In this document: positions 1 to 64,000 of the stretch, piece after piece
How the letters are laid out: each line of letters starts with the position of its first letter
How positions within the stretch are numbered: position 1 is the first letter of the stretch
Assembly: GCA_945881835.1 (NCBI GenBank)
Contig: CAMCVP010000008.1
Span: forward strand, 1-64,000
DNA: 64,000 nucleotides
Direction: 5' to 3'
From: Chryseobacterium gleum
Lineage (GTDB): Bacteria > Bacteroidota > Bacteroidia > Flavobacteriales_D > Sanyastnellaceae
The notes under the pieces: model-generated
The model's database searches: none
Seen by the model: the letters and a program-made list of their open reading frames with translations, nothing else
What the model was told of the DNA's origin: nothing
Position numbers and translations under genes: made by a program

Positions 1-434
1 GCTGTGTTGTACCAAGGAGAAAAAGGATGATGCGTCACACTAACCAAGTCGGCAGCGCTTTTGGTTCCGTATTTTTCAATCACAAAATCCATGAGTTTAA
101 TCTCGTTGTCCGAAAACTCATCGTCGCAAAACTCTGAAGCCGGTTTGAACGATTGTGTGGATGCATCGAACTTCAAAAAATCTTTCACCAATCTCAAATC
201 ATCGGATAAATCTATGTATAGGTCTTCTGAAACCGGCCCAAATTTCCAAACCTTATAAGTCAGATTAAAAATGGGCACTCCACTTTTCCGAATAGAAACT
301 TCGTCCAAAAGATACACGAGCTTCAGAAGCTTGGTTTTCGACAAATCGGAAATGTGAGAAGAAAGGTAAACCAGCGCGTTTCCAATCTTCTGCATGTGAA
401 GATTATGTTGCATTGCGTTTGAGTCTTTGTTCAT
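1..434 (-). CDS. Panacea-domain (SocA/GepA-like) protein, partial
   Basis: Reading the minus strand from the ATG at 434 gives an open frame of 144 codons that runs off the left edge, so the C-terminus is missing. The protein has the layout of the Panacea (DUF4065, SocA-like) domain: a helix ending KLLKLVYLLDE at about residues 37-47, then a stretch with TYKVWKFGPVSEDLY at about 60-74, and later a motif around SAADLVSVTHHPFSPW. Known family members are antitoxins or proteolysis adaptors paired with varied toxins. The partner, if any, would lie outside the window. It sits beside other toxin/antitoxin-like genes. Family call is fairly sure; role is inferred. Confidence 0.75.
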   Translation of the reverse strand, partial: MNKDSNAMQHNLHMQKIGNALVYLSSHISDLSKTKLLKLVYLLDEVSIRKSGVPIFNLTYKVWKFGPVSEDLYIDLSDDLRLVKDFLKFDASTQSFKPASEFCDDEFSDNEIKLMDFVIEKYGTKSAADLVSVTHHPFSPWYNT

Positions 435-575
435 AGAAGTAATGCAAATTTAGGTAAATTATACTCATCCAACGAAAATATTGACTCACAGAAGTTTAAA
501 CTTTAGTAGGTTCAATATTTCAATTGCTCAAAATTCAAATTGAATCAGTCCTAAAATACAGTAATGAACAATAAT

Positions 576-710
576 CTACTTTTTCGGCTTTGTACTTTTC
601 GAGGGTTTCAGTGATGGTGTGTTACCTGGCGTGTTCTTATTATCACGTTGTCTTTTGTCTGGCTGCCCAGTAGAATCTGCCTTTCTTTTTGGCCCTGATT
701 TAATTCCCAT
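576..710 (-). CDS. small basic hypothetical protein (44 aa)
   Basis: A 44-codon minus-strand frame begins MGIKSGPKRKADSTGQP and ends in a lysine-rich tail, KSTKPKK. It is strongly basic and low in hydrophobic residues, so it is probably disordered. No recognisable domain is present. It lies alone between the Panacea-like gene and the HEPN/Cas2-like pair, on the same strand, with an AT-rich leader and no Shine-Dalgarno sequence, which is normal for Bacteroidota. It could be a chance frame; the only support is start, stop and strand. Confidence 0.3.
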   Translation of the reverse strand: MGIKSGPKRKADSTGQPDKRQRDNKNTPGNTPSLKPSKSTKPKK

Positions 711-916
711 TTTATATGTAATTGTTAATCAAATCTCACGTGAAAATCCAGCAATCTCAATACGCCGAATGACCTATTCATTCTAAAGATGGAAAAGAGA
801 GAACCAAATTCCTTGCAGCGCATTTCAATTCTAGTCCGCAATGTGTACTTATGTATTTCAGATCAACTAAAACCCCCAAAATATTTTTTTTTCTAATCTT
901 TAGCTAAAAGTCAAGC

Positions 917-1192
917 CTACTTTTGGTTGTTTTTGATCCAATTTGATACTTCATCTCCAAGACCTTTCCATGCTGCACTATTACCCATAAGTCCAACATA
1001 AATTTTATCATTGCTGTCAAGTTGTTGAACTAGATTATCTCTTACTTGAGTTGCCGTTTGGGCTGTTGTAATCAAATAAGATGAGCCACCAAGTCTTGCC
1101 CAACCATTATAGGACTTAATTCTCTTCAGCAAGTTTTCATAATTCCTTCCAGGATTGTTTAAGTCGTACGTAACAATATATAATTTATTCAT
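917..1192 (-). CDS. Cas2-like / 'SinR family' small protein (91 aa)
   Basis: The 91-aa protein starts MNKLYIVTYDLNNPGRNYE, where beta-strand 1 is followed by a DLNNPG turn as in the ferredoxin-fold Cas2/VapD relatives that databases call SinR family. The middle carries LGGSSYLITT and the end KIYVGLMGNSAAWKGL. Cas2-fold proteins include metal-dependent nucleases (Cas2, VapD), but no cas1 or CRISPR array is near. Its ATG overlaps the TGA of the upstream HEPN gene by 4 nt (ATGA), so the two are translationally coupled and probably act together. Nuclease, antitoxin or another role cannot be told from sequence. Confidence 0.65.
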   Translation of the reverse strand: MNKLYIVTYDLNNPGRNYENLLKRIKSYNGWARLGGSSYLITTAQTATQVRDNLVQQLDSNDKIYVGLMGNSAAWKGLGDEVSNWIKNNQK

Positions 1193-1914
1193 TTCTTTAG
1201 GTAGATTTCGTTAACGTGTTTTGCAAATTTGTTAACTAAGCCAACACAGTCCTCCGCAAATTCCTTATTGATTGAGTTTTCTTTTTGATCTGTGTTATTA
1301 AGATCATAGTCACCACTATGAGCGATTATGTGTCGTCTTTGTGTGTAAATTTCCAACTTCTTCATTAAGTTAGTTTCACTAATGTCGGCTTTGTCCGAGA
1401 CTTGCTTAAAAATGTTGTTATATCCTACCAACTCCATGAAGGTCTTAATTTTCCACTCTCCTTGAAAGGATTTTGTTCCAAAATCTTCTTTGATATGTTT
1501 GTCAACTACTTCGTGTAAGTTGTACTTCCTTGCTGCTAACAACAGTTTATCCTGATTCAATAAGTTTTTTAGATATAACGCCAATTTTTCAGGCAGTTCT
1601 TTTGTGTTATCAAGCAATATGTTATTAATTCTTTCGGTCACAATTGAGCGGATAAATGCATCTAATGCTGATATTGATAAAACAATTGCCGCTCTATAAG
1701 CATCACAAAAATGTTCTGCTATTTCAGATTCTTTATCTGAACTATGGAAATCAATCAAATTTTGTGCTCTTTTAATACACCTTTGAAAAATGTCATAAGG
1801 TGTCAACTTAGGCGAAATTTCGACTTCCGAGAGTGTCCCACTATTTCCAGTATGTGAGGATTTTAAATTTTTCTTTGTCAGTCTTCCACCGCCTTTTGTC
1901 TCTTTATTATTCAT
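1189..1914 (-). CDS. HEPN-domain protein (RiboL-PSP/MAE_28990-like), putative RNase
   Basis: This 241-aa protein has a charged, disordered N-terminus and then a helical domain. A helix with AYRAAIVLSISALDAFIRS lies at about residues 72-90, and the C-terminal part carries QRRHIIAHSGDYD, giving an R-x4-H motif at about R194-H199. That motif is the RNA-cleaving signature of HEPN toxins and RiboL-PSP-type HEPN proteins. The gene is first of a two-gene unit with the Cas2-like protein (4-nt overlap). The IS3 element ends only 15 bp upstream of its start, so its native promoter may be lost or replaced. HEPN assignment is good; toxin or defence role is inference. Confidence 0.65.
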   Translation of the reverse strand: MNNKETKGGGRLTKKNLKSSHTGNSGTLSEVEISPKLTPYDIFQRCIKRAQNLIDFHSSDKESEIAEHFCDAYRAAIVLSISALDAFIRSIVTERINNILLDNTKELPEKLALYLKNLLNQDKLLLAARKYNLHEVVDKHIKEDFGTKSFQGEWKIKTFMELVGYNNIFKQVSDKADISETNLMKKLEIYTQRRHIIAHSGDYDLNNTDQKENSINKEFAEDCVGLVNKFAKHVNEIYLKK

Positions 1915-1929
1915 TGGTCAAGTAAGTTT

Positions 1930-1941
1930 TGTAATACTCCC
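1930..1941 (+). repeat. IS3 left terminal inverted repeat
   Basis: The sequence TGTAATACTCCC is the exact reverse complement of the right end at 3177-3188. The match can be extended outward by two T:A positions on each side (1928-1929 and 3189-3190), so the exact tip is uncertain by about 2 bp. Confidence 0.85.
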
Positions 1942-1994
1942 GGAATCTTGGACCATGAGTTTAGTTAAAGAAATACAATTAAATTTACTAAATC

Positions 1995-2309
1995 ATGACA
2001 AAAAGAACGCGAAGAAAATTCAGCCCGGAATTCAAGGCCAAGGTGGCTTTAGAAGCTGTAAAAAATCAAAAAACGCTTGCCGAATTGAGCCTGCATTTTG
2101 AAGTAAATCCAGTCACCATTTCAAAATGGAAAACTGAATTTCTAGAAAACATGTCATCGGTCTTCGGTGGTGAAAAGGGTAAAATACAAGATGAAGACTC
2201 CCCTGAAATGGAGAAGCTTTATGCACAAATTGGTCAACTGAAAGTTGAGAATGACTTTTTAAAAAAAAGTGCGCGCAGATTGGGGATACCCGAAAGCGAA
2301 TGGAAATGA
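1995..2309 (+). CDS. IS3-family transposase OrfA
   Basis: The 104-aa protein is an OrfA DNA-binding subunit. It starts with a basic arm (TKRTRRKFSPEFK), followed by a helix-turn-helix in which LAELSLHFEVNPVTISKWK (about residues 28-46) is typical of IS3/IS911 OrfA. It ends with a leucine-zipper-like coiled coil (EKLYAQIGQLKVENDFLKK). It overlaps orfB by 10 bp, with orfB in the -1 frame. The fusion transposase OrfAB would be made by frameshifting at the A8G run just upstream of the orfA stop. No lesion is visible. Confidence 0.9.
   Translation: MTKRTRRKFSPEFKAKVALEAVKNQKTLAELSLHFEVNPVTISKWKTEFLENMSSVFGGEKGKIQDEDSPEMEKLYAQIGQLKVENDFLKKSARRLGIPESEWK
2261..2269 (+). other. probable -1 ribosomal frameshift site of the IS3 transposase
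   Basis: Eight A followed by G (AAAAAAAAG) lie at the end of orfA, about 38 bp before its stop and upstream of the orfB ATG. Frame arithmetic puts orfB in -1 relative to orfA. A6-A8G runs are the usual slippery sites that make the OrfAB fusion in IS3-family elements. Activity is inferred. Confidence 0.65.
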
Positions 2310-3127
2310 TTAATCCGCGGGACAAGAAATTATCCCTTCGTAAACAATGTGCGGTGTTGAATATACCTCGAAGTTCCTTGTACTACGAACCTCTTCCTGA
2401 GAAACCAGAAAATATAAAAATGATGGGTATCATGGATAAGCACTTGCTTGATCATCCAACGGAAGGGGTTGTTTCTATGGTTAATCTTTTGAGAGCTGAC
2501 GGCTATCCAGTGGGGCCAAAGCGGATAAGAAGGTTGTTTAAAGTAATGGGTTATGAGGCCATTTATAGACGCAGAAATCTCACGAAGAATGCTGTGAAGG
2601 AATTTATTAGACCGTATTTACTTCGGGGCTTAAAAATCACCCACGCGAATCAGGTCTGGTGCACTGATATTACTTACATCCCAATGGCTAAAGGATTTTT
2701 GTACATGACAGCCGTTATTGATGTTTACAGCCGAAGAATAATGGGTTGGGGAATAAGTAATAGCATGACTAAAAAATGGTGTATCGGTGTACTAGACGAT
2801 GCGATTAGAACCCATGGTAAGCCTGAAATCGTGAACTCAGATCAAGGGTCGCAGTACACAAGTTTTGATTGGACGAATTACTTAAAAAAGAACGGGATAA
2901 AGGTCTCAATGGATGGAAAAGGAAGAGCAACGGACAACGCCTGGATAGAACGCTTTTGGAAGACAATTAAATATGATTACATCTACCTCAACCCTTGTGA
3001 CAATGGATTTGAACTCTACGAGGGAGTGCGTAAACATATTGACTATTACCATCAGAAAAAACACCAGTCAATTAAAATGTCTCCTCTCGAACGCTATGAA
3101 CAATCTTTGATTAAAAAAGCAGCCTAA
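2300..3127 (+). CDS. IS3-family transposase OrfB (DDE integrase)
   Basis: The 275-aa protein is the catalytic subunit. An N-terminal HTH_21-like segment (HLLDHPTEGVVSMVNLLRADG) precedes an rve integrase core. The DDE acids are visible: first Asp in WCTDITYIP, second in IVNSDQGSQY, and the Glu in WIERFWKTIK, with the K/R seven residues downstream. The tail has the usual YYHQKKHQSIKMSPLERYE. It is full length and uninterrupted. The ATG at 2300 would give OrfB alone; the active transposase is normally the frameshifted OrfAB fusion. Confidence 0.92.
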   Translation: MEMINPRDKKLSLRKQCAVLNIPRSSLYYEPLPEKPENIKMMGIMDKHLLDHPTEGVVSMVNLLRADGYPVGPKRIRRLFKVMGYEAIYRRRNLTKNAVKEFIRPYLLRGLKITHANQVWCTDITYIPMAKGFLYMTAVIDVYSRRIMGWGISNSMTKKWCIGVLDDAIRTHGKPEIVNSDQGSQYTSFDWTNYLKKNGIKVSMDGKGRATDNAWIERFWKTIKYDYIYLNPCDNGFELYEGVRKHIDYYHQKKHQSIKMSPLERYEQSLIKKAA

Positions 3128-3176
3128 AAGAATAAAATGTTTAACTTAGCAACACAACCTTTTGGTCCAACAAAAG

Positions 3177-3188
3177 GGGAGTATTACA
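3177..3188 (-). repeat. IS3 right terminal inverted repeat
   Basis: GGGAGTATTACA is the exact reverse complement of the left end at 1930-1941. It runs directly into the coding sequence of the truncated DUF6934-like gene, so that residues Gly-Ser-Ile-Thr of that reading frame are spelled by the element. Confidence 0.85.
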
Positions 3189-3443
3189 AATAATGGTGAT
3201 CGAGAAAAAGTCCTTTCCACAGTTGCTTTCACCACATTGAAATTTCTCAATAAATACCCAAATTATTCAGTCCTGGCAGTTGGTCTTACACCAGCTAGAA
3301 CTAGATTATACCAAATTGGAATTATGAAAAATCTTTCTGAGATTTCCGATGAAATATCAATTTTAGGGTTATACAACGACAATTGGATTCCATTAAAAAA
3401 AGGTGTGAATTTCGATGCCTTCTTAGCCTCAAAAAAGAAATAA
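3189..3443 (+). pseudogene. DUF6934-like gene, 5'-truncated by the IS3 element
   Basis: The open frame continues from inside the IS right end (nominal TTG at 3162) into 85 codons starting at NNGDREKVLSTVAFTTLKFL. It continues through SVLAVGLTPARTRLYQIGI and ends in WIPLKKGVNFDAFLASKKK. From memory of the family, TNNGD, the T-x-A-R-T-R-L-Y block and the KKGVN..AFL ending are conserved in DUF6934 proteins of Bacteroidota, which are usually about 150 aa. The first 60-70 residues are absent, and the sequence left of the IS is the HEPN leader instead. The stump could only be expressed as a fusion from the IS end, so I call it a pseudogene. Function of the family is unknown. Confidence 0.6.
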
Positions 3444-3464
3444 TTCGTTAAATTTGTCTCAGCT

Positions 3465-3593
3465 ATGAAAAAGAAAAATACTTCTTCAAAAAAGAAAAAA
3501 ACTACTGACCAACCAACTCGTATTCTTTTTCCAGAAAAATTAGAAAAAGCAAACGAATTACTTCGAAGAGTCGGAGTTCCTGAGCAAGTTTAA
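3465..3593 (+). CDS. small lysine-rich protein (42 aa) downstream of the DUF6934-like gene
   Basis: The 42-codon frame begins 21 bp after the DUF6934-like stop. The N-terminal third is almost all Lys/Ser/Thr (MKKKNTSSKKKKTT). The rest, TRILFPEKLEKANELLRRVG, reads like a short amphipathic helix with a capping motif rather than random DNA. Same strand and tight spacing suggest it was co-transcribed with the truncated gene. No function is known to me; its promoter has probably been lost with the gene head. Confidence 0.45.
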   Translation: MKKKNTSSKKKKTTDQPTRILFPEKLEKANELLRRVGVPEQV

Positions 3594-3613
3594 AACAATT
3601 GAAAAAAACACTC

Positions 3614-3724
3614 CTACTCTAAGGTCACAATTTGTGATCTTAGCGGTTTATTTTCAAAATAAGATTCAATCTCTTCAATAGAATGAAGGATATCATAGAG
3701 CCAAGTTCTAATCTTATTATCCAT
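3614..3724 (-). pseudogene. hepT remnant (N-terminal fragment of HEPN toxin)
   Basis: Directly after mntA, overlapping its end by 8 bp, a minus-strand frame starts MDNKIRTWLYDILHSIEEIE. This is the typical N-terminus of HepT HEPN toxins, which open with D-x-K-I-x-x-W-L-x-D-I-L. After about 27 residues the similarity ends at a 25-bp palindrome and a stop follows at residue 37. A normal HepT is about 110-120 aa and carries the catalytic R-x4-H-x-Y near its C-terminus, all of which is missing. The toxin is therefore inactive. Confidence 0.7.
3619..3643. repeat. 25-bp near-perfect palindrome at the hepT break point
   Basis: Two 12-bp arms, CTAAGGTCACAA and TTGTGATCTTAG, flank a single T and pair with one mismatch. 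The palindrome sits exactly where the hepT similarity stops, between the converging small gene (ends 3593) and hepT fragment. It may be a bidirectional hairpin terminator without a T-run, an operator, or the junction left by the deletion. Confidence 0.5.
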
Positions 3725-4022
3725 AGATAAGCTTCTTCTCAAGATCAATTTGATTTCTGAGATACGGATTTCGAATTCCTTTCTCTTCTAGCAAATCAAC
3801 GGGACGATTAAACACTAATTCCAACTGTTCTTTCAAATCATAATAATTATCAGCGTAATCATTTAAGTCAAAAGCTTGAAAGTCAACAACGAAATCTACA
3901 TCACTCTCTTTGTTAAAAGAATCTTTCAGAACTGAACCAAATGCAAATAGTCGAAGAACCTTGTGCTTTAGACAAAGCTCTTTAATTCTTTCAATATTCA
4001 ACTCGATTGGATTCATGTTCAT
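3717..4022 (-). CDS. mntA: MntA-type minimal nucleotidyltransferase antitoxin
   Basis: The 101-aa protein is a minimal nucleotidyltransferase. It has the GS-x10-D-x-D signature (G29, S30, then D41-V-D43 in SDVDFVVDF) and the NRPVDLLEE strand supplying the third acidic residue. In MntA/HepT systems this enzyme AMPylates HepT at the Tyr of its R-x4-H-x-Y motif and so silences the RNase. Here the adjacent hepT is reduced to 36 codons, so mntA is an orphan unless it acts on the intact HepT-like protein at 12408-12761. An in-frame ATG two codons downstream is an alternative start. Confidence 0.85.
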   Translation of the reverse strand: MNMNPIELNIERIKELCLKHKVLRLFAFGSVLKDSFNKESDVDFVVDFQAFDLNDYADNYYDLKEQLELVFNRPVDLLEEKGIRNPYLRNQIDLEKKLIYG

Positions 4023-4072
4023 AAAGTTAATATTTTTTGAACATTAGAAATGATGAATATTCAGAAAAATAC

Positions 4073-4128
4073 AACGTAGTTCCAACAACGTAGTTCAAAC
4101 AACGAAGTTCCAATTACTCCGTTCCAAC
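4073..4128. repeat. mini-hairpin chain A (14-nt period)
   Basis: Units AAC-GTA-GTT (4073-4081), AAC-GTA-GTT (4087-4095) and AAC-GAA-GTT (4101-4109) are perfect 3-bp stems with 3-nt loops. They are separated by the 5-nt linkers CCAAC, CAAAC and CCAAT. A fourth decayed unit, TAC-TCC-GTT, follows, giving an exact 14-nt period. It belongs to the same family as the arrays at 12771-12919 and 14504-14645. The last unit supplies the stop codon and final residues of the GH65 gene. Confidence 0.7.
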
Positions 4129-6330
4129 TTCCGTTCCCGCCGCACTAACCTTCACGGTAAACTGCTTCCCACGAAATAACACCTTAAACGTAAAACTTTT
4201 CCATTGCGAAGGCAGTGTTCCATTAAACACCAACTCTCCGTTCTTCACACGCATTCCCCCAAATCCCATGGTGATCGCCATCCAAGTACCGGCCATGGAG
4301 GTGATGTGAAGTCCTTCGTGCGCTTCGTGATTGTAATCGTCAATGTCGAGACGAGAAGTGCGTAAATACATCTCGTATGCTTTTTCACTGTAGCCAAGTT
4401 TGGCAGCAAGTATCGCGTGGACACACGGAGAGAGACTGCTTTCGTGAACGGTTTTCGGTTCGTAGAAATCGAAGTTCGATTTCAATTGTGCGTCTGAAAA
4501 GTCGTCTTCGAAAAAGAAAAATCCTTGAAGAACATCGGCTTGCTTAATGAAGATGCTTCTTAAAATACGATCCCAACTCCAATGCTGATTAATCGGACGC
4601 TCAGACGGATCAAGATCATGAATGCTCAACTGCTCCTTGTCCATAAAGCCGTCTTGCTGAAGATAAACTTCCGTTCCTTCCAACTTTCCGAAATACATCT
4701 GCTCTGCTTTCTTCTGCCAATCAGCAGCCTCTTCAGCAAAGTTCAAATTCATCTTCGCACATTTCGATGCGAACAATTCTGCGTTTTCAGCCTGAACCTT
4801 CTCTCCCACTTCCTTCGCATACTTCATGCACCACGCCGCGAAATAATTCGTGTACCAGTTGTTGTTAATGTTGTTCTCGTATTCATTCGGACCGGTTACG
4901 CCAAGCATGACATACGCTTGTTTCGCTTCAGACCAATTCACACGCTGCGCCCAGAAACGCGCAATGCCCACCAACACATCTATTCCGTATTCACCCAAAT
5001 GCGCCTCGTCGCCAGTGTACTTCACGTAGTTGTAAATGGCATACGCTATTGCTCCGTTCCGGTGAATTTCCTCAAACGTAATCTCCCACTCGTTGTGACA
5101 CTCTTCTCCGTTCATGGTCACCATCGGATACAACGCAGCGCCGTTCTTGAATCCCAACTTCGCGGCATTCTCAATGGCTTTGTCTAACTGATTGTATCTA
5201 TAAACCAACAACTGCTTCGCCACGTGCGAATCGCGCGTACTCTGATAAAAAGGCAAACAATACGCCTCGGTGTCCCAATAGGTACTTCCGCCGTATTTCT
5301 CACCCGTGAATCCTTTCGGACCAATGTTCAATCGCGCGTCTTGTCCAGTATAGGTTTGATTCAAATGGAAAATGTTGAAGCGAATACCTTGCTGTGCCTC
5401 GTCGTCTCCTTCAATCACAATGTCTCCCAATTCCCACACATTCGCCCATGCAGCCACGTGTGCAAAGCGAAGCGCTTCGTATCCTTCACCTGCCGCAGAC
5501 TGCGCGGTTTGCGCAGCAGCAATAGCCAAGTTTTCATTCTTTTCATTCAAAGAACTTACAATGCCCACGTATTTTTCAATGATCAATGGCGCATTTTCTT
5601 CCACCTGAAACACCGCTGTATTTTCTATTCGGGTTGAAGTGGTTGAAGATTCAATTTTTGCTTCAGCGTTGTAACGCACTTCTTGGGCCCATGCTACTTG
5701 AAATCCAGTCTTCAAGGTTTCCGATACTGCCACTCCTCCACTTGCTGAAACTGCTGTTGAAACCGGCTTCCAAAATAACTCATCGTAATTGCTATCGTGA
5801 TTACGAACCTCTGTCTCAATGAATGCCGCGTATTTAATTTCCGCTTTTCCATTCAACGGAGTTATGCTGTAACGAATAGCAGCCACATCGTCGTTGGCAA
5901 GGCTGCAAAAGCGCTCTGCGATTAACGACACCTTCGTTCCTTTCGGCGAAGTGGCTATGCATGAGCGTTGCAACAAGCCTTCGCGCATATTCAATTCTCT
6001 TCTAAAATTCGAAACGGTCCACGTATTCAAATCGAATACTTCTCCGTTTATGGTCACGTCTATTCCAATCCAAAATGCCGAGTTCAACACCTTTGCGAAG
6101 TACTCGGGATAACCGTTCTTCCACCATCCCACGCGGGTTTTATCTGGATAATAAACGCCTGCTACATAACTTCCCTGCAAGGTCTTCCCCGAAAACGCTT
6201 CTTCGTGATTGGCGCGTTGTCCGAATTTTCCGTTACCAATACTGAAAATACTTTCAGAACTGCGTTGCAGATCTGCATGAAAATCTTCCTCAACAATTGA
6301 CCACGGATGCGTAGATAGATACTTTATCAT
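4114..6330 (-). CDS. glycoside hydrolase family 65 phosphorylase (maltose phosphorylase-like)
   Basis: The 738-aa protein has the GH65 layout: an N-terminal beta-sandwich (to about residue 270), an (alpha/alpha)6 barrel, and a C-terminal beta-sheet domain. The general-acid Glu lies in the highly typical ECHNEWEITFEEIHRNGA stretch, and the phosphate-binding region is around VHESSLSPCVHA. Enzymes with these signatures phosphorolyse maltose (or trehalose, kojibiose) to beta-glucose 1-phosphate and glucose in the cytoplasm. Maltose is my best guess for substrate. No beta-phosphoglucomutase is adjacent. An operator-like palindrome lies 40 bp upstream and is shared with the Nudix regulator gene at 8475. 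The last residues (GTEVGTE) are encoded by the repeat array. Confidence 0.85.
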   Translation of the reverse strand: MIKYLSTHPWSIVEEDFHADLQRSSESIFSIGNGKFGQRANHEEAFSGKTLQGSYVAGVYYPDKTRVGWWKNGYPEYFAKVLNSAFWIGIDVTINGEVFDLNTWTVSNFRRELNMREGLLQRSCIATSPKGTKVSLIAERFCSLANDDVAAIRYSITPLNGKAEIKYAAFIETEVRNHDSNYDELFWKPVSTAVSASGGVAVSETLKTGFQVAWAQEVRYNAEAKIESSTTSTRIENTAVFQVEENAPLIIEKYVGIVSSLNEKNENLAIAAAQTAQSAAGEGYEALRFAHVAAWANVWELGDIVIEGDDEAQQGIRFNIFHLNQTYTGQDARLNIGPKGFTGEKYGGSTYWDTEAYCLPFYQSTRDSHVAKQLLVYRYNQLDKAIENAAKLGFKNGAALYPMVTMNGEECHNEWEITFEEIHRNGAIAYAIYNYVKYTGDEAHLGEYGIDVLVGIARFWAQRVNWSEAKQAYVMLGVTGPNEYENNINNNWYTNYFAAWCMKYAKEVGEKVQAENAELFASKCAKMNLNFAEEAADWQKKAEQMYFGKLEGTEVYLQQDGFMDKEQLSIHDLDPSERPINQHWSWDRILRSIFIKQADVLQGFFFFEDDFSDAQLKSNFDFYEPKTVHESSLSPCVHAILAAKLGYSEKAYEMYLRTSRLDIDDYNHEAHEGLHITSMAGTWMAITMGFGGMRVKNGELVFNGTLPSQWKSFTFKVLFRGKQFTVKVSAAGTEVGTE

Positions 6331-6370
6331 GATTTCTTTTTATTCGAATTGAAGACACAAAGAAAAGAAA

Positions 6371-6385
6371 GTGTACTTAATACAC
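6371..6385 (-). promoter_or_regulatory. putative Nudix-regulator operator in front of GH65
   Basis: GTGTACTTAATACAC is a palindrome with perfect GTGTA/TACAC arms. It matches 12 of 15 bases of the site at 8452-8466 in front of the regulator gene, and all differences are in the centre. It directly follows a -7-like box on the minus strand, so a bound protein would cover the start point of GH65 transcription. Confidence 0.6.
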
Positions 6386-6416
6386 CAACTCTATTTTTTC
6401 ACAACTAAAATTTCAA
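6386..6416 (-). promoter_or_regulatory. predicted promoter of the GH65 gene
   Basis: Read on the minus strand, TTG (6416-6414), 20 nt, then TAGAGTTG (6393-6386) resembles the Bacteroidota -33 TTTG / -7 TANNTTTG promoter, with one mismatch in the -7 box. It overlaps the end of the upstream reductase gene and abuts the operator. Confidence 0.45.
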
Positions 6417-8411
6417 GGCCCACTCGGTTGCTTCGCGAATAACTTTCTTCGCGTCGAGCAATGCTGTATCATTCGCACCGCCGAGAACGTTAACGGGAAC
6501 CCCCTCTTCCACCAAAGATAAAATCTGCGTGGGAGTAGATTGCTGACCCAAGCACAACACCACGGCGTTCGGCTTCAACACATAATCTATTCCGTTTGAA
6601 TTGAACATCAACTCTCGATCTACAATGCGAATTCCTGTGGTGCCGTTGAACACGCCCACTCCCAACTGCTGCAATTCGGTGCGGTGCGACCACACCGTTG
6701 TCTTGCCCAATTTATTCCCCAACTTCTTATTGCTTCGCTGAAGAATAGCCACCTTGCGAAGAGGAGTGCGTTCTTGTTTGGGTTGAAGCGCACCGCGATG
6801 TTCAAGCTGCTGATCGATTCCCCAAAACGCATTGTACTCTTCCTTCGTTTCGCTGTCTTGCGTAAGCAACGACGCGACGTCCATGGCAATGCCGCCTGCG
6901 CCGAGAATAACAATTTCCTCTCCTAACGTTTTGTATTGCTGAATGGCTTCAACATAATTCAACACAGGAATAGAGCCGTCGTTTTCTTCCCAAGCATATC
7001 CGCTAGGAACCACGCCAGTAGACCAAACCACTTCTTCGAAATAATGCTCTTTGAAATTTTTCAGTTGGAAGGAAGTGTTCAAATAAATCTTCACATCGTG
7101 CATTTTCAACTGCTCGGTATAATAACGCAAGGTCTCTGCAAACTCTTCCTTCCCGGGAACCTGCGCGGCCAAGCGCAGCTGTCCGCCTATGGAATCTTGC
7201 TGTTCAAAGATCTCCACTTCATTGCCGCGCTGCGCCAAAACCAGCGCTGCTGTAAGTCCAGATACTCCTGCCCCAACAACGGCTATTTTCTTTTTGTGTT
7301 CGGAAAGAAACAGTTTCAATTGAAGTTCTCGCGCGGCAAACGGATTCACCAAGCACGACGCTATTTCACCCGAAAAGATCTGATCGAGACACGCTTGATT
7401 GCAGCCCACGCAGGTGTTAATGAGATTCGATTGATTCTGTTTCGCCTTCAATACAAAATTCGGATCGGCTAAAAACGGACGCGCAAGGCTTACGGCATCG
7501 GCCTTTCCAGATGAAATAATTTCTTCGGCCAACGCGGGCGTGTTGATTCTGTTCGTTGCGGAAACCGGAATGGAAACGTGTTGCTTCAATAGTTCCGCAG
7601 CCCAAACAAAAGAACCTCTTGGAACGCGCATGCTAATGGTGGGAATGCGCGCTTCGTGCCACCCAATGCCGGTATTCAACAAATGAATGCCTTCTTTTTC
7701 TAATGCCTTTGCAAAGGCAATGATCTCGTCTTTGCTGCTTCCTTCTTCCACCAAATCGGCAACTGAAATGCGATAGATGAGCATGAACTTTTCGTTCAAC
7801 GCTTCGCGAATACCGCGAACAATTTCAAGTGGCAAGCGCATTCTGTTTTCAAAAGAACCTCCGTATTCGTCTTCGCGTTTGTTGGTTCGTGGAGCAATAA
7901 ACTGATGCAAAAAATAACCTTCGCTCCCCATGATTTCCACACCATCGTAACCGGCCTGTTGTGCCAATTCCGCGCAGCGAATAAAATCGCGAACGGTTTG
8001 CTGAATATCTTCAATGCTTAATGCGCGAGGTGTGTAAATGTTAATGGGTGCTTGCAATGCCGAAGCACTCACGCATTTGTCATGCACTCCGTATCGACCT
8101 GCATGCAGAATCTGCATGGCAATCTTTCCTCCTGCTTCGTGAACGGCTTCGGTAATTATTTTGTGTTTCGAAATTTCATTTTCACGGTTGAAGCAAATCG
8201 CTCCAGGCCACAAGCGTCCTTCTTCATTCGGAGAAACACCTCCGGTAATCATAAGTCCCACCTCGCCTCTTGCACGTGTTGCGAAATACTCGGCCATGGC
8301 TTCGAATCCGTTTGGAAGTTCTTCCAATCCGGTGTGCATAGATCCCATAATGAATCTATTTTTTATTTCATTCTTTCCAATGGAAAGCGGACGAAGAGCG
8401 GCGTTAATCAT
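6405..8411 (-). CDS. fadH: NADPH-dependent 2,4-dienoyl-CoA reductase (FadH-like, old yellow enzyme family)
   Basis: The protein is 668 aa from the ATG at 8411, close to the family's usual 670. Start choice: an upstream frame to 8498 exists, but INAALRPLSIGKNEIKNRFIMGSM is the normal N-terminus. Order: FMN-binding TIM barrel (to about 330) with the HAGRYG and active-site segments. Next comes a 4Fe-4S cysteine cluster (CVGCNQACLDQIFSGEIASCLVNP), a flavodoxin-like FAD domain starting KIAVVGAGVSGLTAA, and an NADPH domain with ILGAGGIAMDVA. It would reduce 2,4-dienoyl-CoA or related enals in fatty-acid degradation. It is divergent from the Nudix regulator gene, with an operator-like site between them. 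Confidence 0.85.
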   Translation of the reverse strand: MINAALRPLSIGKNEIKNRFIMGSMHTGLEELPNGFEAMAEYFATRARGEVGLMITGGVSPNEEGRLWPGAICFNRENEISKHKIITEAVHEAGGKIAMQILHAGRYGVHDKCVSASALQAPINIYTPRALSIEDIQQTVRDFIRCAELAQQAGYDGVEIMGSEGYFLHQFIAPRTNKREDEYGGSFENRMRLPLEIVRGIREALNEKFMLIYRISVADLVEEGSSKDEIIAFAKALEKEGIHLLNTGIGWHEARIPTISMRVPRGSFVWAAELLKQHVSIPVSATNRINTPALAEEIISSGKADAVSLARPFLADPNFVLKAKQNQSNLINTCVGCNQACLDQIFSGEIASCLVNPFAARELQLKLFLSEHKKKIAVVGAGVSGLTAALVLAQRGNEVEIFEQQDSIGGQLRLAAQVPGKEEFAETLRYYTEQLKMHDVKIYLNTSFQLKNFKEHYFEEVVWSTGVVPSGYAWEENDGSIPVLNYVEAIQQYKTLGEEIVILGAGGIAMDVASLLTQDSETKEEYNAFWGIDQQLEHRGALQPKQERTPLRKVAILQRSNKKLGNKLGKTTVWSHRTELQQLGVGVFNGTTGIRIVDRELMFNSNGIDYVLKPNAVVLCLGQQSTPTQILSLVEEGVPVNVLGGANDTALLDAKKVIREATEWALKF

Positions 8412-8440
8412 AGCCACGAATGTAAATGAAATTTTTGCTT

Positions 8441-8448
8441 TACATTTG
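8441..8448 (+). promoter_or_regulatory. -7 box of the Nudix-regulator promoter
   Basis: TACATTTG matches the Bacteroidota -7 consensus TANNTTTG exactly, and the operator-like palindrome begins 3 bp downstream. A -33 TTTG at the right spacing is not obvious. Confidence 0.5.
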
Positions 8449-8451
8449 AAA

Positions 8452-8466
8452 GTGTATTTAGCACAC
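8452..8466 (+). promoter_or_regulatory. putative Nudix-regulator operator (autoregulatory site)
   Basis: GTGTATTTAGCACAC is a near-palindrome sharing 12 of 15 bases with the site in front of GH65 at 6371-6385. It lies between the divergent reductase and regulator genes, 8 bp before the regulator's ATG and 40 bp before the reductase start. That spacing equals the spacing of the other site from the GH65 start. Confidence 0.6.
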
Positions 8467-8474
8467 GAAGTAAA

Positions 8475-9188
8475 ATGAGTAAGAAGAAAAGCGAACAAGC
8501 CCCTACGAACACCTTGGGAATGGATGTTTCCGTTGACTGTGTGGTTTTCGGATTTGATAACGACACCCTGAAAGTTTTACTTATTGAACAGAAACAGCCC
8601 GATCATACTGCGTTGAAAACGCAAAAAGCGGTGCCTGGTGATTTGGTCCTCGACAATGAAAGTTTAGACGAAGCAGCAAAGCGTATTCTTCAGGAATTAA
8701 CTTCATTGAAAGGAATTTACTTAAAGCAATTCCACGCCTTCGGAGATCCGAATCGTGTTCGCGGATTGAAAGATCAGCAATGGCTTCGCACCTTCCGTGT
8801 GAATCCGGAAAGACGCGTATTAACCATCGGATATTATTCTTTGGTGAAGTTGTCTGAGTTCAAACCGAAGGCAGCGTCGTTTGCGGGAAACACCTACTGG
8901 GTAGACGTTTACAACATTCCTTCTCTTGCTTTCGACCACAACGAAATTGTACACAAAGCCTTGCTTATGCTACGTCATGAACTCATGGCCGACCACATTG
9001 GCTTCGAATTACTTCCAGAAAAATTCACATTGTCGCAGTTGCAGAAATTGTATGAGATTATTCTCGACAAAAAATTAGACAAGCGCAACTTCAGAAAGAA
9101 TATTCTTCGCACAGAAACGGTAACAGCCTTGGAAGAAAAACAACAAGGCGTGTTGCATAAACCTGCACAATTATTTACCAAGAAATGA
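8475..9188 (+). CDS. Nudix-related transcriptional regulator (NrtR family)
   Basis: The 237-aa protein has an N-terminal Nudix-like domain (about 15-150, beginning VDCVVFGFDNDTLKVLLIEQ) and a C-terminal winged helix (about 175-235, FTLSQLQKLYEIILDKKLDKRNFRKNIL). The Nudix box is degenerate: the expected REUxEExGU reads RILQELTSLKG, so it has lost catalytic Glu residues and probably only senses a ligand. NrtR-family members in Bacteroidota regulate NAD or sugar catabolism genes. Matching palindromes before this gene and the GH65 gene suggest control of disaccharide use and of itself. Its stop overlaps the next gene's ATG by 4 nt (ATGA). Confidence 0.85.
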   Translation: MSKKKSEQAPTNTLGMDVSVDCVVFGFDNDTLKVLLIEQKQPDHTALKTQKAVPGDLVLDNESLDEAAKRILQELTSLKGIYLKQFHAFGDPNRVRGLKDQQWLRTFRVNPERRVLTIGYYSLVKLSEFKPKAASFAGNTYWVDVYNIPSLAFDHNEIVHKALLMLRHELMADHIGFELLPEKFTLSQLQKLYEIILDKKLDKRNFRKNILRTETVTALEEKQQGVLHKPAQLFTKK

Positions 9189-11383
9189 GAAGCGTACTTC
9201 TAGCCTTTGTCTTCGCATTTTTCATTTCCATCATACAAGCCCAACAGCCCGATTATGGCCTAGCATTTCTTCAAGACGAGGTGGCAAGCATTTCAATTAC
9301 AATTGATCCCGATTCGCTTTCAGCGATGTACAACAACTTGGGGAATTCACATGAATATCCTGCAGCCATGGTCTATACGTTTTCTACCGGATTCTCTGCC
9401 TTTTCAGGCATTGGCGTTCGCTTTCGCGGCAACACCTCTTTGAATGCGCAGAAAAAATCGTTTAAGATTATCGTTGACAAATACGTTGAGCAGAGTTTTT
9501 ACGGGTTGGAAGAATTGAATTTAATTTCCAATCAGAACGACCCATCGTTGTTACGTGCAAAGTTGTGTTGGGACTTCTTCCGAAATGCTGGACTTCCTGC
9601 TTGTCGGACTTCATACATACGCGTTTATGTGAACGGAGCATATATGGGCGTGTATTTAAACGTTGAGCAAATCGACAATCGTTTTGCAGATGTTCGATTC
9701 GACGACGGCACAGGAAATTTATGGAAGTGCCTGTGGGGATCTGATCTTTCGTACCAAGGTTCCAATCCAACTTTGTACTCCGACGACAATTATGATTTGG
9801 TTGAAAATGAATTCCAAAATAATTACGCTGAATTAGCAAGATTCATAGATGTTTTGAATAATACTCCTACATCTTTGTTACCCTGCGAATTGGAAAAGAT
9901 TTTCAATGTGCACGACTACTTGAAAATTATGGCAGCCGATATTTTATTGGGAAATTGGGACAACTACATTTTCAACAAGAATAATTTCTACCTCTATCAC
10001 AACGAGAAAACTGGAAAGCTCGAATACATTCCATACGATTTAGACAATACTTTGGGAATCGATTGGGTAAGCGTCGATTGGGCCCAACGCAATTTGTACT
10101 CATGGACGACATCGAGCAACCGTCCGCTGTTCACGCGACTGCTTCAAATTCCTGCATATCGCAATGAGTTCAGTAATTACGTGAATGAATTTGTTGCTAC
10201 CACATTTAACGCAAACGCGTTTGAAATACAGGCACAACAAATTCAGAATTTAATTTCAACCGCTGCCTTTGAAGACCCTCTACGTCCGCTTGACTTTGGA
10301 TATACGTTCAACGATTTCATTACAAGTATTAATTCCGCATGGGGCGGACATGTCCAATATGGTATTGCACCCTATGTGCAAACCCGCGCTGCGCAGGCGT
10401 TGCAGCAACTTGAAGACCTTCAGCCTTTCACGAGCATCTTCAACGTTGTTCCTAAATTTCAGAACGACAGTCTCTTCGTAACCTTTCAAAGCAATTTAAA
10501 TTCGAATGAACTTGCTGTGGTTTGGAAAGAAATTGGAACAACAACTTGGAATGTTGAAGTGCCTACTTCCGAAGGGACTTATGGAATCACCGATCAGCTC
10601 TACTCCTTCTCGGGCTCACTTCCAACCGACAGCATAAATATTTTAGTCGGTGCCATTCCGTTAATTTGGGTGAACGCCATTGATGCGCACGATTGCAATT
10701 TCGTTTATTTATATGGAAAGGAATCGTCTTCCCCTTTAGTGATAAATGAATTGGCACCGCTGGGCACCGACAACTGCATTGACTTTTTCGGAGCGAATGA
10801 AGACTGGATTGAATTGTACAATCCTGGTCCAGCTGCTGTTTATTTAGGAAACAAGTTTATCTCTGACGACGCCAGCAATTGGAACAAATGGCCTTTGCCG
10901 AATGTGACGCTCGACCCTGGAGATTTTCTGTTGTTATATGCCGATAAGCAACCCGAGCAAGGTTTGAATCACTTGGATTTCAAACTAGATGACCTTTCTG
11001 AAACTGTTTATATCTCAGAGGTTCAGAACAATGCGCGCGTGTTAATCGACACCATTACTTATTCCAACATTCCAATCAATCATTCTTTTGGAAGAGCAAC
11101 CGATGCCAATCCGAATTGGATCGATTGGACCGTTTCTACACCGAATGCAAGCAATCTTCCTGTAAGTGTGAATGAACTTGTTTCTGGAATTTCGCTTTAT
11201 CCGAATCCGGTTATTGAATTGCTTCACAGCACCGAAAAGATTTCTGGAAGAATGATTTCTTCAAGCGGACAAACCGTTTTATTGTTCAGCAATACGCAAG
11301 CAATCGATTGTCGAAACTTGCCTTCAGGCGTTTATACTTTGCTCACTGACAAAAGTCTTTTTCGATTTATTAAATCGAATTAG
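9185..11383 (+). CDS. CotH kinase-like secreted protein with lamin-tail and T9SS domains
   Basis: The 732-aa protein has a signal peptide (first about 19 residues, ending in AQA/Q). A CotH-like domain follows at about 25-400, with GIGVRFRGNTSLN, SFKI and the acidic IPYDLDNTLG segment expected of the atypical kinase fold. A lamin-tail domain (VINELAPLG...DWIELYNPG, about 520-620) and a C-terminal type A T9SS sorting domain (ISLYPNPV, LPSGVYTLL) come next. It should be exported and surface-anchored or released. CotH proteins phosphorylate spore-coat proteins in Bacillus; the Bacteroidota role is unknown. It is translationally coupled to the Nudix regulator, which is an odd pairing. Confidence 0.8.
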   Translation: MRSVLLAFVFAFFISIIQAQQPDYGLAFLQDEVASISITIDPDSLSAMYNNLGNSHEYPAAMVYTFSTGFSAFSGIGVRFRGNTSLNAQKKSFKIIVDKYVEQSFYGLEELNLISNQNDPSLLRAKLCWDFFRNAGLPACRTSYIRVYVNGAYMGVYLNVEQIDNRFADVRFDDGTGNLWKCLWGSDLSYQGSNPTLYSDDNYDLVENEFQNNYAELARFIDVLNNTPTSLLPCELEKIFNVHDYLKIMAADILLGNWDNYIFNKNNFYLYHNEKTGKLEYIPYDLDNTLGIDWVSVDWAQRNLYSWTTSSNRPLFTRLLQIPAYRNEFSNYVNEFVATTFNANAFEIQAQQIQNLISTAAFEDPLRPLDFGYTFNDFITSINSAWGGHVQYGIAPYVQTRAAQALQQLEDLQPFTSIFNVVPKFQNDSLFVTFQSNLNSNELAVVWKEIGTTTWNVEVPTSEGTYGITDQLYSFSGSLPTDSINILVGAIPLIWVNAIDAHDCNFVYLYGKESSSPLVINELAPLGTDNCIDFFGANEDWIELYNPGPAAVYLGNKFISDDASNWNKWPLPNVTLDPGDFLLLYADKQPEQGLNHLDFKLDDLSETVYISEVQNNARVLIDTITYSNIPINHSFGRATDANPNWIDWTVSTPNASNLPVSVNELVSGISLYPNPVIELLHSTEKISGRMISSSGQTVLLFSNTQAIDCRNLPSGVYTLLTDKSLFRFIKSN

Positions 11384-11416
11384 GGTAATCTACACTTGCC
11401 TTTGTAACTTGCAGGC

Positions 11417-12415
11417 ATGTATTACAGCGACTATCTAAAACTGGGAGAAGTTCTTAACGCACAAGAACTCGAAAGCGACAAACAAGGTAAACACGCTCAC
11501 GACGAGATGTTGTTTATCGTTATTCATCAATCGTACGAATTGTGGTTCAAGCAGATTTTATTCGAAATGAAATCGGTGTACGACATTCTTGCGAAAGAGA
11601 ACATTAACGATAACAGTCCAGAGTTGCAAATCGCTGTAAACCGCATGCACCGCGTTACAGAGATCCTTCGCATTTTGGTCGACAAGATCAACATCTTGGA
11701 AACCATGTCGGCGCAAGACTTCTTAGACTTTCGCGATATGCTTCGTCCGGCAAGCGGATTTCAAAGCATGCAGTTCAAAGTTTTAGAAACGTTGTTGGGA
11801 TTGAAAGTTGAAGAGCGTCATGGACAAGAGTATTTCACTAGTCAATTACGCAGTGAAGACGCAAAGCAGATATACACCTTAGCGAAAGAAACTACGTTGT
11901 TGGAATTGGTGAACAACTGGTTAGAGCGCATGCCATTCTTCGAAGAGAAATATTGGGGCGAAGAAAAATTCTGTTCGCAGTACCGCGCGGCTTATGCCTC
12001 TTCACTCAGTGAAATGGAAATGCAAAACTTGAAAGCGTTCGATGAATTGTTCATTTCGAATGAACCCGTTGAAAACCGAAAGTTAAGCGCGAAAGCCAGA
12101 AGAGCTGGGCTCTTCATTATGTTGTATCGCGACTATCCGATTCTTCAGAATCCGTATAGAATTATCAACTCACTCTTAGACATTGACGAATTGTTGGCTA
12201 CTTGGAGATGGCGCCACATGAACATGGTTCACCGCATGATTGGCGGAAGAGCGGGTACAGGCGGAAGCACTGGAAAAGGATATTTAAGAGAAGCGGCTAT
12301 GAAGCATTATGTGTTTCAAGAGTTCGCTGAATTGACTTCATTCTTGGTTGAGCGAAGAAAATTCCCTGCTATCAGCGACGAGCTTGCAAAGAAACTCGGT
12401 TTCGAAAATGGATAG
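11417..12415 (+). CDS. kynA: tryptophan 2,3-dioxygenase
   Basis: The 332-aa protein matches haem-dependent tryptophan 2,3-dioxygenase throughout. It has the N-terminal DEMLFIVIHQSYELWFKQILFE block, the LRPASGFQSMQFK segment that shapes the substrate pocket, and the haem-ligand region WRWRHMNMVHRMIGGRAGTGGS with substrate-carboxylate residues. It opens L-tryptophan to N-formylkynurenine in the cytoplasm, the first step of the kynurenine pathway. No other kynurenine gene is next to it. The following hepT-like gene starts inside its last codons (8-nt overlap). It lies 33 bp after the CotH gene. Confidence 0.93.
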   Translation: MYYSDYLKLGEVLNAQELESDKQGKHAHDEMLFIVIHQSYELWFKQILFEMKSVYDILAKENINDNSPELQIAVNRMHRVTEILRILVDKINILETMSAQDFLDFRDMLRPASGFQSMQFKVLETLLGLKVEERHGQEYFTSQLRSEDAKQIYTLAKETTLLELVNNWLERMPFFEEKYWGEEKFCSQYRAAYASSLSEMEMQNLKAFDELFISNEPVENRKLSAKARRAGLFIMLYRDYPILQNPYRIINSLLDIDELLATWRWRHMNMVHRMIGGRAGTGGSTGKGYLREAAMKHYVFQEFAELTSFLVERRKFPAISDELAKKLGFENG

Positions 12416-12761
12416 TTATGTTCGCGATTTGCTCTCGGACATTGTTCGGTCGATTGATGAAATAAATGAGTTCTCGGCCGGACTTACCATTGAAGACTTC
12501 AAACAATACTTATCGAATAAAATGATGCGTCGAGCCATAGAGCGCGACCTCATTATTATTGGCGAGGCCATGCACGACATTGTGAAAGTCGATCACACGC
12601 GTGTTATGCGCATAAAAAATTCTCGACGCGTAATAGAATTAAGAAACGACGTCGTTCATTCTTACGACGATTTAGCCAACGAGAAAATCTGGAATTTTAT
12701 CTGGAAGGAGCTTCCTTATTTGCGGAAGGAAGTGGCGCATATTCTTGACCTTTATTACTAG
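12408..12761 (+). CDS. HepT-like HEPN ribonuclease toxin, orphan
   Basis: From the ATG at 12408 the protein is 117 aa, normal for HepT. It opens MDSYVRDLLSDIVRSIDEINEF, has RRAIERDLIIIGEAMHDI in the middle, and the catalytic R-x4-H-x-Y motif RNDVVHSY (R79, H84, Y86). In MntA/HepT pairs the Tyr is AMPylated by the antitoxin. Here no nucleotidyltransferase is adjacent; the only one in the window is the orphan mntA 8.4 kb away, whose own hepT is broken. The start overlaps the kynA stop by 8 nt, so translation may be coupled. All catalytic residues are present. Confidence 0.8.
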   Translation: MDSYVRDLLSDIVRSIDEINEFSAGLTIEDFKQYLSNKMMRRAIERDLIIIGEAMHDIVKVDHTRVMRIKNSRRVIELRNDVVHSYDDLANEKIWNFIWKELPYLRKEVAHILDLYY

Positions 12762-12770
12762 CATCGTAAA

Positions 12771-12919
12771 GAATGTTTTCAACGAATGCCTTTGGCGAAT
12801 GCTCCGCGAATGTCTTCGACTTTCTAAAAACAAAGTTCCAATTATGAAATAGGAATAAAATCTTCGATTTTCCAATTACGAAGTAGGCATAAAACCGAAG
12901 GTTTTCCAATAACGTAGTT
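12771..12919. repeat. mini-hairpin chain B (10 hairpins)
   Basis: The whole space between the convergent hepT-like and prmA genes is a chain of perfect hairpins with 3-nt loops. The first set, joined by GAAT linkers, is GTT-TTC-AAC, GCC-TTT-GGC, GC-TCC-GC and GTC-TTC-GAC. The second set, joined by CCAAT, GGAAT, CCAAT, GGCAT and CCAAT, is AAC-AAA-GTT, TAT-GAA-ATA, AAAATC-TTC-GATTTT, TAC-GAA-GTA, AAAACC-GAA-GGTTTT and AAC-GTA-GTT. Stems differ but remain paired. No reading frame is supported here. Confidence 0.8.
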
Positions 12920-12921
12920 CC

Positions 12922-13746
12922 CTATTTTCGAACTAAGTAAAGCATCGTCCACTCATCGCGAACGCGCGTCTCTTTCCATTCGAATGCGGAGAATGCTTCA
13001 AGTAACGCAGGGACGTCGTTTTCATAGAATCCGCTGAGCAACAAAGGTGCTCCAGACTTCGTGGCGTTTTCGTAATGCTTGGCTTGAGCCAAGAGAATAT
13101 TCCGATTGATGTTGGCAATAAAAACATCTGCCATCTTTCCTTCTAGTAAATCTTCAACGCCTAAAAGCGCTTCAATCTTCGAGCAGCTGTTACGCTCCAA
13201 GTTTTCAATGGCGTTCTCATACGCCCACTCGTCTATGTCAATGGCCCAAACTTTCTTCGCGCCGAGTTTCTCAGCAGCAATGGCCAACACAGCCGTTCCA
13301 CTGCCCATGTCAATGACTTCCTTGTCTTTCAAGTCGAGCTCGAACATTTTCTGAAGAACCAAATACGTTGTAGCATGATGTCCCGTACCAAAGCTCATCT
13401 TCGGCTCAATGATTAAATCAAGAACACCTTCCTTCGCTTCGTGAAAAGGGGCTCTAACGCGACAAAGATTATCTACGTCGATTGGATCGAATTGCGATTC
13501 CCACTCGGCGTTCCAGTTGATGTCCTCCATTTCTTTTTTCGAGAAATGAATGGTCACGTCTTCAATGGTTAATTCCAACAAAGCGTTTTGCAATTCTTCT
13601 GTATCGAATTGTGTTGGCACATAAGCCTCTACTCCACTTTCCGTTTCTTGAAAACTATCGAAAGCCAATTCGCTTAATGAAGCAATAACTAAATCGTTTC
13701 CCGGAATAAGCGGAGAAACTTCAAAGGTGTATACCGTGTATTGCAT
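12922..13746 (-). CDS. prmA: ribosomal protein L11 methyltransferase
   Basis: The 274-aa protein is a PrmA-type SAM-dependent methyltransferase. The N-terminal substrate-recognition domain (about 1-95) is followed by the PrmA signature MSFGTGHHATT (about 143-153) and SAM motif I in VIDMGSGTAVLAIAAEKLG. The catalytic-loop motif FIANINRN comes later. It trimethylates lysines and the N-terminus of ribosomal protein L11. It forms a TAATG one-base stop/start overlap with the upstream tpiA, so the two are one operon. The mini-hairpin chain follows its stop at once. Confidence 0.92.
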   Translation of the reverse strand: MQYTVYTFEVSPLIPGNDLVIASLSELAFDSFQETESGVEAYVPTQFDTEELQNALLELTIEDVTIHFSKKEMEDINWNAEWESQFDPIDVDNLCRVRAPFHEAKEGVLDLIIEPKMSFGTGHHATTYLVLQKMFELDLKDKEVIDMGSGTAVLAIAAEKLGAKKVWAIDIDEWAYENAIENLERNSCSKIEALLGVEDLLEGKMADVFIANINRNILLAQAKHYENATKSGAPLLLSGFYENDVPALLEAFSAFEWKETRVRDEWTMLYLVRK

Positions 13747-14480
13747 TAGGCGTTGTAGATAAATTCAAAGTCAGCAACCTTCAAAGAAGCGCCGCCGATA
13801 AGCCCTCCATCAACATCTTCACATGCCAACAAAGCCTGTGCATTCGCGGCGTTCATGCTTCCTCCGTATAAAATCTGAATGTCGTTTGCTACTTCTCCGA
13901 ATGTTGTTTTCAAGAACGAACGAATGTACGCATGCATCTCTTGTGCTTGTTCATTGCTAGCCGTAACGCCAGTTCCAATGGCCCAAACGGGTTCGTAAGC
14001 AATAACTATATTTTTCATTTGTGTTGAAGACAGATGTCCAATTACTTCTTCAATCTGCTTCGTCACCGTAGCGAAATGCAATTCGTTGTTGCGCTCTTCG
14101 AGGGTTTCGCCAATACAATAAATCGCAGTCAAATTATTGGCCAACAACTGATCTACTTTGCTCTTCAACAATTCTGAAGTTTCGTTGTGGTATTGTCTGC
14201 GCTCGCTGTGTCCAACCAAACTTCCCTTCACGCCTAACGAAGCCAACATGGCTGCAGAAATTTCTCCGGTGAATGCTCCTTTCTCGTGTGCGCTGCAATC
14301 TTGCGCGAACACCGACAATTGCGGATGTGTTGGGCACAATCCTGCCAGGTAACACGCGGGTACACAAACCGCCATTGATTTGTTGTTGGAAGGAAATTCG
14401 TTTACACTGTTGAATAACGATTTCGCCTCTTCCCAAGAGGTGTTCATTTTCCAGTTACCGGCGATGAGTTTTGAGCGCAT
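13746..14480 (-). CDS. tpiA: triosephosphate isomerase
   Basis: The 244-aa protein is a standard TpiA: GNWKMN at residues 8-13 (Lys11), the electrophilic His in LVGHSERR, the catalytic Glu in IVIAYEPVWAIGTG, and the phosphate-binding ILYGGSM and DGGLIGGASL. It interconverts dihydroxyacetone phosphate and glyceraldehyde 3-phosphate in glycolysis. It is the first gene of the tpiA-prmA unit. Upstream lies a 335-bp non-coding region with a hairpin chain, a structured motif and the terminator of the preceding gene. Length and residues are complete. Confidence 0.96.
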   Translation of the reverse strand: MRSKLIAGNWKMNTSWEEAKSLFNSVNEFPSNNKSMAVCVPACYLAGLCPTHPQLSVFAQDCSAHEKGAFTGEISAAMLASLGVKGSLVGHSERRQYHNETSELLKSKVDQLLANNLTAIYCIGETLEERNNELHFATVTKQIEEVIGHLSSTQMKNIVIAYEPVWAIGTGVTASNEQAQEMHAYIRSFLKTTFGEVANDIQILYGGSMNAANAQALLACEDVDGGLIGGASLKVADFEFIYNA

Positions 14481-14503
14481 GTTTTTTTTTCAAAGATAAT
14501 AAA

Positions 14504-14645
14504 GTCCGAAGGACGAATGTTGCAAAGCAACGAATGCCGGAGGCGAATGTTGCAGAGCAACGAATGTCTTCGACGTTTCGAATTACGTCGTAGGAATTAC
14601 GAAGTAGGAATAAAATCTTCGATTTTCCAATAACGTAGTTCAAAC
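14504..14645. repeat. mini-hairpin chain C (9 hairpins)
   Basis: Five hairpins joined by GAAT linkers come first: GTCC-GAA-GGAC, GTTGC-AAA-GCAAC, GCC-GGA-GGC, GTTGC-AGA-GCAAC and GTC-TTC-GAC. Four more follow: TAC-GTC-GTA, TAC-GAA-GTA, AAAATC-TTC-GATTTT and AAC-GTA-GTT, with linkers GGAAT, GGAAT, CCAAT and then CAAAC. The order of the two classes is the same as in chain B. It lies just upstream of tpiA and could form part of its leader. It leads directly into the CCGG-flanked motif at 14650. Confidence 0.8.
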
Positions 14646-14649
14646 TACC

Positions 14650-14705
14650 CCGGATAGCAGTGGAAAGCCTTTGAGCGAAGCGAGAAGCTTGGAACGAATA
14701 GCCGG
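14650..14705. other. candidate structured RNA/repeat element flanked by CCGG
   Basis: The 56-bp segment starts CCGGATAGCAGTGGAAAGC and ends GGAACGAATAGCCGG. The outer CCGG ends pair, AAGC (14665-14668) pairs with GCTT (14687-14690), and inside them GC-GAA-GC forms a small hairpin. I recall similar CCGGATAGCAGTGG...GAATAGCCGG sequences as a recurring intergenic element in Flavobacteria, possibly an Rfam Flavobacteria motif such as Flavo-1, but I cannot verify this here. The 14481-14815 gap holds only this, chain C and the terminator. Confidence 0.45.
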
Positions 14706-14728
14706 AAAAGGTTCGAAAAAAGAATTTG

Positions 14729-14762
14729 AAAAAAAAAGGAGCAAACCGCTGTCTGCTCCTTT
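14729..14762 (-). terminator. rho-independent terminator of the 1338-aa protein gene
   Basis: On the minus strand AAAGGAGCA and TGCTCCTTT form a 9-bp stem around a 10-nt loop, followed by a T-run. It lies about 55 bp past the stop of the gene at 14816-18832. Confidence 0.85.
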
Positions 14763-14815
14763 CTTTAACCTAAACTTAAACGTGCTTCGATGAAACCCTT
14801 TCGAAGCGTTCTTTA

Positions 14816-17800
14816 TTATTTCACTTGTAATTTCTGAACGAAGTTCGAATTTGAAGTGTTAACGTTGATTACATACATACCTTTTGCGAACGAGCTAACG
14901 TCGATTTTCTGCGTGTTCGTTGCCGTTTGGAAGTTTGCGATTTGCTTACCTGTGATGTCGAAGATTGTGATTTGAGCCACTGTACCTTCTTCCATGTTTG
15001 CGATTTGAAGTGTTACCATTTCAGTAGCTGGATTTGGGAAAAGAGACATCTCTTCTTCCACGAAAGCAACTTTTTCAGATTGAACTTCAGGCGTGTTCGC
15101 TAATTCCAAAGCACTTGATCCTGCAACAATCTTCAAGTTGGCGATAGCGCGTACTGGAGATGTTCCGCAAGCGTTAGTAGCAGTAACAGACATGGTGTAA
15201 CCTGTACCAATGATGTTTGTTGCATTAACGGTGATGGCGTTGTTACCTTGTCCAGTTGCAATGCTACCGAAGTTTGCAGCAACGGTCCAGTTGTAAGTCA
15301 TACCTGCAACGTTCACTACAGAGTAAGGAACTGCTGTTTGGTTTTGAGAAACAGTGCGAGTACCAGTGATTACGCTTGGAGTAAGTGGCATGTTCAAACC
15401 AATTGTTTTGGTCTTAGCAACGCTAACTCCACAACCGTTTGAAGCTGTAACCGAGACAACACCTGCAGCAGTGAAACCACTGTTGAATGTAATTGTAGCA
15501 ATGTTTGTTCCTTGTCCAGCCGTAACTGAAGCGCCTGCTGGAGCAGTCCAGTTGTACGAAGTAGCACCTGGCATAGTAGCAGAAGTGAATACAATCGCAT
15601 CGCCAGGACAAGCCTTACCAGTAGCAGATGTTAATGTAGCTGGAGTTGCAGGAGCCAAACGCTTCACTTGGAAGAATTTGTATGCGCTTGTTCCGCAATC
15701 ATTTGTTGCACGAACCTTCAAGTTTGAAGTAACAAATGTGTTGCTGAAAGAAACTGTGATTGTGTTTGTTCCTTGTCCGCTTACGATAGTCATTCCCGCT
15801 GGAGCAACCCACTCGTATGTTGTACCTGCAACTGCAGGAGTTGAGTAGGTAGTTGTGCCACCTGCTAAGAAGGCACAGGCGTATACTTCACCGGTTACAA
15901 TTGTTGGAATAGCAGCAATTGTTGTTTGAATGGTTAAGTTTAAAACGTCTGTAACGATACAACCATCGTTGTTAGTGGATTCATGTGTGTAAGTACCTGT
16001 TGAAGTATATGTTTGTCCGTTCCATTCGAAAGAACCACATGCCACTTCTGTTTGAGTTGTTCCTGGCGCTGTGCAAGGAGAAACTGAGAAAACAGAAAGG
16101 GTGCTACTTACTTCATTCGCAAGAATAACAATGTCTTGTCCGGTTGGAGAATCAGCTGCCTTGATGAAAATAATTCCTTCAGCACCTAGATCCGGACCGC
16201 TACCGTTCAATGTTCTGTTGTTTGCGTAACCTACGAAAATTGGAGCCGATGGATTTTCAATGTTGAAAATCATTACACCACCTACTCTCTCTAAAGAAAC
16301 GAAAGCGTATGGTCTTCCTGCAATAACAGCAGTTGTTACTCCTTCTGGCTCAGGACCTTTATCGTCACTTCTGTTTTTCAATGAAGCAGAACCAGTGGTG
16401 TTCGAAGCGTTGAAGAATGCAGAAGTTAAAGAAGAGTTTGAAGTGATTTGCTCAATCAAATCTTTCGAATCGAAAACCAAAGAACCTGTTGCTGCGTTGA
16501 AAATACTGAATGAACGTCCGCCCATTACATGAATTTCATCGTAGTCACCATCTCCGTCTGTATCACCTGAATATTTCAATCCACTTAATCTTCCTAAGAA
16601 TTTGTTGTTACGAAGAATGTTTGCATCTGGGAAAGCTGTTGCATCTAAGTTGTTGAATGTTGATGAGCTAATTCTGTTAGCATCGACAACGCTTCCGAAT
16701 TCTCTTGAATCTCCTTCGTTAGCTGTGAAAATAAGACCTGTTCCACCAACAGTTGCATAAGAGATTGCATCTGGCATGTAAACGCCTTTGATAGGAAGGT
16801 TACCCGTGATTAAAACAGAACCGCTTTGATCAGAAGCATCCATTCCATTTCCTGAACCATCAGCGTAGCTGATGTATCCTAATGGACGAAGGTCTTCGAT
16901 TGTGTTCGTTGTTAAATTAATGACAAGCATGGCGTTGTTCTCTTGAAGATCAACATATGCACGTGTGTTATCGTCAGAAACTGCGATATACTCTGGCTCT
17001 AAGTCTTGAGCAACTGAAGCGCTTGTGCTGAAGATACGTATACCCGCAGCGCGAAGTGTAGCTTCTTGTCCGTTGTAAGCTGTTAAAGAGATTTGAGTAG
17101 CGTTAGCTTCCGTAAGGTTTGCAACACCACCAGTGATATCTACGATTGTAACAGAACCTTCTGGATCTGAAGAATAAGAAGAGTTAGGCTCGCCTTCGTT
17201 AGCGGTAAGAACTTTTGTATAGTCCTTCGAGAAGCAAATCATATCTGGCATTGCACCAGCAGGAACTTGATTAACATATGTACCGTTTGAATCGAAGAAA
17301 ACGATGAAGCCGTTTGATTGTGGATTCACATTTTCAATAGCGCAAGCAACGATACCGTTGTGAGCAACAACTGAGTTAATGTTTCCGTATGGTGCCATGC
17401 TAATTGAACTGATCAACGTTGGCGCTGATGGATTTGAGAAGTTTACGATATCTAGTTTACCAGCGATGCTGTTCGCAATGTACAAGCGTTGTGTTGATGC
17501 ATCGTGAGAAACAATCTCTGCTGAATTTGTGCCGGCAGCTCCGTTAGAGAAACTTGAAAGCAAGTTCATGTTTAACTGATTAGATGCTACTGGAGCAACA
17601 TAATCGTTGTCTTTGATAAAGATGATTCTATAATTGTTGGTAGCGTCTACGTTAGCGTAATCTGCACTTGCTATTTTCACAACAATACGCTCAGCTTTTT
17701 CAGCTAAATTATCGTCGGTGATTGTAATCGTGTTGTTAAATACACCATTCGAGTTAGCAGGAATAACGAAAGAGTTGGTCCAAGTATAGTCTGAACCTTC

Positions 17801-18832
17801 TGTAGCATCGCTGTATACCGATAAAGAGAATTGAACAGTTGTGCTCATTGTAGTAGCGCTCGCCATTGTAACAGGGATAGTTACAGTTCCCGCGTTTTCA
17901 TTCACGAAAGTGAAGTTCGAAGCTGAAGCAATAGACACTGCTCCCAACGCGCAGTTCAAAGTAGTTGATCCATCGCAGTTTTCGTCAACGTCATTGTAGC
18001 ACTGCTCGCTAACTCCTGGATTAACAGTAGAAGCAGCATCGTTACAATCTGCAGATAAAAGTGCATAGCCTACAGGAAGAGAACAAGCTGAAGTTGTTGT
18101 ACCTGCAACACCGTAACCGTCTCCGTCTGCATCTAAGTAATACGTAACAGCATAAGTACATGCATTTGAAGAAACAGTCGCGTTTGCGTCGTAGTTACAT
18201 GCCAATGCATCTAAACAACCTGTAACAGGGAATCCAGCCAAAATTGCATCGCCGGGAGAACCAACGTTTGCCGCAACGTTTGCGCTAGTGAAGGTCAATT
18301 GTCCAGCGTTGTTTCCTAAAGAGCTTAATAAACCCGCATTGTTTGTTCCAACATTGTTTGTGTCGAAAGAACCATCTGCGGTGTATCCCCAGAAGAAGCT
18401 GTAATTAGCTGTAGCAGCGCCAAAAGAGACGCGAGTAACTTCAGCTCCAGTAGCGTCAAAAATAATTACGCCATCTCCGTTTGAAGATAATCCAATTCCA
18501 GAACCTGAATAATTACCAACTTGAACTGTTTGTGCAAGACCCCAGAAAGTTCTAAAGTCTGCAGCAAATGTTGCCGAACCCGACTCTCCGAAAATTACAC
18601 TTTCTCCAGATGAAATAGAAGAAATGCCATTTAATGCAACAGAATTCCCATAAGCAAATGAACTGTCGTCAATTTTGTAACCTGTTAAATCAACAGCGGT
18701 TGAGCCAAGATTTGTTATTTCAATCCAATCGGCTGTACCACCTGAAGACATTGCCTCGGTGACTCTCAACTGGGCAAAAGAAGCGCTTGATAACAAAAGT
18801 AGCGCTCCCAAAAACAAGGAGATTTTTTTCAT
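14816..18832 (-). CDS. large secreted multidomain protein (LTD, Calx-beta, choice-of-anchor I, T9SS)
   Basis: The 1338-aa protein has a signal peptide (MKKISLFLGALLLLSSASFAQ). The lamin-tail domain (TEAMSSGGTADWIEITNLG, about 20-190) is followed by a MopE-like Asp-rich metal motif (YYLDADGDGYG...DCNDAASTVNPG, about 225-290). A Calx-beta domain (about 295-410) precedes a choice-of-anchor I beta-propeller-like region (about 415-930, with LTANEGEP and PEGVTTAVIAGRPYAFVSLERVGG). Three PKD-like repeats and a type A T9SS tail (SLFPNPATEMVTL, FAKGMYVINVNTS) end it. Family members are large, calcium-rich exoproteins of unknown activity; some are annotated as phosphatase-like. It is monocistronic with its own terminator. 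Confidence 0.85.
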   Translation of the reverse strand: MKKISLFLGALLLLSSASFAQLRVTEAMSSGGTADWIEITNLGSTAVDLTGYKIDDSSFAYGNSVALNGISSISSGESVIFGESGSATFAADFRTFWGLAQTVQVGNYSGSGIGLSSNGDGVIIFDATGAEVTRVSFGAATANYSFFWGYTADGSFDTNNVGTNNAGLLSSLGNNAGQLTFTSANVAANVGSPGDAILAGFPVTGCLDALACNYDANATVSSNACTYAVTYYLDADGDGYGVAGTTTSACSLPVGYALLSADCNDAASTVNPGVSEQCYNDVDENCDGSTTLNCALGAVSIASASNFTFVNENAGTVTIPVTMASATTMSTTVQFSLSVYSDATEGSDYTWTNSFVIPANSNGVFNNTITITDDNLAEKAERIVVKIASADYANVDATNNYRIIFIKDNDYVAPVASNQLNMNLLSSFSNGAAGTNSAEIVSHDASTQRLYIANSIAGKLDIVNFSNPSAPTLISSISMAPYGNINSVVAHNGIVACAIENVNPQSNGFIVFFDSNGTYVNQVPAGAMPDMICFSKDYTKVLTANEGEPNSSYSSDPEGSVTIVDITGGVANLTEANATQISLTAYNGQEATLRAAGIRIFSTSASVAQDLEPEYIAVSDDNTRAYVDLQENNAMLVINLTTNTIEDLRPLGYISYADGSGNGMDASDQSGSVLITGNLPIKGVYMPDAISYATVGGTGLIFTANEGDSREFGSVVDANRISSSTFNNLDATAFPDANILRNNKFLGRLSGLKYSGDTDGDGDYDEIHVMGGRSFSIFNAATGSLVFDSKDLIEQITSNSSLTSAFFNASNTTGSASLKNRSDDKGPEPEGVTTAVIAGRPYAFVSLERVGGVMIFNIENPSAPIFVGYANNRTLNGSGPDLGAEGIIFIKAADSPTGQDIVILANEVSSTLSVFSVSPCTAPGTTQTEVACGSFEWNGQTYTSTGTYTHESTNNDGCIVTDVLNLTIQTTIAAIPTIVTGEVYACAFLAGGTTTYSTPAVAGTTYEWVAPAGMTIVSGQGTNTITVSFSNTFVTSNLKVRATNDCGTSAYKFFQVKRLAPATPATLTSATGKACPGDAIVFTSATMPGATSYNWTAPAGASVTAGQGTNIATITFNSGFTAAGVVSVTASNGCGVSVAKTKTIGLNMPLTPSVITGTRTVSQNQTAVPYSVVNVAGMTYNWTVAANFGSIATGQGNNAITVNATNIIGTGYTMSVTATNACGTSPVRAIANLKIVAGSSALELANTPEVQSEKVAFVEEEMSLFPNPATEMVTLQIANMEEGTVAQITIFDITGKQIANFQTATNTQKIDVSSFAKGMYVINVNTSNSNFVQKLQVK

Positions 18833-19010
18833 TTAATTTAGGTTTTAGTGAACGCAAAATTCGACTCGAACAGCTAACTGTCATATTTCTAATACATTAC
18901 GCTTTCGTAAACAAGTTAGCGTTGAATGTTACGGGAATGTTTTTTTTGAAATCAAGGAAATTGAACTACACGAAACATTACGACTCTAATATTCCTCTTA
19001 AATTCGCGCT

Positions 19011-20423
19011 ATGCTATTCAGCTCTTTTGATTTTCTAATTTTCTTTCCAGCAGTAACGCTGGCATTCTTCCTGCTGCCTGAAAGATTTAAGAATACATGG
19101 CTTCTTTTATCGAGTTGCTTTTTTTACATGTTCCTTATTCCGTACTACATTATTATTCTGCTTGGAACAATTAGTACAGACTTCATTGCTGGAAAATTTA
19201 TTTACAAGGAAAATAATCCGCGTCGAAAAAAACAACTTCTAACCATAAGCCTGATCATTAACATTGGAATTCTGTTTTTTTTCAAGTACTACAATTTCTT
19301 CGCAGGCGAATTTGCTCAACTTTTCGGAACTCAAAACACAGACGATTTTCTTTTTCAAGTAGTGCTTCCAATTGGCTTGTCTTTTCACACATTTCAATCG
19401 ATGTCATACACCATAGAAATCTACAGAGGGCATTGCATTCCAGAAAAAAACTACTCCCGCTTCATGTTGTTCGTCATGTTCTACCCACAGCTTGTTGCTG
19501 GTCCAATTGAACGTCCTCAGAATTTGCTGCATCAATTCAATGAAAAGAAAACATTCGATTACGACCGAGTGAAATCGGGACTCTGGCTAATGCTCATTGG
19601 ATTCTTTAAAAAGATTGTTGTTGCCGATCGCTTGTCCATACTTGTAGATTCTGTTTATAGCAATCCGATTGGATTTGCGGGAGTGCCTACAATGCTTGCG
19701 ATTCTATTCTTCACGATTCAAATTTATTGCGATTTCAGCGGCTACACAGACATTGCGCGAGGCGCTGCTCGTGTCATGGGATTCGAGCTTATGGAGAACT
19801 TCCGTCTACCTTATTTCTCGAAGTCTATCGGAGAGTTTTGGTCGAGGTGGCACATCTCGCTTTCAAGTTGGTTCAAAGACTACGTATACATTCCCTTGGG
19901 TGGAAATAAAGTCGACCGTTGGAAGTTAATGCGAAATGTATTAATCGTTTTTCTCTTATCCGGTCTTTGGCATGGCGCGAATTGGACTTTTATTATCTGG
20001 GGAGCTGCGCACGGCGTGGTGGTTATCCTTGAGCGATTGACCAACTTTTCGAAGACTCGATTTTCAAACTATTTTGGAATGGCTTACACTTTTATTTTAG
20101 TTTCAATCCTTTGGGTGTTTTTCCGCGCCGAAAATATTTCACAAGCCTTTGAGATTTTAGAGAATGCTATTCATTTTCCAAAAGCCAGTTTAGGCATTCA
20201 ATTCCGTGGTTTAGGACTGAATGCAACTGACCTCGTCTTGGCTGGAGTTTTCGCTGGACTCATGATAACCCATGATATTCTGGTGAACAAGATGAATGTA
20301 TACGATTGGATTCAAAAAAGAAACACTGCATTGCGATGGTCTATTTACTACCTACTTGTGATTATTGTAGTATTCTACTCGGTTAACGACGGAACAAAAA
20401 ACTTCATTTATTTCCAGTTTTAA
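19011..20423 (+). CDS. MBOAT-family O-acyltransferase (AlgI-like)
   Basis: The 470-aa integral membrane protein is an MBOAT acyltransferase. It starts with the typical MLFSSFDFLIFFPAVTLAFFLLP, shows about ten hydrophobic segments, and carries the conserved MVAGPIERPQ-like segment (QLVAGPIERPQNLL), FWSRWHISLS, and the catalytic His in SGLWHGANWTF (H321). In AlgI/DltB-type systems this protein passes acetyl groups across the membrane to a polysaccharide. It is followed one base later by an SGNH protein, the usual partner. It opens the first EPS block, so the likely job is O-acetylation of that polymer. Confidence 0.9.
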   Translation: MLFSSFDFLIFFPAVTLAFFLLPERFKNTWLLLSSCFFYMFLIPYYIIILLGTISTDFIAGKFIYKENNPRRKKQLLTISLIINIGILFFFKYYNFFAGEFAQLFGTQNTDDFLFQVVLPIGLSFHTFQSMSYTIEIYRGHCIPEKNYSRFMLFVMFYPQLVAGPIERPQNLLHQFNEKKTFDYDRVKSGLWLMLIGFFKKIVVADRLSILVDSVYSNPIGFAGVPTMLAILFFTIQIYCDFSGYTDIARGAARVMGFELMENFRLPYFSKSIGEFWSRWHISLSSWFKDYVYIPLGGNKVDRWKLMRNVLIVFLLSGLWHGANWTFIIWGAAHGVVVILERLTNFSKTRFSNYFGMAYTFILVSILWVFFRAENISQAFEILENAIHFPKASLGIQFRGLGLNATDLVLAGVFAGLMITHDILVNKMNVYDWIQKRNTALRWSIYYLLVIIVVFYSVNDGTKNFIYFQF

Positions 20424-20424
20424 A

Positions 20425-21339
20425 ATGAAAAAATTCATCGTTAGACTCATTGTTTTTTCATTGCCATTTGTTGCCTGGTTTAGCCTTGTTGCCTATGTTG
20501 ATCCTTTCAATTTTTTTCAAAAAAAATCTGAAAAAGAACTCGCGATAAGAGAAACGAAAATTCGTCCATTAAACAGCATGTTGTTCAACATGATTAAATA
20601 TAAAAACAATCCTACCGAAGTTGTTTTTATCGGAGACTCGCGAACCCGTGTTATTTCAGACTCCTTGTATTCCGAAATTACACACGAGCCAACCTTCAAC
20701 CTTTATTCAAACAAAGCGAAATTGAATGAAATGATTGATCTTTTTTGGTTCGCTGAGGGATTTAAAAAAATTAAAAAAGTATACTTCGGTATCAATTTCA
20801 ATCTATTTAATACATACGCTTTCGGATCACGCTCAAAGTCGAACAGTGAGCTTTGTTCGTCTCCTTTCAAATACATTACAAACAGAGCAGTTGGAGAGGC
20901 AACTGGTATTCTATTAAATATTCTTTCCTTACCCTCAGATAAGAAACCAAATCAAGTTGAATTTTGGAAGTTCAATCTGGAAACAAAAGCCAACGATTTT
21001 TATTCGAAGTATGAATTTCCTGAGGAGGCTGTTGAACAACTGAAAGATGTTTCCGTTTTCTGCAAAGAACATAATATTGAATTAACATTCGTAATTGTCC
21101 CGCACGTTGTTTCCATGCGAAAAAAAGTACTTTTTTACAATTTAAGCGAAGAAGAATTGAAATTCAAACGAACGATTTCCTCAATTGCAAAGACAGTCGA
21201 TTATGATTATGAAAATGCTGTAACTATTGATACTACTAATTTTGGAGACCCTATTCATTTCAAAAAGCATATCGGTGAACTCATTGCAAAAGAACTAGCC
21301 ACTCAGCAATTCAACATAGGGGTAACTGTTAGACAATGA
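20425..21339 (+). CDS. SGNH-like accessory protein of the MBOAT acyltransferase
   Basis: The 304-aa protein has one N-terminal membrane anchor (about 5-25) and an extracytoplasmic SGNH-type domain. Block I reads FIGDSRT with Ser72, and the end has DPIHFKKH with Asp275 and His278, the D-x-x-H of SGNH hydrolases/acetyltransferases. Like AlgX, AlgJ or DltD, it probably receives acyl groups from the MBOAT partner encoded one base upstream and transfers them to the polysaccharide in the periplasm. Similarity outside these motifs is low. The substrate is unknown. Confidence 0.7.
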   Translation: MKKFIVRLIVFSLPFVAWFSLVAYVDPFNFFQKKSEKELAIRETKIRPLNSMLFNMIKYKNNPTEVVFIGDSRTRVISDSLYSEITHEPTFNLYSNKAKLNEMIDLFWFAEGFKKIKKVYFGINFNLFNTYAFGSRSKSNSELCSSPFKYITNRAVGEATGILLNILSLPSDKKPNQVEFWKFNLETKANDFYSKYEFPEEAVEQLKDVSVFCKEHNIELTFVIVPHVVSMRKKVLFYNLSEEELKFKRTISSIAKTVDYDYENAVTIDTTNFGDPIHFKKHIGELIAKELATQQFNIGVTVRQ

Positions 21340-21421
21340 ATTTTCGACATTTTTCAATTAGTTATAAATCTTTAACAAAGGAAAACCCATAGTCGTGTTA
21401 TTTTAGCTCCAAATTTGAATC

Positions 21422-22852
21422 ATGAAAAAAGCCTTTATACTCATTTGTTTGTTCGCAGCAACCAATTCTATATTTTCTCAAGAGAATAATAAAAGTAATG
21501 CTGTAAAAAAAGACCGCTCATTTTCTATCGGTACGGGCACATCCATTTCATTGGGTGATCTTTCAAATTATTATTTCTTTCCAAAAATTAGCGAGTTCGG
21601 ATCGGCATCCCGCACTGGGCAAATGCTTGGCTACAACGTAGCCAATGCATACGGCAAATTAGGTTATTCAATTAATTTCCAATCGGGAGGATTAAAGGGA
21701 TTCCATGTTGCTGAAGGCTCTGACACCATAAATTTTCAAGGAAGCTATACAACCTTGACGTATAATCTTACTGCAAATTCAAACACTCTGTTGAATTTGA
21801 AAAAGAATCCGAAACTTACCTTAAATGGAAGTGTAGGTATTGGTTTATCGACATATCGCTCATTTAGCTACGCTCAACCAAATGCTGTTCGTGAGTTTCA
21901 ATCTTTTTACGGATACGAATCACACACTTCTACGAATGCGAATGGTTTTGAAAGCACTGAGCTGCATACCGCTGCCAAAAAAGCAACCCTTGTCATTCCA
22001 ATTCAATTCCAATTGAATTACAACTTATCTGATTTATCAAGCATACAGTTCACTGTAAACAGAACATCATTCTTTTCAGATGATATCGATGCTGGTTCTG
22101 TTGTAGGATTCAACAATGACCGCGTTTTATATTTAGGAGTTGGTCTTACTCAGCGTTTCAAATCAACCCCTTCCTCAAACAAGTTTTCATTCGGGAAACT
22201 TAAAAGTTTGCCCCTTTACATCGGAATAGAGGGTGGAACTTTCGCTGTTGTTGGCGATATTATGCAAAACTTCAACGGTCCGTCAACCATTTCATCGCTC
22301 AAACTTTTGAACGGTAAAAACGGAACTTCTTGCGGAATGAACATTCAAAAATACCTAGGTGAAAAATCTTCTTTAACGTTTAACTACAATCTAGCTAAAG
22401 CTTCTGGTTCAAGAACACTTGCATTTGCCGACACATTAAGTCAACAATTCAACTTAGATGCTGCTTCTTTAAGCGTGAGATATGGTTACGACTTGAAGCT
22501 CTCTAAAAACGAATCAGCGAAATTGATTGTTACACCGTTCTTCGGAATTGGAGTAACCGGATTTAGAAGCAAATCATACTTCACAAACGACAATACATTA
22601 ATCGATAATTACAGCTATACCGAGAACGAAGAATTCTCTTCTTTTGCTTTTGCTTCGAAATCGTTCACGCAAAAAATCGTTATCCCAGCAGGAGTTTCAT
22701 TGGGATTGCCTGTAGGAAACAAATTGAAGCTTTCTGCTTCATTCAGCAACAACCATTATTTGTCAGATGCATTGGATGGTTTTGTTAGTGAAAACAGCAG
22801 AAAAGATCGCTCTTATCAATTCAACATCGGTGCTTCATTCAAATTGAACTAA
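21422..22852 (+). CDS. predicted outer-membrane beta-barrel protein, unknown function
   Basis: The 476-aa protein has a signal peptide (MKKAFILICLFAATNSIFSQ). After it come alternating amphipathic strands rich in Ser, Asn, Gly and aromatic residues, ending in YQFNIGASFKLN, as in outer-membrane barrels. The two halves begin alike (SFSIGTGTSISLGD and PLYIGIEGGTFAVVGD), so it may be two barrel-like halves. I do not recognise the family. It sits between the O-acetylation pair and the flippase in the EPS block, separated by 82 bp upstream and 31 bp downstream. A role in polymer export or attachment is a guess from position. Confidence 0.6.
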   Translation: MKKAFILICLFAATNSIFSQENNKSNAVKKDRSFSIGTGTSISLGDLSNYYFFPKISEFGSASRTGQMLGYNVANAYGKLGYSINFQSGGLKGFHVAEGSDTINFQGSYTTLTYNLTANSNTLLNLKKNPKLTLNGSVGIGLSTYRSFSYAQPNAVREFQSFYGYESHTSTNANGFESTELHTAAKKATLVIPIQFQLNYNLSDLSSIQFTVNRTSFFSDDIDAGSVVGFNNDRVLYLGVGLTQRFKSTPSSNKFSFGKLKSLPLYIGIEGGTFAVVGDIMQNFNGPSTISSLKLLNGKNGTSCGMNIQKYLGEKSSLTFNYNLAKASGSRTLAFADTLSQQFNLDAASLSVRYGYDLKLSKNESAKLIVTPFFGIGVTGFRSKSYFTNDNTLIDNYSYTENEEFSSFAFASKSFTQKIVIPAGVSLGLPVGNKLKLSASFSNNHYLSDALDGFVSENSRKDRSYQFNIGASFKLN

Positions 22853-22883
22853 GAACACGCCTTTTTTAGTGCATCTTTAGTTC

Positions 22884-24176
22884 ATGAATGATAGTAAAGC
22901 CAAACGTAAGGGCCTTCTCTACGAATTACTAGCTACAGCAGCGAGCTCATTTTTTATTCGAGCGATAGGAATTGGCTCAACGTATCTTCTCTCTATTCTC
23001 ATTATTCGTGAATATAGCATTGCCTCGTGGGGAGAGATAACGCTTCTGTTCTCTATTATACAGGTAGCAGCGCTTTTTCTTCGATCTGGTATGGACAAAG
23101 AGACCATGCTCAAGTTCAGCAGCCAAAGTCCGAATGCGAAGAGTTATTATGACAAGTCATTCCGTCAAATAGGCCTTCACTCGCTTATAATACTTGGTGT
23201 GGTTGTGATGTATTATTTTCTATTTGGAAACCTATTGCTCCAAGGCTGGAACATTTTTTCCATTTGGCTCGGCGCTTCTGCCTTGAGTATTCTCTTACTT
23301 CATTCAGAAGTCTTAAGGGGACTCAAAAAAATCGGATGGTTCAGCTTTTTTGAAAAAGGAGGAATCTTTACTGTAACAGCAATCATTGCGCTCGTTACCT
23401 TTTACATAGCGAAACAAAGTTCTTTCAATCTAAATCAATTGGTTATTGCGATCGTTATTCTATGTTGTGTCGCCATTTTTGTTGCAAAGAAAACACTTAA
23501 CAAATTTCCGAACGACATTCGAGGTACAGAGAAATTTCTCGACTCACCCTTGAAATTAGGCTATCCGCTTATGCTTTCAGGAGCAGGATTCATGATTATG
23601 AATTGGGCAGACCTCTTTATTATTGGTGCTTACCAAGACGACAGTGCCGTAGGATTATTTAATGTTTGCTCAAGAGTTGCTAGCCTAAGTGCATTTGCGT
23701 TGCTTGCTGTGAATACGGCTAACGGACCAAAAATCGCCGAGCTATTTCAGAAAAACGAATCGAAAAAGCTAGAGAAGTACATTCAACATTCGAATAAAAT
23801 TACGGCTGGGATATCGATCCTCGTGGGAATTGTTGTCTTCTTATTCCCGAAAACAATTTTGGGTATTTTCGGAATATACTCGCCCAGTTCAACAATAATA
23901 TACAGCCTATTCATTCTAGTAATCGGAGAAATCATTAACGCTTCGTGCGGTTCAATAGGTCTTTTAATGCAAGCAACTGGTTCGAGGAAACAATTTCAAC
24001 GGATCGTTTTCATTGCCACTGCCTTTAATATTTTAATTGGAATATTGCTCGTGCCGAAATTTGGTATTCTTGGCGGGGCCATTGCAAACGCCATAGCCAC
24101 AGCCATTTGGAATGTTTCCTCGTTTATATATGCCAAGAAAAAACTTGGTATCGGACTCATCTATAAAAAACTATGA
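22884..24176 (+). CDS. polysaccharide flippase (Wzx/MATE-like)
   Basis: The 430-aa protein shows twelve or more hydrophobic segments in the pattern of the polysaccharide transport family. The N-terminal helix pair (SSFFIRAIGIGSTYLLSILII) and the later KLGYPLMLSGAGFMIMNWADLFIIGAYQ segment are typical of Wzx-like flippases. It would move lipid-linked repeat units across the inner membrane. Its stop overlaps the next gene (a sulfotransferase) by 4 nt, so the following run of genes is one operon. Confidence 0.85.
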   Translation: MNDSKAKRKGLLYELLATAASSFFIRAIGIGSTYLLSILIIREYSIASWGEITLLFSIIQVAALFLRSGMDKETMLKFSSQSPNAKSYYDKSFRQIGLHSLIILGVVVMYYFLFGNLLLQGWNIFSIWLGASALSILLLHSEVLRGLKKIGWFSFFEKGGIFTVTAIIALVTFYIAKQSSFNLNQLVIAIVILCCVAIFVAKKTLNKFPNDIRGTEKFLDSPLKLGYPLMLSGAGFMIMNWADLFIIGAYQDDSAVGLFNVCSRVASLSAFALLAVNTANGPKIAELFQKNESKKLEKYIQHSNKITAGISILVGIVVFLFPKTILGIFGIYSPSSTIIYSLFILVIGEIINASCGSIGLLMQATGSRKQFQRIVFIATAFNILIGILLVPKFGILGGAIANAIATAIWNVSSFIYAKKKLGIGLIYKKL

Positions 24177-25102
24177 TTGTTCAATTCGAAAACAAATCGG
24201 TTACCCTACCCGATTTCTTGCTTATTGGTGCTGCGAAAAGCGGCACCACTTCCCTATTCGAATATTTGAATCAACACGCGGAAGTATTCGTTCCCGCAAA
24301 AAAAGAATTGTTCTATTTTTCGTTCGGGAACAAACAACCCAAATACACAAATACGAATTTCCTTTCTATGTTAACGTGGAAAAGGACAGATTACATTAAC
24401 GAGTTTCAGCATACAAAAGGGAAAATTAGTGGGGAGTGTTCTACCTCATATCTTTACACGAGTTCAGAAACCATTGCTAACATTCAAGAGCTATATGGTG
24501 AACAAGCCCGAGATTTGAAAATAATTGTCATACTCAGAAACCCTGTCGACCGAGCATTTTCTCATTACACGCATTTGGTTCGAAACGGTTTGGAAAACTT
24601 ATCGTTTGAAGAAGCCATCCTTCCTGAAAATATTTCAAGAAGAAAAAATGAGATTTGGGGATTCGACTACATCGAATATGGGAATTACGGCACACAACTT
24701 TCCCACTTTTTGAGTGCTTTTCCAAAGACAAAGGTTTTTCTTTTTGAAGATCTGAAAGCTCCAGAGAAACTGCTTAACGATTTACAGTCGTTTTTAGAAC
24801 TTCAAACCCCTTTCACAGCAAACAAAATAGAATCCTTCAATCCGAGTGGCATTCCCAAGCACAAACGCACATTAAGTCTTTTGCGTAATCGGAAGATTAA
24901 GCGCGTATTGAAGTGGTTCACCCCGAAATCACTATCATTCAAACTCAAGCGCATGCGAGATCAGTGGATGGCCAAAACCATGACGCGCATACAAATGAAA
25001 CCGGAAACAAAACAAATGTTAATAGCGCAGTACTCCGAGGAAATCGATAAATTAGCGCAACTTATACAACGCCCACTTAATCACTGGAAAGAATGGCATT
25101 AA
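24173..25102 (+). CDS. sulfotransferase 1 of the EPS block
   Basis: The 309-aa protein is a PAPS-dependent sulfotransferase. The 5'-phosphosulfate loop is GAAKSGTTS (residues 19-27) and the 3'-phosphate motif VILRNPVDRAFSHY lies at about 118-131. A GECSTSYL segment and the C-terminal IDKLAQLIQRPLNHWK also fit the heparan-sulfate NDST-like group. It would sulfate sugars of the polysaccharide in the cytoplasm. It overlaps both neighbours (flippase by 4 nt, next sulfotransferase by 10 nt). PAPS would come from the cysC/cysD/cysN genes at 47.9-52 kb. Confidence 0.9.
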   Translation: MIVQFENKSVTLPDFLLIGAAKSGTTSLFEYLNQHAEVFVPAKKELFYFSFGNKQPKYTNTNFLSMLTWKRTDYINEFQHTKGKISGECSTSYLYTSSETIANIQELYGEQARDLKIIVILRNPVDRAFSHYTHLVRNGLENLSFEEAILPENISRRKNEIWGFDYIEYGNYGTQLSHFLSAFPKTKVFLFEDLKAPEKLLNDLQSFLELQTPFTANKIESFNPSGIPKHKRTLSLLRNRKIKRVLKWFTPKSLSFKLKRMRDQWMAKTMTRIQMKPETKQMLIAQYSEEIDKLAQLIQRPLNHWKEWH

Positions 25103-26010
25103 CATTTTTAGTCAACGGTTTTTTCAGAAGTGGAACGACTTTTCTTTTTGATGAAATAAGAGAGCAATTTCCCGATCGTAAGTGCTTTTACGAACCTTGC
25201 TACCCTAAGCTAGGACTGGTTGTTCAGAATTTCAAAACAAAACAAGGGCCCGATCAATTACATCAGTCTTCGTTGTGGAATGAATATGCACAATTGACTT
25301 CTTCTGAATTTGAAGACTTGTTAAGAAACCACCCGAATACAGACAATAAAGGCATAGCAAACGATGATGCCCTTTATTCTTATTTGAATCAATATCATAA
25401 GTTTGACTTCCCTTGCATATTGCAATCAAACCGATATCACCGCTATTTACATGCAATTCAATCGGAATACAATATTCCTGTGGTTCATATTATACGAAAT
25501 CCAATCGCTGTATACCATTCACTCGTTAAATCTTATTCCCAGCGCACTTCCGGAATAAAAAAAACAATTCGTTCTGCCATATTTCCATTTACTTCAAAAA
25601 ATTATTTCGGACAAGAATCTGAACTCAGGCAGAACATTGAAAAGTTAGGACTTCCACATGTGTTCTACGACAATTGGAAATTTCGATATTTCAATAGAAT
25701 ATCGTTTAAAGAGAAAGTGTATATCAACTGGATTCTAGCGAATTACGCCGTTCTTGTGAACAATAACTCTATCTTGATTCTCTTTTATGAGAACATTATT
25801 TCCAATCCCCATCACGAATCTGGAAGACTATCTTCATTCATTCAAATGCCCTTTGAAATTCGAAACGCAAAAAAAACACGCGAAAGTGTTTTTAGCGAAA
25901 AAGAATACTTCGACTTTCAAAACGTAGTGAACAAATTCAAATTGAATGACATGTGGCAAATTATTTTGAAAGAAATGAATTCTCAGAACGTTAACTATTT
26001 TCATCCTTGA
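25093..26010 (+). CDS. sulfotransferase-like protein 2 of the EPS block
   Basis: This 305-aa protein is more divergent than the others. It keeps the phosphosulfate loop NGFFRSGTTF (about 8-17) and a 3'-phosphate motif VVHIIRNPIAVYHSLVKSYS (about 131-150), but the rest is not close to its neighbour. It is probably a PAPS-dependent sulfotransferase acting on another position or sugar. It overlaps sulfotransferase 1 by 10 nt and the next gene by 4 nt (TTGA). No acceptor can be named. Confidence 0.8.
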   Translation: MALTFLVNGFFRSGTTFLFDEIREQFPDRKCFYEPCYPKLGLVVQNFKTKQGPDQLHQSSLWNEYAQLTSSEFEDLLRNHPNTDNKGIANDDALYSYLNQYHKFDFPCILQSNRYHRYLHAIQSEYNIPVVHIIRNPIAVYHSLVKSYSQRTSGIKKTIRSAIFPFTSKNYFGQESELRQNIEKLGLPHVFYDNWKFRYFNRISFKEKVYINWILANYAVLVNNNSILILFYENIISNPHHESGRLSSFIQMPFEIRNAKKTRESVFSEKEYFDFQNVVNKFKLNDMWQIILKEMNSQNVNYFHP

Positions 26011-27281
26011 ATCAACTAATAAAAAATAGCTTATTCACTTTTGGGTTATCCATGCTATTTATCATTGGATTCCGATTGGCGCTGCATACGCCTTTGAATT
26101 CAATTGTTTATTCTGTTGAAGCGATATGCATTTTGACGTTTTTTATTGTTTTCTTATACCACGTTATCCTCGAACTCTATTCAAAACAAAAGTTAGACAA
26201 CTTCCTTTTGTTGAATATTTTCATGTGCTTGTTTCCATTGATTGGCAGCCTTAGTGCTTTCAGGGAATTTGGACAACCCGTTTATCACGGTCTTATTCAT
26301 CAACGAGATTTCTATTTGTTCCTTATTGGAATCGTAATCTCTTTTCAAATTAAATCTTTGGTTGAACTCAAGTACATTGAAAGGTCTTTTGTGCTCATCT
26401 GTTGGTTAAGTCTCTTCATATTTATAATAACTCCGCTTTTTCTTGAACCTGAGAAATATTTATCGACAGACTTTGTAGGATTCAATCCGTTAAAAGGAGG
26501 TTATATCTACAAATTCGTAATGACCTTTATGGTGTTCGGATTTCTTTATTATGGAATATTGTTTTTCAGAAACAAACGTATTGTAGATGGCCTGTGTTCC
26601 ACTCCTTTCCTGTATTATTTGTTCTTTGTTCGTCAGGATAGATCCATAATCTTACTTTTCGGCCTCACATTTATCATTTTCTTCCTGAAGAGAATTTTTC
26701 CTCTGAATAAAATAAAGTACGGTTTGGTTATCGTGTTGTTTGCTTTCTCTACCGGACTATTTCTTTCGTTTGTGGAAACGAATTATTTCGAAAAGTTTTC
26801 GAACATTATTACAGCTTTTTCAGGAGAAGAAACCAACGAGGCCGCCACGAATGTTCGAACAAAAGAAGTTGCAATTGCATTACCTTATATAGCCAAAAAC
26901 CCCATTTTCGGAAACGGTGAATTAAGTAATCAATGGAATGGCGGTTACCAAAAACTTTTCGGTTACTTCTTCCCTTCTGACATTGGTTTCATAGGAGAAC
27001 TTTACGTTTTTGGAATTGTAGGAACCTTGTTACTGCATGTCCAATTTTTATTCGGGGCCTACTACGTTAGAAAAACGAATGATAAAAAGAACAATCACTT
27101 TTTCATTGTACTCTGTTATTTTTTACTCTATACATTTCTTGATTCATTGACTGCAGGACAAACAATCTTCTATGCTGGAAACAGTATGATTGTGATCTCT
27201 TTACTCTATTCGTACTACAAGCTAAATAGCAATTCGCCCAATTCAGAAACTACAATAACTTCCGATGAGAAATTTGCTTAA
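26007..27281 (+). CDS. O-antigen/EPS polymerase-like membrane protein (Wzy)
   Basis: The 424-aa protein has about eleven membrane spans and a larger hydrophilic loop at about 265-320 (FSGEETNEAATNVRTKEVAIALPYIAKNP). This is the layout of Wzy/O-antigen ligase family proteins, where NVRTKEVAIALPYIAKNPIFGNG resembles the periplasmic loop of polymerases. The start is a TTG overlapping the previous stop (TTGA); an ATG at residue 16 is the alternative. It would polymerise repeat units in the periplasm. Family assignment rests on topology and context. Confidence 0.75.
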   Translation: MNQLIKNSLFTFGLSMLFIIGFRLALHTPLNSIVYSVEAICILTFFIVFLYHVILELYSKQKLDNFLLLNIFMCLFPLIGSLSAFREFGQPVYHGLIHQRDFYLFLIGIVISFQIKSLVELKYIERSFVLICWLSLFIFIITPLFLEPEKYLSTDFVGFNPLKGGYIYKFVMTFMVFGFLYYGILFFRNKRIVDGLCSTPFLYYLFFVRQDRSIILLFGLTFIIFFLKRIFPLNKIKYGLVIVLFAFSTGLFLSFVETNYFEKFSNIITAFSGEETNEAATNVRTKEVAIALPYIAKNPIFGNGELSNQWNGGYQKLFGYFFPSDIGFIGELYVFGIVGTLLLHVQFLFGAYYVRKTNDKKNNHFFIVLCYFLLYTFLDSLTAGQTIFYAGNSMIVISLLYSYYKLNSNSPNSETTITSDEKFA

Positions 27282-28563
27282 GCTTGCCATTCTAATTTTA
27301 GTTTTAGGAACACAAAACAGTTGCAAGCAATCTTCGAAACAGGTTTGTTCCATTCCCGAATCTTTGAATACAATGACTCGGGGAAGTGCTTCGCACAAAA
27401 AATTAGGATTCAACACAAGCAATACCTTTCATCTTCCACTTAATGAAAAAGATATTGAGTTGATTTCCTCTCTTCATGCCGAGGTTCTGCGCTTCCCTGG
27501 TGGAACCATTGGCAATTTCTATCATCCGAGAGGAAATGGTTACGGACTTATCCCTTCGGAATTCCAAAGTCTCGAAGGAAAAGCAATTGAAACACTGGGG
27601 AATCAGCTAACCAAATCAACGGAAGATTCTTCTAACTACCTTTTGCCCTTTATTGATTTAGCTAAAAAAACCAATGCCTCAGTTTTGCTTGTGGCCAATG
27701 TTATATCGGGAACACCGCAAGAATTGGAGTATCTTATTTCAACAATTTTACAAAGCAACTTGAAAATTGAAGGTGTTGAATTGGGAAACGAATTATTCCT
27801 TCCGGCCTACGTGAATTACTTCCCAACCGCGAATGAATACCTAAATCGAATAACTCCGTTCATTGATTTCCTGAAAGCAAACCACCCTTCCATTCCTTTT
27901 TCAATTCCTGTTTCCTTTGGCCATTCCGGAGTGAAGAGAGCGACTGATTGGAATTCTGAAATTCATGACAAAGGCAAATCTGATTATCTATCGATACATT
28001 TTTATTCAGATCCAGCTAAAAAAGATTACGTTGAAGATTATGAAGCGAGGTATAAACTATTGCTTGAACTTTTTCCGAATAAACATTTTTGGTTAAGCGA
28101 GTTCAACCTTCTTCATCCTGGAAAAGAATTCGGCAATTCACACTATCAAGCACTCCAAAACTGCCGATTAATTTCACACGCTTTGATGAATTGCAATGCA
28201 TTGGACATCCTCATTTACCACAATTTACTCGGTAGCGACAAAGCTTTTTCGTTGCTCAGCAAAGACAAAAACGAAACGAAGCAGAACTATTCCTTTCAAC
28301 CTTTTTCAACCTTTTTCAACTGCAACAATCAAGCAACATATTCCGAAATTTGTGACCATTCGTTCGCTTATTTCCATGGAGGAAAAGTTTCAATTGCAGG
28401 AACAACCAAAGAAGAAATACAAATGGAAATACCCCCTTTTATGTTGAATGAATCGGCTAAATATAAACTTCAATTGTATACAGACAAGTCCAAAGAAGTT
28501 CAAGCCATTCGTTCAAAAGCCGTAAAGCTACCCGCTAACTCATTCTATTTCATTACTCAATAA
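27265..28563 (+). CDS. lipoprotein glycosidase-like TIM-barrel protein (clan GH-A)
   Basis: The 432-aa protein begins with a lipoprotein signal (LILVLGTQNSC, Cys20), so it is probably an outer-membrane or periplasmic lipoprotein. It has a GH-A barrel: LRFPGGTIGNFYH (about 77-89), the acid/base Glu in GVELGNELF (E176), and the nucleophile Glu in FWLSEFNLL (E279). That spacing resembles heparanase/GH79, GH39 or GH51-type retaining enzymes. It may trim or release the polysaccharide. It overlaps the polymerase gene by 17 nt. Substrate and exact GH family are not clear. Confidence 0.7.
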   Translation: MRNLLKLAILILVLGTQNSCKQSSKQVCSIPESLNTMTRGSASHKKLGFNTSNTFHLPLNEKDIELISSLHAEVLRFPGGTIGNFYHPRGNGYGLIPSEFQSLEGKAIETLGNQLTKSTEDSSNYLLPFIDLAKKTNASVLLVANVISGTPQELEYLISTILQSNLKIEGVELGNELFLPAYVNYFPTANEYLNRITPFIDFLKANHPSIPFSIPVSFGHSGVKRATDWNSEIHDKGKSDYLSIHFYSDPAKKDYVEDYEARYKLLLELFPNKHFWLSEFNLLHPGKEFGNSHYQALQNCRLISHALMNCNALDILIYHNLLGSDKAFSLLSKDKNETKQNYSFQPFSTFFNCNNQATYSEICDHSFAYFHGGKVSIAGTTKEEIQMEIPPFMLNESAKYKLQLYTDKSKEVQAIRSKAVKLPANSFYFITQ

Positions 28564-28574
28564 TTATCCATTCA

Positions 28575-29576
28575 ATGAAAGGTATATTTGTAGTTGGAAA
28601 TAGTCGGTCAGGAACAACACTTATGAGTCGTGTTTTGGGTCAACACTCAGAGGTTTATCAATTGAATGAACTTCACTTCTACGAAGAGTTGTATGAACCC
28701 CAAGCTATTGTCCCTACTCTTTCGGAAACTGAACAACACCATCTGTTCAATACACTTATGGCACGCGACATTTATGGGTATCTCGAGTATAAATCGAAAC
28801 CGCAGTTGTTGAGTCATCTCGATCACGAATTTCCTGTAAATAATAATACAGCCATAGATGTCTTGAAACAGATGCTTGAGGTACGAACAAGTTCTGCTGG
28901 AAAGAAAATCTTTTGCGAGCAAACTCCGCGAAATGCATTTTACGTTGAAGACATATTAACCTCGTTCCCGCATGCGCATATCGTTTTTATGGTTCGTGAT
29001 CCTCGTGCTGTATTGCTCTCTCAAAAATTAAAATGGAAGCGACGCTACCTCGGAGCAAAAAACATCCCGTTAAAAGAATCTATTCGATCTTGGGCGAATT
29101 TTCACCCCTACCTCATTAGTAAAATGTGGAATAGCATTGCTAAAATTGCTCTTCAATACGAAAACCACCCCAACGTGACGGTTGTCATGTTTGAAGAATT
29201 TACGCAAAACCCTCGCTTGATCATTTCTAAATTGTGTGAAAAACTAGCTATCCCATTTGAAGAAAATATGCTTCATGTGGAAGTAAAAGGATCGTCAACG
29301 GGTACAGACAAAAATGCAAAAGGTGTAATTGCCAAAGAGTCAACTCAAAATAGTTTTCAGGGAATAACCCTTGCCGAAAAATTCATTTGTGAACGAATAA
29401 ACTCGGGCTTAATACTACGTTTCCATTATGTTAACATTCAAAGCAAACCCGTACCCTATTTTGGACTCGCAATTAACTTTTTTCTTCTGTTCTTTAAATC
29501 CGGATTAAGTCTTGTGCTCAATCTCAACCGATTTAAAAATTTAAGAAAAACGATAAAAAAACGATTCGGAGTGTGA
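28575..29576 (+). CDS. sulfotransferase 3 of the EPS block
   Basis: The 333-aa protein starts MKGIFVVGNSRSGTTLMSRVL, the phosphosulfate loop at residues 8-15, with the 3'-phosphate motif VFMVRDPRAVLLSQ at about 136-149. It belongs to the sulfotransferase_3 type rather than the NDST-like type of numbers 1 and 4. A hydrophobic segment near the C-terminus (FGLAINFFLLFFKSGLSLVL, about 294-313) suggests membrane association. It starts 11 bp after the glycosidase-like gene and ends adjoining sulfotransferase 4. Confidence 0.88.
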   Translation: MKGIFVVGNSRSGTTLMSRVLGQHSEVYQLNELHFYEELYEPQAIVPTLSETEQHHLFNTLMARDIYGYLEYKSKPQLLSHLDHEFPVNNNTAIDVLKQMLEVRTSSAGKKIFCEQTPRNAFYVEDILTSFPHAHIVFMVRDPRAVLLSQKLKWKRRYLGAKNIPLKESIRSWANFHPYLISKMWNSIAKIALQYENHPNVTVVMFEEFTQNPRLIISKLCEKLAIPFEENMLHVEVKGSSTGTDKNAKGVIAKESTQNSFQGITLAEKFICERINSGLILRFHYVNIQSKPVPYFGLAINFFLLFFKSGLSLVLNLNRFKNLRKTIKKRFGV

Positions 29577-29578
29577 GT

Positions 29579-30463
29579 ATGAGTAGTAGCGACAAAAAAC
29601 CCAATTTATTCATTGTAGGTGCGCCTAAATCTGGTACAACCCTACTCTATCATTTCTTGAACAACCATCCTGAAGCTTTCATGAGCGAACCGAAGGAAAC
29701 CAATTTCTTCACCTATCCTCATATTAAGAAGCAAAACCTATATTACGACGCTGAGAAAATACACTCGCTTGATCAATACGAGCGCCTCTTTGAAAGCGCA
29801 CAAAAAGAAAAAATTATTGGTGAAGGAAGCGTATCTTATTTATTCTACCCCAATGTTGCGCAAGAACTGCAGCAATACAACCCGCAATCAAATATTGTTA
29901 TTCTACTGAGAAACCCTGCTGAACGTGCCATTTCACATTTTCTAATGGACAGCAGATTGGGATTTATAAACGATTCCATTGAAAATATTTTTTACAAAAA
30001 ATCGACTCATAAGAATGCCCCTCTTTGGTTTCAGCAAGTCTTCGAACTTGGACTTTACAATGAACAAATCAAACGTTATTTCGAGTGCTTTCCCAAAGAA
30101 CAAGTTCATGTGTTTTTCTATGATGAAATAAAAAAAGACACTACCTCTTTTTTTCAAGACATCTGCAGCAAACTTGACATCTCTAATATTGCGTTTGAAA
30201 TTTCTTCTTCCAATAAAAATGCCTTCGAAGCTCCAAAAGGAAAAGCAATGGCTTCCTTGTACAAAAGTGAACGCATTCGTCAACTGAGTAAAAAAATATT
30301 ACCAAATTCAATTGTCGGAAAAATAAAGGAATCGCTCTTCACCAAAGAGAAACCTCAATTCTCAGAACACTTTTTGAAAGATCTAAATTCGTATTATTCT
30401 CATTCTATAAACGAGTTGGCTCAGTTACTTGATAGACCGCTTGATCAATGGAAAAGCAAATAA
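29579..30463 (+). CDS. sulfotransferase 4 of the EPS block
   Basis: The protein is 294 aa from ATG at 29579; a GTG at 29573 would add two residues and overlap the previous stop. The phosphosulfate loop is VGAPKSGTTLL (13-23) and the 3'-phosphate motif VILLRNPAERAISHF lies at about 107-121, with GEGSVSYL and a C-terminal INELAQLLDRPLDQWK. It closely resembles sulfotransferase 1 in layout, so the two may be paralogues. It overlaps the glycosyltransferase by 16 nt. Confidence 0.9.
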   Translation: MSSSDKKPNLFIVGAPKSGTTLLYHFLNNHPEAFMSEPKETNFFTYPHIKKQNLYYDAEKIHSLDQYERLFESAQKEKIIGEGSVSYLFYPNVAQELQQYNPQSNIVILLRNPAERAISHFLMDSRLGFINDSIENIFYKKSTHKNAPLWFQQVFELGLYNEQIKRYFECFPKEQVHVFFYDEIKKDTTSFFQDICSKLDISNIAFEISSSNKNAFEAPKGKAMASLYKSERIRQLSKKILPNSIVGKIKESLFTKEKPQFSEHFLKDLNSYYSHSINELAQLLDRPLDQWKSK

Positions 30464-31560
30464 GTATTATTGACCACGTCGGAACTAAGGCCGGAATAGA
30501 CTTTTACAGTTTATCACTGCTGCAGGGACTTGTCAACAACAATGTACTTGCGTCTTACTACAGTGATCAAAAGAATACTGCATTCTCTTTTCAATCTAAC
30601 AAAACGTTTTTTTTCCAAAGTCATTCGAATCCGATTTTAAAAGTAATTGGATTTACATTCGGATATTCTCTGTCATTATTGCTATGCATGATTAGAGGAG
30701 AACGAAACGTACTCTTCCATTCTTTTTCCTACACCCCAAAAGACTTTTGGTTAGTGATTTTATTGCTTGCTGGACAACGAAAATTATTCACTATTGCTCA
30801 CGATGTGGATAGTCTTTCTCCAGGAGATAAATTCTGGATTAAAAAATTCATCCTAAAAAACTGCACACGAATTATGGTGCACAATGCGTATTCAAAACAG
30901 GAAATAGAAAAGCTGAATATCTCAGAAATAAGCAATAAGACCGTTGTTATACCTCATGGCCATTTCCTAGCATTGAATAAACAACAAATTGAAAAATCTG
31001 AAGCGAAGAACTTGCTTCAGCTGGATTCTAACAAAATTTATTTGCTGTTTTTCGGACAAATAAAAGCTGTGAAGGGTCTTTCGATTCTCATTGAAGCAAT
31101 GGCATTACTTCCCGAGAAATTTCATCTTGTGATCGCTGGAAAGCCTCAATATTCCACTTCAGAAATTGAACATCGAATCAAGGAGCTGAATATCGAAAGT
31201 CGCATCACACGTGAATTCAGATACATTACGAACGCAGAGAGAAACGTATACTTTTCAGCCGCCGATGCTGCAATTCTTCCCTACACAAAGATTTATCAAA
31301 GCGGTGTGCTGCTTATGAGCATGTCCTACGGTCTACCCTGTGTAACTTCAGACCTACCTGCATTCAAAGAGATTATTACAACTGGTGAAAATGGAATACT
31401 TTTCCATTCAGAGAGTTCTTCTGATCTTGCGGAAAAAATAAACGCGCTTTTTGAAGTTGAAAACCTTTGTTCATCCATTGAACACCAATCACTTCAAACC
31501 ATGAATACGAAACACGATTGGAATGCAATTGCACTTCTGTTCAAATCGAAAATGTTATGA
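30448..31560 (+). CDS. glycosyltransferase family 4
   Basis: The 370-aa protein has a GT-B fold of the GT4 type. The N-terminal acceptor domain is followed by LLFFGQIKAVKGLSILIEAMALLP (about 194-217), the usual start of the glycos_transf_1 domain. The donor-binding region ADAAILPYTKIYQSGVLLMSMSYGLPCVTSDLPAFKEII (E-x7-E-like region) follows. It adds a sugar from a nucleotide-sugar donor to the growing repeat unit at the cytoplasmic membrane face. It overlaps the sulfotransferase before it by 16 nt and the next transferase by 4 nt. Confidence 0.88.
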   Translation: MEKQISIIDHVGTKAGIDFYSLSLLQGLVNNNVLASYYSDQKNTAFSFQSNKTFFFQSHSNPILKVIGFTFGYSLSLLLCMIRGERNVLFHSFSYTPKDFWLVILLLAGQRKLFTIAHDVDSLSPGDKFWIKKFILKNCTRIMVHNAYSKQEIEKLNISEISNKTVVIPHGHFLALNKQQIEKSEAKNLLQLDSNKIYLLFFGQIKAVKGLSILIEAMALLPEKFHLVIAGKPQYSTSEIEHRIKELNIESRITREFRYITNAERNVYFSAADAAILPYTKIYQSGVLLMSMSYGLPCVTSDLPAFKEIITTGENGILFHSESSSDLAEKINALFEVENLCSSIEHQSLQTMNTKHDWNAIALLFKSKML

Positions 31561-32657
31561 AAATTGCAATTATTGGAACAAGAGGAATCCCAAATAATTA
31601 TGGCGGATTCGAGCAATTTGCAGACGTTGTATCACAATTGTGGGTGAAAGAAGGTCATGAAGTTTTTGTTTACTGTCCGCACAATCACCCATACACCGCA
31701 ACTGAATTCAATGGCGTTCATCGCATTGTTGTGAAAGATCCGGAAGAGAAAATGGGAACCGTTGGACAATTCTTTTACGACCTCAATTGCATAAGCGATG
31801 CGCGTAAAAGAAATTTCGATATATTTCTTCAGCTTGGATATACAAGCAGTTCAGTGTGGGGATTTTTATTTCCGAAAAAAACCTGCGTGATTACAAATAT
31901 GGATGGGCTTGAGTGGAAAAGAGCAAAGTACGGCAATGCTGTCAAAACTTTCCTTAAAACAGCCGAAAGATGGGCGGTTAATCAAAGCCATGCCATGGTT
32001 TCCGATTCCATTGGCATACAAGACTATTTGAAAGAAACCTACAAAAAGGATTCAACCTTCATAGCCTATGGGGCTGAACTGTTCAATACGGAATTGGCCA
32101 CTCAACTTCCTCAAAAATATTCTTCACTAAGTCCTTTCAAATACGACCTGGTCATTACCCGATTCGTTGCTGACAATAATTTGGAAATGATACTCGATGG
32201 ATTTATTCAATCGAAACAAGAGTTTCCTTTGATCATGTTGGGAAATTCAAAAAACGAATACGGATTGTTCTTGCGAGAAAAATACAATCACCCTTCAATA
32301 ATTTTCGAAGATCCGAATTTCAATATTCACGAACTGAATGTGCTTCGTTATTTTTCGCGCCTGTATTTCCACGGTCACTCTGCTGGAGGAACAAACCCGA
32401 GTTTGTTAGAGGCTATGGCATCCGATGCCCTCCTGTGCGTTCACAACAACATTTTCAACAACAGTGTTATCCAAGGGAATGGTTTTCATTTTATAAACGC
32501 ACAAGAAGTTGCTGATTTAATGAATAAATCAATTCAGAAGGAAGACTATACAACTTGGATTGAAGGGAACAGAAATCTGATTGAAAACAAGTACAGCTGG
32601 AATTTCATTTCCAGCTGTTACTTAGATTTATTTAAAAAGATGCTTAATTCGAAATAA
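31557..32657 (+). CDS. glycosyltransferase (DUF1972 / rhamnosyltransferase-like, GT4)
   Basis: From the ATG at 31557 (ATGA overlap with the previous gene) the protein is 366 aa. MKIAIIGTRGIPNNYGGFE is the hallmark of the DUF1972 N-terminal domain found in Cps2T/WchF-type rhamnosyltransferases. A GT1-type C-terminal domain has HSAGGTNPSLLEAMASDALL. An upstream in-frame start at 31518 is less likely. It is the last gene of the first EPS operon and ends in a 14-bp tail-to-tail overlap with the next gene on the other strand. Confidence 0.88.
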   Translation: MKIAIIGTRGIPNNYGGFEQFADVVSQLWVKEGHEVFVYCPHNHPYTATEFNGVHRIVVKDPEEKMGTVGQFFYDLNCISDARKRNFDIFLQLGYTSSSVWGFLFPKKTCVITNMDGLEWKRAKYGNAVKTFLKTAERWAVNQSHAMVSDSIGIQDYLKETYKKDSTFIAYGAELFNTELATQLPQKYSSLSPFKYDLVITRFVADNNLEMILDGFIQSKQEFPLIMLGNSKNEYGLFLREKYNHPSIIFEDPNFNIHELNVLRYFSRLYFHGHSAGGTNPSLLEAMASDALLCVHNNIFNNSVIQGNGFHFINAQEVADLMNKSIQKEDYTTWIEGNRNLIENKYSWNFISSCYLDLFKKMLNSK

Positions 32658-35600
32658 GCACGCGCTCTGTTTTCGTTTCTCCGTTAGAACTCTTCGACTT
32701 CACCAAATAGATTCCTTCACTGAAATTTGAAACATCGAGCTTGTGAGAAGTGCTAAGTTTGTTTTCAGAAAGAATACACTTTCCCGTTAAATCATACATC
32801 TCCACCGTCGAAAGTGTAAGCCCATCCATAGATTGCACAAACACTGACTTCTCTGACGATTGGTAAATGCTTTTCACTCCACCTGCAACGTCATGTTCCA
32901 AGGTCATACATTGAATCATATTCAGGTTCGCTACCTGCGAAACAGCGTATGGCGGACAATTCGCAAGAAGCACGCAACGATAATCTTTTCCTGCAGTGAA
33001 CGCATTCGTGATCACTTGCATATTCGCTGTTTTCACACCTGAATAGTTGGAATCGTTAGTCAAATTCAACCATTTCTGCTGAGGGACATTAAAGTATTGC
33101 CATTGATATCTGAAGGTTGTATTCGCTGTGCCCGCACATGAGAAAAGCGCGGTAGAGTTCTCGCATGCCTGCTGATTAGTCGGATGCGAAACAACATTCA
33201 GTGGACCATTGTTGCTCCAAACAATAAGTTTCTTCGGAGAAGAGTAACTCGATAAAACATTACAAGTTCCTAAAACCTTGCAGCGGTAATACTTGTTGTT
33301 TAACGAAGTTGAAGGCTGAATAATACTCAAATCATTCGTGCTTACCCCATTGTAAAGACTACTGTTAGCAATATTTACATAAACAGATCCTTCCAACACT
33401 TGCCATTGATACGTTATACCTACTCCATGAGCATTCACTGTAAAGTGCGCTGTATCTGAAGTACAAGCGATTGCATTGTTCGACTGACCGCTAATACTGG
33501 TGTTTACATAAAGCGTTGCGTAGTTTGAATTCGTAATTCCGCAAGCCGAAGAGGCTACTACTCTGAATTGATTTCCGTTAAATGCAGACTTTGCTTTTAC
33601 AGTAAGAGTGTCGTTACGAACACCAATGTAATTTCCGGAATTAGACGCAATAGATCCTGTGTTATACAGGTTCGAAGTCGCCGAAAAATTTGTTTGCATT
33701 TGCCATTGGTAGTGCACAAAATCTTCGCAGACTGTAGCAACTGAAAAATCTTCCCATCCGCCTGCGCATACAACTAAATCGCTTGGCTGAACAGTGAACT
33801 GCGGAAGTAATTTAATATGAATGTTTTTTGGAAATGAATAAACGGGCAAATCACCAATACATGTCGTGGTAACCTTACAACGGAAATACTTTCCTTCCAA
33901 AGTAAGATTATTCTGAACGTTTACATCTAAGCTGTCGTTGTTCACTCCTATGAATGTTGTGGATTCACTCAAATTGGAGTAAACCCCATTTGAAGCGTCT
34001 GACATTTGCCATTGGTAAGAAAGCTCAATACCACGCGCTTCAATGTTAAAATGTGCAACATCATTTCCACACACAGTCTGATTCTTCGCTTGTTGAACAA
34101 CCTTGGTTCCGATTCCAATATAAACACCCAAGGTGTCTGTGCAACCATCATTGGAAACTTTAACACCGTATAACTGAGCACTTGATGTTAAGACAGTGTT
34201 CGGAATAACAGGCACGGTGCATGCCGAATTGGAATAAACTGTTGTCACGCCTGCTGTGTTCATAGCATCTGAGAAAACCAAATTTGCTAGGTCGAAAGAA
34301 CCTGGCTTACAAATATGCTGCGGCTCCGTGGCAGATAATTCAGGAGTGGTATTAATCTGAACCGTTAAATTCGTACTCGAAATCAAACCACAGGTCGTTG
34401 TTTTACGAATGGTGTAAATTCCCGATGTTGAAATAGCCGTTGGATTATTAACAACTGCGCCTTCAGCATTCAAAAATGAAATTGTTCCAATGGATGAATT
34501 TGCATCAAGAACAGTTGCCGAGGTTAGGTCTACTGTATTTGGAAAACAAACAGCCGCGGGTACATTCGACAAGGAGATACTTGGTGTGGTGTTCACCACA
34601 AGTTGACAAGCTGAAGAATAAACCAATGTTGGAGCATAAGTACCTGTTATTCTGCAGCGGAACGATCGTCCATTCATATTCTGAACGATATTCTGAACAA
34701 TGAGTGTGTTCGTTGCTGTTCCTTGAAAAACCGTAGTATTAGATAACAAAGTCCACACGCCATTCACCAACTCTTGCCATTTGTATGTTAGTCCGCAGCC
34801 TACAGCACTGCAGGTGATAGACGCATTCGTTCCCACGCAAACCACTTGATTTGCCGGAGGCTGAGTTACAAAACTTACCGGAGCATTCGATTGAATGACA
34901 ACAAAATTTGAAGAGGCTGTGCAGCCTGATGGACTTGTAACATTCAGAGAATAAGTTCCGCTCGTTGTTGCAGAATAAGTAACACCCGTGGCTCCTGAAA
35001 TAATTGCTCCGTTCTTTTTCCAAACATAGGTATATCCTTCAATTGAATTGGCTGTAAACAGCGTGCTTGCCCCGTTTCCGCATAAAAGTGAGCTTGCACT
35101 TGAAATTACAGGGGTAATCGCGTAACAAAAAGAAGCAATTCCACCTGAAGAAGCCAACCAAAAAGAATTTGCTCCACTCGCAGCGATTTCAGAAATGAAT
35201 TGCGAAGGAATGGATGAGTTCGAAGGTAAAAATTGTTGAACCGTTGAAAACACACTTCCCGATACCGTTCCTACCAATAAACCTTGATTTGAAGCCAAAA
35301 AATAAGTCGAGTTACTCGAAGAGTAATGTACATCTTGAATGGTCGCACTACTTCCCAAACCTTGAATTGAAATTGTAGTGAAGCCTCCCAAACTGTATTG
35401 AATGAACTTGCCGTTCGCTGCTGAAATATATACATCTCCATTACCTGAATTTACAGACAATCCTTGCAGACTTGAACTAAATCCATCACTATCCGAAGCA
35501 TCAAATAAACTCCATGAAGCATTTGACAAAATACTCATTGCGCTTGGCTCCAAAACATACAGTTCATTCTGAAGTCCTTCTTCCAAGTCAATAACATCCA

Positions 35601-36093
35601 ATCCTGTAATGGTCGAATTCCCGCTATTTAGATTAAAAACTTCGCCGTTTGAAAATCTAAACAGACCAGAACCCTCAACAGTAAAATAGATCTCGGAGTT
35701 AATTTCAACAATCTTCAAAACGCGTCCTGAAGGAAAGTTATTTGTGTTTACTGAAGTGTAAGGAATCCAAGCAATTCCATTGAAATTGGCAATACCATCA
35801 TCGGTAGCTGCCCAAATATTCGAATCAGTAACACGATCCATGTCATTCACAACGTCATTAGGAATTAATGAATTGAAAGTATTGTAAGACCCCCACGTCC
35901 CAGCATTTAACGTATTCACTCCAACATCGTGACTGGCCCATACAGATCCATTCTGCATTACTTCAATTGAAGTAACGTTATTCGATAATAATGAAGAGTT
36001 TGAAATAGTGTACTTGGTGAATTGCAAGATCTCTTGGGCATGAGAGACAGAAATGGAGACCAAAACAAAAAGAGAGGCTAGAATGTTTTTCAT
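32644..36093 (-). CDS. large secreted Ig-repeat T9SS protein with N-terminal propeller
   Basis: From the ATG at 36093 the protein is 1149 aa; six extra upstream residues are possible but MKNILASLFVLVSISVSHAQ is a clean signal peptide. The first 320 residues look like a beta-propeller with repeated sensor-propeller phrases (ASHDVGVNTL, AATDDGIANFNG). Then come several Ig-like/SprB-like repeats with the recurring Y-x-WQ core (TYKWQELVNG, SYQWQMSDAS, TYQWQVLEGS, RYQWQYFNV). A type A T9SS tail (VEMYDLTGKCILSE, FSEGIYLVKSKS) ends it. It is probably a surface adhesin. Its 3' end overlaps the glycosyltransferase gene by 14 bp. Confidence 0.82.
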   Translation of the reverse strand: MKNILASLFVLVSISVSHAQEILQFTKYTISNSSLLSNNVTSIEVMQNGSVWASHDVGVNTLNAGTWGSYNTFNSLIPNDVVNDMDRVTDSNIWAATDDGIANFNGIAWIPYTSVNTNNFPSGRVLKIVEINSEIYFTVEGSGLFRFSNGEVFNLNSGNSTITGLDVIDLEEGLQNELYVLEPSAMSILSNASWSLFDASDSDGFSSSLQGLSVNSGNGDVYISAANGKFIQYSLGGFTTISIQGLGSSATIQDVHYSSSNSTYFLASNQGLLVGTVSGSVFSTVQQFLPSNSSIPSQFISEIAASGANSFWLASSGGIASFCYAITPVISSASSLLCGNGASTLFTANSIEGYTYVWKKNGAIISGATGVTYSATTSGTYSLNVTSPSGCTASSNFVVIQSNAPVSFVTQPPANQVVCVGTNASITCSAVGCGLTYKWQELVNGVWTLLSNTTVFQGTATNTLIVQNIVQNMNGRSFRCRITGTYAPTLVYSSACQLVVNTTPSISLSNVPAAVCFPNTVDLTSATVLDANSSIGTISFLNAEGAVVNNPTAISTSGIYTIRKTTTCGLISSTNLTVQINTTPELSATEPQHICKPGSFDLANLVFSDAMNTAGVTTVYSNSACTVPVIPNTVLTSSAQLYGVKVSNDGCTDTLGVYIGIGTKVVQQAKNQTVCGNDVAHFNIEARGIELSYQWQMSDASNGVYSNLSESTTFIGVNNDSLDVNVQNNLTLEGKYFRCKVTTTCIGDLPVYSFPKNIHIKLLPQFTVQPSDLVVCAGGWEDFSVATVCEDFVHYQWQMQTNFSATSNLYNTGSIASNSGNYIGVRNDTLTVKAKSAFNGNQFRVVASSACGITNSNYATLYVNTSISGQSNNAIACTSDTAHFTVNAHGVGITYQWQVLEGSVYVNIANSSLYNGVSTNDLSIIQPSTSLNNKYYRCKVLGTCNVLSSYSSPKKLIVWSNNGPLNVVSHPTNQQACENSTALFSCAGTANTTFRYQWQYFNVPQQKWLNLTNDSNYSGVKTANMQVITNAFTAGKDYRCVLLANCPPYAVSQVANLNMIQCMTLEHDVAGGVKSIYQSSEKSVFVQSMDGLTLSTVEMYDLTGKCILSENKLSTSHKLDVSNFSEGIYLVKSKSSNGETKTERVLISN

Positions 36094-36108
36094 GGAAATT
36101 ATTTTGAA

Positions 36109-36116
36109 CAAAGTTA
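36109..36116 (-). promoter_or_regulatory. -7 box candidate for the Ig-repeat protein gene
   Basis: The minus strand reads TAACTTTG, an exact TANNTTTG match 15 bp before the chosen ATG at 36093. This would give a very short leader; no clear -33 box at about 20 nt spacing is seen. Confidence 0.4.
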
Positions 36117-36317
36117 GAACAGTTCAATCAGACCTAAGCACCAAAGTCTGATGATAAGAATTTAATAAAATTTGCATTCTCATCTTCACATTATGACGCC
36201 AATATGAATTAAATGTTAAGAGAACGTGACCTAAAATTATAACATATCCTTAATGCGCAAGATGTGGCTAAAAAGGAACCCTACTATAATTTTACACGCC
36301 AAATAATATTCCTTTTT

Positions 36318-39155
36318 ATGCGCATTAAACATCTCCTTTTATTGACCATTTCCATCTTTTTTGGACAAGCAATATTTGCACAAGATGCAATTTTCGGAAC
36401 AGTTATGGACTCTACCGAAAACAAACCTATTTACGGAGCCTTAGTTGTTATTGATGATGGCTCGGCTGGATTTGGCGCACAAACCGATTTCGACGGAAAA
36501 TTCTACATTCAAGGTATACCTCCGGGAATTCACTCGGTAACCATTACCATTTTTGGTTTTACGACCAAAAAATTCAATAGCGTTCAAGTTAGAACTGGAG
36601 GAAAGACAGATTTAGGAGTAATTAACATGAAGTCAGATGCTTTCAAGCTTGGCGGATTTGAAATTATTGCTGAACGTGTAACCGGAAACGAAGCGGCCGT
36701 GCTTTCTGAAATGAAAGGATTAGATGTAATTGCCGTTGGTATTTCTTCAGAGCAAATTAAGAAAAGTCCAGACGTAAATGCTGCGGAATCTGTAAAAAGA
36801 TTACCCGGTGTAAATATTAGCGAAGGACGATTTGCTGTTGTGCGTGGTTTATCTGAGCGTTACAATTATGTTCTTTTCAATGAGTCGTCTATGCCAAGCT
36901 CTGAGGCAGACATGAAAGCGTTTGCCTTCGATATCTTTCCCAGCTCTGTTATTGACCGCATTATTGTTTCAAAAACAGCTTCTCCGGATTTACCTGGTGA
37001 ATTTGCGGGTGGTGTCTTCAAAATATTCTCGAAGACCATTCCAGATAAGAATTTCATTCATGTAAATTATTCAAACTCTGTAAGATCACAAACTACGTTC
37101 AACCCTTTTTATGAGCAAGACAATGGAAGGTTTGGCGCTTTTGGATATGACGACGGAACATACTCACTTCCAACCGGTGCTGAATCAGATATTCAAACAT
37201 TGTCAGAAGGTGATCGCCTCTCATTAGGAAGTAAATTCAACAACACTTGGCTTGCTAAAGAAGGTATTGCACCGATGGACAAGCGTCTGAATTTTTCAAT
37301 CGGAAGAAGAAAGGAACTCGGTGACAGTGTAACCTTCGGTTCGTTATATGCATTAATGTATTCAGATACGCGTCAACTTTCCGAGGGAACACGTTATGTT
37401 GCTAAGCCAAGTTTAGAAGAATTGCCTTCGTTTAATTTCAATGAAAGCAATTATTTACACAGTACGCGCCTAGGATTAATGGCGAACTACGCCATTCGTA
37501 TTGGAAGTAAGCACAACATCTTCTTCCGTAATTTATACAATCACCAAGGGAATATTGGATTCAACTACCGTGAAGGTTACTTGGATGAAATTGCGTCTGA
37601 CGTGAAAGATTATACTTTATCGAATTCGTACAAGTCACTTTACTCTTCGCAATTAAACGGAAACCACACCCTTTCAAAAAGCTTAAAAGCCGATTGGAGC
37701 GTTGGTTATTCGGTAACAGATAAAGATGATCCGGACACGAGAAGATACAGACAAGGTAGAGAACCAAATTCTGAATTCGCCTATACGAACATCATTCCTT
37801 CTGCAGGTATTACGCCCTTCTCTTTCGGTAGAATTTATTCAAACTTACGCGAAAGTATTCTTACCGCTACTGCAAATATCGCATATACACCAGAGATCAA
37901 TTTCATTCCTGAATTTAAGCCAACATTCAAAGCCGGCGTGTTTTATGATTTGAAAGACAGAACTTACAATGTAAGAAACCTAGGCTTCTATGCTCCCAAT
38001 CCAATTGCTTTGGAACAACAATCATTGGAAGAGTTATTTGCCGATGCCAATTTCAATTCAGGTACCAACGGATTTGTCTTAAACGAGGACACCAAGCCAG
38101 ACTTTAGCTACACTGCAGGTAATAAGAACCTTTCGTATTTCGCAATGGCAAGCATTCCTGTTAAAAAACACATTGAAATCATTGGTGGTGTGCGTATTGA
38201 AAACAACACACAGTCTTTGAATTCACAATCTTTGGAGTTAATGACACCGGAAAATCCAGAAGGGTATATTACAGTAAATAGTCCGATTGTAAGTGTTTTA
38301 CCATCTGTTAACTTCACATACAAATTAGACGATAACAACTTACTTCGTGCGGCATATTCAAAAACCTTAAATCGTCCTGAATTCCGTGAGATTGCACCGT
38401 TATCTTATTTCGACTTCAATTCATTCGCTACCATCGACGGTAACCCGAATTTGAAAACACCAAGTGTAAAAAATTACGACGTGCGTTACGAGTACTATCC
38501 GAGCTACGACGAAATTGTGTCGGTAGGATTGTTCTACAAAGACTTTACGAACCCAATTGAAAATTACTTGTTGCTCCAAGCAAACCCTTCTTTCTCTTTT
38601 ACCAATGCACTTTCTGCCTATAGCGCAGGTGCAGAAGTTGAAATCAGAAAAAATTTGGTAGACTGGTTCCCTGAAAATAAGATTTTAAATAAGAGTAATG
38701 TCTTGTTGAATGCTGCCTATATCAAAAGCGAGGTGCAATTCGACCCATCTATTGCCTCTCAAGGTGCTAGCAGACCTATGTTTGGTCAGTCTCCATACAG
38801 TGTGAACTTCGGTTATTACTACACCAATGATAGCGCAGATTACAACATTGCTGTATTGTACAACATCATTGGCCCACGTATTTACATTGTGGGAAGCCGT
38901 GACATTTCTGGCTCTATCGAACGTCCAGATGTATACCAAATGCCACGTCACCAATTGGATCTTACGTTCACCAAGAACATTAAAGAGAACTACGAACTTC
39001 GTATTGCGGTTGCGGATATCTTAAATCAAAACAACTACTTCCTTCAAGATTACAATCAAGATGGCGTTTTAGATAACAACAGTTCGGAAGATGTTGTCTT
39101 CAACAATTACAAACGAGGAAGTTACGTTACCATCGGATTTACGGTCAAACTATAA
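36318..39155 (+). CDS. TonB-dependent outer-membrane receptor with N-terminal CNA_B-like domain
   Basis: From the ATG at 36318 the protein is 945 aa with signal peptide RIKHLLLLTISIFFGQAIFAQ; an upstream frame from 36264 is less likely. A carboxypeptidase-regulatory-like domain (IFGTVMDSTENKPIYGALVVI, about 25-105) precedes the plug (AAESVKRLPGVNISEGRFAVVRGLSERYNYVLFN). A beta-barrel ends in KRGSYVTIGFTVKL. The plug and RGLSERYN motif match the Oar-like group of Bacteroidota receptors. It imports an unknown ligand across the outer membrane with TonB energy. It is followed by a hairpin terminator and then a strongly expressed-looking T9SS protein. Confidence 0.9.
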   Translation: MRIKHLLLLTISIFFGQAIFAQDAIFGTVMDSTENKPIYGALVVIDDGSAGFGAQTDFDGKFYIQGIPPGIHSVTITIFGFTTKKFNSVQVRTGGKTDLGVINMKSDAFKLGGFEIIAERVTGNEAAVLSEMKGLDVIAVGISSEQIKKSPDVNAAESVKRLPGVNISEGRFAVVRGLSERYNYVLFNESSMPSSEADMKAFAFDIFPSSVIDRIIVSKTASPDLPGEFAGGVFKIFSKTIPDKNFIHVNYSNSVRSQTTFNPFYEQDNGRFGAFGYDDGTYSLPTGAESDIQTLSEGDRLSLGSKFNNTWLAKEGIAPMDKRLNFSIGRRKELGDSVTFGSLYALMYSDTRQLSEGTRYVAKPSLEELPSFNFNESNYLHSTRLGLMANYAIRIGSKHNIFFRNLYNHQGNIGFNYREGYLDEIASDVKDYTLSNSYKSLYSSQLNGNHTLSKSLKADWSVGYSVTDKDDPDTRRYRQGREPNSEFAYTNIIPSAGITPFSFGRIYSNLRESILTATANIAYTPEINFIPEFKPTFKAGVFYDLKDRTYNVRNLGFYAPNPIALEQQSLEELFADANFNSGTNGFVLNEDTKPDFSYTAGNKNLSYFAMASIPVKKHIEIIGGVRIENNTQSLNSQSLELMTPENPEGYITVNSPIVSVLPSVNFTYKLDDNNLLRAAYSKTLNRPEFREIAPLSYFDFNSFATIDGNPNLKTPSVKNYDVRYEYYPSYDEIVSVGLFYKDFTNPIENYLLLQANPSFSFTNALSAYSAGAEVEIRKNLVDWFPENKILNKSNVLLNAAYIKSEVQFDPSIASQGASRPMFGQSPYSVNFGYYYTNDSADYNIAVLYNIIGPRIYIVGSRDISGSIERPDVYQMPRHQLDLTFTKNIKENYELRIAVADILNQNNYFLQDYNQDGVLDNNSSEDVVFNNYKRGSYVTIGFTVKL

Positions 39156-39184
39156 GAAACATTCTCTTAACATTTCGGTTACAG

Positions 39185-39214
39185 AAGCGTCATGAAAGTG
39201 GCGCTTTTTTTTTT
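39185..39214 (+). terminator. rho-independent terminator after the TonB-dependent receptor
   Basis: AAGCGTCA and TGGCGCTT pair (one G-U) around the loop TGAAAG, followed by ten T. It lies 30 bp after the receptor stop. Confidence 0.8.
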
Positions 39215-39257
39215 ATTTCTTAACGCTAGTTCTGTTACAAATCAAACAGTGTCGAAA

Positions 39258-39265
39258 TAGCTTTG
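39258..39265 (+). promoter_or_regulatory. -7 box of the beta-helix T9SS gene
   Basis: TAGCTTTG fits TANNTTTG exactly, 23 bp upstream of the ATG at 39289 and after the previous terminator. The -33 region is weak (around CTGTTAC). Confidence 0.5.
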
Positions 39266-39288
39266 CACCAAACTAAATTATATTTATT

Positions 39289-41157
39289 ATGAAAAAACTT
39301 TTATCTATTGCCCTTTGCAGCTTAGGATTTGCTGCAAGCGCACAGCTTCAAGTGGACAACTTGGCTATCACTAGCCCTGCTTCGTTCGCTCAACACCCAT
39401 TCACCTACGTTTCTGACAACGGTGCTGGTGACACTCTTTATTCTGTTTCTGGGCACTTCGCTTACACGAACGCTCAAGACAAGAACTTCTATTTCCGTAA
39501 GCACAACCAGTATTTGTTGTCTGGTTATGTATACGTAGATTCTTTGGTTACTTTGAACATCCCAGCAGGTACTGTTATCAAGGGTGACAAAACAACTAAG
39601 GGTACCTTAATCATCAAGCGTGGTGCTAAATTGAAGGCAATCGGAACAAACACTGATCCTATCATTTTCACTTCTGCGGTTGTTCCTAACCCTACTGCTG
39701 TTCCTCCTGTGACTCGTGCTGCAGGTGACTGGGGTGGAATTGTTATTTGTGGTTCTGCACCAAACAACATCAGTAGCAACGTTCAATTAGAAGGTAACTA
39801 CGGTGCATTCCACGGTGGAACTAACCCAACTGACAACAGCGGAACTATCAAATTCGTTCGTATCGAATTTTCTGGTATCGCTTTGAACCCAAACCAAGAG
39901 ATCAACGGTCTAACTATGGGTTCAGTTGGTTCTGGTACTGTTCTTCACCACATTCAAGTTTCTTACAACGGTGACGACTCTTATGAGTGGTTCGGTGGAA
40001 CTGTTAATACTCGTTACTTAATCGCTTACAACACTGTAGATGATATGTTCGATGCTGACAACGGTTTCTCTGGTTTCAACCAGTGGGGTATTGGTCTTTC
40101 TGACCCTAACATCGCTGACGTTTCTAAGTCTAACGGTTTCGAGTGTGATAACAACGCTGGTGGTACTACTGCTACTCCTCGCACAAAGTGTATTTTCTCA
40201 AACTATGCACTTTTCGGTCCTTACAACCCAAACAACGCCGGTGCTGCTGTAACTTCTATCTCTTCTAACTTCGCTTCTGCTGCTCACTTACGTCGTAGCA
40301 CTCAAATTGGTGTTCACAACAGCGTATTTGTTGGATGGCCTAAAGGATTGTTATTAGATGGTACAACTACATTATCTGATGTTGTTGCTAACACTACAGG
40401 TGCTGCTACTTCAGTTACTTTCGCTAACAATATCTTCTCTAACATTAATCCAGTTGGTGGTTCTGTTACAGGTGGTGCATTGTATTCTACTGCTGGAACT
40501 GCTCCTGCTGGTTTCGTAATTGCTGATTGGGCTGCTGCTAACAACAACGTTGAAATCTCTTGGACTGATCTTAAGTATCAAAACCCATACGCAACTGCAT
40601 TGAACACTGCTGGTGTTGCTTTCGCACGTAACTTCGCTGCTAAGACAGGTAACCCACAAGCTTCAGGTGCTAGCTTCGCTGCTGCGCGTTTAACTACTCT
40701 TCCTACAGGTTTAGGTGCTGCTGGTTTAAGCAATTCAGTTGCTTACCGTGGTTTAGGTGGTAACTGGGGTGCTTCTGCTTTATCTCCTTGGATGAGCTTC
40801 ACACCACTTACTAACAACTACGATTTAGGTAACTACGCTTCATACATGGCTCCACAAGCTGCTGCTACTGAGCGTTCTATCGAGGCTACACAATTCGATT
40901 TCGAAAACGTAGCTATCTTCCCTAACCCAGCTAACGAGCAAACAATGTTCTCAGTTGAGTTTAACAACGAAGGAACTGCTACAATTTCTATCTACAACGT
41001 AGCTGGTCAATTGGTTAGCCAAACTCGTCAAACAGTTGCTGGTGGATTAAACGAATTCTTCTTCAACACTTCATCTTTAGAGAACGGTCTTTACATCGTT
41101 TCTATCGCTAACGGTGCAGAGGTTAAGTCGAACAACTTAATGGTTGATCACAACTAA
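39289..41157 (+). CDS. secreted beta-helix-like T9SS protein, strong codon bias
   Basis: The 622-aa protein has a signal peptide (MKKLLSIALCSLGFAASAQ). The body resembles right-handed parallel beta-helix surface proteins (VTLNIPAGTVIKGD, GTLIIKRGAKLKAIGT, NTRYLIAYNTVDDMFDADNGFSG). A type A T9SS tail (VAIFPNPANEQTMFSVEF, SLENGLYIVSIANG) ends it. Codon use differs from neighbours: Asn is nearly always AAC, Phe TTC, and Ala, Gly and Thr codons are mostly GCT, GGT and ACT, as in highly expressed genes. It has its own promoter-like box and a strong terminator. Its position after the TonB-dependent receptor is a pairing I recall from other Bacteroidota. The ligand is unknown. Confidence 0.85.
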   Translation: MKKLLSIALCSLGFAASAQLQVDNLAITSPASFAQHPFTYVSDNGAGDTLYSVSGHFAYTNAQDKNFYFRKHNQYLLSGYVYVDSLVTLNIPAGTVIKGDKTTKGTLIIKRGAKLKAIGTNTDPIIFTSAVVPNPTAVPPVTRAAGDWGGIVICGSAPNNISSNVQLEGNYGAFHGGTNPTDNSGTIKFVRIEFSGIALNPNQEINGLTMGSVGSGTVLHHIQVSYNGDDSYEWFGGTVNTRYLIAYNTVDDMFDADNGFSGFNQWGIGLSDPNIADVSKSNGFECDNNAGGTTATPRTKCIFSNYALFGPYNPNNAGAAVTSISSNFASAAHLRRSTQIGVHNSVFVGWPKGLLLDGTTTLSDVVANTTGAATSVTFANNIFSNINPVGGSVTGGALYSTAGTAPAGFVIADWAAANNNVEISWTDLKYQNPYATALNTAGVAFARNFAAKTGNPQASGASFAAARLTTLPTGLGAAGLSNSVAYRGLGGNWGASALSPWMSFTPLTNNYDLGNYASYMAPQAAATERSIEATQFDFENVAIFPNPANEQTMFSVEFNNEGTATISIYNVAGQLVSQTRQTVAGGLNEFFFNTSSLENGLYIVSIANGAEVKSNNLMVDHN

Positions 41158-41179
41158 TATTTCTTTTCTAAGAAAGAGA

Positions 41180-41209
41180 AAAGGTGTCCGAAAGGACACC
41201 TTTTTTTTT
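41180..41209 (+). terminator. strong rho-independent terminator
   Basis: AAAGGTGTCC and GGACACCTTT form a perfect 10-bp stem with a GAAA tetraloop, followed by a T-run, 23 bp after the beta-helix gene. With its A-rich left side it could also work for the minus-strand methyltransferase gene ending at 41230. Confidence 0.93.
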
Positions 41210-41229
41210 GTGCTCAAAAACAAAAAAAA

Positions 41230-42111
41230 CTAATTCTTCCTTCCGTAATAATAAAAATTACAAGCTAGAAAATTTGCCCACTTCTTCTTTTCAACGAATC
41301 GGTCTAGAAACTTAACAGGATGCAACGTCCATGAGAAAAAGATTCTCGCCATTTTCTTCAAAATTCCAATAGGCATTATCACAACAAAAAAGTCACGCGT
41401 AAAAAGCGCCCAAGCTGTAAACGGACCGGAACAGATTCCCTTTTCAACCAATGTAAATCCGTGACGTTCAAACAACGCTTCTATACCACTAATGGTGTAG
41501 CGCTGATAGTCCCAAGGGGCCATGTGATAAGCGCGCATGAACGGAATCTCAGCATAGACGACGCCACCCTTCTTCAATACACGAAACATCTCAGCTACAG
41601 CCTTATCTGGGTTCTTAACGTGCTCTAATACCGAAGAAGACAAATAGGCGTCTACTGATTCAGAGGCAATCGGCAACTCTTCTGCATCTCCAATAATTTC
41701 TACCTTCCCCCTTGTGGGTAATCCTAACTTCAAAATAGTCTTGTAACTCGAAAATGCTGAAATGAAAATCTTTTCTATGCCAGCACCCAAATTCAGAACA
41801 ATCTTATTCGAATCATCTGGATTTACATCTTGAAGTAACTTCCGAATACAACGTTTACTGGAATTCGACCACAAACGTTCTTCCGGCGTGGGTAATTTAC
41901 GTTTGTTGAATTGTTGCGGTTTGTATTCACCATTTTCATAATAATCACGTAAAGCATGCGATTCCCTTAACAACACGTCACTGTTGCTTATCTGCATATA
42001 TTCAGACTTGCAAGCAGTGCATTGCAAATTGTTGCTTTGCTCCAATAACTGGGCGTGACAAGCAGGACAAACTCGAATGAGTTCAACCTTTTTTAATTTT
42101 TCCATAAACAT
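41230..42111 (-). CDS. SAM-dependent methyltransferase with N-terminal zinc ribbon
   Basis: The 293-aa protein has an N-terminal Trm112-like zinc ribbon (CPACHAQLLEQ and CTACKSEY, about 15-40). A class I methyltransferase domain follows: KIVLNLGAGIEKIF as motif I, a central acidic EIIGDAEELPIASESVDAYLSSSVLEHV, and EMFRVLKKGGVVYAEIPF. This type often methylates glycan or lipid-linked sugar substrates. It is the last gene of the minus-strand export operon, 16 bp after wzc. A second ATG two codons downstream is an equally good start. The acceptor is unknown. Confidence 0.85.
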   Translation of the reverse strand: MFMEKLKKVELIRVCPACHAQLLEQSNNLQCTACKSEYMQISNSDVLLRESHALRDYYENGEYKPQQFNKRKLPTPEERLWSNSSKRCIRKLLQDVNPDDSNKIVLNLGAGIEKIFISAFSSYKTILKLGLPTRGKVEIIGDAEELPIASESVDAYLSSSVLEHVKNPDKAVAEMFRVLKKGGVVYAEIPFMRAYHMAPWDYQRYTISGIEALFERHGFTLVEKGICSGPFTAWALFTRDFFVVIMPIGILKKMARIFFSWTLHPVKFLDRFVEKKKWANFLACNFYYYGRKN

Positions 42112-42127
42112 TATTGTGTTTTTTTTC

Positions 42128-44584
42128 CTACTTGAATCGCTTCAATAGCGATTTGAAGAATCCCGTTTTCTTCGCCTCACCTTCTCCATCACTATAGTAA
42201 TTATTCGAATAAGTATAGGAATAAGAATATCCATATTTATAGCGAGAGGCCCCGTAGTACCCGTATTTCGAGCTGAATTCTTTATAGTCATTCAGAAGGA
42301 AGTAAGGATTCTTCAAACGGTTTGACTTTTGCATTTGAAGTACTTCAGCTACAAATTTCCGCTGTGAATAGCTGTGACGCAGAATGAATAACGTTGCATC
42401 TACTTTGTCGTTAATTGCAAAATAATCTGCTACTAGTCCAATAGGAGCCGAGTCAATAATAATGTGATCGTAAGTCTTTTTCAATTCATCTATCATCGTC
42501 CCCATTTTATCCAATGAAAGTAACTCAAACGGATTGGGGGGAACCGGTCCCGATAACATAATATCCAAATTCTCCATATTCGAAGGCTGAATTACACTGT
42601 GCAAATCAACGTCAGAAACCAAGTAATTCGAAAGACCTATATTGTTCGGAATGTTAAACGCCTTGTGAATACGCGGTCTGCGCATATCCGTTGCCATCAA
42701 CAGTGTCTTAGAGCCTGTAACAGCTAGTGAAACCGCAAGATTTATAGACACGAAAGTCTTACCTTCTCCACTTACAGTAGATGTTAAACCAATTACACGC
42801 TTGTCCTTCCCTGGGAAAAGGTATTGCAAGTTAATTTTCATCAAACGCAAGGATTCAGCAATACTTGAACGTGGAAAATCAACAGCAGGTGTTTGAGACG
42901 TTGTGAAATTGTGTCCAATTAATCCTAGCAATGGAACAGACAAATTCTGAAGGTCTTTCTTGTCTTTTATGCGCGTATCAACCAAATCAACGATTACAAC
43001 AATCAAGACGGGAAGAAGTATTCCAATAAATACAGCAACAAGATAGAACAACACGGGCTTTGGGAAAGTTGGTGTTTTGTCCAACAATCTTGCTGAATCT
43101 AAAAATTTAGTGTCCGCGTTGTTCGAAGATTTCGCTATTTGTGCTTCCGATTTCTTCTGCATCAAATACGTGAACATAACATTGTTCAAGTTGAACTTTC
43201 GCTCAAAATCTATGAGCATACGCTGCTTCTGAGGCATTGACCCATATGAGCTAGTTACTTCTGCAATTCGATTTTCAAGAGCCGTTTTATTCATTGCTGC
43301 CGACTTCTCTAAACCATTGACATGACTAAGTATAGCACTTTTCAATTGACTCACTTGTTGAACGGCTGTTTGCAATCCGGGATGCATTGGACTAACTGAT
43401 CCTTGAAGGGCAGTTACTTGTTGTTGCAACTTCCTCAATTCAATTAACATCAAATTCAAAGACTGATCGTCGATTCCAAGATTCTCTAAATTGGACCAAT
43501 CGACGTTATTGTTGGAAATATTACGCTTAATGAATGAAATATAATTGCTTCGAAGCTCTTCCTTGGCCAACTCATTAATGAGTACATTCTCGGTTTCCTT
43601 CGATCGTTGAAATTCAAGTGATAAGTCTGAAACTTCATTGTTCTCGCGATAATTCTGTAATTCATTCTCTGACTGCCCTAATGAATCATTCACCAAACTC
43701 AATTGCTCTTCAATAAACTTAATGGTCCCTACGGCTACTTCATTCTTTTCAGAAAGACCTCTCTCTATGAAGCATTTACATAAATTGTTTAGAAATAAAA
43801 TCTCTTTGTCAATACACGGGCGCTCCAACTGCAAATTCAAAATAGACGCTTCTTGATTTATTGGTTGAATAATGATTTCCTTCCGATAGTTTTCAATAAC
43901 GTCTTCTAAATTATTAATCACAAAAAATACAGACTCATCCTGTTGAATAACGGAGGCATTGTAATCCTTTTTATGAAGTGTGACTGCTAACCCGTCAATC
44001 TCTACAGGTTTACCGAAAATACCATCAACCTTGCCTTGAATTCGACTGTTGTTAAAATTCTTTACCGATTTTTCAGTCTTAAAATTGTAATAGTCGAATT
44101 CTTCACTGTCGAAATCAATCGTGAAAGTGCTATCAGAAGTACTCTTCACAAAAAAACGCACCCCAGTCGCTTGATTTTTCTCTCTATTCAGTTCAACTAA
44201 AAACGGAAACTCTGTGAAACGCTCGGTTACCTTAAAAAACGACTTTGAGAAATACGAAATTTCTAGATGTGAATTTAAAACGGCTTGACGAGTGAGCGAG
44301 TAAGACTTTAAAACACCTATTTCATTCTCCAGATTATTCTTTCCTGCGAAAAGTTCTAATCCTTCAATAATATTTTCAGCTCCCAACGAACTGTTATTTT
44401 CATCGCGTAAGATTATTGTAGCGCCAATCTTGAATTTAGGACGCATGTATCTATTAGCAATAAAAGCGGCTGTGACAAAAACAAATATTGACAACAGAAA
44501 TAAGGGCCAAATGGAAATTAGCTTTCTGAAAAAACCTAGAACATCTGCCCTTTCTTCCTGAAACGGATTGTCATTGTTTTTCAT
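42128..44584 (-). CDS. wzc: polysaccharide co-polymerase / tyrosine autokinase (Wzc)
   Basis: The 818-aa protein has the Wzc plan. N-terminal Wzz domain with a first membrane span (about 24-45), a long periplasmic coiled-coil region, and a second span (about 500-530, PVLFYLVAVFIGILLPVLIVVIVDLVD) come first. A cytoplasmic BY-kinase domain follows with Walker A in TSTVSGEGKTFVSINLA, Walker A' in LLMATDMRRPRIH and Walker B-like HIIIDSAPIGL. The C-terminal tail has eleven Tyr in 27 residues, the autophosphorylation cluster. It controls chain length and export of the polysaccharide with Wza, encoded 2 bp upstream. Confidence 0.94.
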   Translation of the reverse strand: MKNNDNPFQEERADVLGFFRKLISIWPLFLLSIFVFVTAAFIANRYMRPKFKIGATIILRDENNSSLGAENIIEGLELFAGKNNLENEIGVLKSYSLTRQAVLNSHLEISYFSKSFFKVTERFTEFPFLVELNREKNQATGVRFFVKSTSDSTFTIDFDSEEFDYYNFKTEKSVKNFNNSRIQGKVDGIFGKPVEIDGLAVTLHKKDYNASVIQQDESVFFVINNLEDVIENYRKEIIIQPINQEASILNLQLERPCIDKEILFLNNLCKCFIERGLSEKNEVAVGTIKFIEEQLSLVNDSLGQSENELQNYRENNEVSDLSLEFQRSKETENVLINELAKEELRSNYISFIKRNISNNNVDWSNLENLGIDDQSLNLMLIELRKLQQQVTALQGSVSPMHPGLQTAVQQVSQLKSAILSHVNGLEKSAAMNKTALENRIAEVTSSYGSMPQKQRMLIDFERKFNLNNVMFTYLMQKKSEAQIAKSSNNADTKFLDSARLLDKTPTFPKPVLFYLVAVFIGILLPVLIVVIVDLVDTRIKDKKDLQNLSVPLLGLIGHNFTTSQTPAVDFPRSSIAESLRLMKINLQYLFPGKDKRVIGLTSTVSGEGKTFVSINLAVSLAVTGSKTLLMATDMRRPRIHKAFNIPNNIGLSNYLVSDVDLHSVIQPSNMENLDIMLSGPVPPNPFELLSLDKMGTMIDELKKTYDHIIIDSAPIGLVADYFAINDKVDATLFILRHSYSQRKFVAEVLQMQKSNRLKNPYFLLNDYKEFSSKYGYYGASRYKYGYSYSYTYSNNYYSDGEGEAKKTGFFKSLLKRFK

Positions 44585-44586
44585 TC

Positions 44587-45360
44587 CTAAAATAATCTAA
44601 TAATTGCAAACGTAGTTGTCAAAAACAATAAAGCTGTGCGCACGGGAGATAAATTCGCTTCCAAAGCCTTCATTCGCGTGGGCTGCACATAAATTTCGTC
44701 ATTGGCTCGAATAATATAAAATGGATCTGTAACGCACTCTGACTTTCTCAAGTCAAGCGTTCGGCTCGTGTAAACTCCGTTGTCTTCGCGTGTAACTCGC
44801 ACTTGAGATAAATCAGCAACATCAGAAACATCGCCCGACATGGCAAGTGCTTCAGAGAGTGTATAAAAATCACGAACCATGACCTTTGATCCCGGTTGCT
44901 TCACTTCACCTCCAACGGTGAATTTCATATTTACAACTTTTGCTTTAACAAACACAAGCGTAAAATACTTCTGAAGGCTATCGGTTACTACTTTTTCCAA
45001 CTCTACGACCGTTAACCCTTTCGCATCAATGAGCCCAATTTTAGGAAGATTGATTTGACCAGCGGCATTCACACAATAACTGTTTAATGCAAGTGAAGAT
45101 TCGTTATACGGATCACTTTCTTGCTCTGCTTTGATATTGTAGAAGTACGAAGTATTCGGATCAAGCGACTTAACGTCTATCACAACGTAATCATTTGAAT
45201 GAATGACATATGGCGCGCAGACTGCAGTTAATACTTGCGAATTCGCATTTTGCAAACGAACTAAATTTTCATGTTTTACACAACCATTTAGAAACAAGCA
45301 AAATGAAACTAATAAAAAGAATTTCGCCCGATGCGACGTTCCTGAAAGAAATCTAAGCAT
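44587..45360 (-). CDS. wza: polysaccharide export outer-membrane lipoprotein (Wza)
   Basis: From the ATG at 45360 the protein is 257 aa; the TTG two codons earlier is less likely. A lipobox lies in FLNGC, then the Poly_export domain (YVIHSNDYVVIDVKSLDPN) and a SLBB domain (FTVGGEVKQPGSKVMVRDFYTLSEALAMSGDVSDVADLSQVRVTR). A C-terminal hydrophobic helix (VRTALLFLTTTFAIIRLF) probably crosses the outer membrane as in Wza. It forms the export channel with Wzc. It lies 2 bp before wzc and 8 bp after a lipoprotein gene. Confidence 0.92.
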   Translation of the reverse strand: MLRFLSGTSHRAKFFLLVSFCLFLNGCVKHENLVRLQNANSQVLTAVCAPYVIHSNDYVVIDVKSLDPNTSYFYNIKAEQESDPYNESSLALNSYCVNAAGQINLPKIGLIDAKGLTVVELEKVVTDSLQKYFTLVFVKAKVVNMKFTVGGEVKQPGSKVMVRDFYTLSEALAMSGDVSDVADLSQVRVTREDNGVYTSRTLDLRKSECVTDPFYIIRANDEIYVQPTRMKALEANLSPVRTALLFLTTTFAIIRLF

Positions 45361-45368
45361 GTGCAAAC

Positions 45369-46256
45369 TTAGTAAATCAAACGAAACGATTCAACAGTTT
45401 GGCCTAAATCATTCACCCACAAAACTTTCATTTTCGCAGACTCACAATTCGAAGCTATTGGCGCATTTGCATTGTTGTAACCCAAATAAATTTCGGTTGC
45501 CCCAGCATTCTCTGTTGAATAGATGGTATACTTCCCATCGAATCTTTTCCAATTTCCGAAACACAATTGCGACTGAATTGAATCTTCAATGGTGTTGTAG
45601 TATTCTCCACCTTTGTTATCTGTTCCCCAACGAATAACGTTTGAGTATGGTAATCCGTTTCCTTCAGGCTTTATTGAAGAACGAAAATCACTAACATCAA
45701 TTTTTCTTATTGTTCTTGAATATGCCTCATTCCAATTCATATACAACTCACCGTTAGACTGAATATTTAAAGTTCCTGCACAAGATGTTTTAATCTCCCC
45801 GCTTCCAATTTGCAGATCGTTAATGTTTTGAGTACCCGAAAGATTTGTAAATGTTTTCTCCCCGTTCACAATGATAGATTGACCCGAGTTCAGAAATTGA
45901 ACTTGGTAATCCGTATGAGTAACCTTGATTTGTGCACCCACTTCGTTCCAAGCAGCACCCGTAATCAATTGGGCTGAAATTATTCCTGAACGAGAAATAT
46001 CGCCATCGCAATTCGTTCCATTGAAAGTTAATTGATACGTTTGAGTTACTGCATCATAGGTAGAGTCGGAATCTCCACAAATTAAACTAGGAGTATTCGT
46101 GAAAAAAGTCACAATTTGATTTGCATCCTCTTCAACCTTCAAAACTAGATTTTCAGCAAGTTCTGGTGTGTATGGAAATGATGCGGAATTACTTTCTTTT
46201 TCACAAGAAGCAAATGCTAGAGCTAAAATTCCTACAAAAAAAATCGACTTTTTCAT
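45369..46256 (-). CDS. lipoprotein of unknown function, first gene of the wza-wzc unit
   Basis: The 295-aa protein has a lipoprotein signal (FFVGILALAFASC, Cys18). The mature part is mainly beta: GDSDSTYDAVTQTYQLTFNGTNCDGDISRSGIISAQ and DYQVQFLNSGQSIIVNGEKTFTNLSG. I do not recognise a family. It is separated from wza by only 8 bp, so it is almost certainly co-transcribed with the export genes. An outer-membrane or surface role linked to the polysaccharide is inferred from position alone. Confidence 0.7.
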   Translation of the reverse strand: MKKSIFFVGILALAFASCEKESNSASFPYTPELAENLVLKVEEDANQIVTFFTNTPSLICGDSDSTYDAVTQTYQLTFNGTNCDGDISRSGIISAQLITGAAWNEVGAQIKVTHTDYQVQFLNSGQSIIVNGEKTFTNLSGTQNINDLQIGSGEIKTSCAGTLNIQSNGELYMNWNEAYSRTIRKIDVSDFRSSIKPEGNGLPYSNVIRWGTDNKGGEYYNTIEDSIQSQLCFGNWKRFDGKYTIYSTENAGATEIYLGYNNANAPIASNCESAKMKVLWVNDLGQTVESFRLIY

Positions 46257-46273
46257 ATTATTGAGTTGTTGGA

Positions 46274-46281
46274 CAAAAATA
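46274..46281 (-). promoter_or_regulatory. -7 box candidate for the lipoprotein-wza-wzc operon
   Basis: The minus strand reads TATTTTTG, an exact TANNTTTG match 17 bp before the ATG at 46256, within the 234-bp divergent intergenic region. No convincing -33 box was found. Confidence 0.4.
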
Positions 46282-46490
46282 AATCGACATTACCTAAAAT
46301 CGCATTTCCCAATATTATCATTAGGTTAACACAGGAATGAAAAGCGAAAAATGCAGCGTATTCAAATCTTTTACTATTTGCTCTTTTTTGTTTACTTTAC
46401 AATTCGTTTCGATTGTGTTAACCTTTTAGCAACGTGAAATCGAGTAGCTTTGGCTTCACTTTTTTCACAATTGTACGCTTAAACTCTGCT

Positions 46491-47870
46491 ATGCATTCAA
46501 AAGGTTACTTTAAATACATTAATGCATCCATAGTATTGATTGATTTGGTAACCATTTTTACCGTTACGAAGTGTATTCAAAAGTTCCCAAGTATACTCTA
46601 TTTTGATTTTTCAAATCTCTACACATCCGATTTTTTGCTCTCGTGGGGATTGTCCTTTTATCTGTTTCAATCGGCATTTTCGAATAGAATAATTTCTTTA
46701 AATAAAATTGGCCAACTTCATTTTTATCAAAGTGTTACTTCTATCTCTATCTATTTTTTCATTCAGTCATTCAATAACTCATGGCAAGACCATTCCTTTC
46801 ATTCACTGGAAATACTTGGACTAATCTTTTTGGTTTTGAGTGCGCTCAGAATGGTTGAGTTTTTATTATTAAAGAGCTATCGCTCCTCCGGCAAAAACTT
46901 TGTGCGTGTTGCTTTTTACAAAGGGAACGAAGCAATTGAGAAGCTGAATAAGTTTATGGTGCAAAACCCTCAATTTGGTTTTCGCGTTCTAGGCGTTTTT
47001 AACGCTGAACATTCCAACCAAGGAATTCAAGATCTCGGTGATTTCATGAAACTAACCAAATCCGATGAGCAAGCCTTGCAAATTGATGAGTTATACTGTG
47101 CTTTGAATTTATCTGATATTCATGAGCTTTCAGCTTTGCAACAAATTTGCTCTGATCGATTTATAAAATTGCGCATTGTCCCAGAGTTCTCGGGTGTACT
47201 CGAACGAAAATTAGATTTTGAGTATTTCAACAATGTCCTTGTTATTAAGCTCCGACAAGAGCCCATGGAAAATATTGGGGCGCGATTTACAAAGCGATTG
47301 TTTGATTTGATTTTTTCTTCGCTCGCATTGGCTGTTTTGGTTCCTCTTTTTTTTCCAATTATTGCTATTGCTATAAAAATAAATACCAAAGGTCCAATTT
47401 TCTTCAAACAACTTCGAACAGGAATGAATGAAAAGAACTTCATATGCTTGAAGTTTAGAACAATGGAATTCTTCAATGCTCATCCTGAAATTCAAGCAAC
47501 AAGCTCTGATGCCCGAATAACAAAGGTTGGACAATTTCTTAGAAAAACGAGCCTGGACGAATTACCACAATTTATAAATGTATTGTTGGGGCAAATGAGT
47601 GTTGTGGGGCCTCGTCCGCACATGATCGAGCACACAGAATCTTATCGGAATCAACTTGAGCATTTCATGTTCCGTCATTCTGTTCGTCCAGGAATAACAG
47701 GATGGGCTCAAATAAATGGACTTCGCGGAAACACCGCTAACATTGAGCAAATGAAAAAGCGCGTTGAGTTCGATGCCTGGTATATAGAAAATTACTCGAT
47801 GTACACCGATCTGAAAATAATTTTCAGAACCGTATTACTATTATTTAAAGGAGATAAAAACGCATACTAA
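46491..47870 (+). CDS. polyprenyl glycosylphosphotransferase (initiating EPS enzyme, WcaJ/WbaP-like)
   Basis: From the ATG at 46491 the protein is 459 aa, typical for the family; a GTG at 46434 would add 19 residues. Four N-terminal membrane spans, a CoA-binding-like middle domain (GFRVLGVFNAEHSN), and a fifth span precede the catalytic bacterial sugar transferase domain. That domain has KRLFDLIFSSLALAVLVPLFFPI, FKQLRTGMNEKNFICLKFRTM, KTSLDELPQFINVLLGQMSVVGPRPH and RPGITGWAQINGLRG. It transfers a sugar 1-phosphate to undecaprenyl phosphate to start each repeat unit. It is followed after 1 bp by cysC. Confidence 0.92.
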   Translation: MHSKGYFKYINASIVLIDLVTIFTVTKCIQKFPSILYFDFSNLYTSDFLLSWGLSFYLFQSAFSNRIISLNKIGQLHFYQSVTSISIYFFIQSFNNSWQDHSFHSLEILGLIFLVLSALRMVEFLLLKSYRSSGKNFVRVAFYKGNEAIEKLNKFMVQNPQFGFRVLGVFNAEHSNQGIQDLGDFMKLTKSDEQALQIDELYCALNLSDIHELSALQQICSDRFIKLRIVPEFSGVLERKLDFEYFNNVLVIKLRQEPMENIGARFTKRLFDLIFSSLALAVLVPLFFPIIAIAIKINTKGPIFFKQLRTGMNEKNFICLKFRTMEFFNAHPEIQATSSDARITKVGQFLRKTSLDELPQFINVLLGQMSVVGPRPHMIEHTESYRNQLEHFMFRHSVRPGITGWAQINGLRGNTANIEQMKKRVEFDAWYIENYSMYTDLKIIFRTVLLLFKGDKNAY

Positions 47871-47871
47871 C

Positions 47872-48468
47872 ATGAGTACCGAGAACATTTATCCTTTTGA
47901 AGTGGAAACCAACATTAGCGCTACTGTGCCTACTAAACTCTTTCCCAAAGTTATTTGGCTCATGGGACTTTCAGGCTCAGGTAAATCAACAATAGCGAAA
48001 GAACTCAAACGTATATTAGAAGCTAAAGGAATTGTCACCGCGCTGTTAGACGGCGATAATTTACGGTTTGGATTAAATAACAATTTAGGATTTTCAGATG
48101 ACGATCGAATTGAAAATATTCGTCGAGCAGCTGAAGTTGCGAAACTTTTTGTGAACGCCGGAGTTTGCACCATCTGTTGTTTCATTACGCCGAATAAACA
48201 GGCACAAGAAACAGTCGTTCAACTAATTCCGGAAGGAAAGTTATTCGCGATATATCTTTCCACATCCATAGAAGAATGTGAAAAGCGAGACGTAAAAGGA
48301 CTATACGCAAAGGCAAGAGTAGGAGAAATAAAAGGGTTTACTGGAATAGACAGCGCCTTTGATATCCCAGATTTTATTAATTTATCCATTGATAACACGA
48401 ATCAATCGGTTCATGACTCAGTAGATTTCATTTTGAAAAACATACCATTAGAGGAGAAAAAACCATGA
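47872..48468 (+). CDS. cysC: adenylylsulfate kinase
   Basis: The 198-aa protein is an APS kinase with the P-loop GLSGSGKST (residues 32-40), LLDGDNLRFGLNNNLGF and ENIRRAAEVAKLF segments, and the CEKRDVKGLYAKARVGEIKGFTGIDS region. It phosphorylates APS to PAPS, the donor for sulfotransferases. It follows the initiating glycosyl-phosphotransferase by one base and overlaps cysD by 4 nt (ATGA). This placement suggests PAPS is made for polysaccharide sulfation. Confidence 0.95.
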   Translation: MSTENIYPFEVETNISATVPTKLFPKVIWLMGLSGSGKSTIAKELKRILEAKGIVTALLDGDNLRFGLNNNLGFSDDDRIENIRRAAEVAKLFVNAGVCTICCFITPNKQAQETVVQLIPEGKLFAIYLSTSIEECEKRDVKGLYAKARVGEIKGFTGIDSAFDIPDFINLSIDNTNQSVHDSVDFILKNIPLEEKKP

Positions 48469-49355
48469 CACACCTAGAAGAATTAGAGGCAGAGTCGATT
48501 TATATACTCAGAGAAACAGCGGCACAATTTGACAAGCCCGTGTTGTTATTTTCAGGAGGAAAAGACAGCATTGTAATGACGCATTTGGCTCAAAAAGCTT
48601 TTTGGCCGGCAGCAATTCCTTTCCCTCTTATGCATATTGACACGGGGCATAATTTTGAAGAGACGTTAAGCTTTAGGGATAATTTGGCGAAAGAACTCAA
48701 TGCCGAATTAATCGTGCGTTACGTTCAAACCTCAATAGATGAAGGAAAGGCCGCCGAAGAAACGGGCCCGTTTGCAAGCCGCAATGCTTTGCAAACCATA
48801 ACACTCCTCGATTCACTTGCTGAATTTCAATTCGATGCGGCCCTTGGTGGCGCTCGAAGAGACGAGGAAAAAGCACGAGCGAAAGAACGCTTTTTTTCAC
48901 ATAGAAATGCATTCGGACAATGGGACCCAAAAAATCAGCGTCCAGAATTATGGAATATTTTCAATGCTGAAAAAAAATTCGGTGAGCACTTCCGCGTTTT
49001 CCCATTAAGCAATTGGACCGAGCTCGACATCTGGAATTACATCAAAGAACGAAACATTGAATTGCCTTCATTGTACTTCAGTCATGACAGAGAAGTATTT
49101 GAAAGAAGAGGTAGTTTGTTGGCATCGTCAGAATTTCTTCCGCTACAACCGAATGAAGTGGTTACAACCAAACAAGTTCGATTCAGAACAATCGGAGATA
49201 TTACCTGCACGGGTGCTGTGGAGAGCATTGCCAATAGCATTGATGACATTATTTCAGAAATAGCAACATCTGATGTTACCGAAAGAGGAACAAGAAGCGA
49301 TGATGCACGCTCGGAAACGGCAATGGAAGACAGAAAAAAGCAAGGATACTTTTAA
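48465..49355 (+). CDS. cysD: sulfate adenylyltransferase subunit 2
   Basis: The 296-aa protein is the adenylylating subunit CysD of ATP sulfurylase. The PP-loop SGGKDS is at residues 30-35. The family stretches HIDTGHNFEE, GGARRDEEKARAKER, FFSHRN and RFRTIGDITCTGAVESIA follow. With CysN it makes APS from sulfate and ATP. An FAD enzyme gene lies between it and cysN, which is an unusual arrangement. Full length. Confidence 0.95.
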   Translation: MTHLEELEAESIYILRETAAQFDKPVLLFSGGKDSIVMTHLAQKAFWPAAIPFPLMHIDTGHNFEETLSFRDNLAKELNAELIVRYVQTSIDEGKAAEETGPFASRNALQTITLLDSLAEFQFDAALGGARRDEEKARAKERFFSHRNAFGQWDPKNQRPELWNIFNAEKKFGEHFRVFPLSNWTELDIWNYIKERNIELPSLYFSHDREVFERRGSLLASSEFLPLQPNEVVTTKQVRFRTIGDITCTGAVESIANSIDDIISEIATSDVTERGTRSDDARSETAMEDRKKQGYF

Positions 49356-49365
49356 TCGCTTTGTT

Positions 49366-50808
49366 ATGAAAAATTTGAACGTAGATATTTCAATTATTGG
49401 CGCTGGATTCTCTGGAACACTTGTGCTCGCGAACCTCGTTAAAGAAACTCAGGGGAATTGCTCCATTGCAATTATTGACCATTTAGAATCATTCAATAAG
49501 GGAATTGCTTATAACCCCAGTTCGTCTATGTTCTTGTTGAATGTGGCAACCAAGAGAATGAGCGCCTTTCCTGAAGATCCTGATCATTTTTTAAATTGGG
49601 TGTGCAATCAAAATTCGTTCGAGTTATTCAGCAGAGAAGCACTTGCGCATTCTTTTCTTCCCAGAGATATTTATCGCAAGTATTTATCTTCTATTTGGAG
49701 TGAAACCCTTTCCCTTGCGAAATCAAAGAACATTCAAGTTGAATGCATTTATTCCTTCGCAAAAAACATTTTCACCGCCGATGAGATTTATTTGATTGAA
49801 ACTGAAAATGGCGAAACCATTCATACAAAACAATTGGTTCTTGCAACAGGAAATCAAACTCCAAGCAATCGGATTCTTAAAAACAAGTTGGAAGTAACAC
49901 ATCCTCGCTATTTCCAAAACCCATGGAAATATGAGGCCATTCATAATTTCGAACCTGAATTAAATATTCTCATTGTCGGAAATGGTTTAACCATGGTAGA
50001 CACCACTTTAGGACTAGTCGAAAACAATTTCCAAAATAAAATTTATGCCGTTTCTCCAAACGGATTCAATGTTATTCCTCACCTTCACAACAACATTGCC
50101 TACTCCTTCGACTTAAATTTAGAAGATCCTGAATTCTCACTTACTCATTTACTTCGAAAAGTAAATGCCGAAGTGAAGAAACTCAGTCAGCTAGGAATAA
50201 CTTCAGAACCCGTTGTAGATGCACTTCGTAGCAAAACGCAAGAAATCTGGAAGAAACTAACAGTCAATGAGAAACGCTCATTCATGCGTCATTTGCGACA
50301 TATCTGGGGTGTCTCTAGACATCGAATTGCACCGCATGTTTATCGCAAAATTCAGAACCTTCGCATCAATAAAAAACTCGCAGTCATTGCTGGGGAAATC
50401 TACAAAATTTCAGACCAAGGCACATATCTCGAAGTGACTCTTTTCAATAAAAAAACAAAGAAGATTAAAACCATTAAAGTTTCACGAATCATCAACTGCA
50501 CAGGGCCTCAGACCAATCTAAAAGAATCTGAAAATCAATTGCTCCACAAATTATTTATGGAAGGATTCCTTAGTCAAGATGAATTGAACTTAGGTACCCG
50601 AATTGACCTATCGACTTATGAAATTATCAATTCAACAAACAAAGTAGTTCCTTGCTTTTTCACCTTAGGTGTTAATCTCAAAGGTGAACTTTGGGAATCC
50701 GTTGCTGTTCCGGAACTGAAGGTTCAAGCCAAAGAAGTAGCGCATCAAATGGTTGCGAAACTGCAAACTCAAGAACACGCTCTTAAAGAGAATATAGAAA
50801 ACGTATAA
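49366..50808 (+). CDS. FAD/NAD(P)-binding protein inserted between cysD and cysN
   Basis: From the ATG at 49366, 10 bp after the cysD stop, the protein is 480 aa. A frame from 49273 would overlap cysD deeply and is rejected. The N-terminal FAD motif is SIIGAGFSGT (9-18). A second dinucleotide motif, ILIVGNGLTMVDTTLGL (about 203-219), and LVLATGNQTPS are typical of the FAD-NAD(P)-binding family (PF13454 type). The reaction is unknown. Its position in a PAPS/EPS operon suggests a link to sulfur activation or to modifying the polymer, but that is inference. Confidence 0.75.
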   Translation: MKNLNVDISIIGAGFSGTLVLANLVKETQGNCSIAIIDHLESFNKGIAYNPSSSMFLLNVATKRMSAFPEDPDHFLNWVCNQNSFELFSREALAHSFLPRDIYRKYLSSIWSETLSLAKSKNIQVECIYSFAKNIFTADEIYLIETENGETIHTKQLVLATGNQTPSNRILKNKLEVTHPRYFQNPWKYEAIHNFEPELNILIVGNGLTMVDTTLGLVENNFQNKIYAVSPNGFNVIPHLHNNIAYSFDLNLEDPEFSLTHLLRKVNAEVKKLSQLGITSEPVVDALRSKTQEIWKKLTVNEKRSFMRHLRHIWGVSRHRIAPHVYRKIQNLRINKKLAVIAGEIYKISDQGTYLEVTLFNKKTKKIKTIKVSRIINCTGPQTNLKESENQLLHKLFMEGFLSQDELNLGTRIDLSTYEIINSTNKVVPCFFTLGVNLKGELWESVAVPELKVQAKEVAHQMVAKLQTQEHALKENIENV

Positions 50809-50819
50809 GAAGAAGTAAA

Positions 50820-52061
50820 ATGAAAAACATATTGCGATTTACAACAGCTGGAAGTGTTGACGATGGAAAAAGTACGTTAATCGGACGATTGTTTTATGAC
50901 AGCAAACAAATATTCAAAGATCAACTTTCCGCGATAGAGCTTAAAAGCAAAAGCAAAGGGTTTGATTATATTGACTTATCGCTCTACACAGACGGACTTA
51001 AAGCGGAACGTGAACAGGGAATTACCATTGATGTGGCTTATCGCTATTTCGCTACGCCAAAAAGAAAATTCATTATTGCAGATACTCCAGGGCATATTCA
51101 GTACACACGAAATATGGTAACGGGAGCATCTACTGCCAATGCTGCTGTAATTCTTATTGATGCACGAAAAGGGATTCTTGAACAAACACGCAGACATACC
51201 ATACTTTCTTCCCTCCTTGGAATTAAACATTTGGTAGTCTGCATTAACAAAATGGATCTTATTGAATTCTCTGAAATAAAATTCAATGCCATTGTTGAAG
51301 ATTTTCAAGCGCTGTTAAATACCGTTCACGTATCAACTTGCGATTTCATTCCAATTAGTGCGCTCGGCGGAGATAACGTCATTAACCCCAGTGAACAAAT
51401 GCCTTGGTACACCGGAGGGACATTAATTGAAACATTGGAAAACATTGACCTCGCTCAAGATCATTTGCAGTCTCCATCTCGATTGGCGGTGCAATATGTT
51501 ATTCGTCCACAAAAATTCGAATTTCAAGATTTCAGAGGATATGCAGGTCGTATTGCAGGAAACGGATTCAAAATTGGAGATGAAATTACCGTAGCGCTTT
51601 CCGAAAAAAAATCGACCATTACAAACATTTATATTGGAGATAAGCCCAAGGATGTCGCTGTGCACGGTGAGTCGGTAACATTAACGTTGAGTGACGACAT
51701 TGATATCTCACGGGGCGATGTATTAACCCTTAGTTCACAGCCCTGCTCTAAATCAAATCAATTCGCTGCAAAAATTTGTTGGTTTCATGAGAAGCCTTTA
51801 GCTGTTCAACAAAAACTTATTTTGCGAATTGGAACTCTGAAAGCCATGGTAATGGTTGCTGGAATTCATTCAAAAATAAATGTTGAAACGCTGGAAAACG
51901 AAACCACGAACTCTCTTCAATTGAATGAAATTGGCGATGTTGAATTCATGACATCCGAAGAGATTCCTTTCGATTCCTACCTTTCGCAACAAGCAACGGG
52001 TTCGTTTATTCTGGTAGATCCACAATCGCTAAACACGATTGGTGGCGGAATGATTCTTTAA
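50820..52061 (+). CDS. cysN: sulfate adenylyltransferase subunit 1 (GTPase)
   Basis: The 413-aa protein is CysN, an EF-Tu-like GTPase. G1 is GSVDDGKST (11-19), the switch region EREQGITIDVAYRYF is followed by G3 DTPGH, and G4 NKMD is present, with two beta-barrel domains after that. It drives APS formation by CysD with GTP hydrolysis. No CysC domain is fused at its C-terminus (the kinase is separate). It starts 11 bp after the FAD gene. It ends tail-to-tail with a 4-bp overlap against the FISUMP gene on the other strand. Confidence 0.95.
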   Translation: MKNILRFTTAGSVDDGKSTLIGRLFYDSKQIFKDQLSAIELKSKSKGFDYIDLSLYTDGLKAEREQGITIDVAYRYFATPKRKFIIADTPGHIQYTRNMVTGASTANAAVILIDARKGILEQTRRHTILSSLLGIKHLVVCINKMDLIEFSEIKFNAIVEDFQALLNTVHVSTCDFIPISALGGDNVINPSEQMPWYTGGTLIETLENIDLAQDHLQSPSRLAVQYVIRPQKFEFQDFRGYAGRIAGNGFKIGDEITVALSEKKSTITNIYIGDKPKDVAVHGESVTLTLSDDIDISRGDVLTLSSQPCSKSNQFAAKICWFHEKPLAVQQKLILRIGTLKAMVMVAGIHSKINVETLENETTNSLQLNEIGDVEFMTSEEIPFDSYLSQQATGSFILVDPQSLNTIGGGMIL

Positions 52062-52756
52062 TTAGGGCTTTTCAATTTAACAGCTCTAACGGAATACCCG
52101 CCGTATTTTGATAGCACCATAGAGTCAATACTGCCCGAATGATCGTTCAGCACGAAAACAATTGGATCTCCTGAAAGAGAGACGGAAGCCGACCAAAAAT
52201 ACGCTGACAAATCGTTTTCATAGAACTCGCCAAATTCATTTATACCGGCTGAACCGGGAGTGTTCATTTTGCTTGCGTTCGCTAATTCGTACTCCTCTTC
52301 TCTTCCCCAATTATTATCAATCTTGAGCTTGGTACCAGCAACATCTCTTCCACCTAAGTTCATAATTAAGGCATACCACTCATTTTCGGTTGGAAGGTGA
52401 TACCCTTTTGGACAAATATTCCGAGCGTCAGAGATGGCGCTGAAATTATAAATAGCACCGTACACTTCGGCATTCGCTGAGTTAAAATCATAATAACAAT
52501 AAGCGGGAATTCCTTTCGCGCAAGCCTCTATCCATTTTTCTGGCGTAGACACTTCAAGAATATCATCTCCATTCGAAAACGCCGAGACCGTTAGATTCTT
52601 TCCAAGCCAATAACTATCGCCAATAAGAACTATTGGATATTTATTTCGTTGAATATCTGACACGAACTCACCTCCTTTCTTTCGTTGCGCATTCACTGCT
52701 ATCATTGAAAAAAAAGAAAGCACCAACAACAACATCCGATTTAAGATTCCTTTCAT
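52058..52756 (-). CDS. FISUMP-domain secreted protein
   Basis: From the ATG at 52756 the protein is 232 aa with signal peptide KGILNRMLLLVLSFFSMIAVNAQ. A longer frame to 52915 would overlap the upstream regulator and has no support. The domain resembles the 'Fibrobacter succinogenes major paralogous domain': NICPKGYHLPTENEWYALI, an internal GTKLK, YFWSASVSLSGDP and a C-terminal GGYSVRAVK. These are common secreted or surface proteins in Bacteroidota with a C-type-lectin-like (formylglycine-generating enzyme) fold. The function is not known. It is convergent with cysN. Confidence 0.72.
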   Translation of the reverse strand: MKGILNRMLLLVLSFFSMIAVNAQRKKGGEFVSDIQRNKYPIVLIGDSYWLGKNLTVSAFSNGDDILEVSTPEKWIEACAKGIPAYCYYDFNSANAEVYGAIYNFSAISDARNICPKGYHLPTENEWYALIMNLGGRDVAGTKLKIDNNWGREEEYELANASKMNTPGSAGINEFGEFYENDLSAYFWSASVSLSGDPIVFVLNDHSGSIDSMVLSKYGGYSVRAVKLKSPN

Positions 52757-52829
52757 TTCGACTCTAATAAATTTACAAAGCAAAGAAAACAAAAAAGGCA
52801 GAGAATTTAACACACAAGAAAAAAACACG

Positions 52830-53192
52830 TTAGCCCTTCGCAGGATTAGACAATTCCCTGAAGCTGTCGAAGAATACTTGCGATACTTTTTCAAAAGAAA
52901 GCAACCAATCGCCAACTATCCAATACTTGGAGCGCAAGCCGAAAATTCTTCCATCAATGATTCCGCTTTTTTTCATTTCACGCAAATGTTGTATCACAGT
53001 TGATGGTGACATGCCATCGACATCTACCACCCTTCCTTCTACGACTCCATTAGTTTTTAGCATTTGTAAAACTATTGAAACTCGAGCTGGATGCGCAAAA
53101 GCTCTTGAAAAATGAGCAAAGTCATTTTCAAGACCCTGTGAAACATATGTTACAACAACATCTTCCTGCATATTCACAAAGAAAGTAACCAT
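52830..53192 (-). CDS. ArsR-family winged-helix regulator
   Basis: The 120-aa protein has a winged helix-turn-helix: FAHPARVSIVLQMLKTNG (about 32-49) opens the domain, the recognition helix is DVDGMSPSTVIQHLREMKKSGII, and the wing is GRIFGLRSKYWIV. No paired metal-binding Cys residues are seen, so it is a non-metal ArsR-type regulator. ATG at 53192 is used; residue 8 Met is an alternative. It lies divergent from icmF with about 140 bp between, so it might regulate that gene. Confidence 0.8.
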   Translation of the reverse strand: MVTFFVNMQEDVVVTYVSQGLENDFAHFSRAFAHPARVSIVLQMLKTNGVVEGRVVDVDGMSPSTVIQHLREMKKSGIIDGRIFGLRSKYWIVGDWLLSFEKVSQVFFDSFRELSNPAKG

Positions 53193-53333
53193 GAGGGTTT
53201 GTTAGGTTTCCGCAGCGTTAAATAAAAGTAAATCCTACTTTAACTTATCATTTCGTATTTAATGAAAAGTGTCTATGAGAAAATCTTCAATTTCATCGCT
53301 GCCTTCGTAAATTCGCGACACTATTTTAGAACT

Positions 53334-56300
53334 ATGCAAGAAGCCATTCCATATACTCCAAAAAACAAAATTCGCATTGTAACAGCAGCATCCCTTTTCG
53401 ACGGACACGATGCTGCCATTAACATCATGCGCAGAATTATTCAGTCTACCGGATGTGAAGTCATTCACTTGGGACACGACCGAAGCGTTGAAGAGGTTGT
53501 AAACACTGCCATTCAAGAAGATGCGCAAGCCATTGCCATGACTAGCTATCAAGGCGGTCACACAGAATACTTCAAATACATGTTTGATTTATTGAAGGAA
53601 AAAGGCTGCGGACACATTAAAATTTTCGGTGGTGGTGGCGGAACTATTCTTCCTGAAGAAATTGCTGAACTTCAAGATTACGGCATTACGCGTATCTATC
53701 ATCCAGATGACGGACGCGCCATGGGACTTCAAGGCATGATCAACGACTTGGTTGAGAAGTGTGATTTTCCAACTGGAAAAACTTTGAATTATTCAATTGA
53801 AGACATTGCTTCGAAAAAAGATGCATGCTTAGCGCAGGTTATATCTGCAGCTGAAAACTTCCCTGAAGACCACGCGGCGTTTATTGCCCAGCTGCAGGAA
53901 AAAGCGAAAGCTTCATCAACGCCCGTTCTCGGTATTACCGGAACAGGTGGAGCAGGAAAATCAAGTATGGTCGACGAACTCGTTCGTCGCTTCCTTTTAG
54001 ATTTTCCTGATCATCACATCGGCATTATCTCTGTCGATCCTTCGAAAAGAAAGACCGGCGGTGCATTACTTGGCGATCGCATTCGAATGAACGCCATTAA
54101 AAACGACCGCGTCTACATGCGATCGCTTGCAACACGTCAAAGTAACTTGGCCCTTTCTAAGCACGTAGCCGAAGCCGTTAACGTGTTGAAAGTTGCCCAA
54201 TTCGATCTCATCATTTTAGAGACTAGCGGTATTGGGCAAAGCGATACGGAGATCATGGATCACAGCGATGTGGCATTGTACATCATGACTCCGGAATTCG
54301 GTGCAGCCAGCCAACTCGAGAAAATCGACATGCTCGACTTCGCAGATGTGGTTGCGATTAATAAATTCGATAAGCGCGGAGCGCTAGACGCGCTGCGCGA
54401 TGTGCGCAAGCAATACATTCGCAACCACCAAATGTGGGATGCGCCTGAAGACAGCCTTCCTGTGGTTGGAACCATTGCTTCGCAATTCAACGATCCGGGA
54501 ACGAATAGCTTGTTCCGTATGATCATTGACAAGCTGAATGAAAGGACACAAGCTAAATTTCAAACAACGTTTGAATTAACCGCCGAGAAAAGCGAGAAGG
54601 TCTATATCATTCCACCAAACAGAACACGCTACCTCTCTGAAATTGCTGAAACCAATCGTGCATACGACGCCTGGGTGAACAAGCAGTCAGAGATCGCAGA
54701 AAAATTATACGGACTAAGCATCGCGCTGAATGCGCTTCGCGAAGGAGAGAGTAACGAGAACAATGAAATTTCCGTCAAACATTTGGAAGCTTCATTCGAC
54801 CGTATTAAAATGGATTTCGATCCACACTTGTGGAACCTTCTTCAAAATTGGGACGCGAAGAAAGCCTCATACAGCGGTGAGATTTTCACCTTCAAGGTGC
54901 GCGACAAAGAAATTCAAATGGAAGCGTCTACGAAATCGCTTTCACATTCGCGTATTCCGAAAGTGGCTCTTCCAAAATACAAATCGTGGGGTGACATTGT
55001 GAAGTGGTCGCTTCAAGAAAATGTTCCGGGTGAATTCCCATACACCGCAGGTCTCTTCCCATTCAAGCGCGAAGGCGAAGATCCAACGCGTATGTTCGCA
55101 GGTGAAGGCGGACCGGAAAGAACAAACCGTCGCTTCCACTACGTGAGTTTGGGCATGCCTGCAAAGCGTTTGTCTACTGCGTTTGACAGCGTTACTCTTT
55201 ATGGAAACGACCCTGGATACCGTCCAGATATTTTCGGAAAAGTAGGAAACTCGGGTGTAAGCATTTGTTGCTTAGACGATGCTAAAAAATTATACAGCGG
55301 ATTCGATTTGTCTGATCCGAAGACTTCGGTGTCTATGACCATCAACGGTCCGGCGCCTATGCTCCTCGCCTTCTTCATGAATGCGGCCATTGATCAAGCT
55401 TGCGAAAAATACATTCGTGAAAACAAATTAGAAGCGAAAGTTGAAGCGGTATTGAAATCGAAATGGGAGGCAAAAGGATTGACGCGTCCTACTTATCAAG
55501 GTCCTCTTCCAGAAGGAAACAACGGACTTGGCTTGATGCTTCTTGGTTGCACAGGAGACGAAGTTTTAGAAGCTTCCGTTTACGAAAAAATAAAAGTTGA
55601 AACGTTGAGCGTAGTGCGCGGAACGGTTCAAGCAGATATCTTGAAAGAAGATCAAGCGCAGAACACGTGCATCTTCTCTACCGAGTTTGCGTTGCGCTTA
55701 ATGGGCGACGTGCAGTCGTACTTCATTCAACACAAAGTAAGAAATTTCTACAGCGTATCCATTTCAGGTTATCACATTGCTGAAGCCGGAGCCAATCCGA
55801 TTACTCAGTTGGCCTTCACTTTGGCGAACGGATTCACCTATGTTGAATACTACCTCAGCAGAGGAATGGACATTAACGAATTTGGTCCGAACCTTTCTTT
55901 CTTCTTCAGCAACGGAATTGATCCAGAGTATGCCGTAATTGGAAGAGTCGCTCGTCGTATTTGGGCGAAGGCACTTGCGAAAAAGTACGGAGCTAATGCT
56001 CGCGCGCAGATGTTGAAATACCACATTCAAACTTCCGGAAGAAGTTTGCACGCGCAAGAAATTGACTTCAACGATATTCGGACAACCCTTCAAGCATTGT
56101 ATGCTATCTACGATAATTGCAACAGTTTACATACCAACGCATACGATGAGGCTATAACCACTCCAACGGAGGAAAGTGTTCGCAGAGCAATGGCCATTCA
56201 GTTGATCATTAACCGCGAATTGGGATTAGCGAAAAACGAAAACCCAATGCAAGGTTCATTCATTATTGAAGAACTTACTGAACTGGTTGAAGAAGCCGTA

Positions 56301-56717
56301 TTGACAGAGTTTGACAGAATCACCGAGCGTGGCGGAGTTCTTGGAGCCATGGAGACTATGTATCAACGTGGAAAGATTCAAGAGGAAAGTTTATACTACG
56401 AAACATTGAAGCACACAGGCGAGTTTCCGATTATTGGAGTGAACACGTTCTTGTCTTCAAAAGGTTCACCTACTATTCTTCCGAAAGAAATTATTCGCGC
56501 TACTGAAGAAGAAAAGGAAATGCAAATTCAAACCGTTTCAAACCTTCAAAAAGGATTTGAAGCGCAAGCAGCTGAAGAATTAATAGAACTTCAAAAAATT
56601 GCCATCACACAAGGAAACTTGTTCGAGCGATTAATGGAATCGGTGAAGTATTGTTCGCTTGGACAAATTACTTCTACGCTATTTAATGTTGGTGGTCAGT
56701 ACAGAAGAAACATGTAA
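53334..56717 (+). CDS. icmF: isobutyryl-CoA mutase fused with its G-protein chaperone (IcmF)
   Basis: From the ATG at 53334 the protein is 1127 aa; the frame upstream to 53262 is not needed. It is a fused enzyme. The B12-binding domain (1-140, D23-x-H25 in [11 protein letters not shown]) is followed by a MeaB/ArgK-like GTPase with P-loop [12 protein letters not shown] (about 200-211) and [21 protein letters not shown] methylmalonyl-CoA-mutase-type TIM barrel (from about 560, [31 protein letters not shown]) follows. It interconverts isobutyryl-CoA and n-butyryl-CoA with adenosylcobalamin; the G-domain guards cofactor loading. It lies next to the divergent ArsR-like regulator. Confidence 0.92.
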
Positions 56718-56723
56718 TCGAAT

Positions 56724-57485
56724 ATGAAACTCATTTCATTCAATGTAAACGGTGTTCGCGCCATAACGAAGAAAACCTTCTTCGAAGATTTTCAAATCAT
56801 GAATCCAGATGTCCTTTGCTTGCAGGAAACGAAAGCGAACGACGCGCAGGTTCAAGAAGCACTTCAAGGAATTTCGGGTTATCACATTTACTCGAGTTCT
56901 GCTGTGCGTCCCGGTTACAGCGGCACTGCGTTAATCTCGAAGCAAAAGCCCTTGAGCGTAACTTTCGGATTGGGCATTGAAGAGCACGATCAGGAAGGAA
57001 GAATCATTACGGCTGAATATGACAAATTTTTCTTGGTGAATACTTACGTTCCGAACAGTGGGTCTGAATTGGCGCGCTTGGATTATAGAGAGACTTGGGA
57101 TGCCGATTTGCTGAAGCACCTTCAGAATTTAGAAAAAACAAAACCTGTTGTATTGTGCGGAGACTTGAACGTGGCTCACCAAGCCATTGACCTTGCCAAT
57201 CCAAAGAGCAACTACAACAAAAGTGCGGGATATACGCAACGTGAAATCGACGGGCTTTCAACGTTCATTTCATCTGGATACAAAGATTCATTCAGACATT
57301 TTTATCCGGAAGTGGTGAAGTACAGTTGGTGGAGCGCGCGATTCAACTCGCGTGCGAAAAATGTGGGTTGGAGAATTGACTACTTCATGGTAAGTGAGAA
57401 TTTCCTTCCACACGTGAAAGACGCGTTTATTATGAATGAAATTATGGGGTCGGATCATTGTCCGGTTGGAATTATTATAGAATAA
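56724..57485 (+). CDS. xth: exodeoxyribonuclease III (AP endonuclease)
   Basis: The 253-aa protein is of the ExoIII/APE1 family. MKLISFNVNGVRAI is followed by CLQETKA with the metal-binding Glu, then GYSGTALISK, FLVNTYVPNSG with the catalytic Tyr region, CGDLNVAH, and SWWSARFNSRAKNVGWRIDYF and GSDHCPVGI with the catalytic His. It cleaves DNA at abasic sites in base-excision repair. It follows icmF by 6 bp and precedes a DnaJ-type gene by 3 bp, so it may share their transcript. Length is normal. Confidence 0.95.
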   Translation: MKLISFNVNGVRAITKKTFFEDFQIMNPDVLCLQETKANDAQVQEALQGISGYHIYSSSAVRPGYSGTALISKQKPLSVTFGLGIEEHDQEGRIITAEYDKFFLVNTYVPNSGSELARLDYRETWDADLLKHLQNLEKTKPVVLCGDLNVAHQAIDLANPKSNYNKSAGYTQREIDGLSTFISSGYKDSFRHFYPEVVKYSWWSARFNSRAKNVGWRIDYFMVSENFLPHVKDAFIMNEIMGSDHCPVGIIIE

Positions 57486-57488
57486 ATT

Positions 57489-58232
57489 ATGGCATTTGGA
57501 AAATGGGTAGGTGGCGCAATTGGCTGGGCATTAGGCGGACCAATTGGTGGATTAATTGGATTTGCCGTTGGCTACATGGCTGAAGACAAAACGCTCAGCA
57601 CACAAGAGCAGCAAGCCGGCGCGCGTCCTCGAACATATGCGAGACATACCCAGCGAGGTGACTTCTCGTCTGCTCTATTGGTGTTGTCTGCTGCGGTTAT
57701 GAAAGCTGACGGAAAGCTCATGAAGAGTGAACTTCAATACATCAAAGAGTTTTTCGACAGACAATTCGGACCAGCTGCTGCAGCCGAACAAATAGGCATC
57801 TTGAAGGAACTATTGAATAAGGACATTCCTGTTCGTGAGGTGTGTCATCAGATTCGCGACTTCATGGAGCACCCGATGCGCTTGCAATTGCTACATTATT
57901 TGTTTGGTATTGCGAAGTCAGATGGGCAGGTTGCAAAGGCAGAAGCAGAATTGATTAAGCAAATTGCAAATGACTTGAACATTAGTCAGAAAGATTACGA
58001 AAGTATTCAAGCGATGTTCTACAAAGACGCAGCTTCAGCTTATAAAATCCTTGAAATTGAAGCAACGGCAACGGATGAAGAAGTGAAAAAGGCTTTCCGA
58101 AAAATGGCTATGAAATACCACCCGGATAAGGTTAAAGATTTGGGTGAAGAGTATCAGAAAGCTGCGCAAGAAAAATTCATTAAGGTTCAAGAATCCTATG
58201 ATCAACTAAGAAAAGAGCGTGGAATGAAGTAA
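57489..58232 (+). CDS. DjlA-like protein (TerB and DnaJ domains)
   Basis: The 247-aa protein has an N-terminal glycine-rich membrane-inserting segment (GAIGWALGGPIGGLIGFAVGYMA, about 8-30), a TerB helical domain (about 55-165), and a C-terminal J-domain (about 180-245) with the invariant HPD in KYHPDKVKD. This is the DjlA plan: a membrane-associated co-chaperone that stimulates DnaK. It lies 3 bp after xth. The start is clear from the tight spacing. Confidence 0.9.
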   Translation: MAFGKWVGGAIGWALGGPIGGLIGFAVGYMAEDKTLSTQEQQAGARPRTYARHTQRGDFSSALLVLSAAVMKADGKLMKSELQYIKEFFDRQFGPAAAAEQIGILKELLNKDIPVREVCHQIRDFMEHPMRLQLLHYLFGIAKSDGQVAKAEAELIKQIANDLNISQKDYESIQAMFYKDAASAYKILEIEATATDEEVKKAFRKMAMKYHPDKVKDLGEEYQKAAQEKFIKVQESYDQLRKERGMK

Positions 58233-58262
58233 TTGTGTATCTTTACTTCACTCATTTCCACT

Positions 58263-60461
58263 ATGAAAAATTTACTCCTTTTTACCATTGTATTCTTAGG
58301 TTTTGGCAATATTTTCGGACAAGCCTATTTCTTAAACGGCTCTGCAACTGCAACTGGTAACGACTGTTATCAGTTAACTCCTGCTATACCTACTCAAAAC
58401 GGAACCGTTTGGTATGCAGATCAAATTGATTTGAATGAACCATTCGATTTATCTTTTGAAATGCTTTTGGGCTATACCGACGCTAATGGTGCTGATGGGA
58501 TTTGCTTTGTTTTGCATACGCAAGGAACCGCAGCCATTGGCGCTAACGGCGGAGGAATGGGGTATTTAAACTTTGGGACCAGCCTTGCCGTTGAGTTCGA
58601 TACTTATCAAAATCAAAATCCTTATTCAGATCCCAACTACGACCACATTGCTATTCAACGCAATGGAAACGTGAATCACAATACTGCCGACAACATCGCT
58701 GGACCTGTTCAAATGAATGCCTTCAACGCGAATACAGAAGACGGGCAAACGCATCAAGTTCGAATTGTTTGGGATCCGATCAATTTTATTTTTTCAGTTT
58801 ACTTCGATTGTAATCTTAGACTTCAAACAGGTATTGATATTGCAGCAACAATCTTTGGCGGTCAGACGATGGTCAATTGGGGATTCACAGCTGGAACCGG
58901 CGGATCATCGAATGTTCAAGCTGTTTGTTTAACCCCTGATATATTAAATTCTACGAACGAAATTACCATATGTCCGGGGGCTGCAGCAGTACTAACGGTG
59001 AGCGGAGCAGATGTTAACGGAACTTTCGCATGGACACCATCGATTGCCTTAAGCACCTCAACTGGAGCAAGTCCTGTTGCCACTCCTGATACCACAACGA
59101 CCTACCACGTAGAATACACCGACCTTTGCGGCGTAGTTTCAGAACAAGATTTTGTGGTTTCAGTAGAGCCTTTAACCGTTGACGCCAATGCTCTTTCAGA
59201 TATTAATTGTGCCAATCCTTTAGCCACAATAAATTCTATAAGTAACATTAATGGCGTTACGTTTATGTGGATTACCTCAGGTGGGAATTTCACAACCAAC
59301 ACGAATGCTTTTTCTGTAGGCGTTGACACTCCAGGCTTGTATTCTGTGCTCACCGACTATCAAGGAATTTGTCAAGCCATGGACACCATAACCATCGTTG
59401 CGGATTACTCCGACTTTCAAATCATCACAGGTGGATCGCAAATGCTCAATTGTAACAATCCAAATGGAAGTTTATCTGCCCTGGTGAATAATTTCCCAAA
59501 TGCGACCTTTAACTGGACTACTTCGAACGGGACGATTAACGGAGGTTCTACCACTTCGAGCATTAATGTTGCCGATGCGGGAACTTATGTTGTGAATGCC
59601 ACCTTAAACAGCAATTGCTTCGACACGGAAACAATTGTAGTGAATGCAGATTTCGATATTCCATCGGTTAACCTATCTTGCTTCTCAGGATTGAATTGTA
59701 TTACTCCAGCCGTATCTATCAGTTCCGCAACCAATGCGTCTACTCCATCATATACGTGGACTGGACCAGGAATTCAATCAGGACAAAACACTTCAACAAT
59801 TACCATAGACGCCGCTGGAACTTACTCGTTAACGGTTACGGATGATGTGAATGGTTGTGAGTCGAGTGCGAATATCGCTGTGGATGAAAACTTCACTACA
59901 CCTTCTATAACTATTGGAATTCAAGACACTATCAGTTGTCTTCATCCTGTTATTCCCATTTTGAATGTTGCCGTAAATAATTCAAACGACTACAGCCTCG
60001 CATGGAGCACTGTAGATGGTTTTTTAGTGGATGGAATGAATGGTATTAATCCGAATGTCTCTGTAGCAGCGGATTACACTCTAATCTCCACAGACAATAG
60101 CTCTGGCTGTACAGACTCACAAACAATCTCAATCTCGGAAAGCACTTCCAGTCAATTTGAAATTGAATTGATCCAATATCCAACCATTGCAACAGTCAAC
60201 GATGGCGATTTATTGAATGCTTGCTGGAAGCCCTTTCTTCCTGGAATGGCTCAAAGCGAACTCTATTCATTGTTAAACACATATGATTTGCACATATACA
60301 ATCGTTGGGGAGAATTAATATTTGAAACTTCAACTCCTGAAACGTTCTGTCCAATTAAAGATGAGCTAACACAAGGGACATATTTCTACACCTTGGTCAT
60401 GTCTTCCCTTTGCGGAGGTATTGAAAATTATCAAGTTTCTGGAACTTTCTTAGTGAAGTAA
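58263..60461 (+). CDS. lectin-like secreted protein with T9SS type B domain
   Basis: From the ATG at 58263 the protein is 732 aa with signal peptide MKNLLLFTIVFLGFGNIFGQ. An L-type (legume) lectin-like domain lies at about 21-230 (GADGICFVLHTQGTAAIG, LAVEFDTYQN, DHIAIQRNGNVN). Repeated PKD/Ig-like segments with Cys pairs follow. The ending is the gliding-motility-associated type B sorting domain (YDLHIYNRWGELIFETS, GTYFYTLVM). It would be exported by T9SS and probably bind glycans. An exact domain boundary cannot be given without a profile search. Confidence 0.82.
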   Translation: MKNLLLFTIVFLGFGNIFGQAYFLNGSATATGNDCYQLTPAIPTQNGTVWYADQIDLNEPFDLSFEMLLGYTDANGADGICFVLHTQGTAAIGANGGGMGYLNFGTSLAVEFDTYQNQNPYSDPNYDHIAIQRNGNVNHNTADNIAGPVQMNAFNANTEDGQTHQVRIVWDPINFIFSVYFDCNLRLQTGIDIAATIFGGQTMVNWGFTAGTGGSSNVQAVCLTPDILNSTNEITICPGAAAVLTVSGADVNGTFAWTPSIALSTSTGASPVATPDTTTTYHVEYTDLCGVVSEQDFVVSVEPLTVDANALSDINCANPLATINSISNINGVTFMWITSGGNFTTNTNAFSVGVDTPGLYSVLTDYQGICQAMDTITIVADYSDFQIITGGSQMLNCNNPNGSLSALVNNFPNATFNWTTSNGTINGGSTTSSINVADAGTYVVNATLNSNCFDTETIVVNADFDIPSVNLSCFSGLNCITPAVSISSATNASTPSYTWTGPGIQSGQNTSTITIDAAGTYSLTVTDDVNGCESSANIAVDENFTTPSITIGIQDTISCLHPVIPILNVAVNNSNDYSLAWSTVDGFLVDGMNGINPNVSVAADYTLISTDNSSGCTDSQTISISESTSSQFEIELIQYPTIATVNDGDLLNACWKPFLPGMAQSELYSLLNTYDLHIYNRWGELIFETSTPETFCPIKDELTQGTYFYTLVMSSLCGGIENYQVSGTFLVK

Positions 60462-60482
60462 TGAAACTTGGCTCCTTTCTCT

Positions 60483-60490
60483 TATTTTTG
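60483..60490 (+). promoter_or_regulatory. -7 box candidate for the first POT transporter gene
   Basis: TATTTTTG matches TANNTTTG exactly, 31 bp before the ATG at 60522. A -33 element at the usual distance is not clear. Confidence 0.35.
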
Positions 60491-60521
60491 AAACCTAACC
60501 TTACAGAATATATTAACTAAT

Positions 60522-62237
60522 ATGGAAATGTCTAAACAAAACAAACATCCAAAAGGACTTTGGTACCTCTTCGGAACAGAAATGTGGGAAAGATTTGGGT
60601 ACTACCTGATGCTCGGGATTTTCTCTCTTTACATGATTGAAAATTGGAATAGCGGTGGTATGGGATTTTCTTCAGCAAAAAAATCTGATATCTACGGAAC
60701 CTATCTCGGACTTGTATATTTAACACCTTTTATTGGAGGCTTGCTTGCCGATAGACTTTTAGGATATCGCAGATCAATCATTCTTGGTGGACTTATGATG
60801 TCAGCCGGATACTTCTGCCTTTCTATCCATTCAGAATTAAGTTTTTACATTGCTCTGTTTTTGATTATCCTCGGAAACGGTTTTTTCAAGCCGAACATTT
60901 CTACGCTTGTTGGAAATCTATACAGTTCTGATGAATTAAAGGATAAGAAAGATGCTGGATACAACATCTTTTACATGGGAATTAACATTGGCGCATTCAT
61001 TTGCAATTTCGTTGCGGCATACATGCGTATCAACTACGGCTGGGGTCACGCCTTTGCGGCAGCAGGTGTAGGTATGTTAATTGGTGTAACTGTATTTATT
61101 TTAGGAACGAAACACATCAAACATGTAGATGTTGTTAAGCCAGTTCAAGAAGGCGATATGTCTACAGGTAAAATCCTTTCTCTTACAGTTGTTCCAATGT
61201 TCATTTTTGGAATTATCGGATACATGATTCCTGGCAATTTCTTAGGTTCAGATACGAACGACGCATTCATCATTGGATGTCTTCCTGTAATTGCATTTTT
61301 CATTTATTTGGCATTCAAATCAGAAGCAAAAGAGAGCCGTGCAATCAAAGCTCTTCTCGCTGTGTTCACATGTGTGATCTTATTCTTTGCCATTTTCCAT
61401 CAAAATGGAGACGCCCTAACCATTTGGGCTGAAGACCATACCGATCGTAAAATGTCAGAGAGTGTGGCTAGTGTAGCTCAAGAGATGAACATTGCTCAAG
61501 TTGTAATTAATAACGACATTGTCGCGCTTCCTCAGGCTAAATTCGACTCTACCATCAAAGTATTACGTGGAATTGAAGGAGCTATGCCAGATGTTTCGGC
61601 TGAAGAACACAAAGCAAAAGTTGCGAAATCTGATGAAATTACTCAATTGGAAAAATCGCGCAAGTACTTCGAAACTTTGCCGAAAAACGAAGTTCCTCCA
61701 ATTGGTTCTGACATGAAATTGTACAGCACAGAACTTTACCAATCGATTAATCCATTTTGGGTTGTGTTACTTACTCCAATTGTTGTCGGAATTTTCGGAT
61801 TCATGCGAAGTAAAAAGAAAGAGCCGAGCACACCAACAAAGATTGCAATTGGACTTATTATCACAGCACTTTCTGCATTGGTGATGGTTGGTGCCGTTTT
61901 CGCTACGAATGATCTTACAATGAAAGCAGGGTCTCTTTGGTTAATTGCATCATACGGAGTTATAACAATCGGTGAATTGTGTCTTTCTCCAATGGGATTG
62001 TCTCTTGTTTCGAAACTATCACCTCCACGTATTACTGCACTTATGATGGGTGGTTTCTTCCTTGCAATTTCTGTAGGAAATAAATTGTCGGGTATGCTAT
62101 CGAGCATGTGGGAGTCTACCGCGCATAAAGAAGATTTCTTCTACATGAACTGTGGGCTTGTGCTTCTTGCAGCATTTGTACTTATTGTTATGTTGAAATG
62201 GTTGAATTCAGTAATGAAAGAAAACAACGTTCAGTAA
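60522..62237 (+). CDS. POT/PTR2-family peptide transporter 1
   Basis: The 571-aa protein has the proton-dependent oligopeptide transporter plan. ExxER-type EMWERFGYYLMLGIF (about 20-34), GGLLADRLLGYRRSIILGG, GNGFFKPNISTLVGNLY and NIFYMGINIGAF are in the N-half. SYGVITIGELCLSPMGLSLVSKLSPPR follows near the C-end. About 14 membrane spans flank a larger hydrophilic loop at about 290-410 that is absent from the second transporter. It imports di- and tripeptides with protons. A terminator separates it from its paralogue. Confidence 0.93.
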   Translation: MEMSKQNKHPKGLWYLFGTEMWERFGYYLMLGIFSLYMIENWNSGGMGFSSAKKSDIYGTYLGLVYLTPFIGGLLADRLLGYRRSIILGGLMMSAGYFCLSIHSELSFYIALFLIILGNGFFKPNISTLVGNLYSSDELKDKKDAGYNIFYMGINIGAFICNFVAAYMRINYGWGHAFAAAGVGMLIGVTVFILGTKHIKHVDVVKPVQEGDMSTGKILSLTVVPMFIFGIIGYMIPGNFLGSDTNDAFIIGCLPVIAFFIYLAFKSEAKESRAIKALLAVFTCVILFFAIFHQNGDALTIWAEDHTDRKMSESVASVAQEMNIAQVVINNDIVALPQAKFDSTIKVLRGIEGAMPDVSAEEHKAKVAKSDEITQLEKSRKYFETLPKNEVPPIGSDMKLYSTELYQSINPFWVVLLTPIVVGIFGFMRSKKKEPSTPTKIAIGLIITALSALVMVGAVFATNDLTMKAGSLWLIASYGVITIGELCLSPMGLSLVSKLSPPRITALMMGGFFLAISVGNKLSGMLSSMWESTAHKEDFFYMNCGLVLLAAFVLIVMLKWLNSVMKENNVQ

Positions 62238-62258
62238 AAACTTTCCTTATCCACTTTA

Positions 62259-62287
62259 AAACCTCTGCTAGTCAGAGGTTTTTTTTT
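62259..62287 (+). terminator. rho-independent terminator between the two POT genes
   Basis: AAACCTCTG and CAGAGGTTT form a perfect 9-bp stem around the loop CTAGT, followed by T-rich sequence, 22 bp after the stop of the first transporter. Confidence 0.88.
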
Positions 62288-62314
62288 ATCTTTCCAATCA
62301 TAAAATTTATATCC

Positions 62315-63784
62315 ATGCAATTAGAGCAAATTCAAAATTTCGAAGGGAAATATCCGAAACAAGTCTGGCACCTGTTTTTAACGGAAATGTGGGAGCGTTT
62401 TTCATTCTATGGCATGCGTGGAATGCTCACGGTATTCATGGTGAAAGAACTTTTCTTCAACGACCAAGAAGCCAACCTTAAGTATGGTGCAATTCAGGCT
62501 TTTGTTTATGCCTTCACTTTTGTAGGAGGTTTGTTTGCTGACAAAATCTTAGGATTTAAAAAATCGCTCTTTTGGGGAGGTGCGCTGATGATTGTAGGAA
62601 GTTTTATTTTGGCAGCTTCACCACATGACTTCTTCTTCATTGGAATTAGTGTAACCGTCATTGGCACAGGATTCTTCAAACCAAATATTTCTACCATGGT
62701 TGGAGCGTTGTACAAAGACGGTGACGATCGTCGCGACGCTGGTTTCGGGTTGTTTTACACGGGCATCAACGTAGGAGCGCTTTTAGGTGGATTCCTGTGT
62801 GTTTGGGTTGGAAAAAGCTACTCTTGGAACTTGGCATTTTCATTAGCCGGATTCGTTATGATAATTGGACTCATTACATTTTATTTCACAAAAAAACATC
62901 TTGGCCCAATCGGAGATTCTCCTTTGAAAGATCTTTCCAGCAAAAAAAGAAAGACCCGTGAATTGTTAGTTTTTGCGGGATCATTAATCTGCATTCCGCT
63001 TATTCTAATCATGATAAAAAATACAGCATATACAGATTTGTTCATGTATATCATTGGACCGGCAACTATCATTTACCTGGTTTATGAAATGACAAAACTT
63101 ACGAAAATCGAAGTATACAGACTGCTAGCTGCCCTGTTTTTCATTTTCTTTTCCATTGTTTTTTGGGCGTTTTTCGAGCAAAGCGGAGGATCACTAAGTC
63201 TATTTGCCTTGAACAATTTACATGGAACTGTACTGCACATTCCTATTGACCCTAACGTTCTAAACAACACTGCAAATTCAGTTTTTGTAATTGCCTTTTC
63301 TGCTCTTGTTGGACTTCTTTGGATTTGGCTTGCCAAAAGAAAATCGGAACCCAACACGATGATTAAGTTTGGATTCGGTTTCTTATTCTTGGCATTGGCT
63401 TTTTACATTTTTTACGCAACTCGCTTCTTCGCAGATGAAAACGGAGTTACCTCGCTTGACATCTTCACGGTAGCCTACCTTGTTATTACCCTCGGAGAGC
63501 TTTGCCTCTCGCCTATTGGACTTTCAATCATGACTAAGCTCGCTCCGAAACATTTGTGGGGTGTTATGATGGGAATGTGGTTCTTAGCTTCTGCATATGG
63601 CCAATACGCTGCTGGAATTCTAGGGGCAGGAATGGCCAATCCTGATGAAAAAGCGAGCAACACAGAAAAACTAATTTCGTATACTAACGGCTACTATCAA
63701 CTTGCTATATATGCTTTGATAGCGGGCATTGTTGTAATTGCGCTTTCTCCGTTGATTAAAAAATTAATGGGCGGGGTAAAATAA
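62315..63784 (+). CDS. POT/PTR2-family peptide transporter 2
   Basis: From the ATG at 62315 the protein is 489 aa; an upstream frame from 62198 crosses the terminator and the previous stop and is rejected. It carries the POT signatures EMWERFSFYGMRGMLTVFM, GGLFADKILGFKKSLFWGG, GTGFFKPNISTMVGALY and FYTGINVGALLGG, plus FWAFFEQSGGSLSLFA and LVITLGELCLSPIGLSIMTKLAPK. It should import peptides with protons. It is a tandem paralogue of transporter 1 but shorter in the central loop. Confidence 0.93.
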   Translation: MQLEQIQNFEGKYPKQVWHLFLTEMWERFSFYGMRGMLTVFMVKELFFNDQEANLKYGAIQAFVYAFTFVGGLFADKILGFKKSLFWGGALMIVGSFILAASPHDFFFIGISVTVIGTGFFKPNISTMVGALYKDGDDRRDAGFGLFYTGINVGALLGGFLCVWVGKSYSWNLAFSLAGFVMIIGLITFYFTKKHLGPIGDSPLKDLSSKKRKTRELLVFAGSLICIPLILIMIKNTAYTDLFMYIIGPATIIYLVYEMTKLTKIEVYRLLAALFFIFFSIVFWAFFEQSGGSLSLFALNNLHGTVLHIPIDPNVLNNTANSVFVIAFSALVGLLWIWLAKRKSEPNTMIKFGFGFLFLALAFYIFYATRFFADENGVTSLDIFTVAYLVITLGELCLSPIGLSIMTKLAPKHLWGVMMGMWFLASAYGQYAAGILGAGMANPDEKASNTEKLISYTNGYYQLAIYALIAGIVVIALSPLIKKLMGGVK

Positions 63785-63809
63785 AATCTCTCATTCTTAT
63801 ATTCGCTTT

Positions 63810-64000
63810 ATGAACGCATCAACTAATTCTATGTCATTCCGATTAATTGTTTCCACAATTGTTCTTTCATTCACCTTGAATGCTTGCGCGCAAAATGTTC
63901 CCTCTACTGTGGCGAAACCACAAGGTGCCGCAACGGCTCAATTTGAAGGAGAAGCATGGGAAACAGATCTGAATAAGGCGATTGGACTTTCTTACGAAAC
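63810..64000 (+). CDS. secreted/lipoprotein N-terminus, probable thioredoxin-like protein, partial
   Basis: A frame starting at ATG 63810 (alternative ATG 63831) runs off the right edge. The first 64 residues show a signal sequence (RLIVSTIVLSFTLNACAQ) with a possible lipobox Cys in LNAC. Then comes a short linker and GEAWETDLNKAIGLSYET, which resembles the start of periplasmic thioredoxin-like proteins (W-x-x-D-x-x-x-A). The CxxC would lie beyond the window. The product call is tentative. Confidence 0.5.
   Translation, partial: MNASTNSMSFRLIVSTIVLSFTLNACAQNVPSTVAKPQGAATAQFEGEAWETDLNKAIGLSYE

Follow-up and report, generated by a model that had tools for sequence, protein, structure and literature searches.

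Intergenic arrays of tiny perfect hairpins joined by constant linkers in a bacterium from a lake and in most sister species

The genomes of a lake bacterium and of most of its sister species carry intergenic strings of tiny perfect hairpins, each with a 3-nt loop and each separated from the next by a fixed short linker. That these arrays of hairpin words form a family found through the genome and most of the genus is well supported, and they are repeats recognised by shape more than by sequence, as shape and linkers persist while the hairpin sequences change. Most bacterial repeat families have been found by sequence consensus; here neighbours share linker and shape and not the stem, and similar sequence-free repeat families may, as this case suggests, be overlooked elsewhere. 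At one slot the words have been exchanged over a span in which the adjacent gene changed by only about 5–6%. The arrays thereby offer a natural and rapidly evolving system in which to ask if DNA hairpins are made and mended by template switching, which has been proposed to cause compensatory change.

The array beside tpiA and its relatives

In the window, the whole 64,000-nt stretch of DNA that was analysed, an array of nine hairpins occupies positions 14504–14640 beside the triosephosphate isomerase gene tpiA (Table 1), with the first hairpin 23 nt from the tpiA start codon (14480). A sequence-only reading had described nine perfect mini-hairpins with 3-nt loops, and on re-reading all nine stems do pair perfectly. 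The linkers that it named are likewise in place, GAAT at four joints, GGAAT at two and CCAAT at one; however, the fifth and sixth hairpins are joined by the irregular GTTTCGAAT and not by GAAT, and CAAAC, also listed as a linker, stands after the ninth hairpin, joins no tenth and leads directly into a match to the Flavo-1 RNA motif. No Rfam family matches the array proper at its gathering score; that of RF01705 is reached by 14643–14712 only. The last word of the type A run, GTCTTCGAC, is a frequent terminal word of such runs and is found at 104 places in the genome with up to two mismatches, compared to 17 for the reversed pattern.

Table 1. Coordinates of arrays and neighbouring features (window positions unless a locus is named)
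Feature	Position	Strand	Detail
tpiA (triosephosphate isomerase)	13746..14480	-	
Type A run	14504..14574	+	five hairpins, GAAT linkers x4
Hairpin 1	14504..14514	+	GTCC-GAA-GGAC
Hairpin 2	14519..14531	+	GTTGC-AAA-GCAAC
Hairpin 3	14536..14544	+	GCC-GGA-GGC
Hairpin 4	14549..14561	+	GTTGC-AGA-GCAAC
Hairpin 5	14566..14574	+	GTC-TTC-GAC
Irregular joint, type A to type B run	14575..14583	+	GTTTCGAAT
Type B run	14584..14640	+	four hairpins, linkers GGAAT, GGAAT, CCAAT
Hairpin 6	14584..14592	+	TAC-GTC-GTA
Hairpin 7	14598..14606	+	TAC-GAA-GTA
Hairpin 8	14612..14626	+	AAAATC-TTC-GATTTT
Hairpin 9	14632..14640	+	AAC-GTA-GTT
Flavo-1 RNA motif (RF01705), directly after array	14643..14712	+	52.7 bits, cut-off 42
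Type IX-secreted protein gene, far side of array	14816..18832	-	
Second array, type A run, GAAT-joined	12775..12820	+	GTTTTCAAC, GCCTTTGGC, GCTCCGC (2-bp stem), GTCTTCGAC; read from the sequence
Second array, type B run	12829..12919	+	six perfect hairpins; linkers in order CCAAT, GGAAT, CCAAT, GGCAT, CCAAT
IS200-like Y1 transposase genes, arrays nearby	L105 3194-3673; L124 1420-1860		
Loci of IS3-like ends	L047, L057, L121, L041, L056, L115, L118, L122		

The 142 nt of the array region hold 35 base pairs. Shuffling the segment 2000 times gave a maximum of 23, and shuffling the 64-kb window 100 times gave a maximum of 33 and a mean of 25.9. Consecutive hairpins each followed by an identical 4-nt linker number four in the window and at most two in 200 window shuffles; when linkers are left free (any 3–6 nt), a chain of at least five is reached by 3 of 60 window shuffles, so five alone is not rare. 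Free-linker chains are thus insufficient by themselves, and a chance origin is ruled out by the fixed linker together with the copies elsewhere. The sequence-only reading would have been abandoned had shuffled DNA yielded as many such hairpins or had the chain been absent elsewhere and not conserved; shuffles fall short once the linker is fixed, and chains recur through the genome and most of the genus.

The pattern search of the genome and its relatives that this reading had called for returned abundant copies. A 251-nt query has 62 matches in the organism's own genome, and a type B pattern allowing one mismatch is found there at 66 places, against none for its reversed control; in the eight congeners the same pattern occurs at 1 to 68 places, with one reversed match in G003 and none in the others. 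The single type B match belongs to G007, the most distant congener among those with a full-length tpiA match (66% identity). When the array and Flavo-1 were used together to query 60 genomes, matches were returned in the own genome, the eight congeners and 2 of 51 others (G011 and G030); among the matches listed, those of G011, G030 (at least 4 of 5) and G007 are essentially to the Flavo-1 part. A family-wide search with a multi-dialect stretch gave, outside the genus, matches mainly to its conserved-gene part and a few other pieces in G014, G030 and G036.

A sequence-blind scan, in which successive 3-nt-loop hairpins had only to share one linker (at least three hairpins and two stems), gave 74 chains of at least three hairpins and 33 of at least four in 41 stretches of the own genome (336,571 bases), which were picked for arrays so that the 74 chains are no genome-wide density; ten shuffles of these stretches gave 0–1 and 0, respectively. 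The 49 congener loci hold 93 real chains and the 62 loci of other genera (291,205 bases) one real chain of three and none of four, after one artefact from runs of N was excluded from each total (94 and 2). No chain was found in six G007 loci (17,441 bases) or one G002 locus (3,248 bases). In viral contigs, two long exact words had no match, and the seven matches to two looser patterns are single words or fragments in stretches that by eye seem to be coding; a viral origin was rejected on these grounds.

The linkers fall into dialects (GAAT, GGAAT, TCAA, ATGA, GAGG and others, or their complements), within which words of about 7–15 nt with stems of 2–7 bp run head to tail. About 75 different stems were counted. 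The clearest string, at L045 2928–3045, has eight hairpins with eight different stems, every linker being TCAA, while some type B runs are true tandem repeats, such as TACTGCGTA repeated four times in L050. The claim that structure is kept while stems vary and linkers stay constant is supported through the genome and most of the genus, with linkers constant per dialect. A 2.6-kb stretch, L116 2100–4700, clusters TCT, CA/TG, ATGA and type B dialects with some GAAT words, and includes two nearly identical TCAA-type arrays in inverted orientation.

Pairing is seen as well in segments chosen by linker alone. In segments delimited by GAAT or GAGG and unselected for pairing, the outer three bases pair in 136 of 764, where 16.5 are expected from re-dealt arms, and in type B-delimited segments in 135 of 378, where 21.5 are expected; reversed or permuted linkers give no pairing excess (5/169, 2/150 and 0/57). 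Distinct GAAT-delimited segments of 9, 11 or 13 nt are fully paired in 89 of 387 cases, compared to 1/51 for the control linker TAAG, 0/84 for AACT and 0/34 for AGTA (11 and 13 nt only). Among 186 distinct fully paired words the loop is closed by C-G in 160 and is GNA or TNC in 96, whereas 236 other 3-nt-loop hairpins with stems of at least 4 bp (window 16001–62000) have 37 and 35, respectively. The array loops are often C-GNA-G on one strand, an unusually stable type of DNA mini-hairpin, and the word GCTTCGC reads on the opposite strand as exactly GCGAAGC. Mini-hairpins of DNA with a GNA loop and a G-C stem are described as unusually stable, GCGAAGC melting near 78 °C (PMC4686876). The match between loop bias and stable DNA triloop is a correlation that points to the DNA level, at which the arrays probably act and change.

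Position relative to genes and mobile elements

In the fetched stretches of the own genome, 64 clusters of type A or B words lie mainly outside genes, apart from the two arrays in one gene described below and a few clusters that overlap open frames; the L109 cluster, whose open-frame overlap was examined, is intergenic. A strict strand orientation to genes was tested and is absent: on the 5' flank, type A arrays have 18 stop-codon and 17 start-codon sides (35 scored) and type B arrays 17 and 11 (28 scored), counts that exclude clusters under open frames, clusters with words on both strands and sides with no called gene, and that use rough longest-open-frame calls; these overlooked, for example, the HepT-like gene next to the 12775 array. 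In distance, 12 of the 18 type A arrays beside a stop codon lie within 2–23 nt of it (taking the distance to the first word that has a linker at each end), 16 of the 17 beside a start codon keep at least 26 nt, and several convergent gaps contain little but array. The earlier suggestion of a leader RNA for tpiA was rejected because the arrays are intergenic, stand in either orientation and adjoin many other genes. Upstream of many arrays, for example in the L058 slot beside tpiA, the interval from the gene to the first word contains a purine-rich repeat, GTTAAGAGAAGGTAAGAGAGGGGAAG, some 10 nt long.

Flavo-1 occupies the same intergenic slots next to the arrays and is a separate conserved motif, the arrays lying outside its model. 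Five copies in the genome exceed the cut-off (window 14643–14712 and contigs C1, C6, C11 and C26 of G000, the own genome), all within tens of bases of an array and four of them following a type B run. We know of no function for this RNA. In the transcriptome of a fish pathogen, Flavo-1 hits are reported on either transcript strand (PMC9723704).

Arrays are also found within a coding sequence. A gene for an Alg9-like mannosyltransferase (L044 2140–3750, G000:C3) contains two in-frame arrays, with linkers ATTC and CCTC. Their translations are rich in Ser, Pro, Ala and Arg and fall between apparent membrane segments, and the first array lies within the Pfam match. No ortholog of this two-array gene was present in any fetched locus, so there is no empty site, and a search of solved structures with the protein returned nothing at E up to 1. 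The two arrays presumably arose by insertion.

An IS3-like element with an rve domain (129.7 of 160 bits with the NCBIfam IS3 model) joins type B words at four left and five readable right ends, a sixth right end lying at the end of a contig; these ends were located by exact 18-nt patterns in stretches picked for arrays. The junctions all fall close to one position within the type B sequence TACGAAGTA/TATGAAATA. Comparison of copies, no single insertion having been found with both ends, suggests a possible target duplication of 2–3 nt.

Breaks in gene order are more frequent at array gaps, at 22 of 26 compared to 9 of 18 other gaps (p 0.02 per gap); counted by gap and species with stricter anchors and gap lengths, the figures are 34/45 and 13/25 (p 0.06), and in the first count 32 of 43 array votes and 37 of 91 others. 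These counts exclude undetermined votes and one-word gaps (five broken votes in the first count, then six broken votes and five gaps). The excess is weak and suggestive, in stretches picked for arrays. Beyond the tpiA array there is a species-specific region of about 20 kb: window 18900–38800 has no counterpart at E 1e-30 in eight congeners, some of them incomplete, except for a 443-nt piece in G007, and a 435-nt piece of it lies elsewhere in the own genome.

Turnover between sister species and possible mechanisms

Comparison of the tpiA slot across relatives, as the sequence-only reading had advised, revealed arrays of the same grammar with different words in three sister species, G004, G006 and G008, whose tpiA genes have 93.6–94.8% nucleotide identity; in G008 the linker is GAGG. 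The order of the first stems is common to G004 and G006, with loops that differ. The gene beyond the array is different in each of the three sisters and from that of the window, similarity being confined to the secretion/sorting tail. By eye, a 344-aa frame beside the G004 array (L058) resembles a 364-aa frame of G006 (L060) that lies farther from the array, with another gene in between, as though that gene had entered on the array side.

At the second array (slot 12762–12921), G004 holds a closely similar array in which one pair has changed on both sides (AAAACC/GGTTTT vs AAATCC/GGATTT), G001 has a type A run shortly past the tryptophan dioxygenase gene, and in G005 and G008 one type B word or its remnant is left. 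The HepT-like gene of this region (window 12348–12761) is present in G000 and G004, with only its first bases in G005 and G008. In slots of contig C11, runs are replaced by other runs between species, and one of these slots has twelve perfect AAC..GTT words in G000 and mixed words in G004 and G006. Judged by eye, linkers look constant.

In 19 orthologous word pairs from four slots, matched by eye and excluding 2-bp stems, 2-nt loops and words with no clear partner, 11 of 57 loop bases and 6 of 146 stem bases have changed, so stems are more constrained than loops; of four changed base pairs, two changed on both sides and two on one. On a longer time scale whole words are replaced. The proposal that the arrays grow by copying or insertion of hairpins fits this turnover as well as the pair of in-frame arrays, but the comparisons turned up no insertion that could be set against an empty site.

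An account to which we give roughly even credence is that these are satellite-like arrays of DNA palindromes, reshuffled at their linkers and kept paired by fold-back template switching together with selection. During replication or repair, words in single-stranded DNA would fold into mini-hairpins; the polymerase may slip or switch template at the short constant linkers, by which whole words would be duplicated, deleted or swapped; and fold-back copying of one arm onto the other would restore perfect pairing after mutation, so that stem sequences could change over time with their pairing intact. Stems and linkers may in addition be under weak selection, and the arrays would be tolerated spacers, targeted by the IS3-like element and often the site of gene-order differences between species. 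Template switching is described as creating and maintaining perfect hairpins (PMC8794818), and a mutational route to perfect hairpins is also described in PMC7202029 and PMC8604942. Slippage and template switching are consistent with the exchange of whole words, with linkers that stay constant and arms that pair perfectly, and with the DNA-type loops; the comparison was made at the level of sister species, at which no single event of either kind was caught. Template switching between arms should produce loop inversions, and the lack of a clear excess of stems seen with both a loop and its inverse argues against it (GAAT 13 vs 8.6 shuffled, type B 5 vs 5.0, TCAA 0 vs 0, ATGA 1 vs 1.8). Neither is linker constancy explained by template switching alone, and selection or an enzyme is needed. 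The predicted folding also speaks against the account: on both strands, as DNA and as RNA, the minimum-energy fold of the window array consists of larger nested pairings, and not of the nine separate hairpins (z -3.8 and -2.9 for DNA). A bolder and rather unlikely reading is that a genus-specific process writes short perfect palindromes between constant short tags of several dialects, sometimes in frame within genes, and so keeps rebuilding intergenic DNA into strings of new hairpins; this would be a new repeat class whose definition is geometric and not sequence-based.

It is unlikely that the arrays are instead RNA elements at mRNA 3' ends, in which strings of hairpins terminate transcription or shield the message under selection on RNA structure. 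The closeness of stop-side type A arrays to the stop codon and the convergent gaps made almost wholly of array would fit such elements, and on either strand the predicted RNA fold of the window array surpasses every one of 200 shuffles (z -5.1 and -4.8). However, 17 of the 35 scorable type A arrays face a start codon on the 5' side, no terminator-like site overlaps either window array, species exchange whole words and linkers, and the loop bias fits a stable DNA triloop.

REP- or REPIN-like palindromes could be moved by an IS200/IS605-type (Y1) transposase that reads the hairpin and an adjacent tetranucleotide, which is an improbable explanation here in spite of the shared plan of tag and stem-loop. 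The right end of IS608 uses GAAT and TCAA as its guide and cleavage tetranucleotides. Two Y1 transposase genes, whose proteins both pass the NCBIfam IS200/IS605 model, are located beside palindromes and each within a few hundred bases of an array, and the arrays are insertion-sequence targets, as REPs are. On the other hand, a Y1 gene was found in four and not found in five of the nine genus genomes (G002, G005 and G008 being only 71–85% complete), the latter including G003, which is 96% complete and has 48 type B matches; as Y1 presence does not track arrays among the nine, this transposase was rejected as the sole motor. The NCBIfam REP-transposase model gives 23 bits of 80 for one gene and leaves the other unreported. 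A RAYT gene is reported always to lie between two inverted REPs (PMC2817692), whereas the L105 gene is flanked by a different repeat, CCCCCAG...CTGGGGG, and the L124 gene by other palindromes.

A dedicated enzyme that adds or rewrites words, with the constant linker as its recognition tag, appears quite improbable: linkers remain constant beside wholly different stems within each dialect, as in the TCAA string of L045, and arrays of different dialects lie side by side, but no candidate gene came to light in the stretches analysed, and in none of the compared slots did a new word stand opposite an empty site. That the arrays are binding sites for a structure-specific nucleoid or repair protein is very improbable, since although shape is conserved where sequence is not and placement is mostly intergenic, species differ at a single slot in how many words they have and in the linker.

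Relation to known repeat classes

The sequence-only reading knew of no named repeat class of this kind, and a literature search, mostly without subscription papers, indeed found no such array class; the nearest known kind is the tagged REP, which likewise sets a short unpaired tag next to a stem-loop (PMC3733652). The GTAG/CGTC-tagged REPs are described there as high-copy extragenic stem-loops with the tag on one side, with loops of 2–3 nt in many families, complementary stem changes, clusters and occasional intragenic copies, and REP sequences are known targets of insertion sequences (PMC1525189). The arrays are also mainly extragenic and in many copies. They differ in that stem sequences vary even between units of a single array and that the units follow one another head to tail across a fixed linker: GAAT, GAGG, TCAA, ATGA, GGAAT/CCAAT and others take the place of an unpaired GTAG or CGTC, words of about 7–15 nt take the place of 20–40 bp palindromes in families of stem and loop sequence, and stems have 2–7 bp compared to 6–13 in GTAG REPs (PMC3733652). 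BIMEs are mosaic clusters in which palindromic units of alternating orientation are linked by joining motifs; the arrays are mosaics of words and linkers, with runs head to tail within a dialect. Their layout is not that of CRISPR arrays, which have constant repeats of about 30 bp and unique spacers, the constant part here being 2–5 nt and the variable part palindromic, and they are not simple tandem repeats, as the stems of adjacent words differ. The cyanobacterial small dispersed repeats of Elhai et al. (2008) are reportedly very small, dispersed and mobile, and are said to be sequence-defined elements as opposed to arrays of differing stems. The LIMPs of an algal mitochondrion are described as intergenic palindromes confined to one lineage and linked to rearrangements, in which the loop is constant and the stem varies in length; unlike the arrays, they are single long hairpins and not strings, with stems that repeat one pentamer (PMC4524435). 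The repeats around the L105 transposase gene, in which CCCCCAG...CTGGGGG is accompanied by GCTCGCAAAGCGAGC, resemble a REPIN system of their own.
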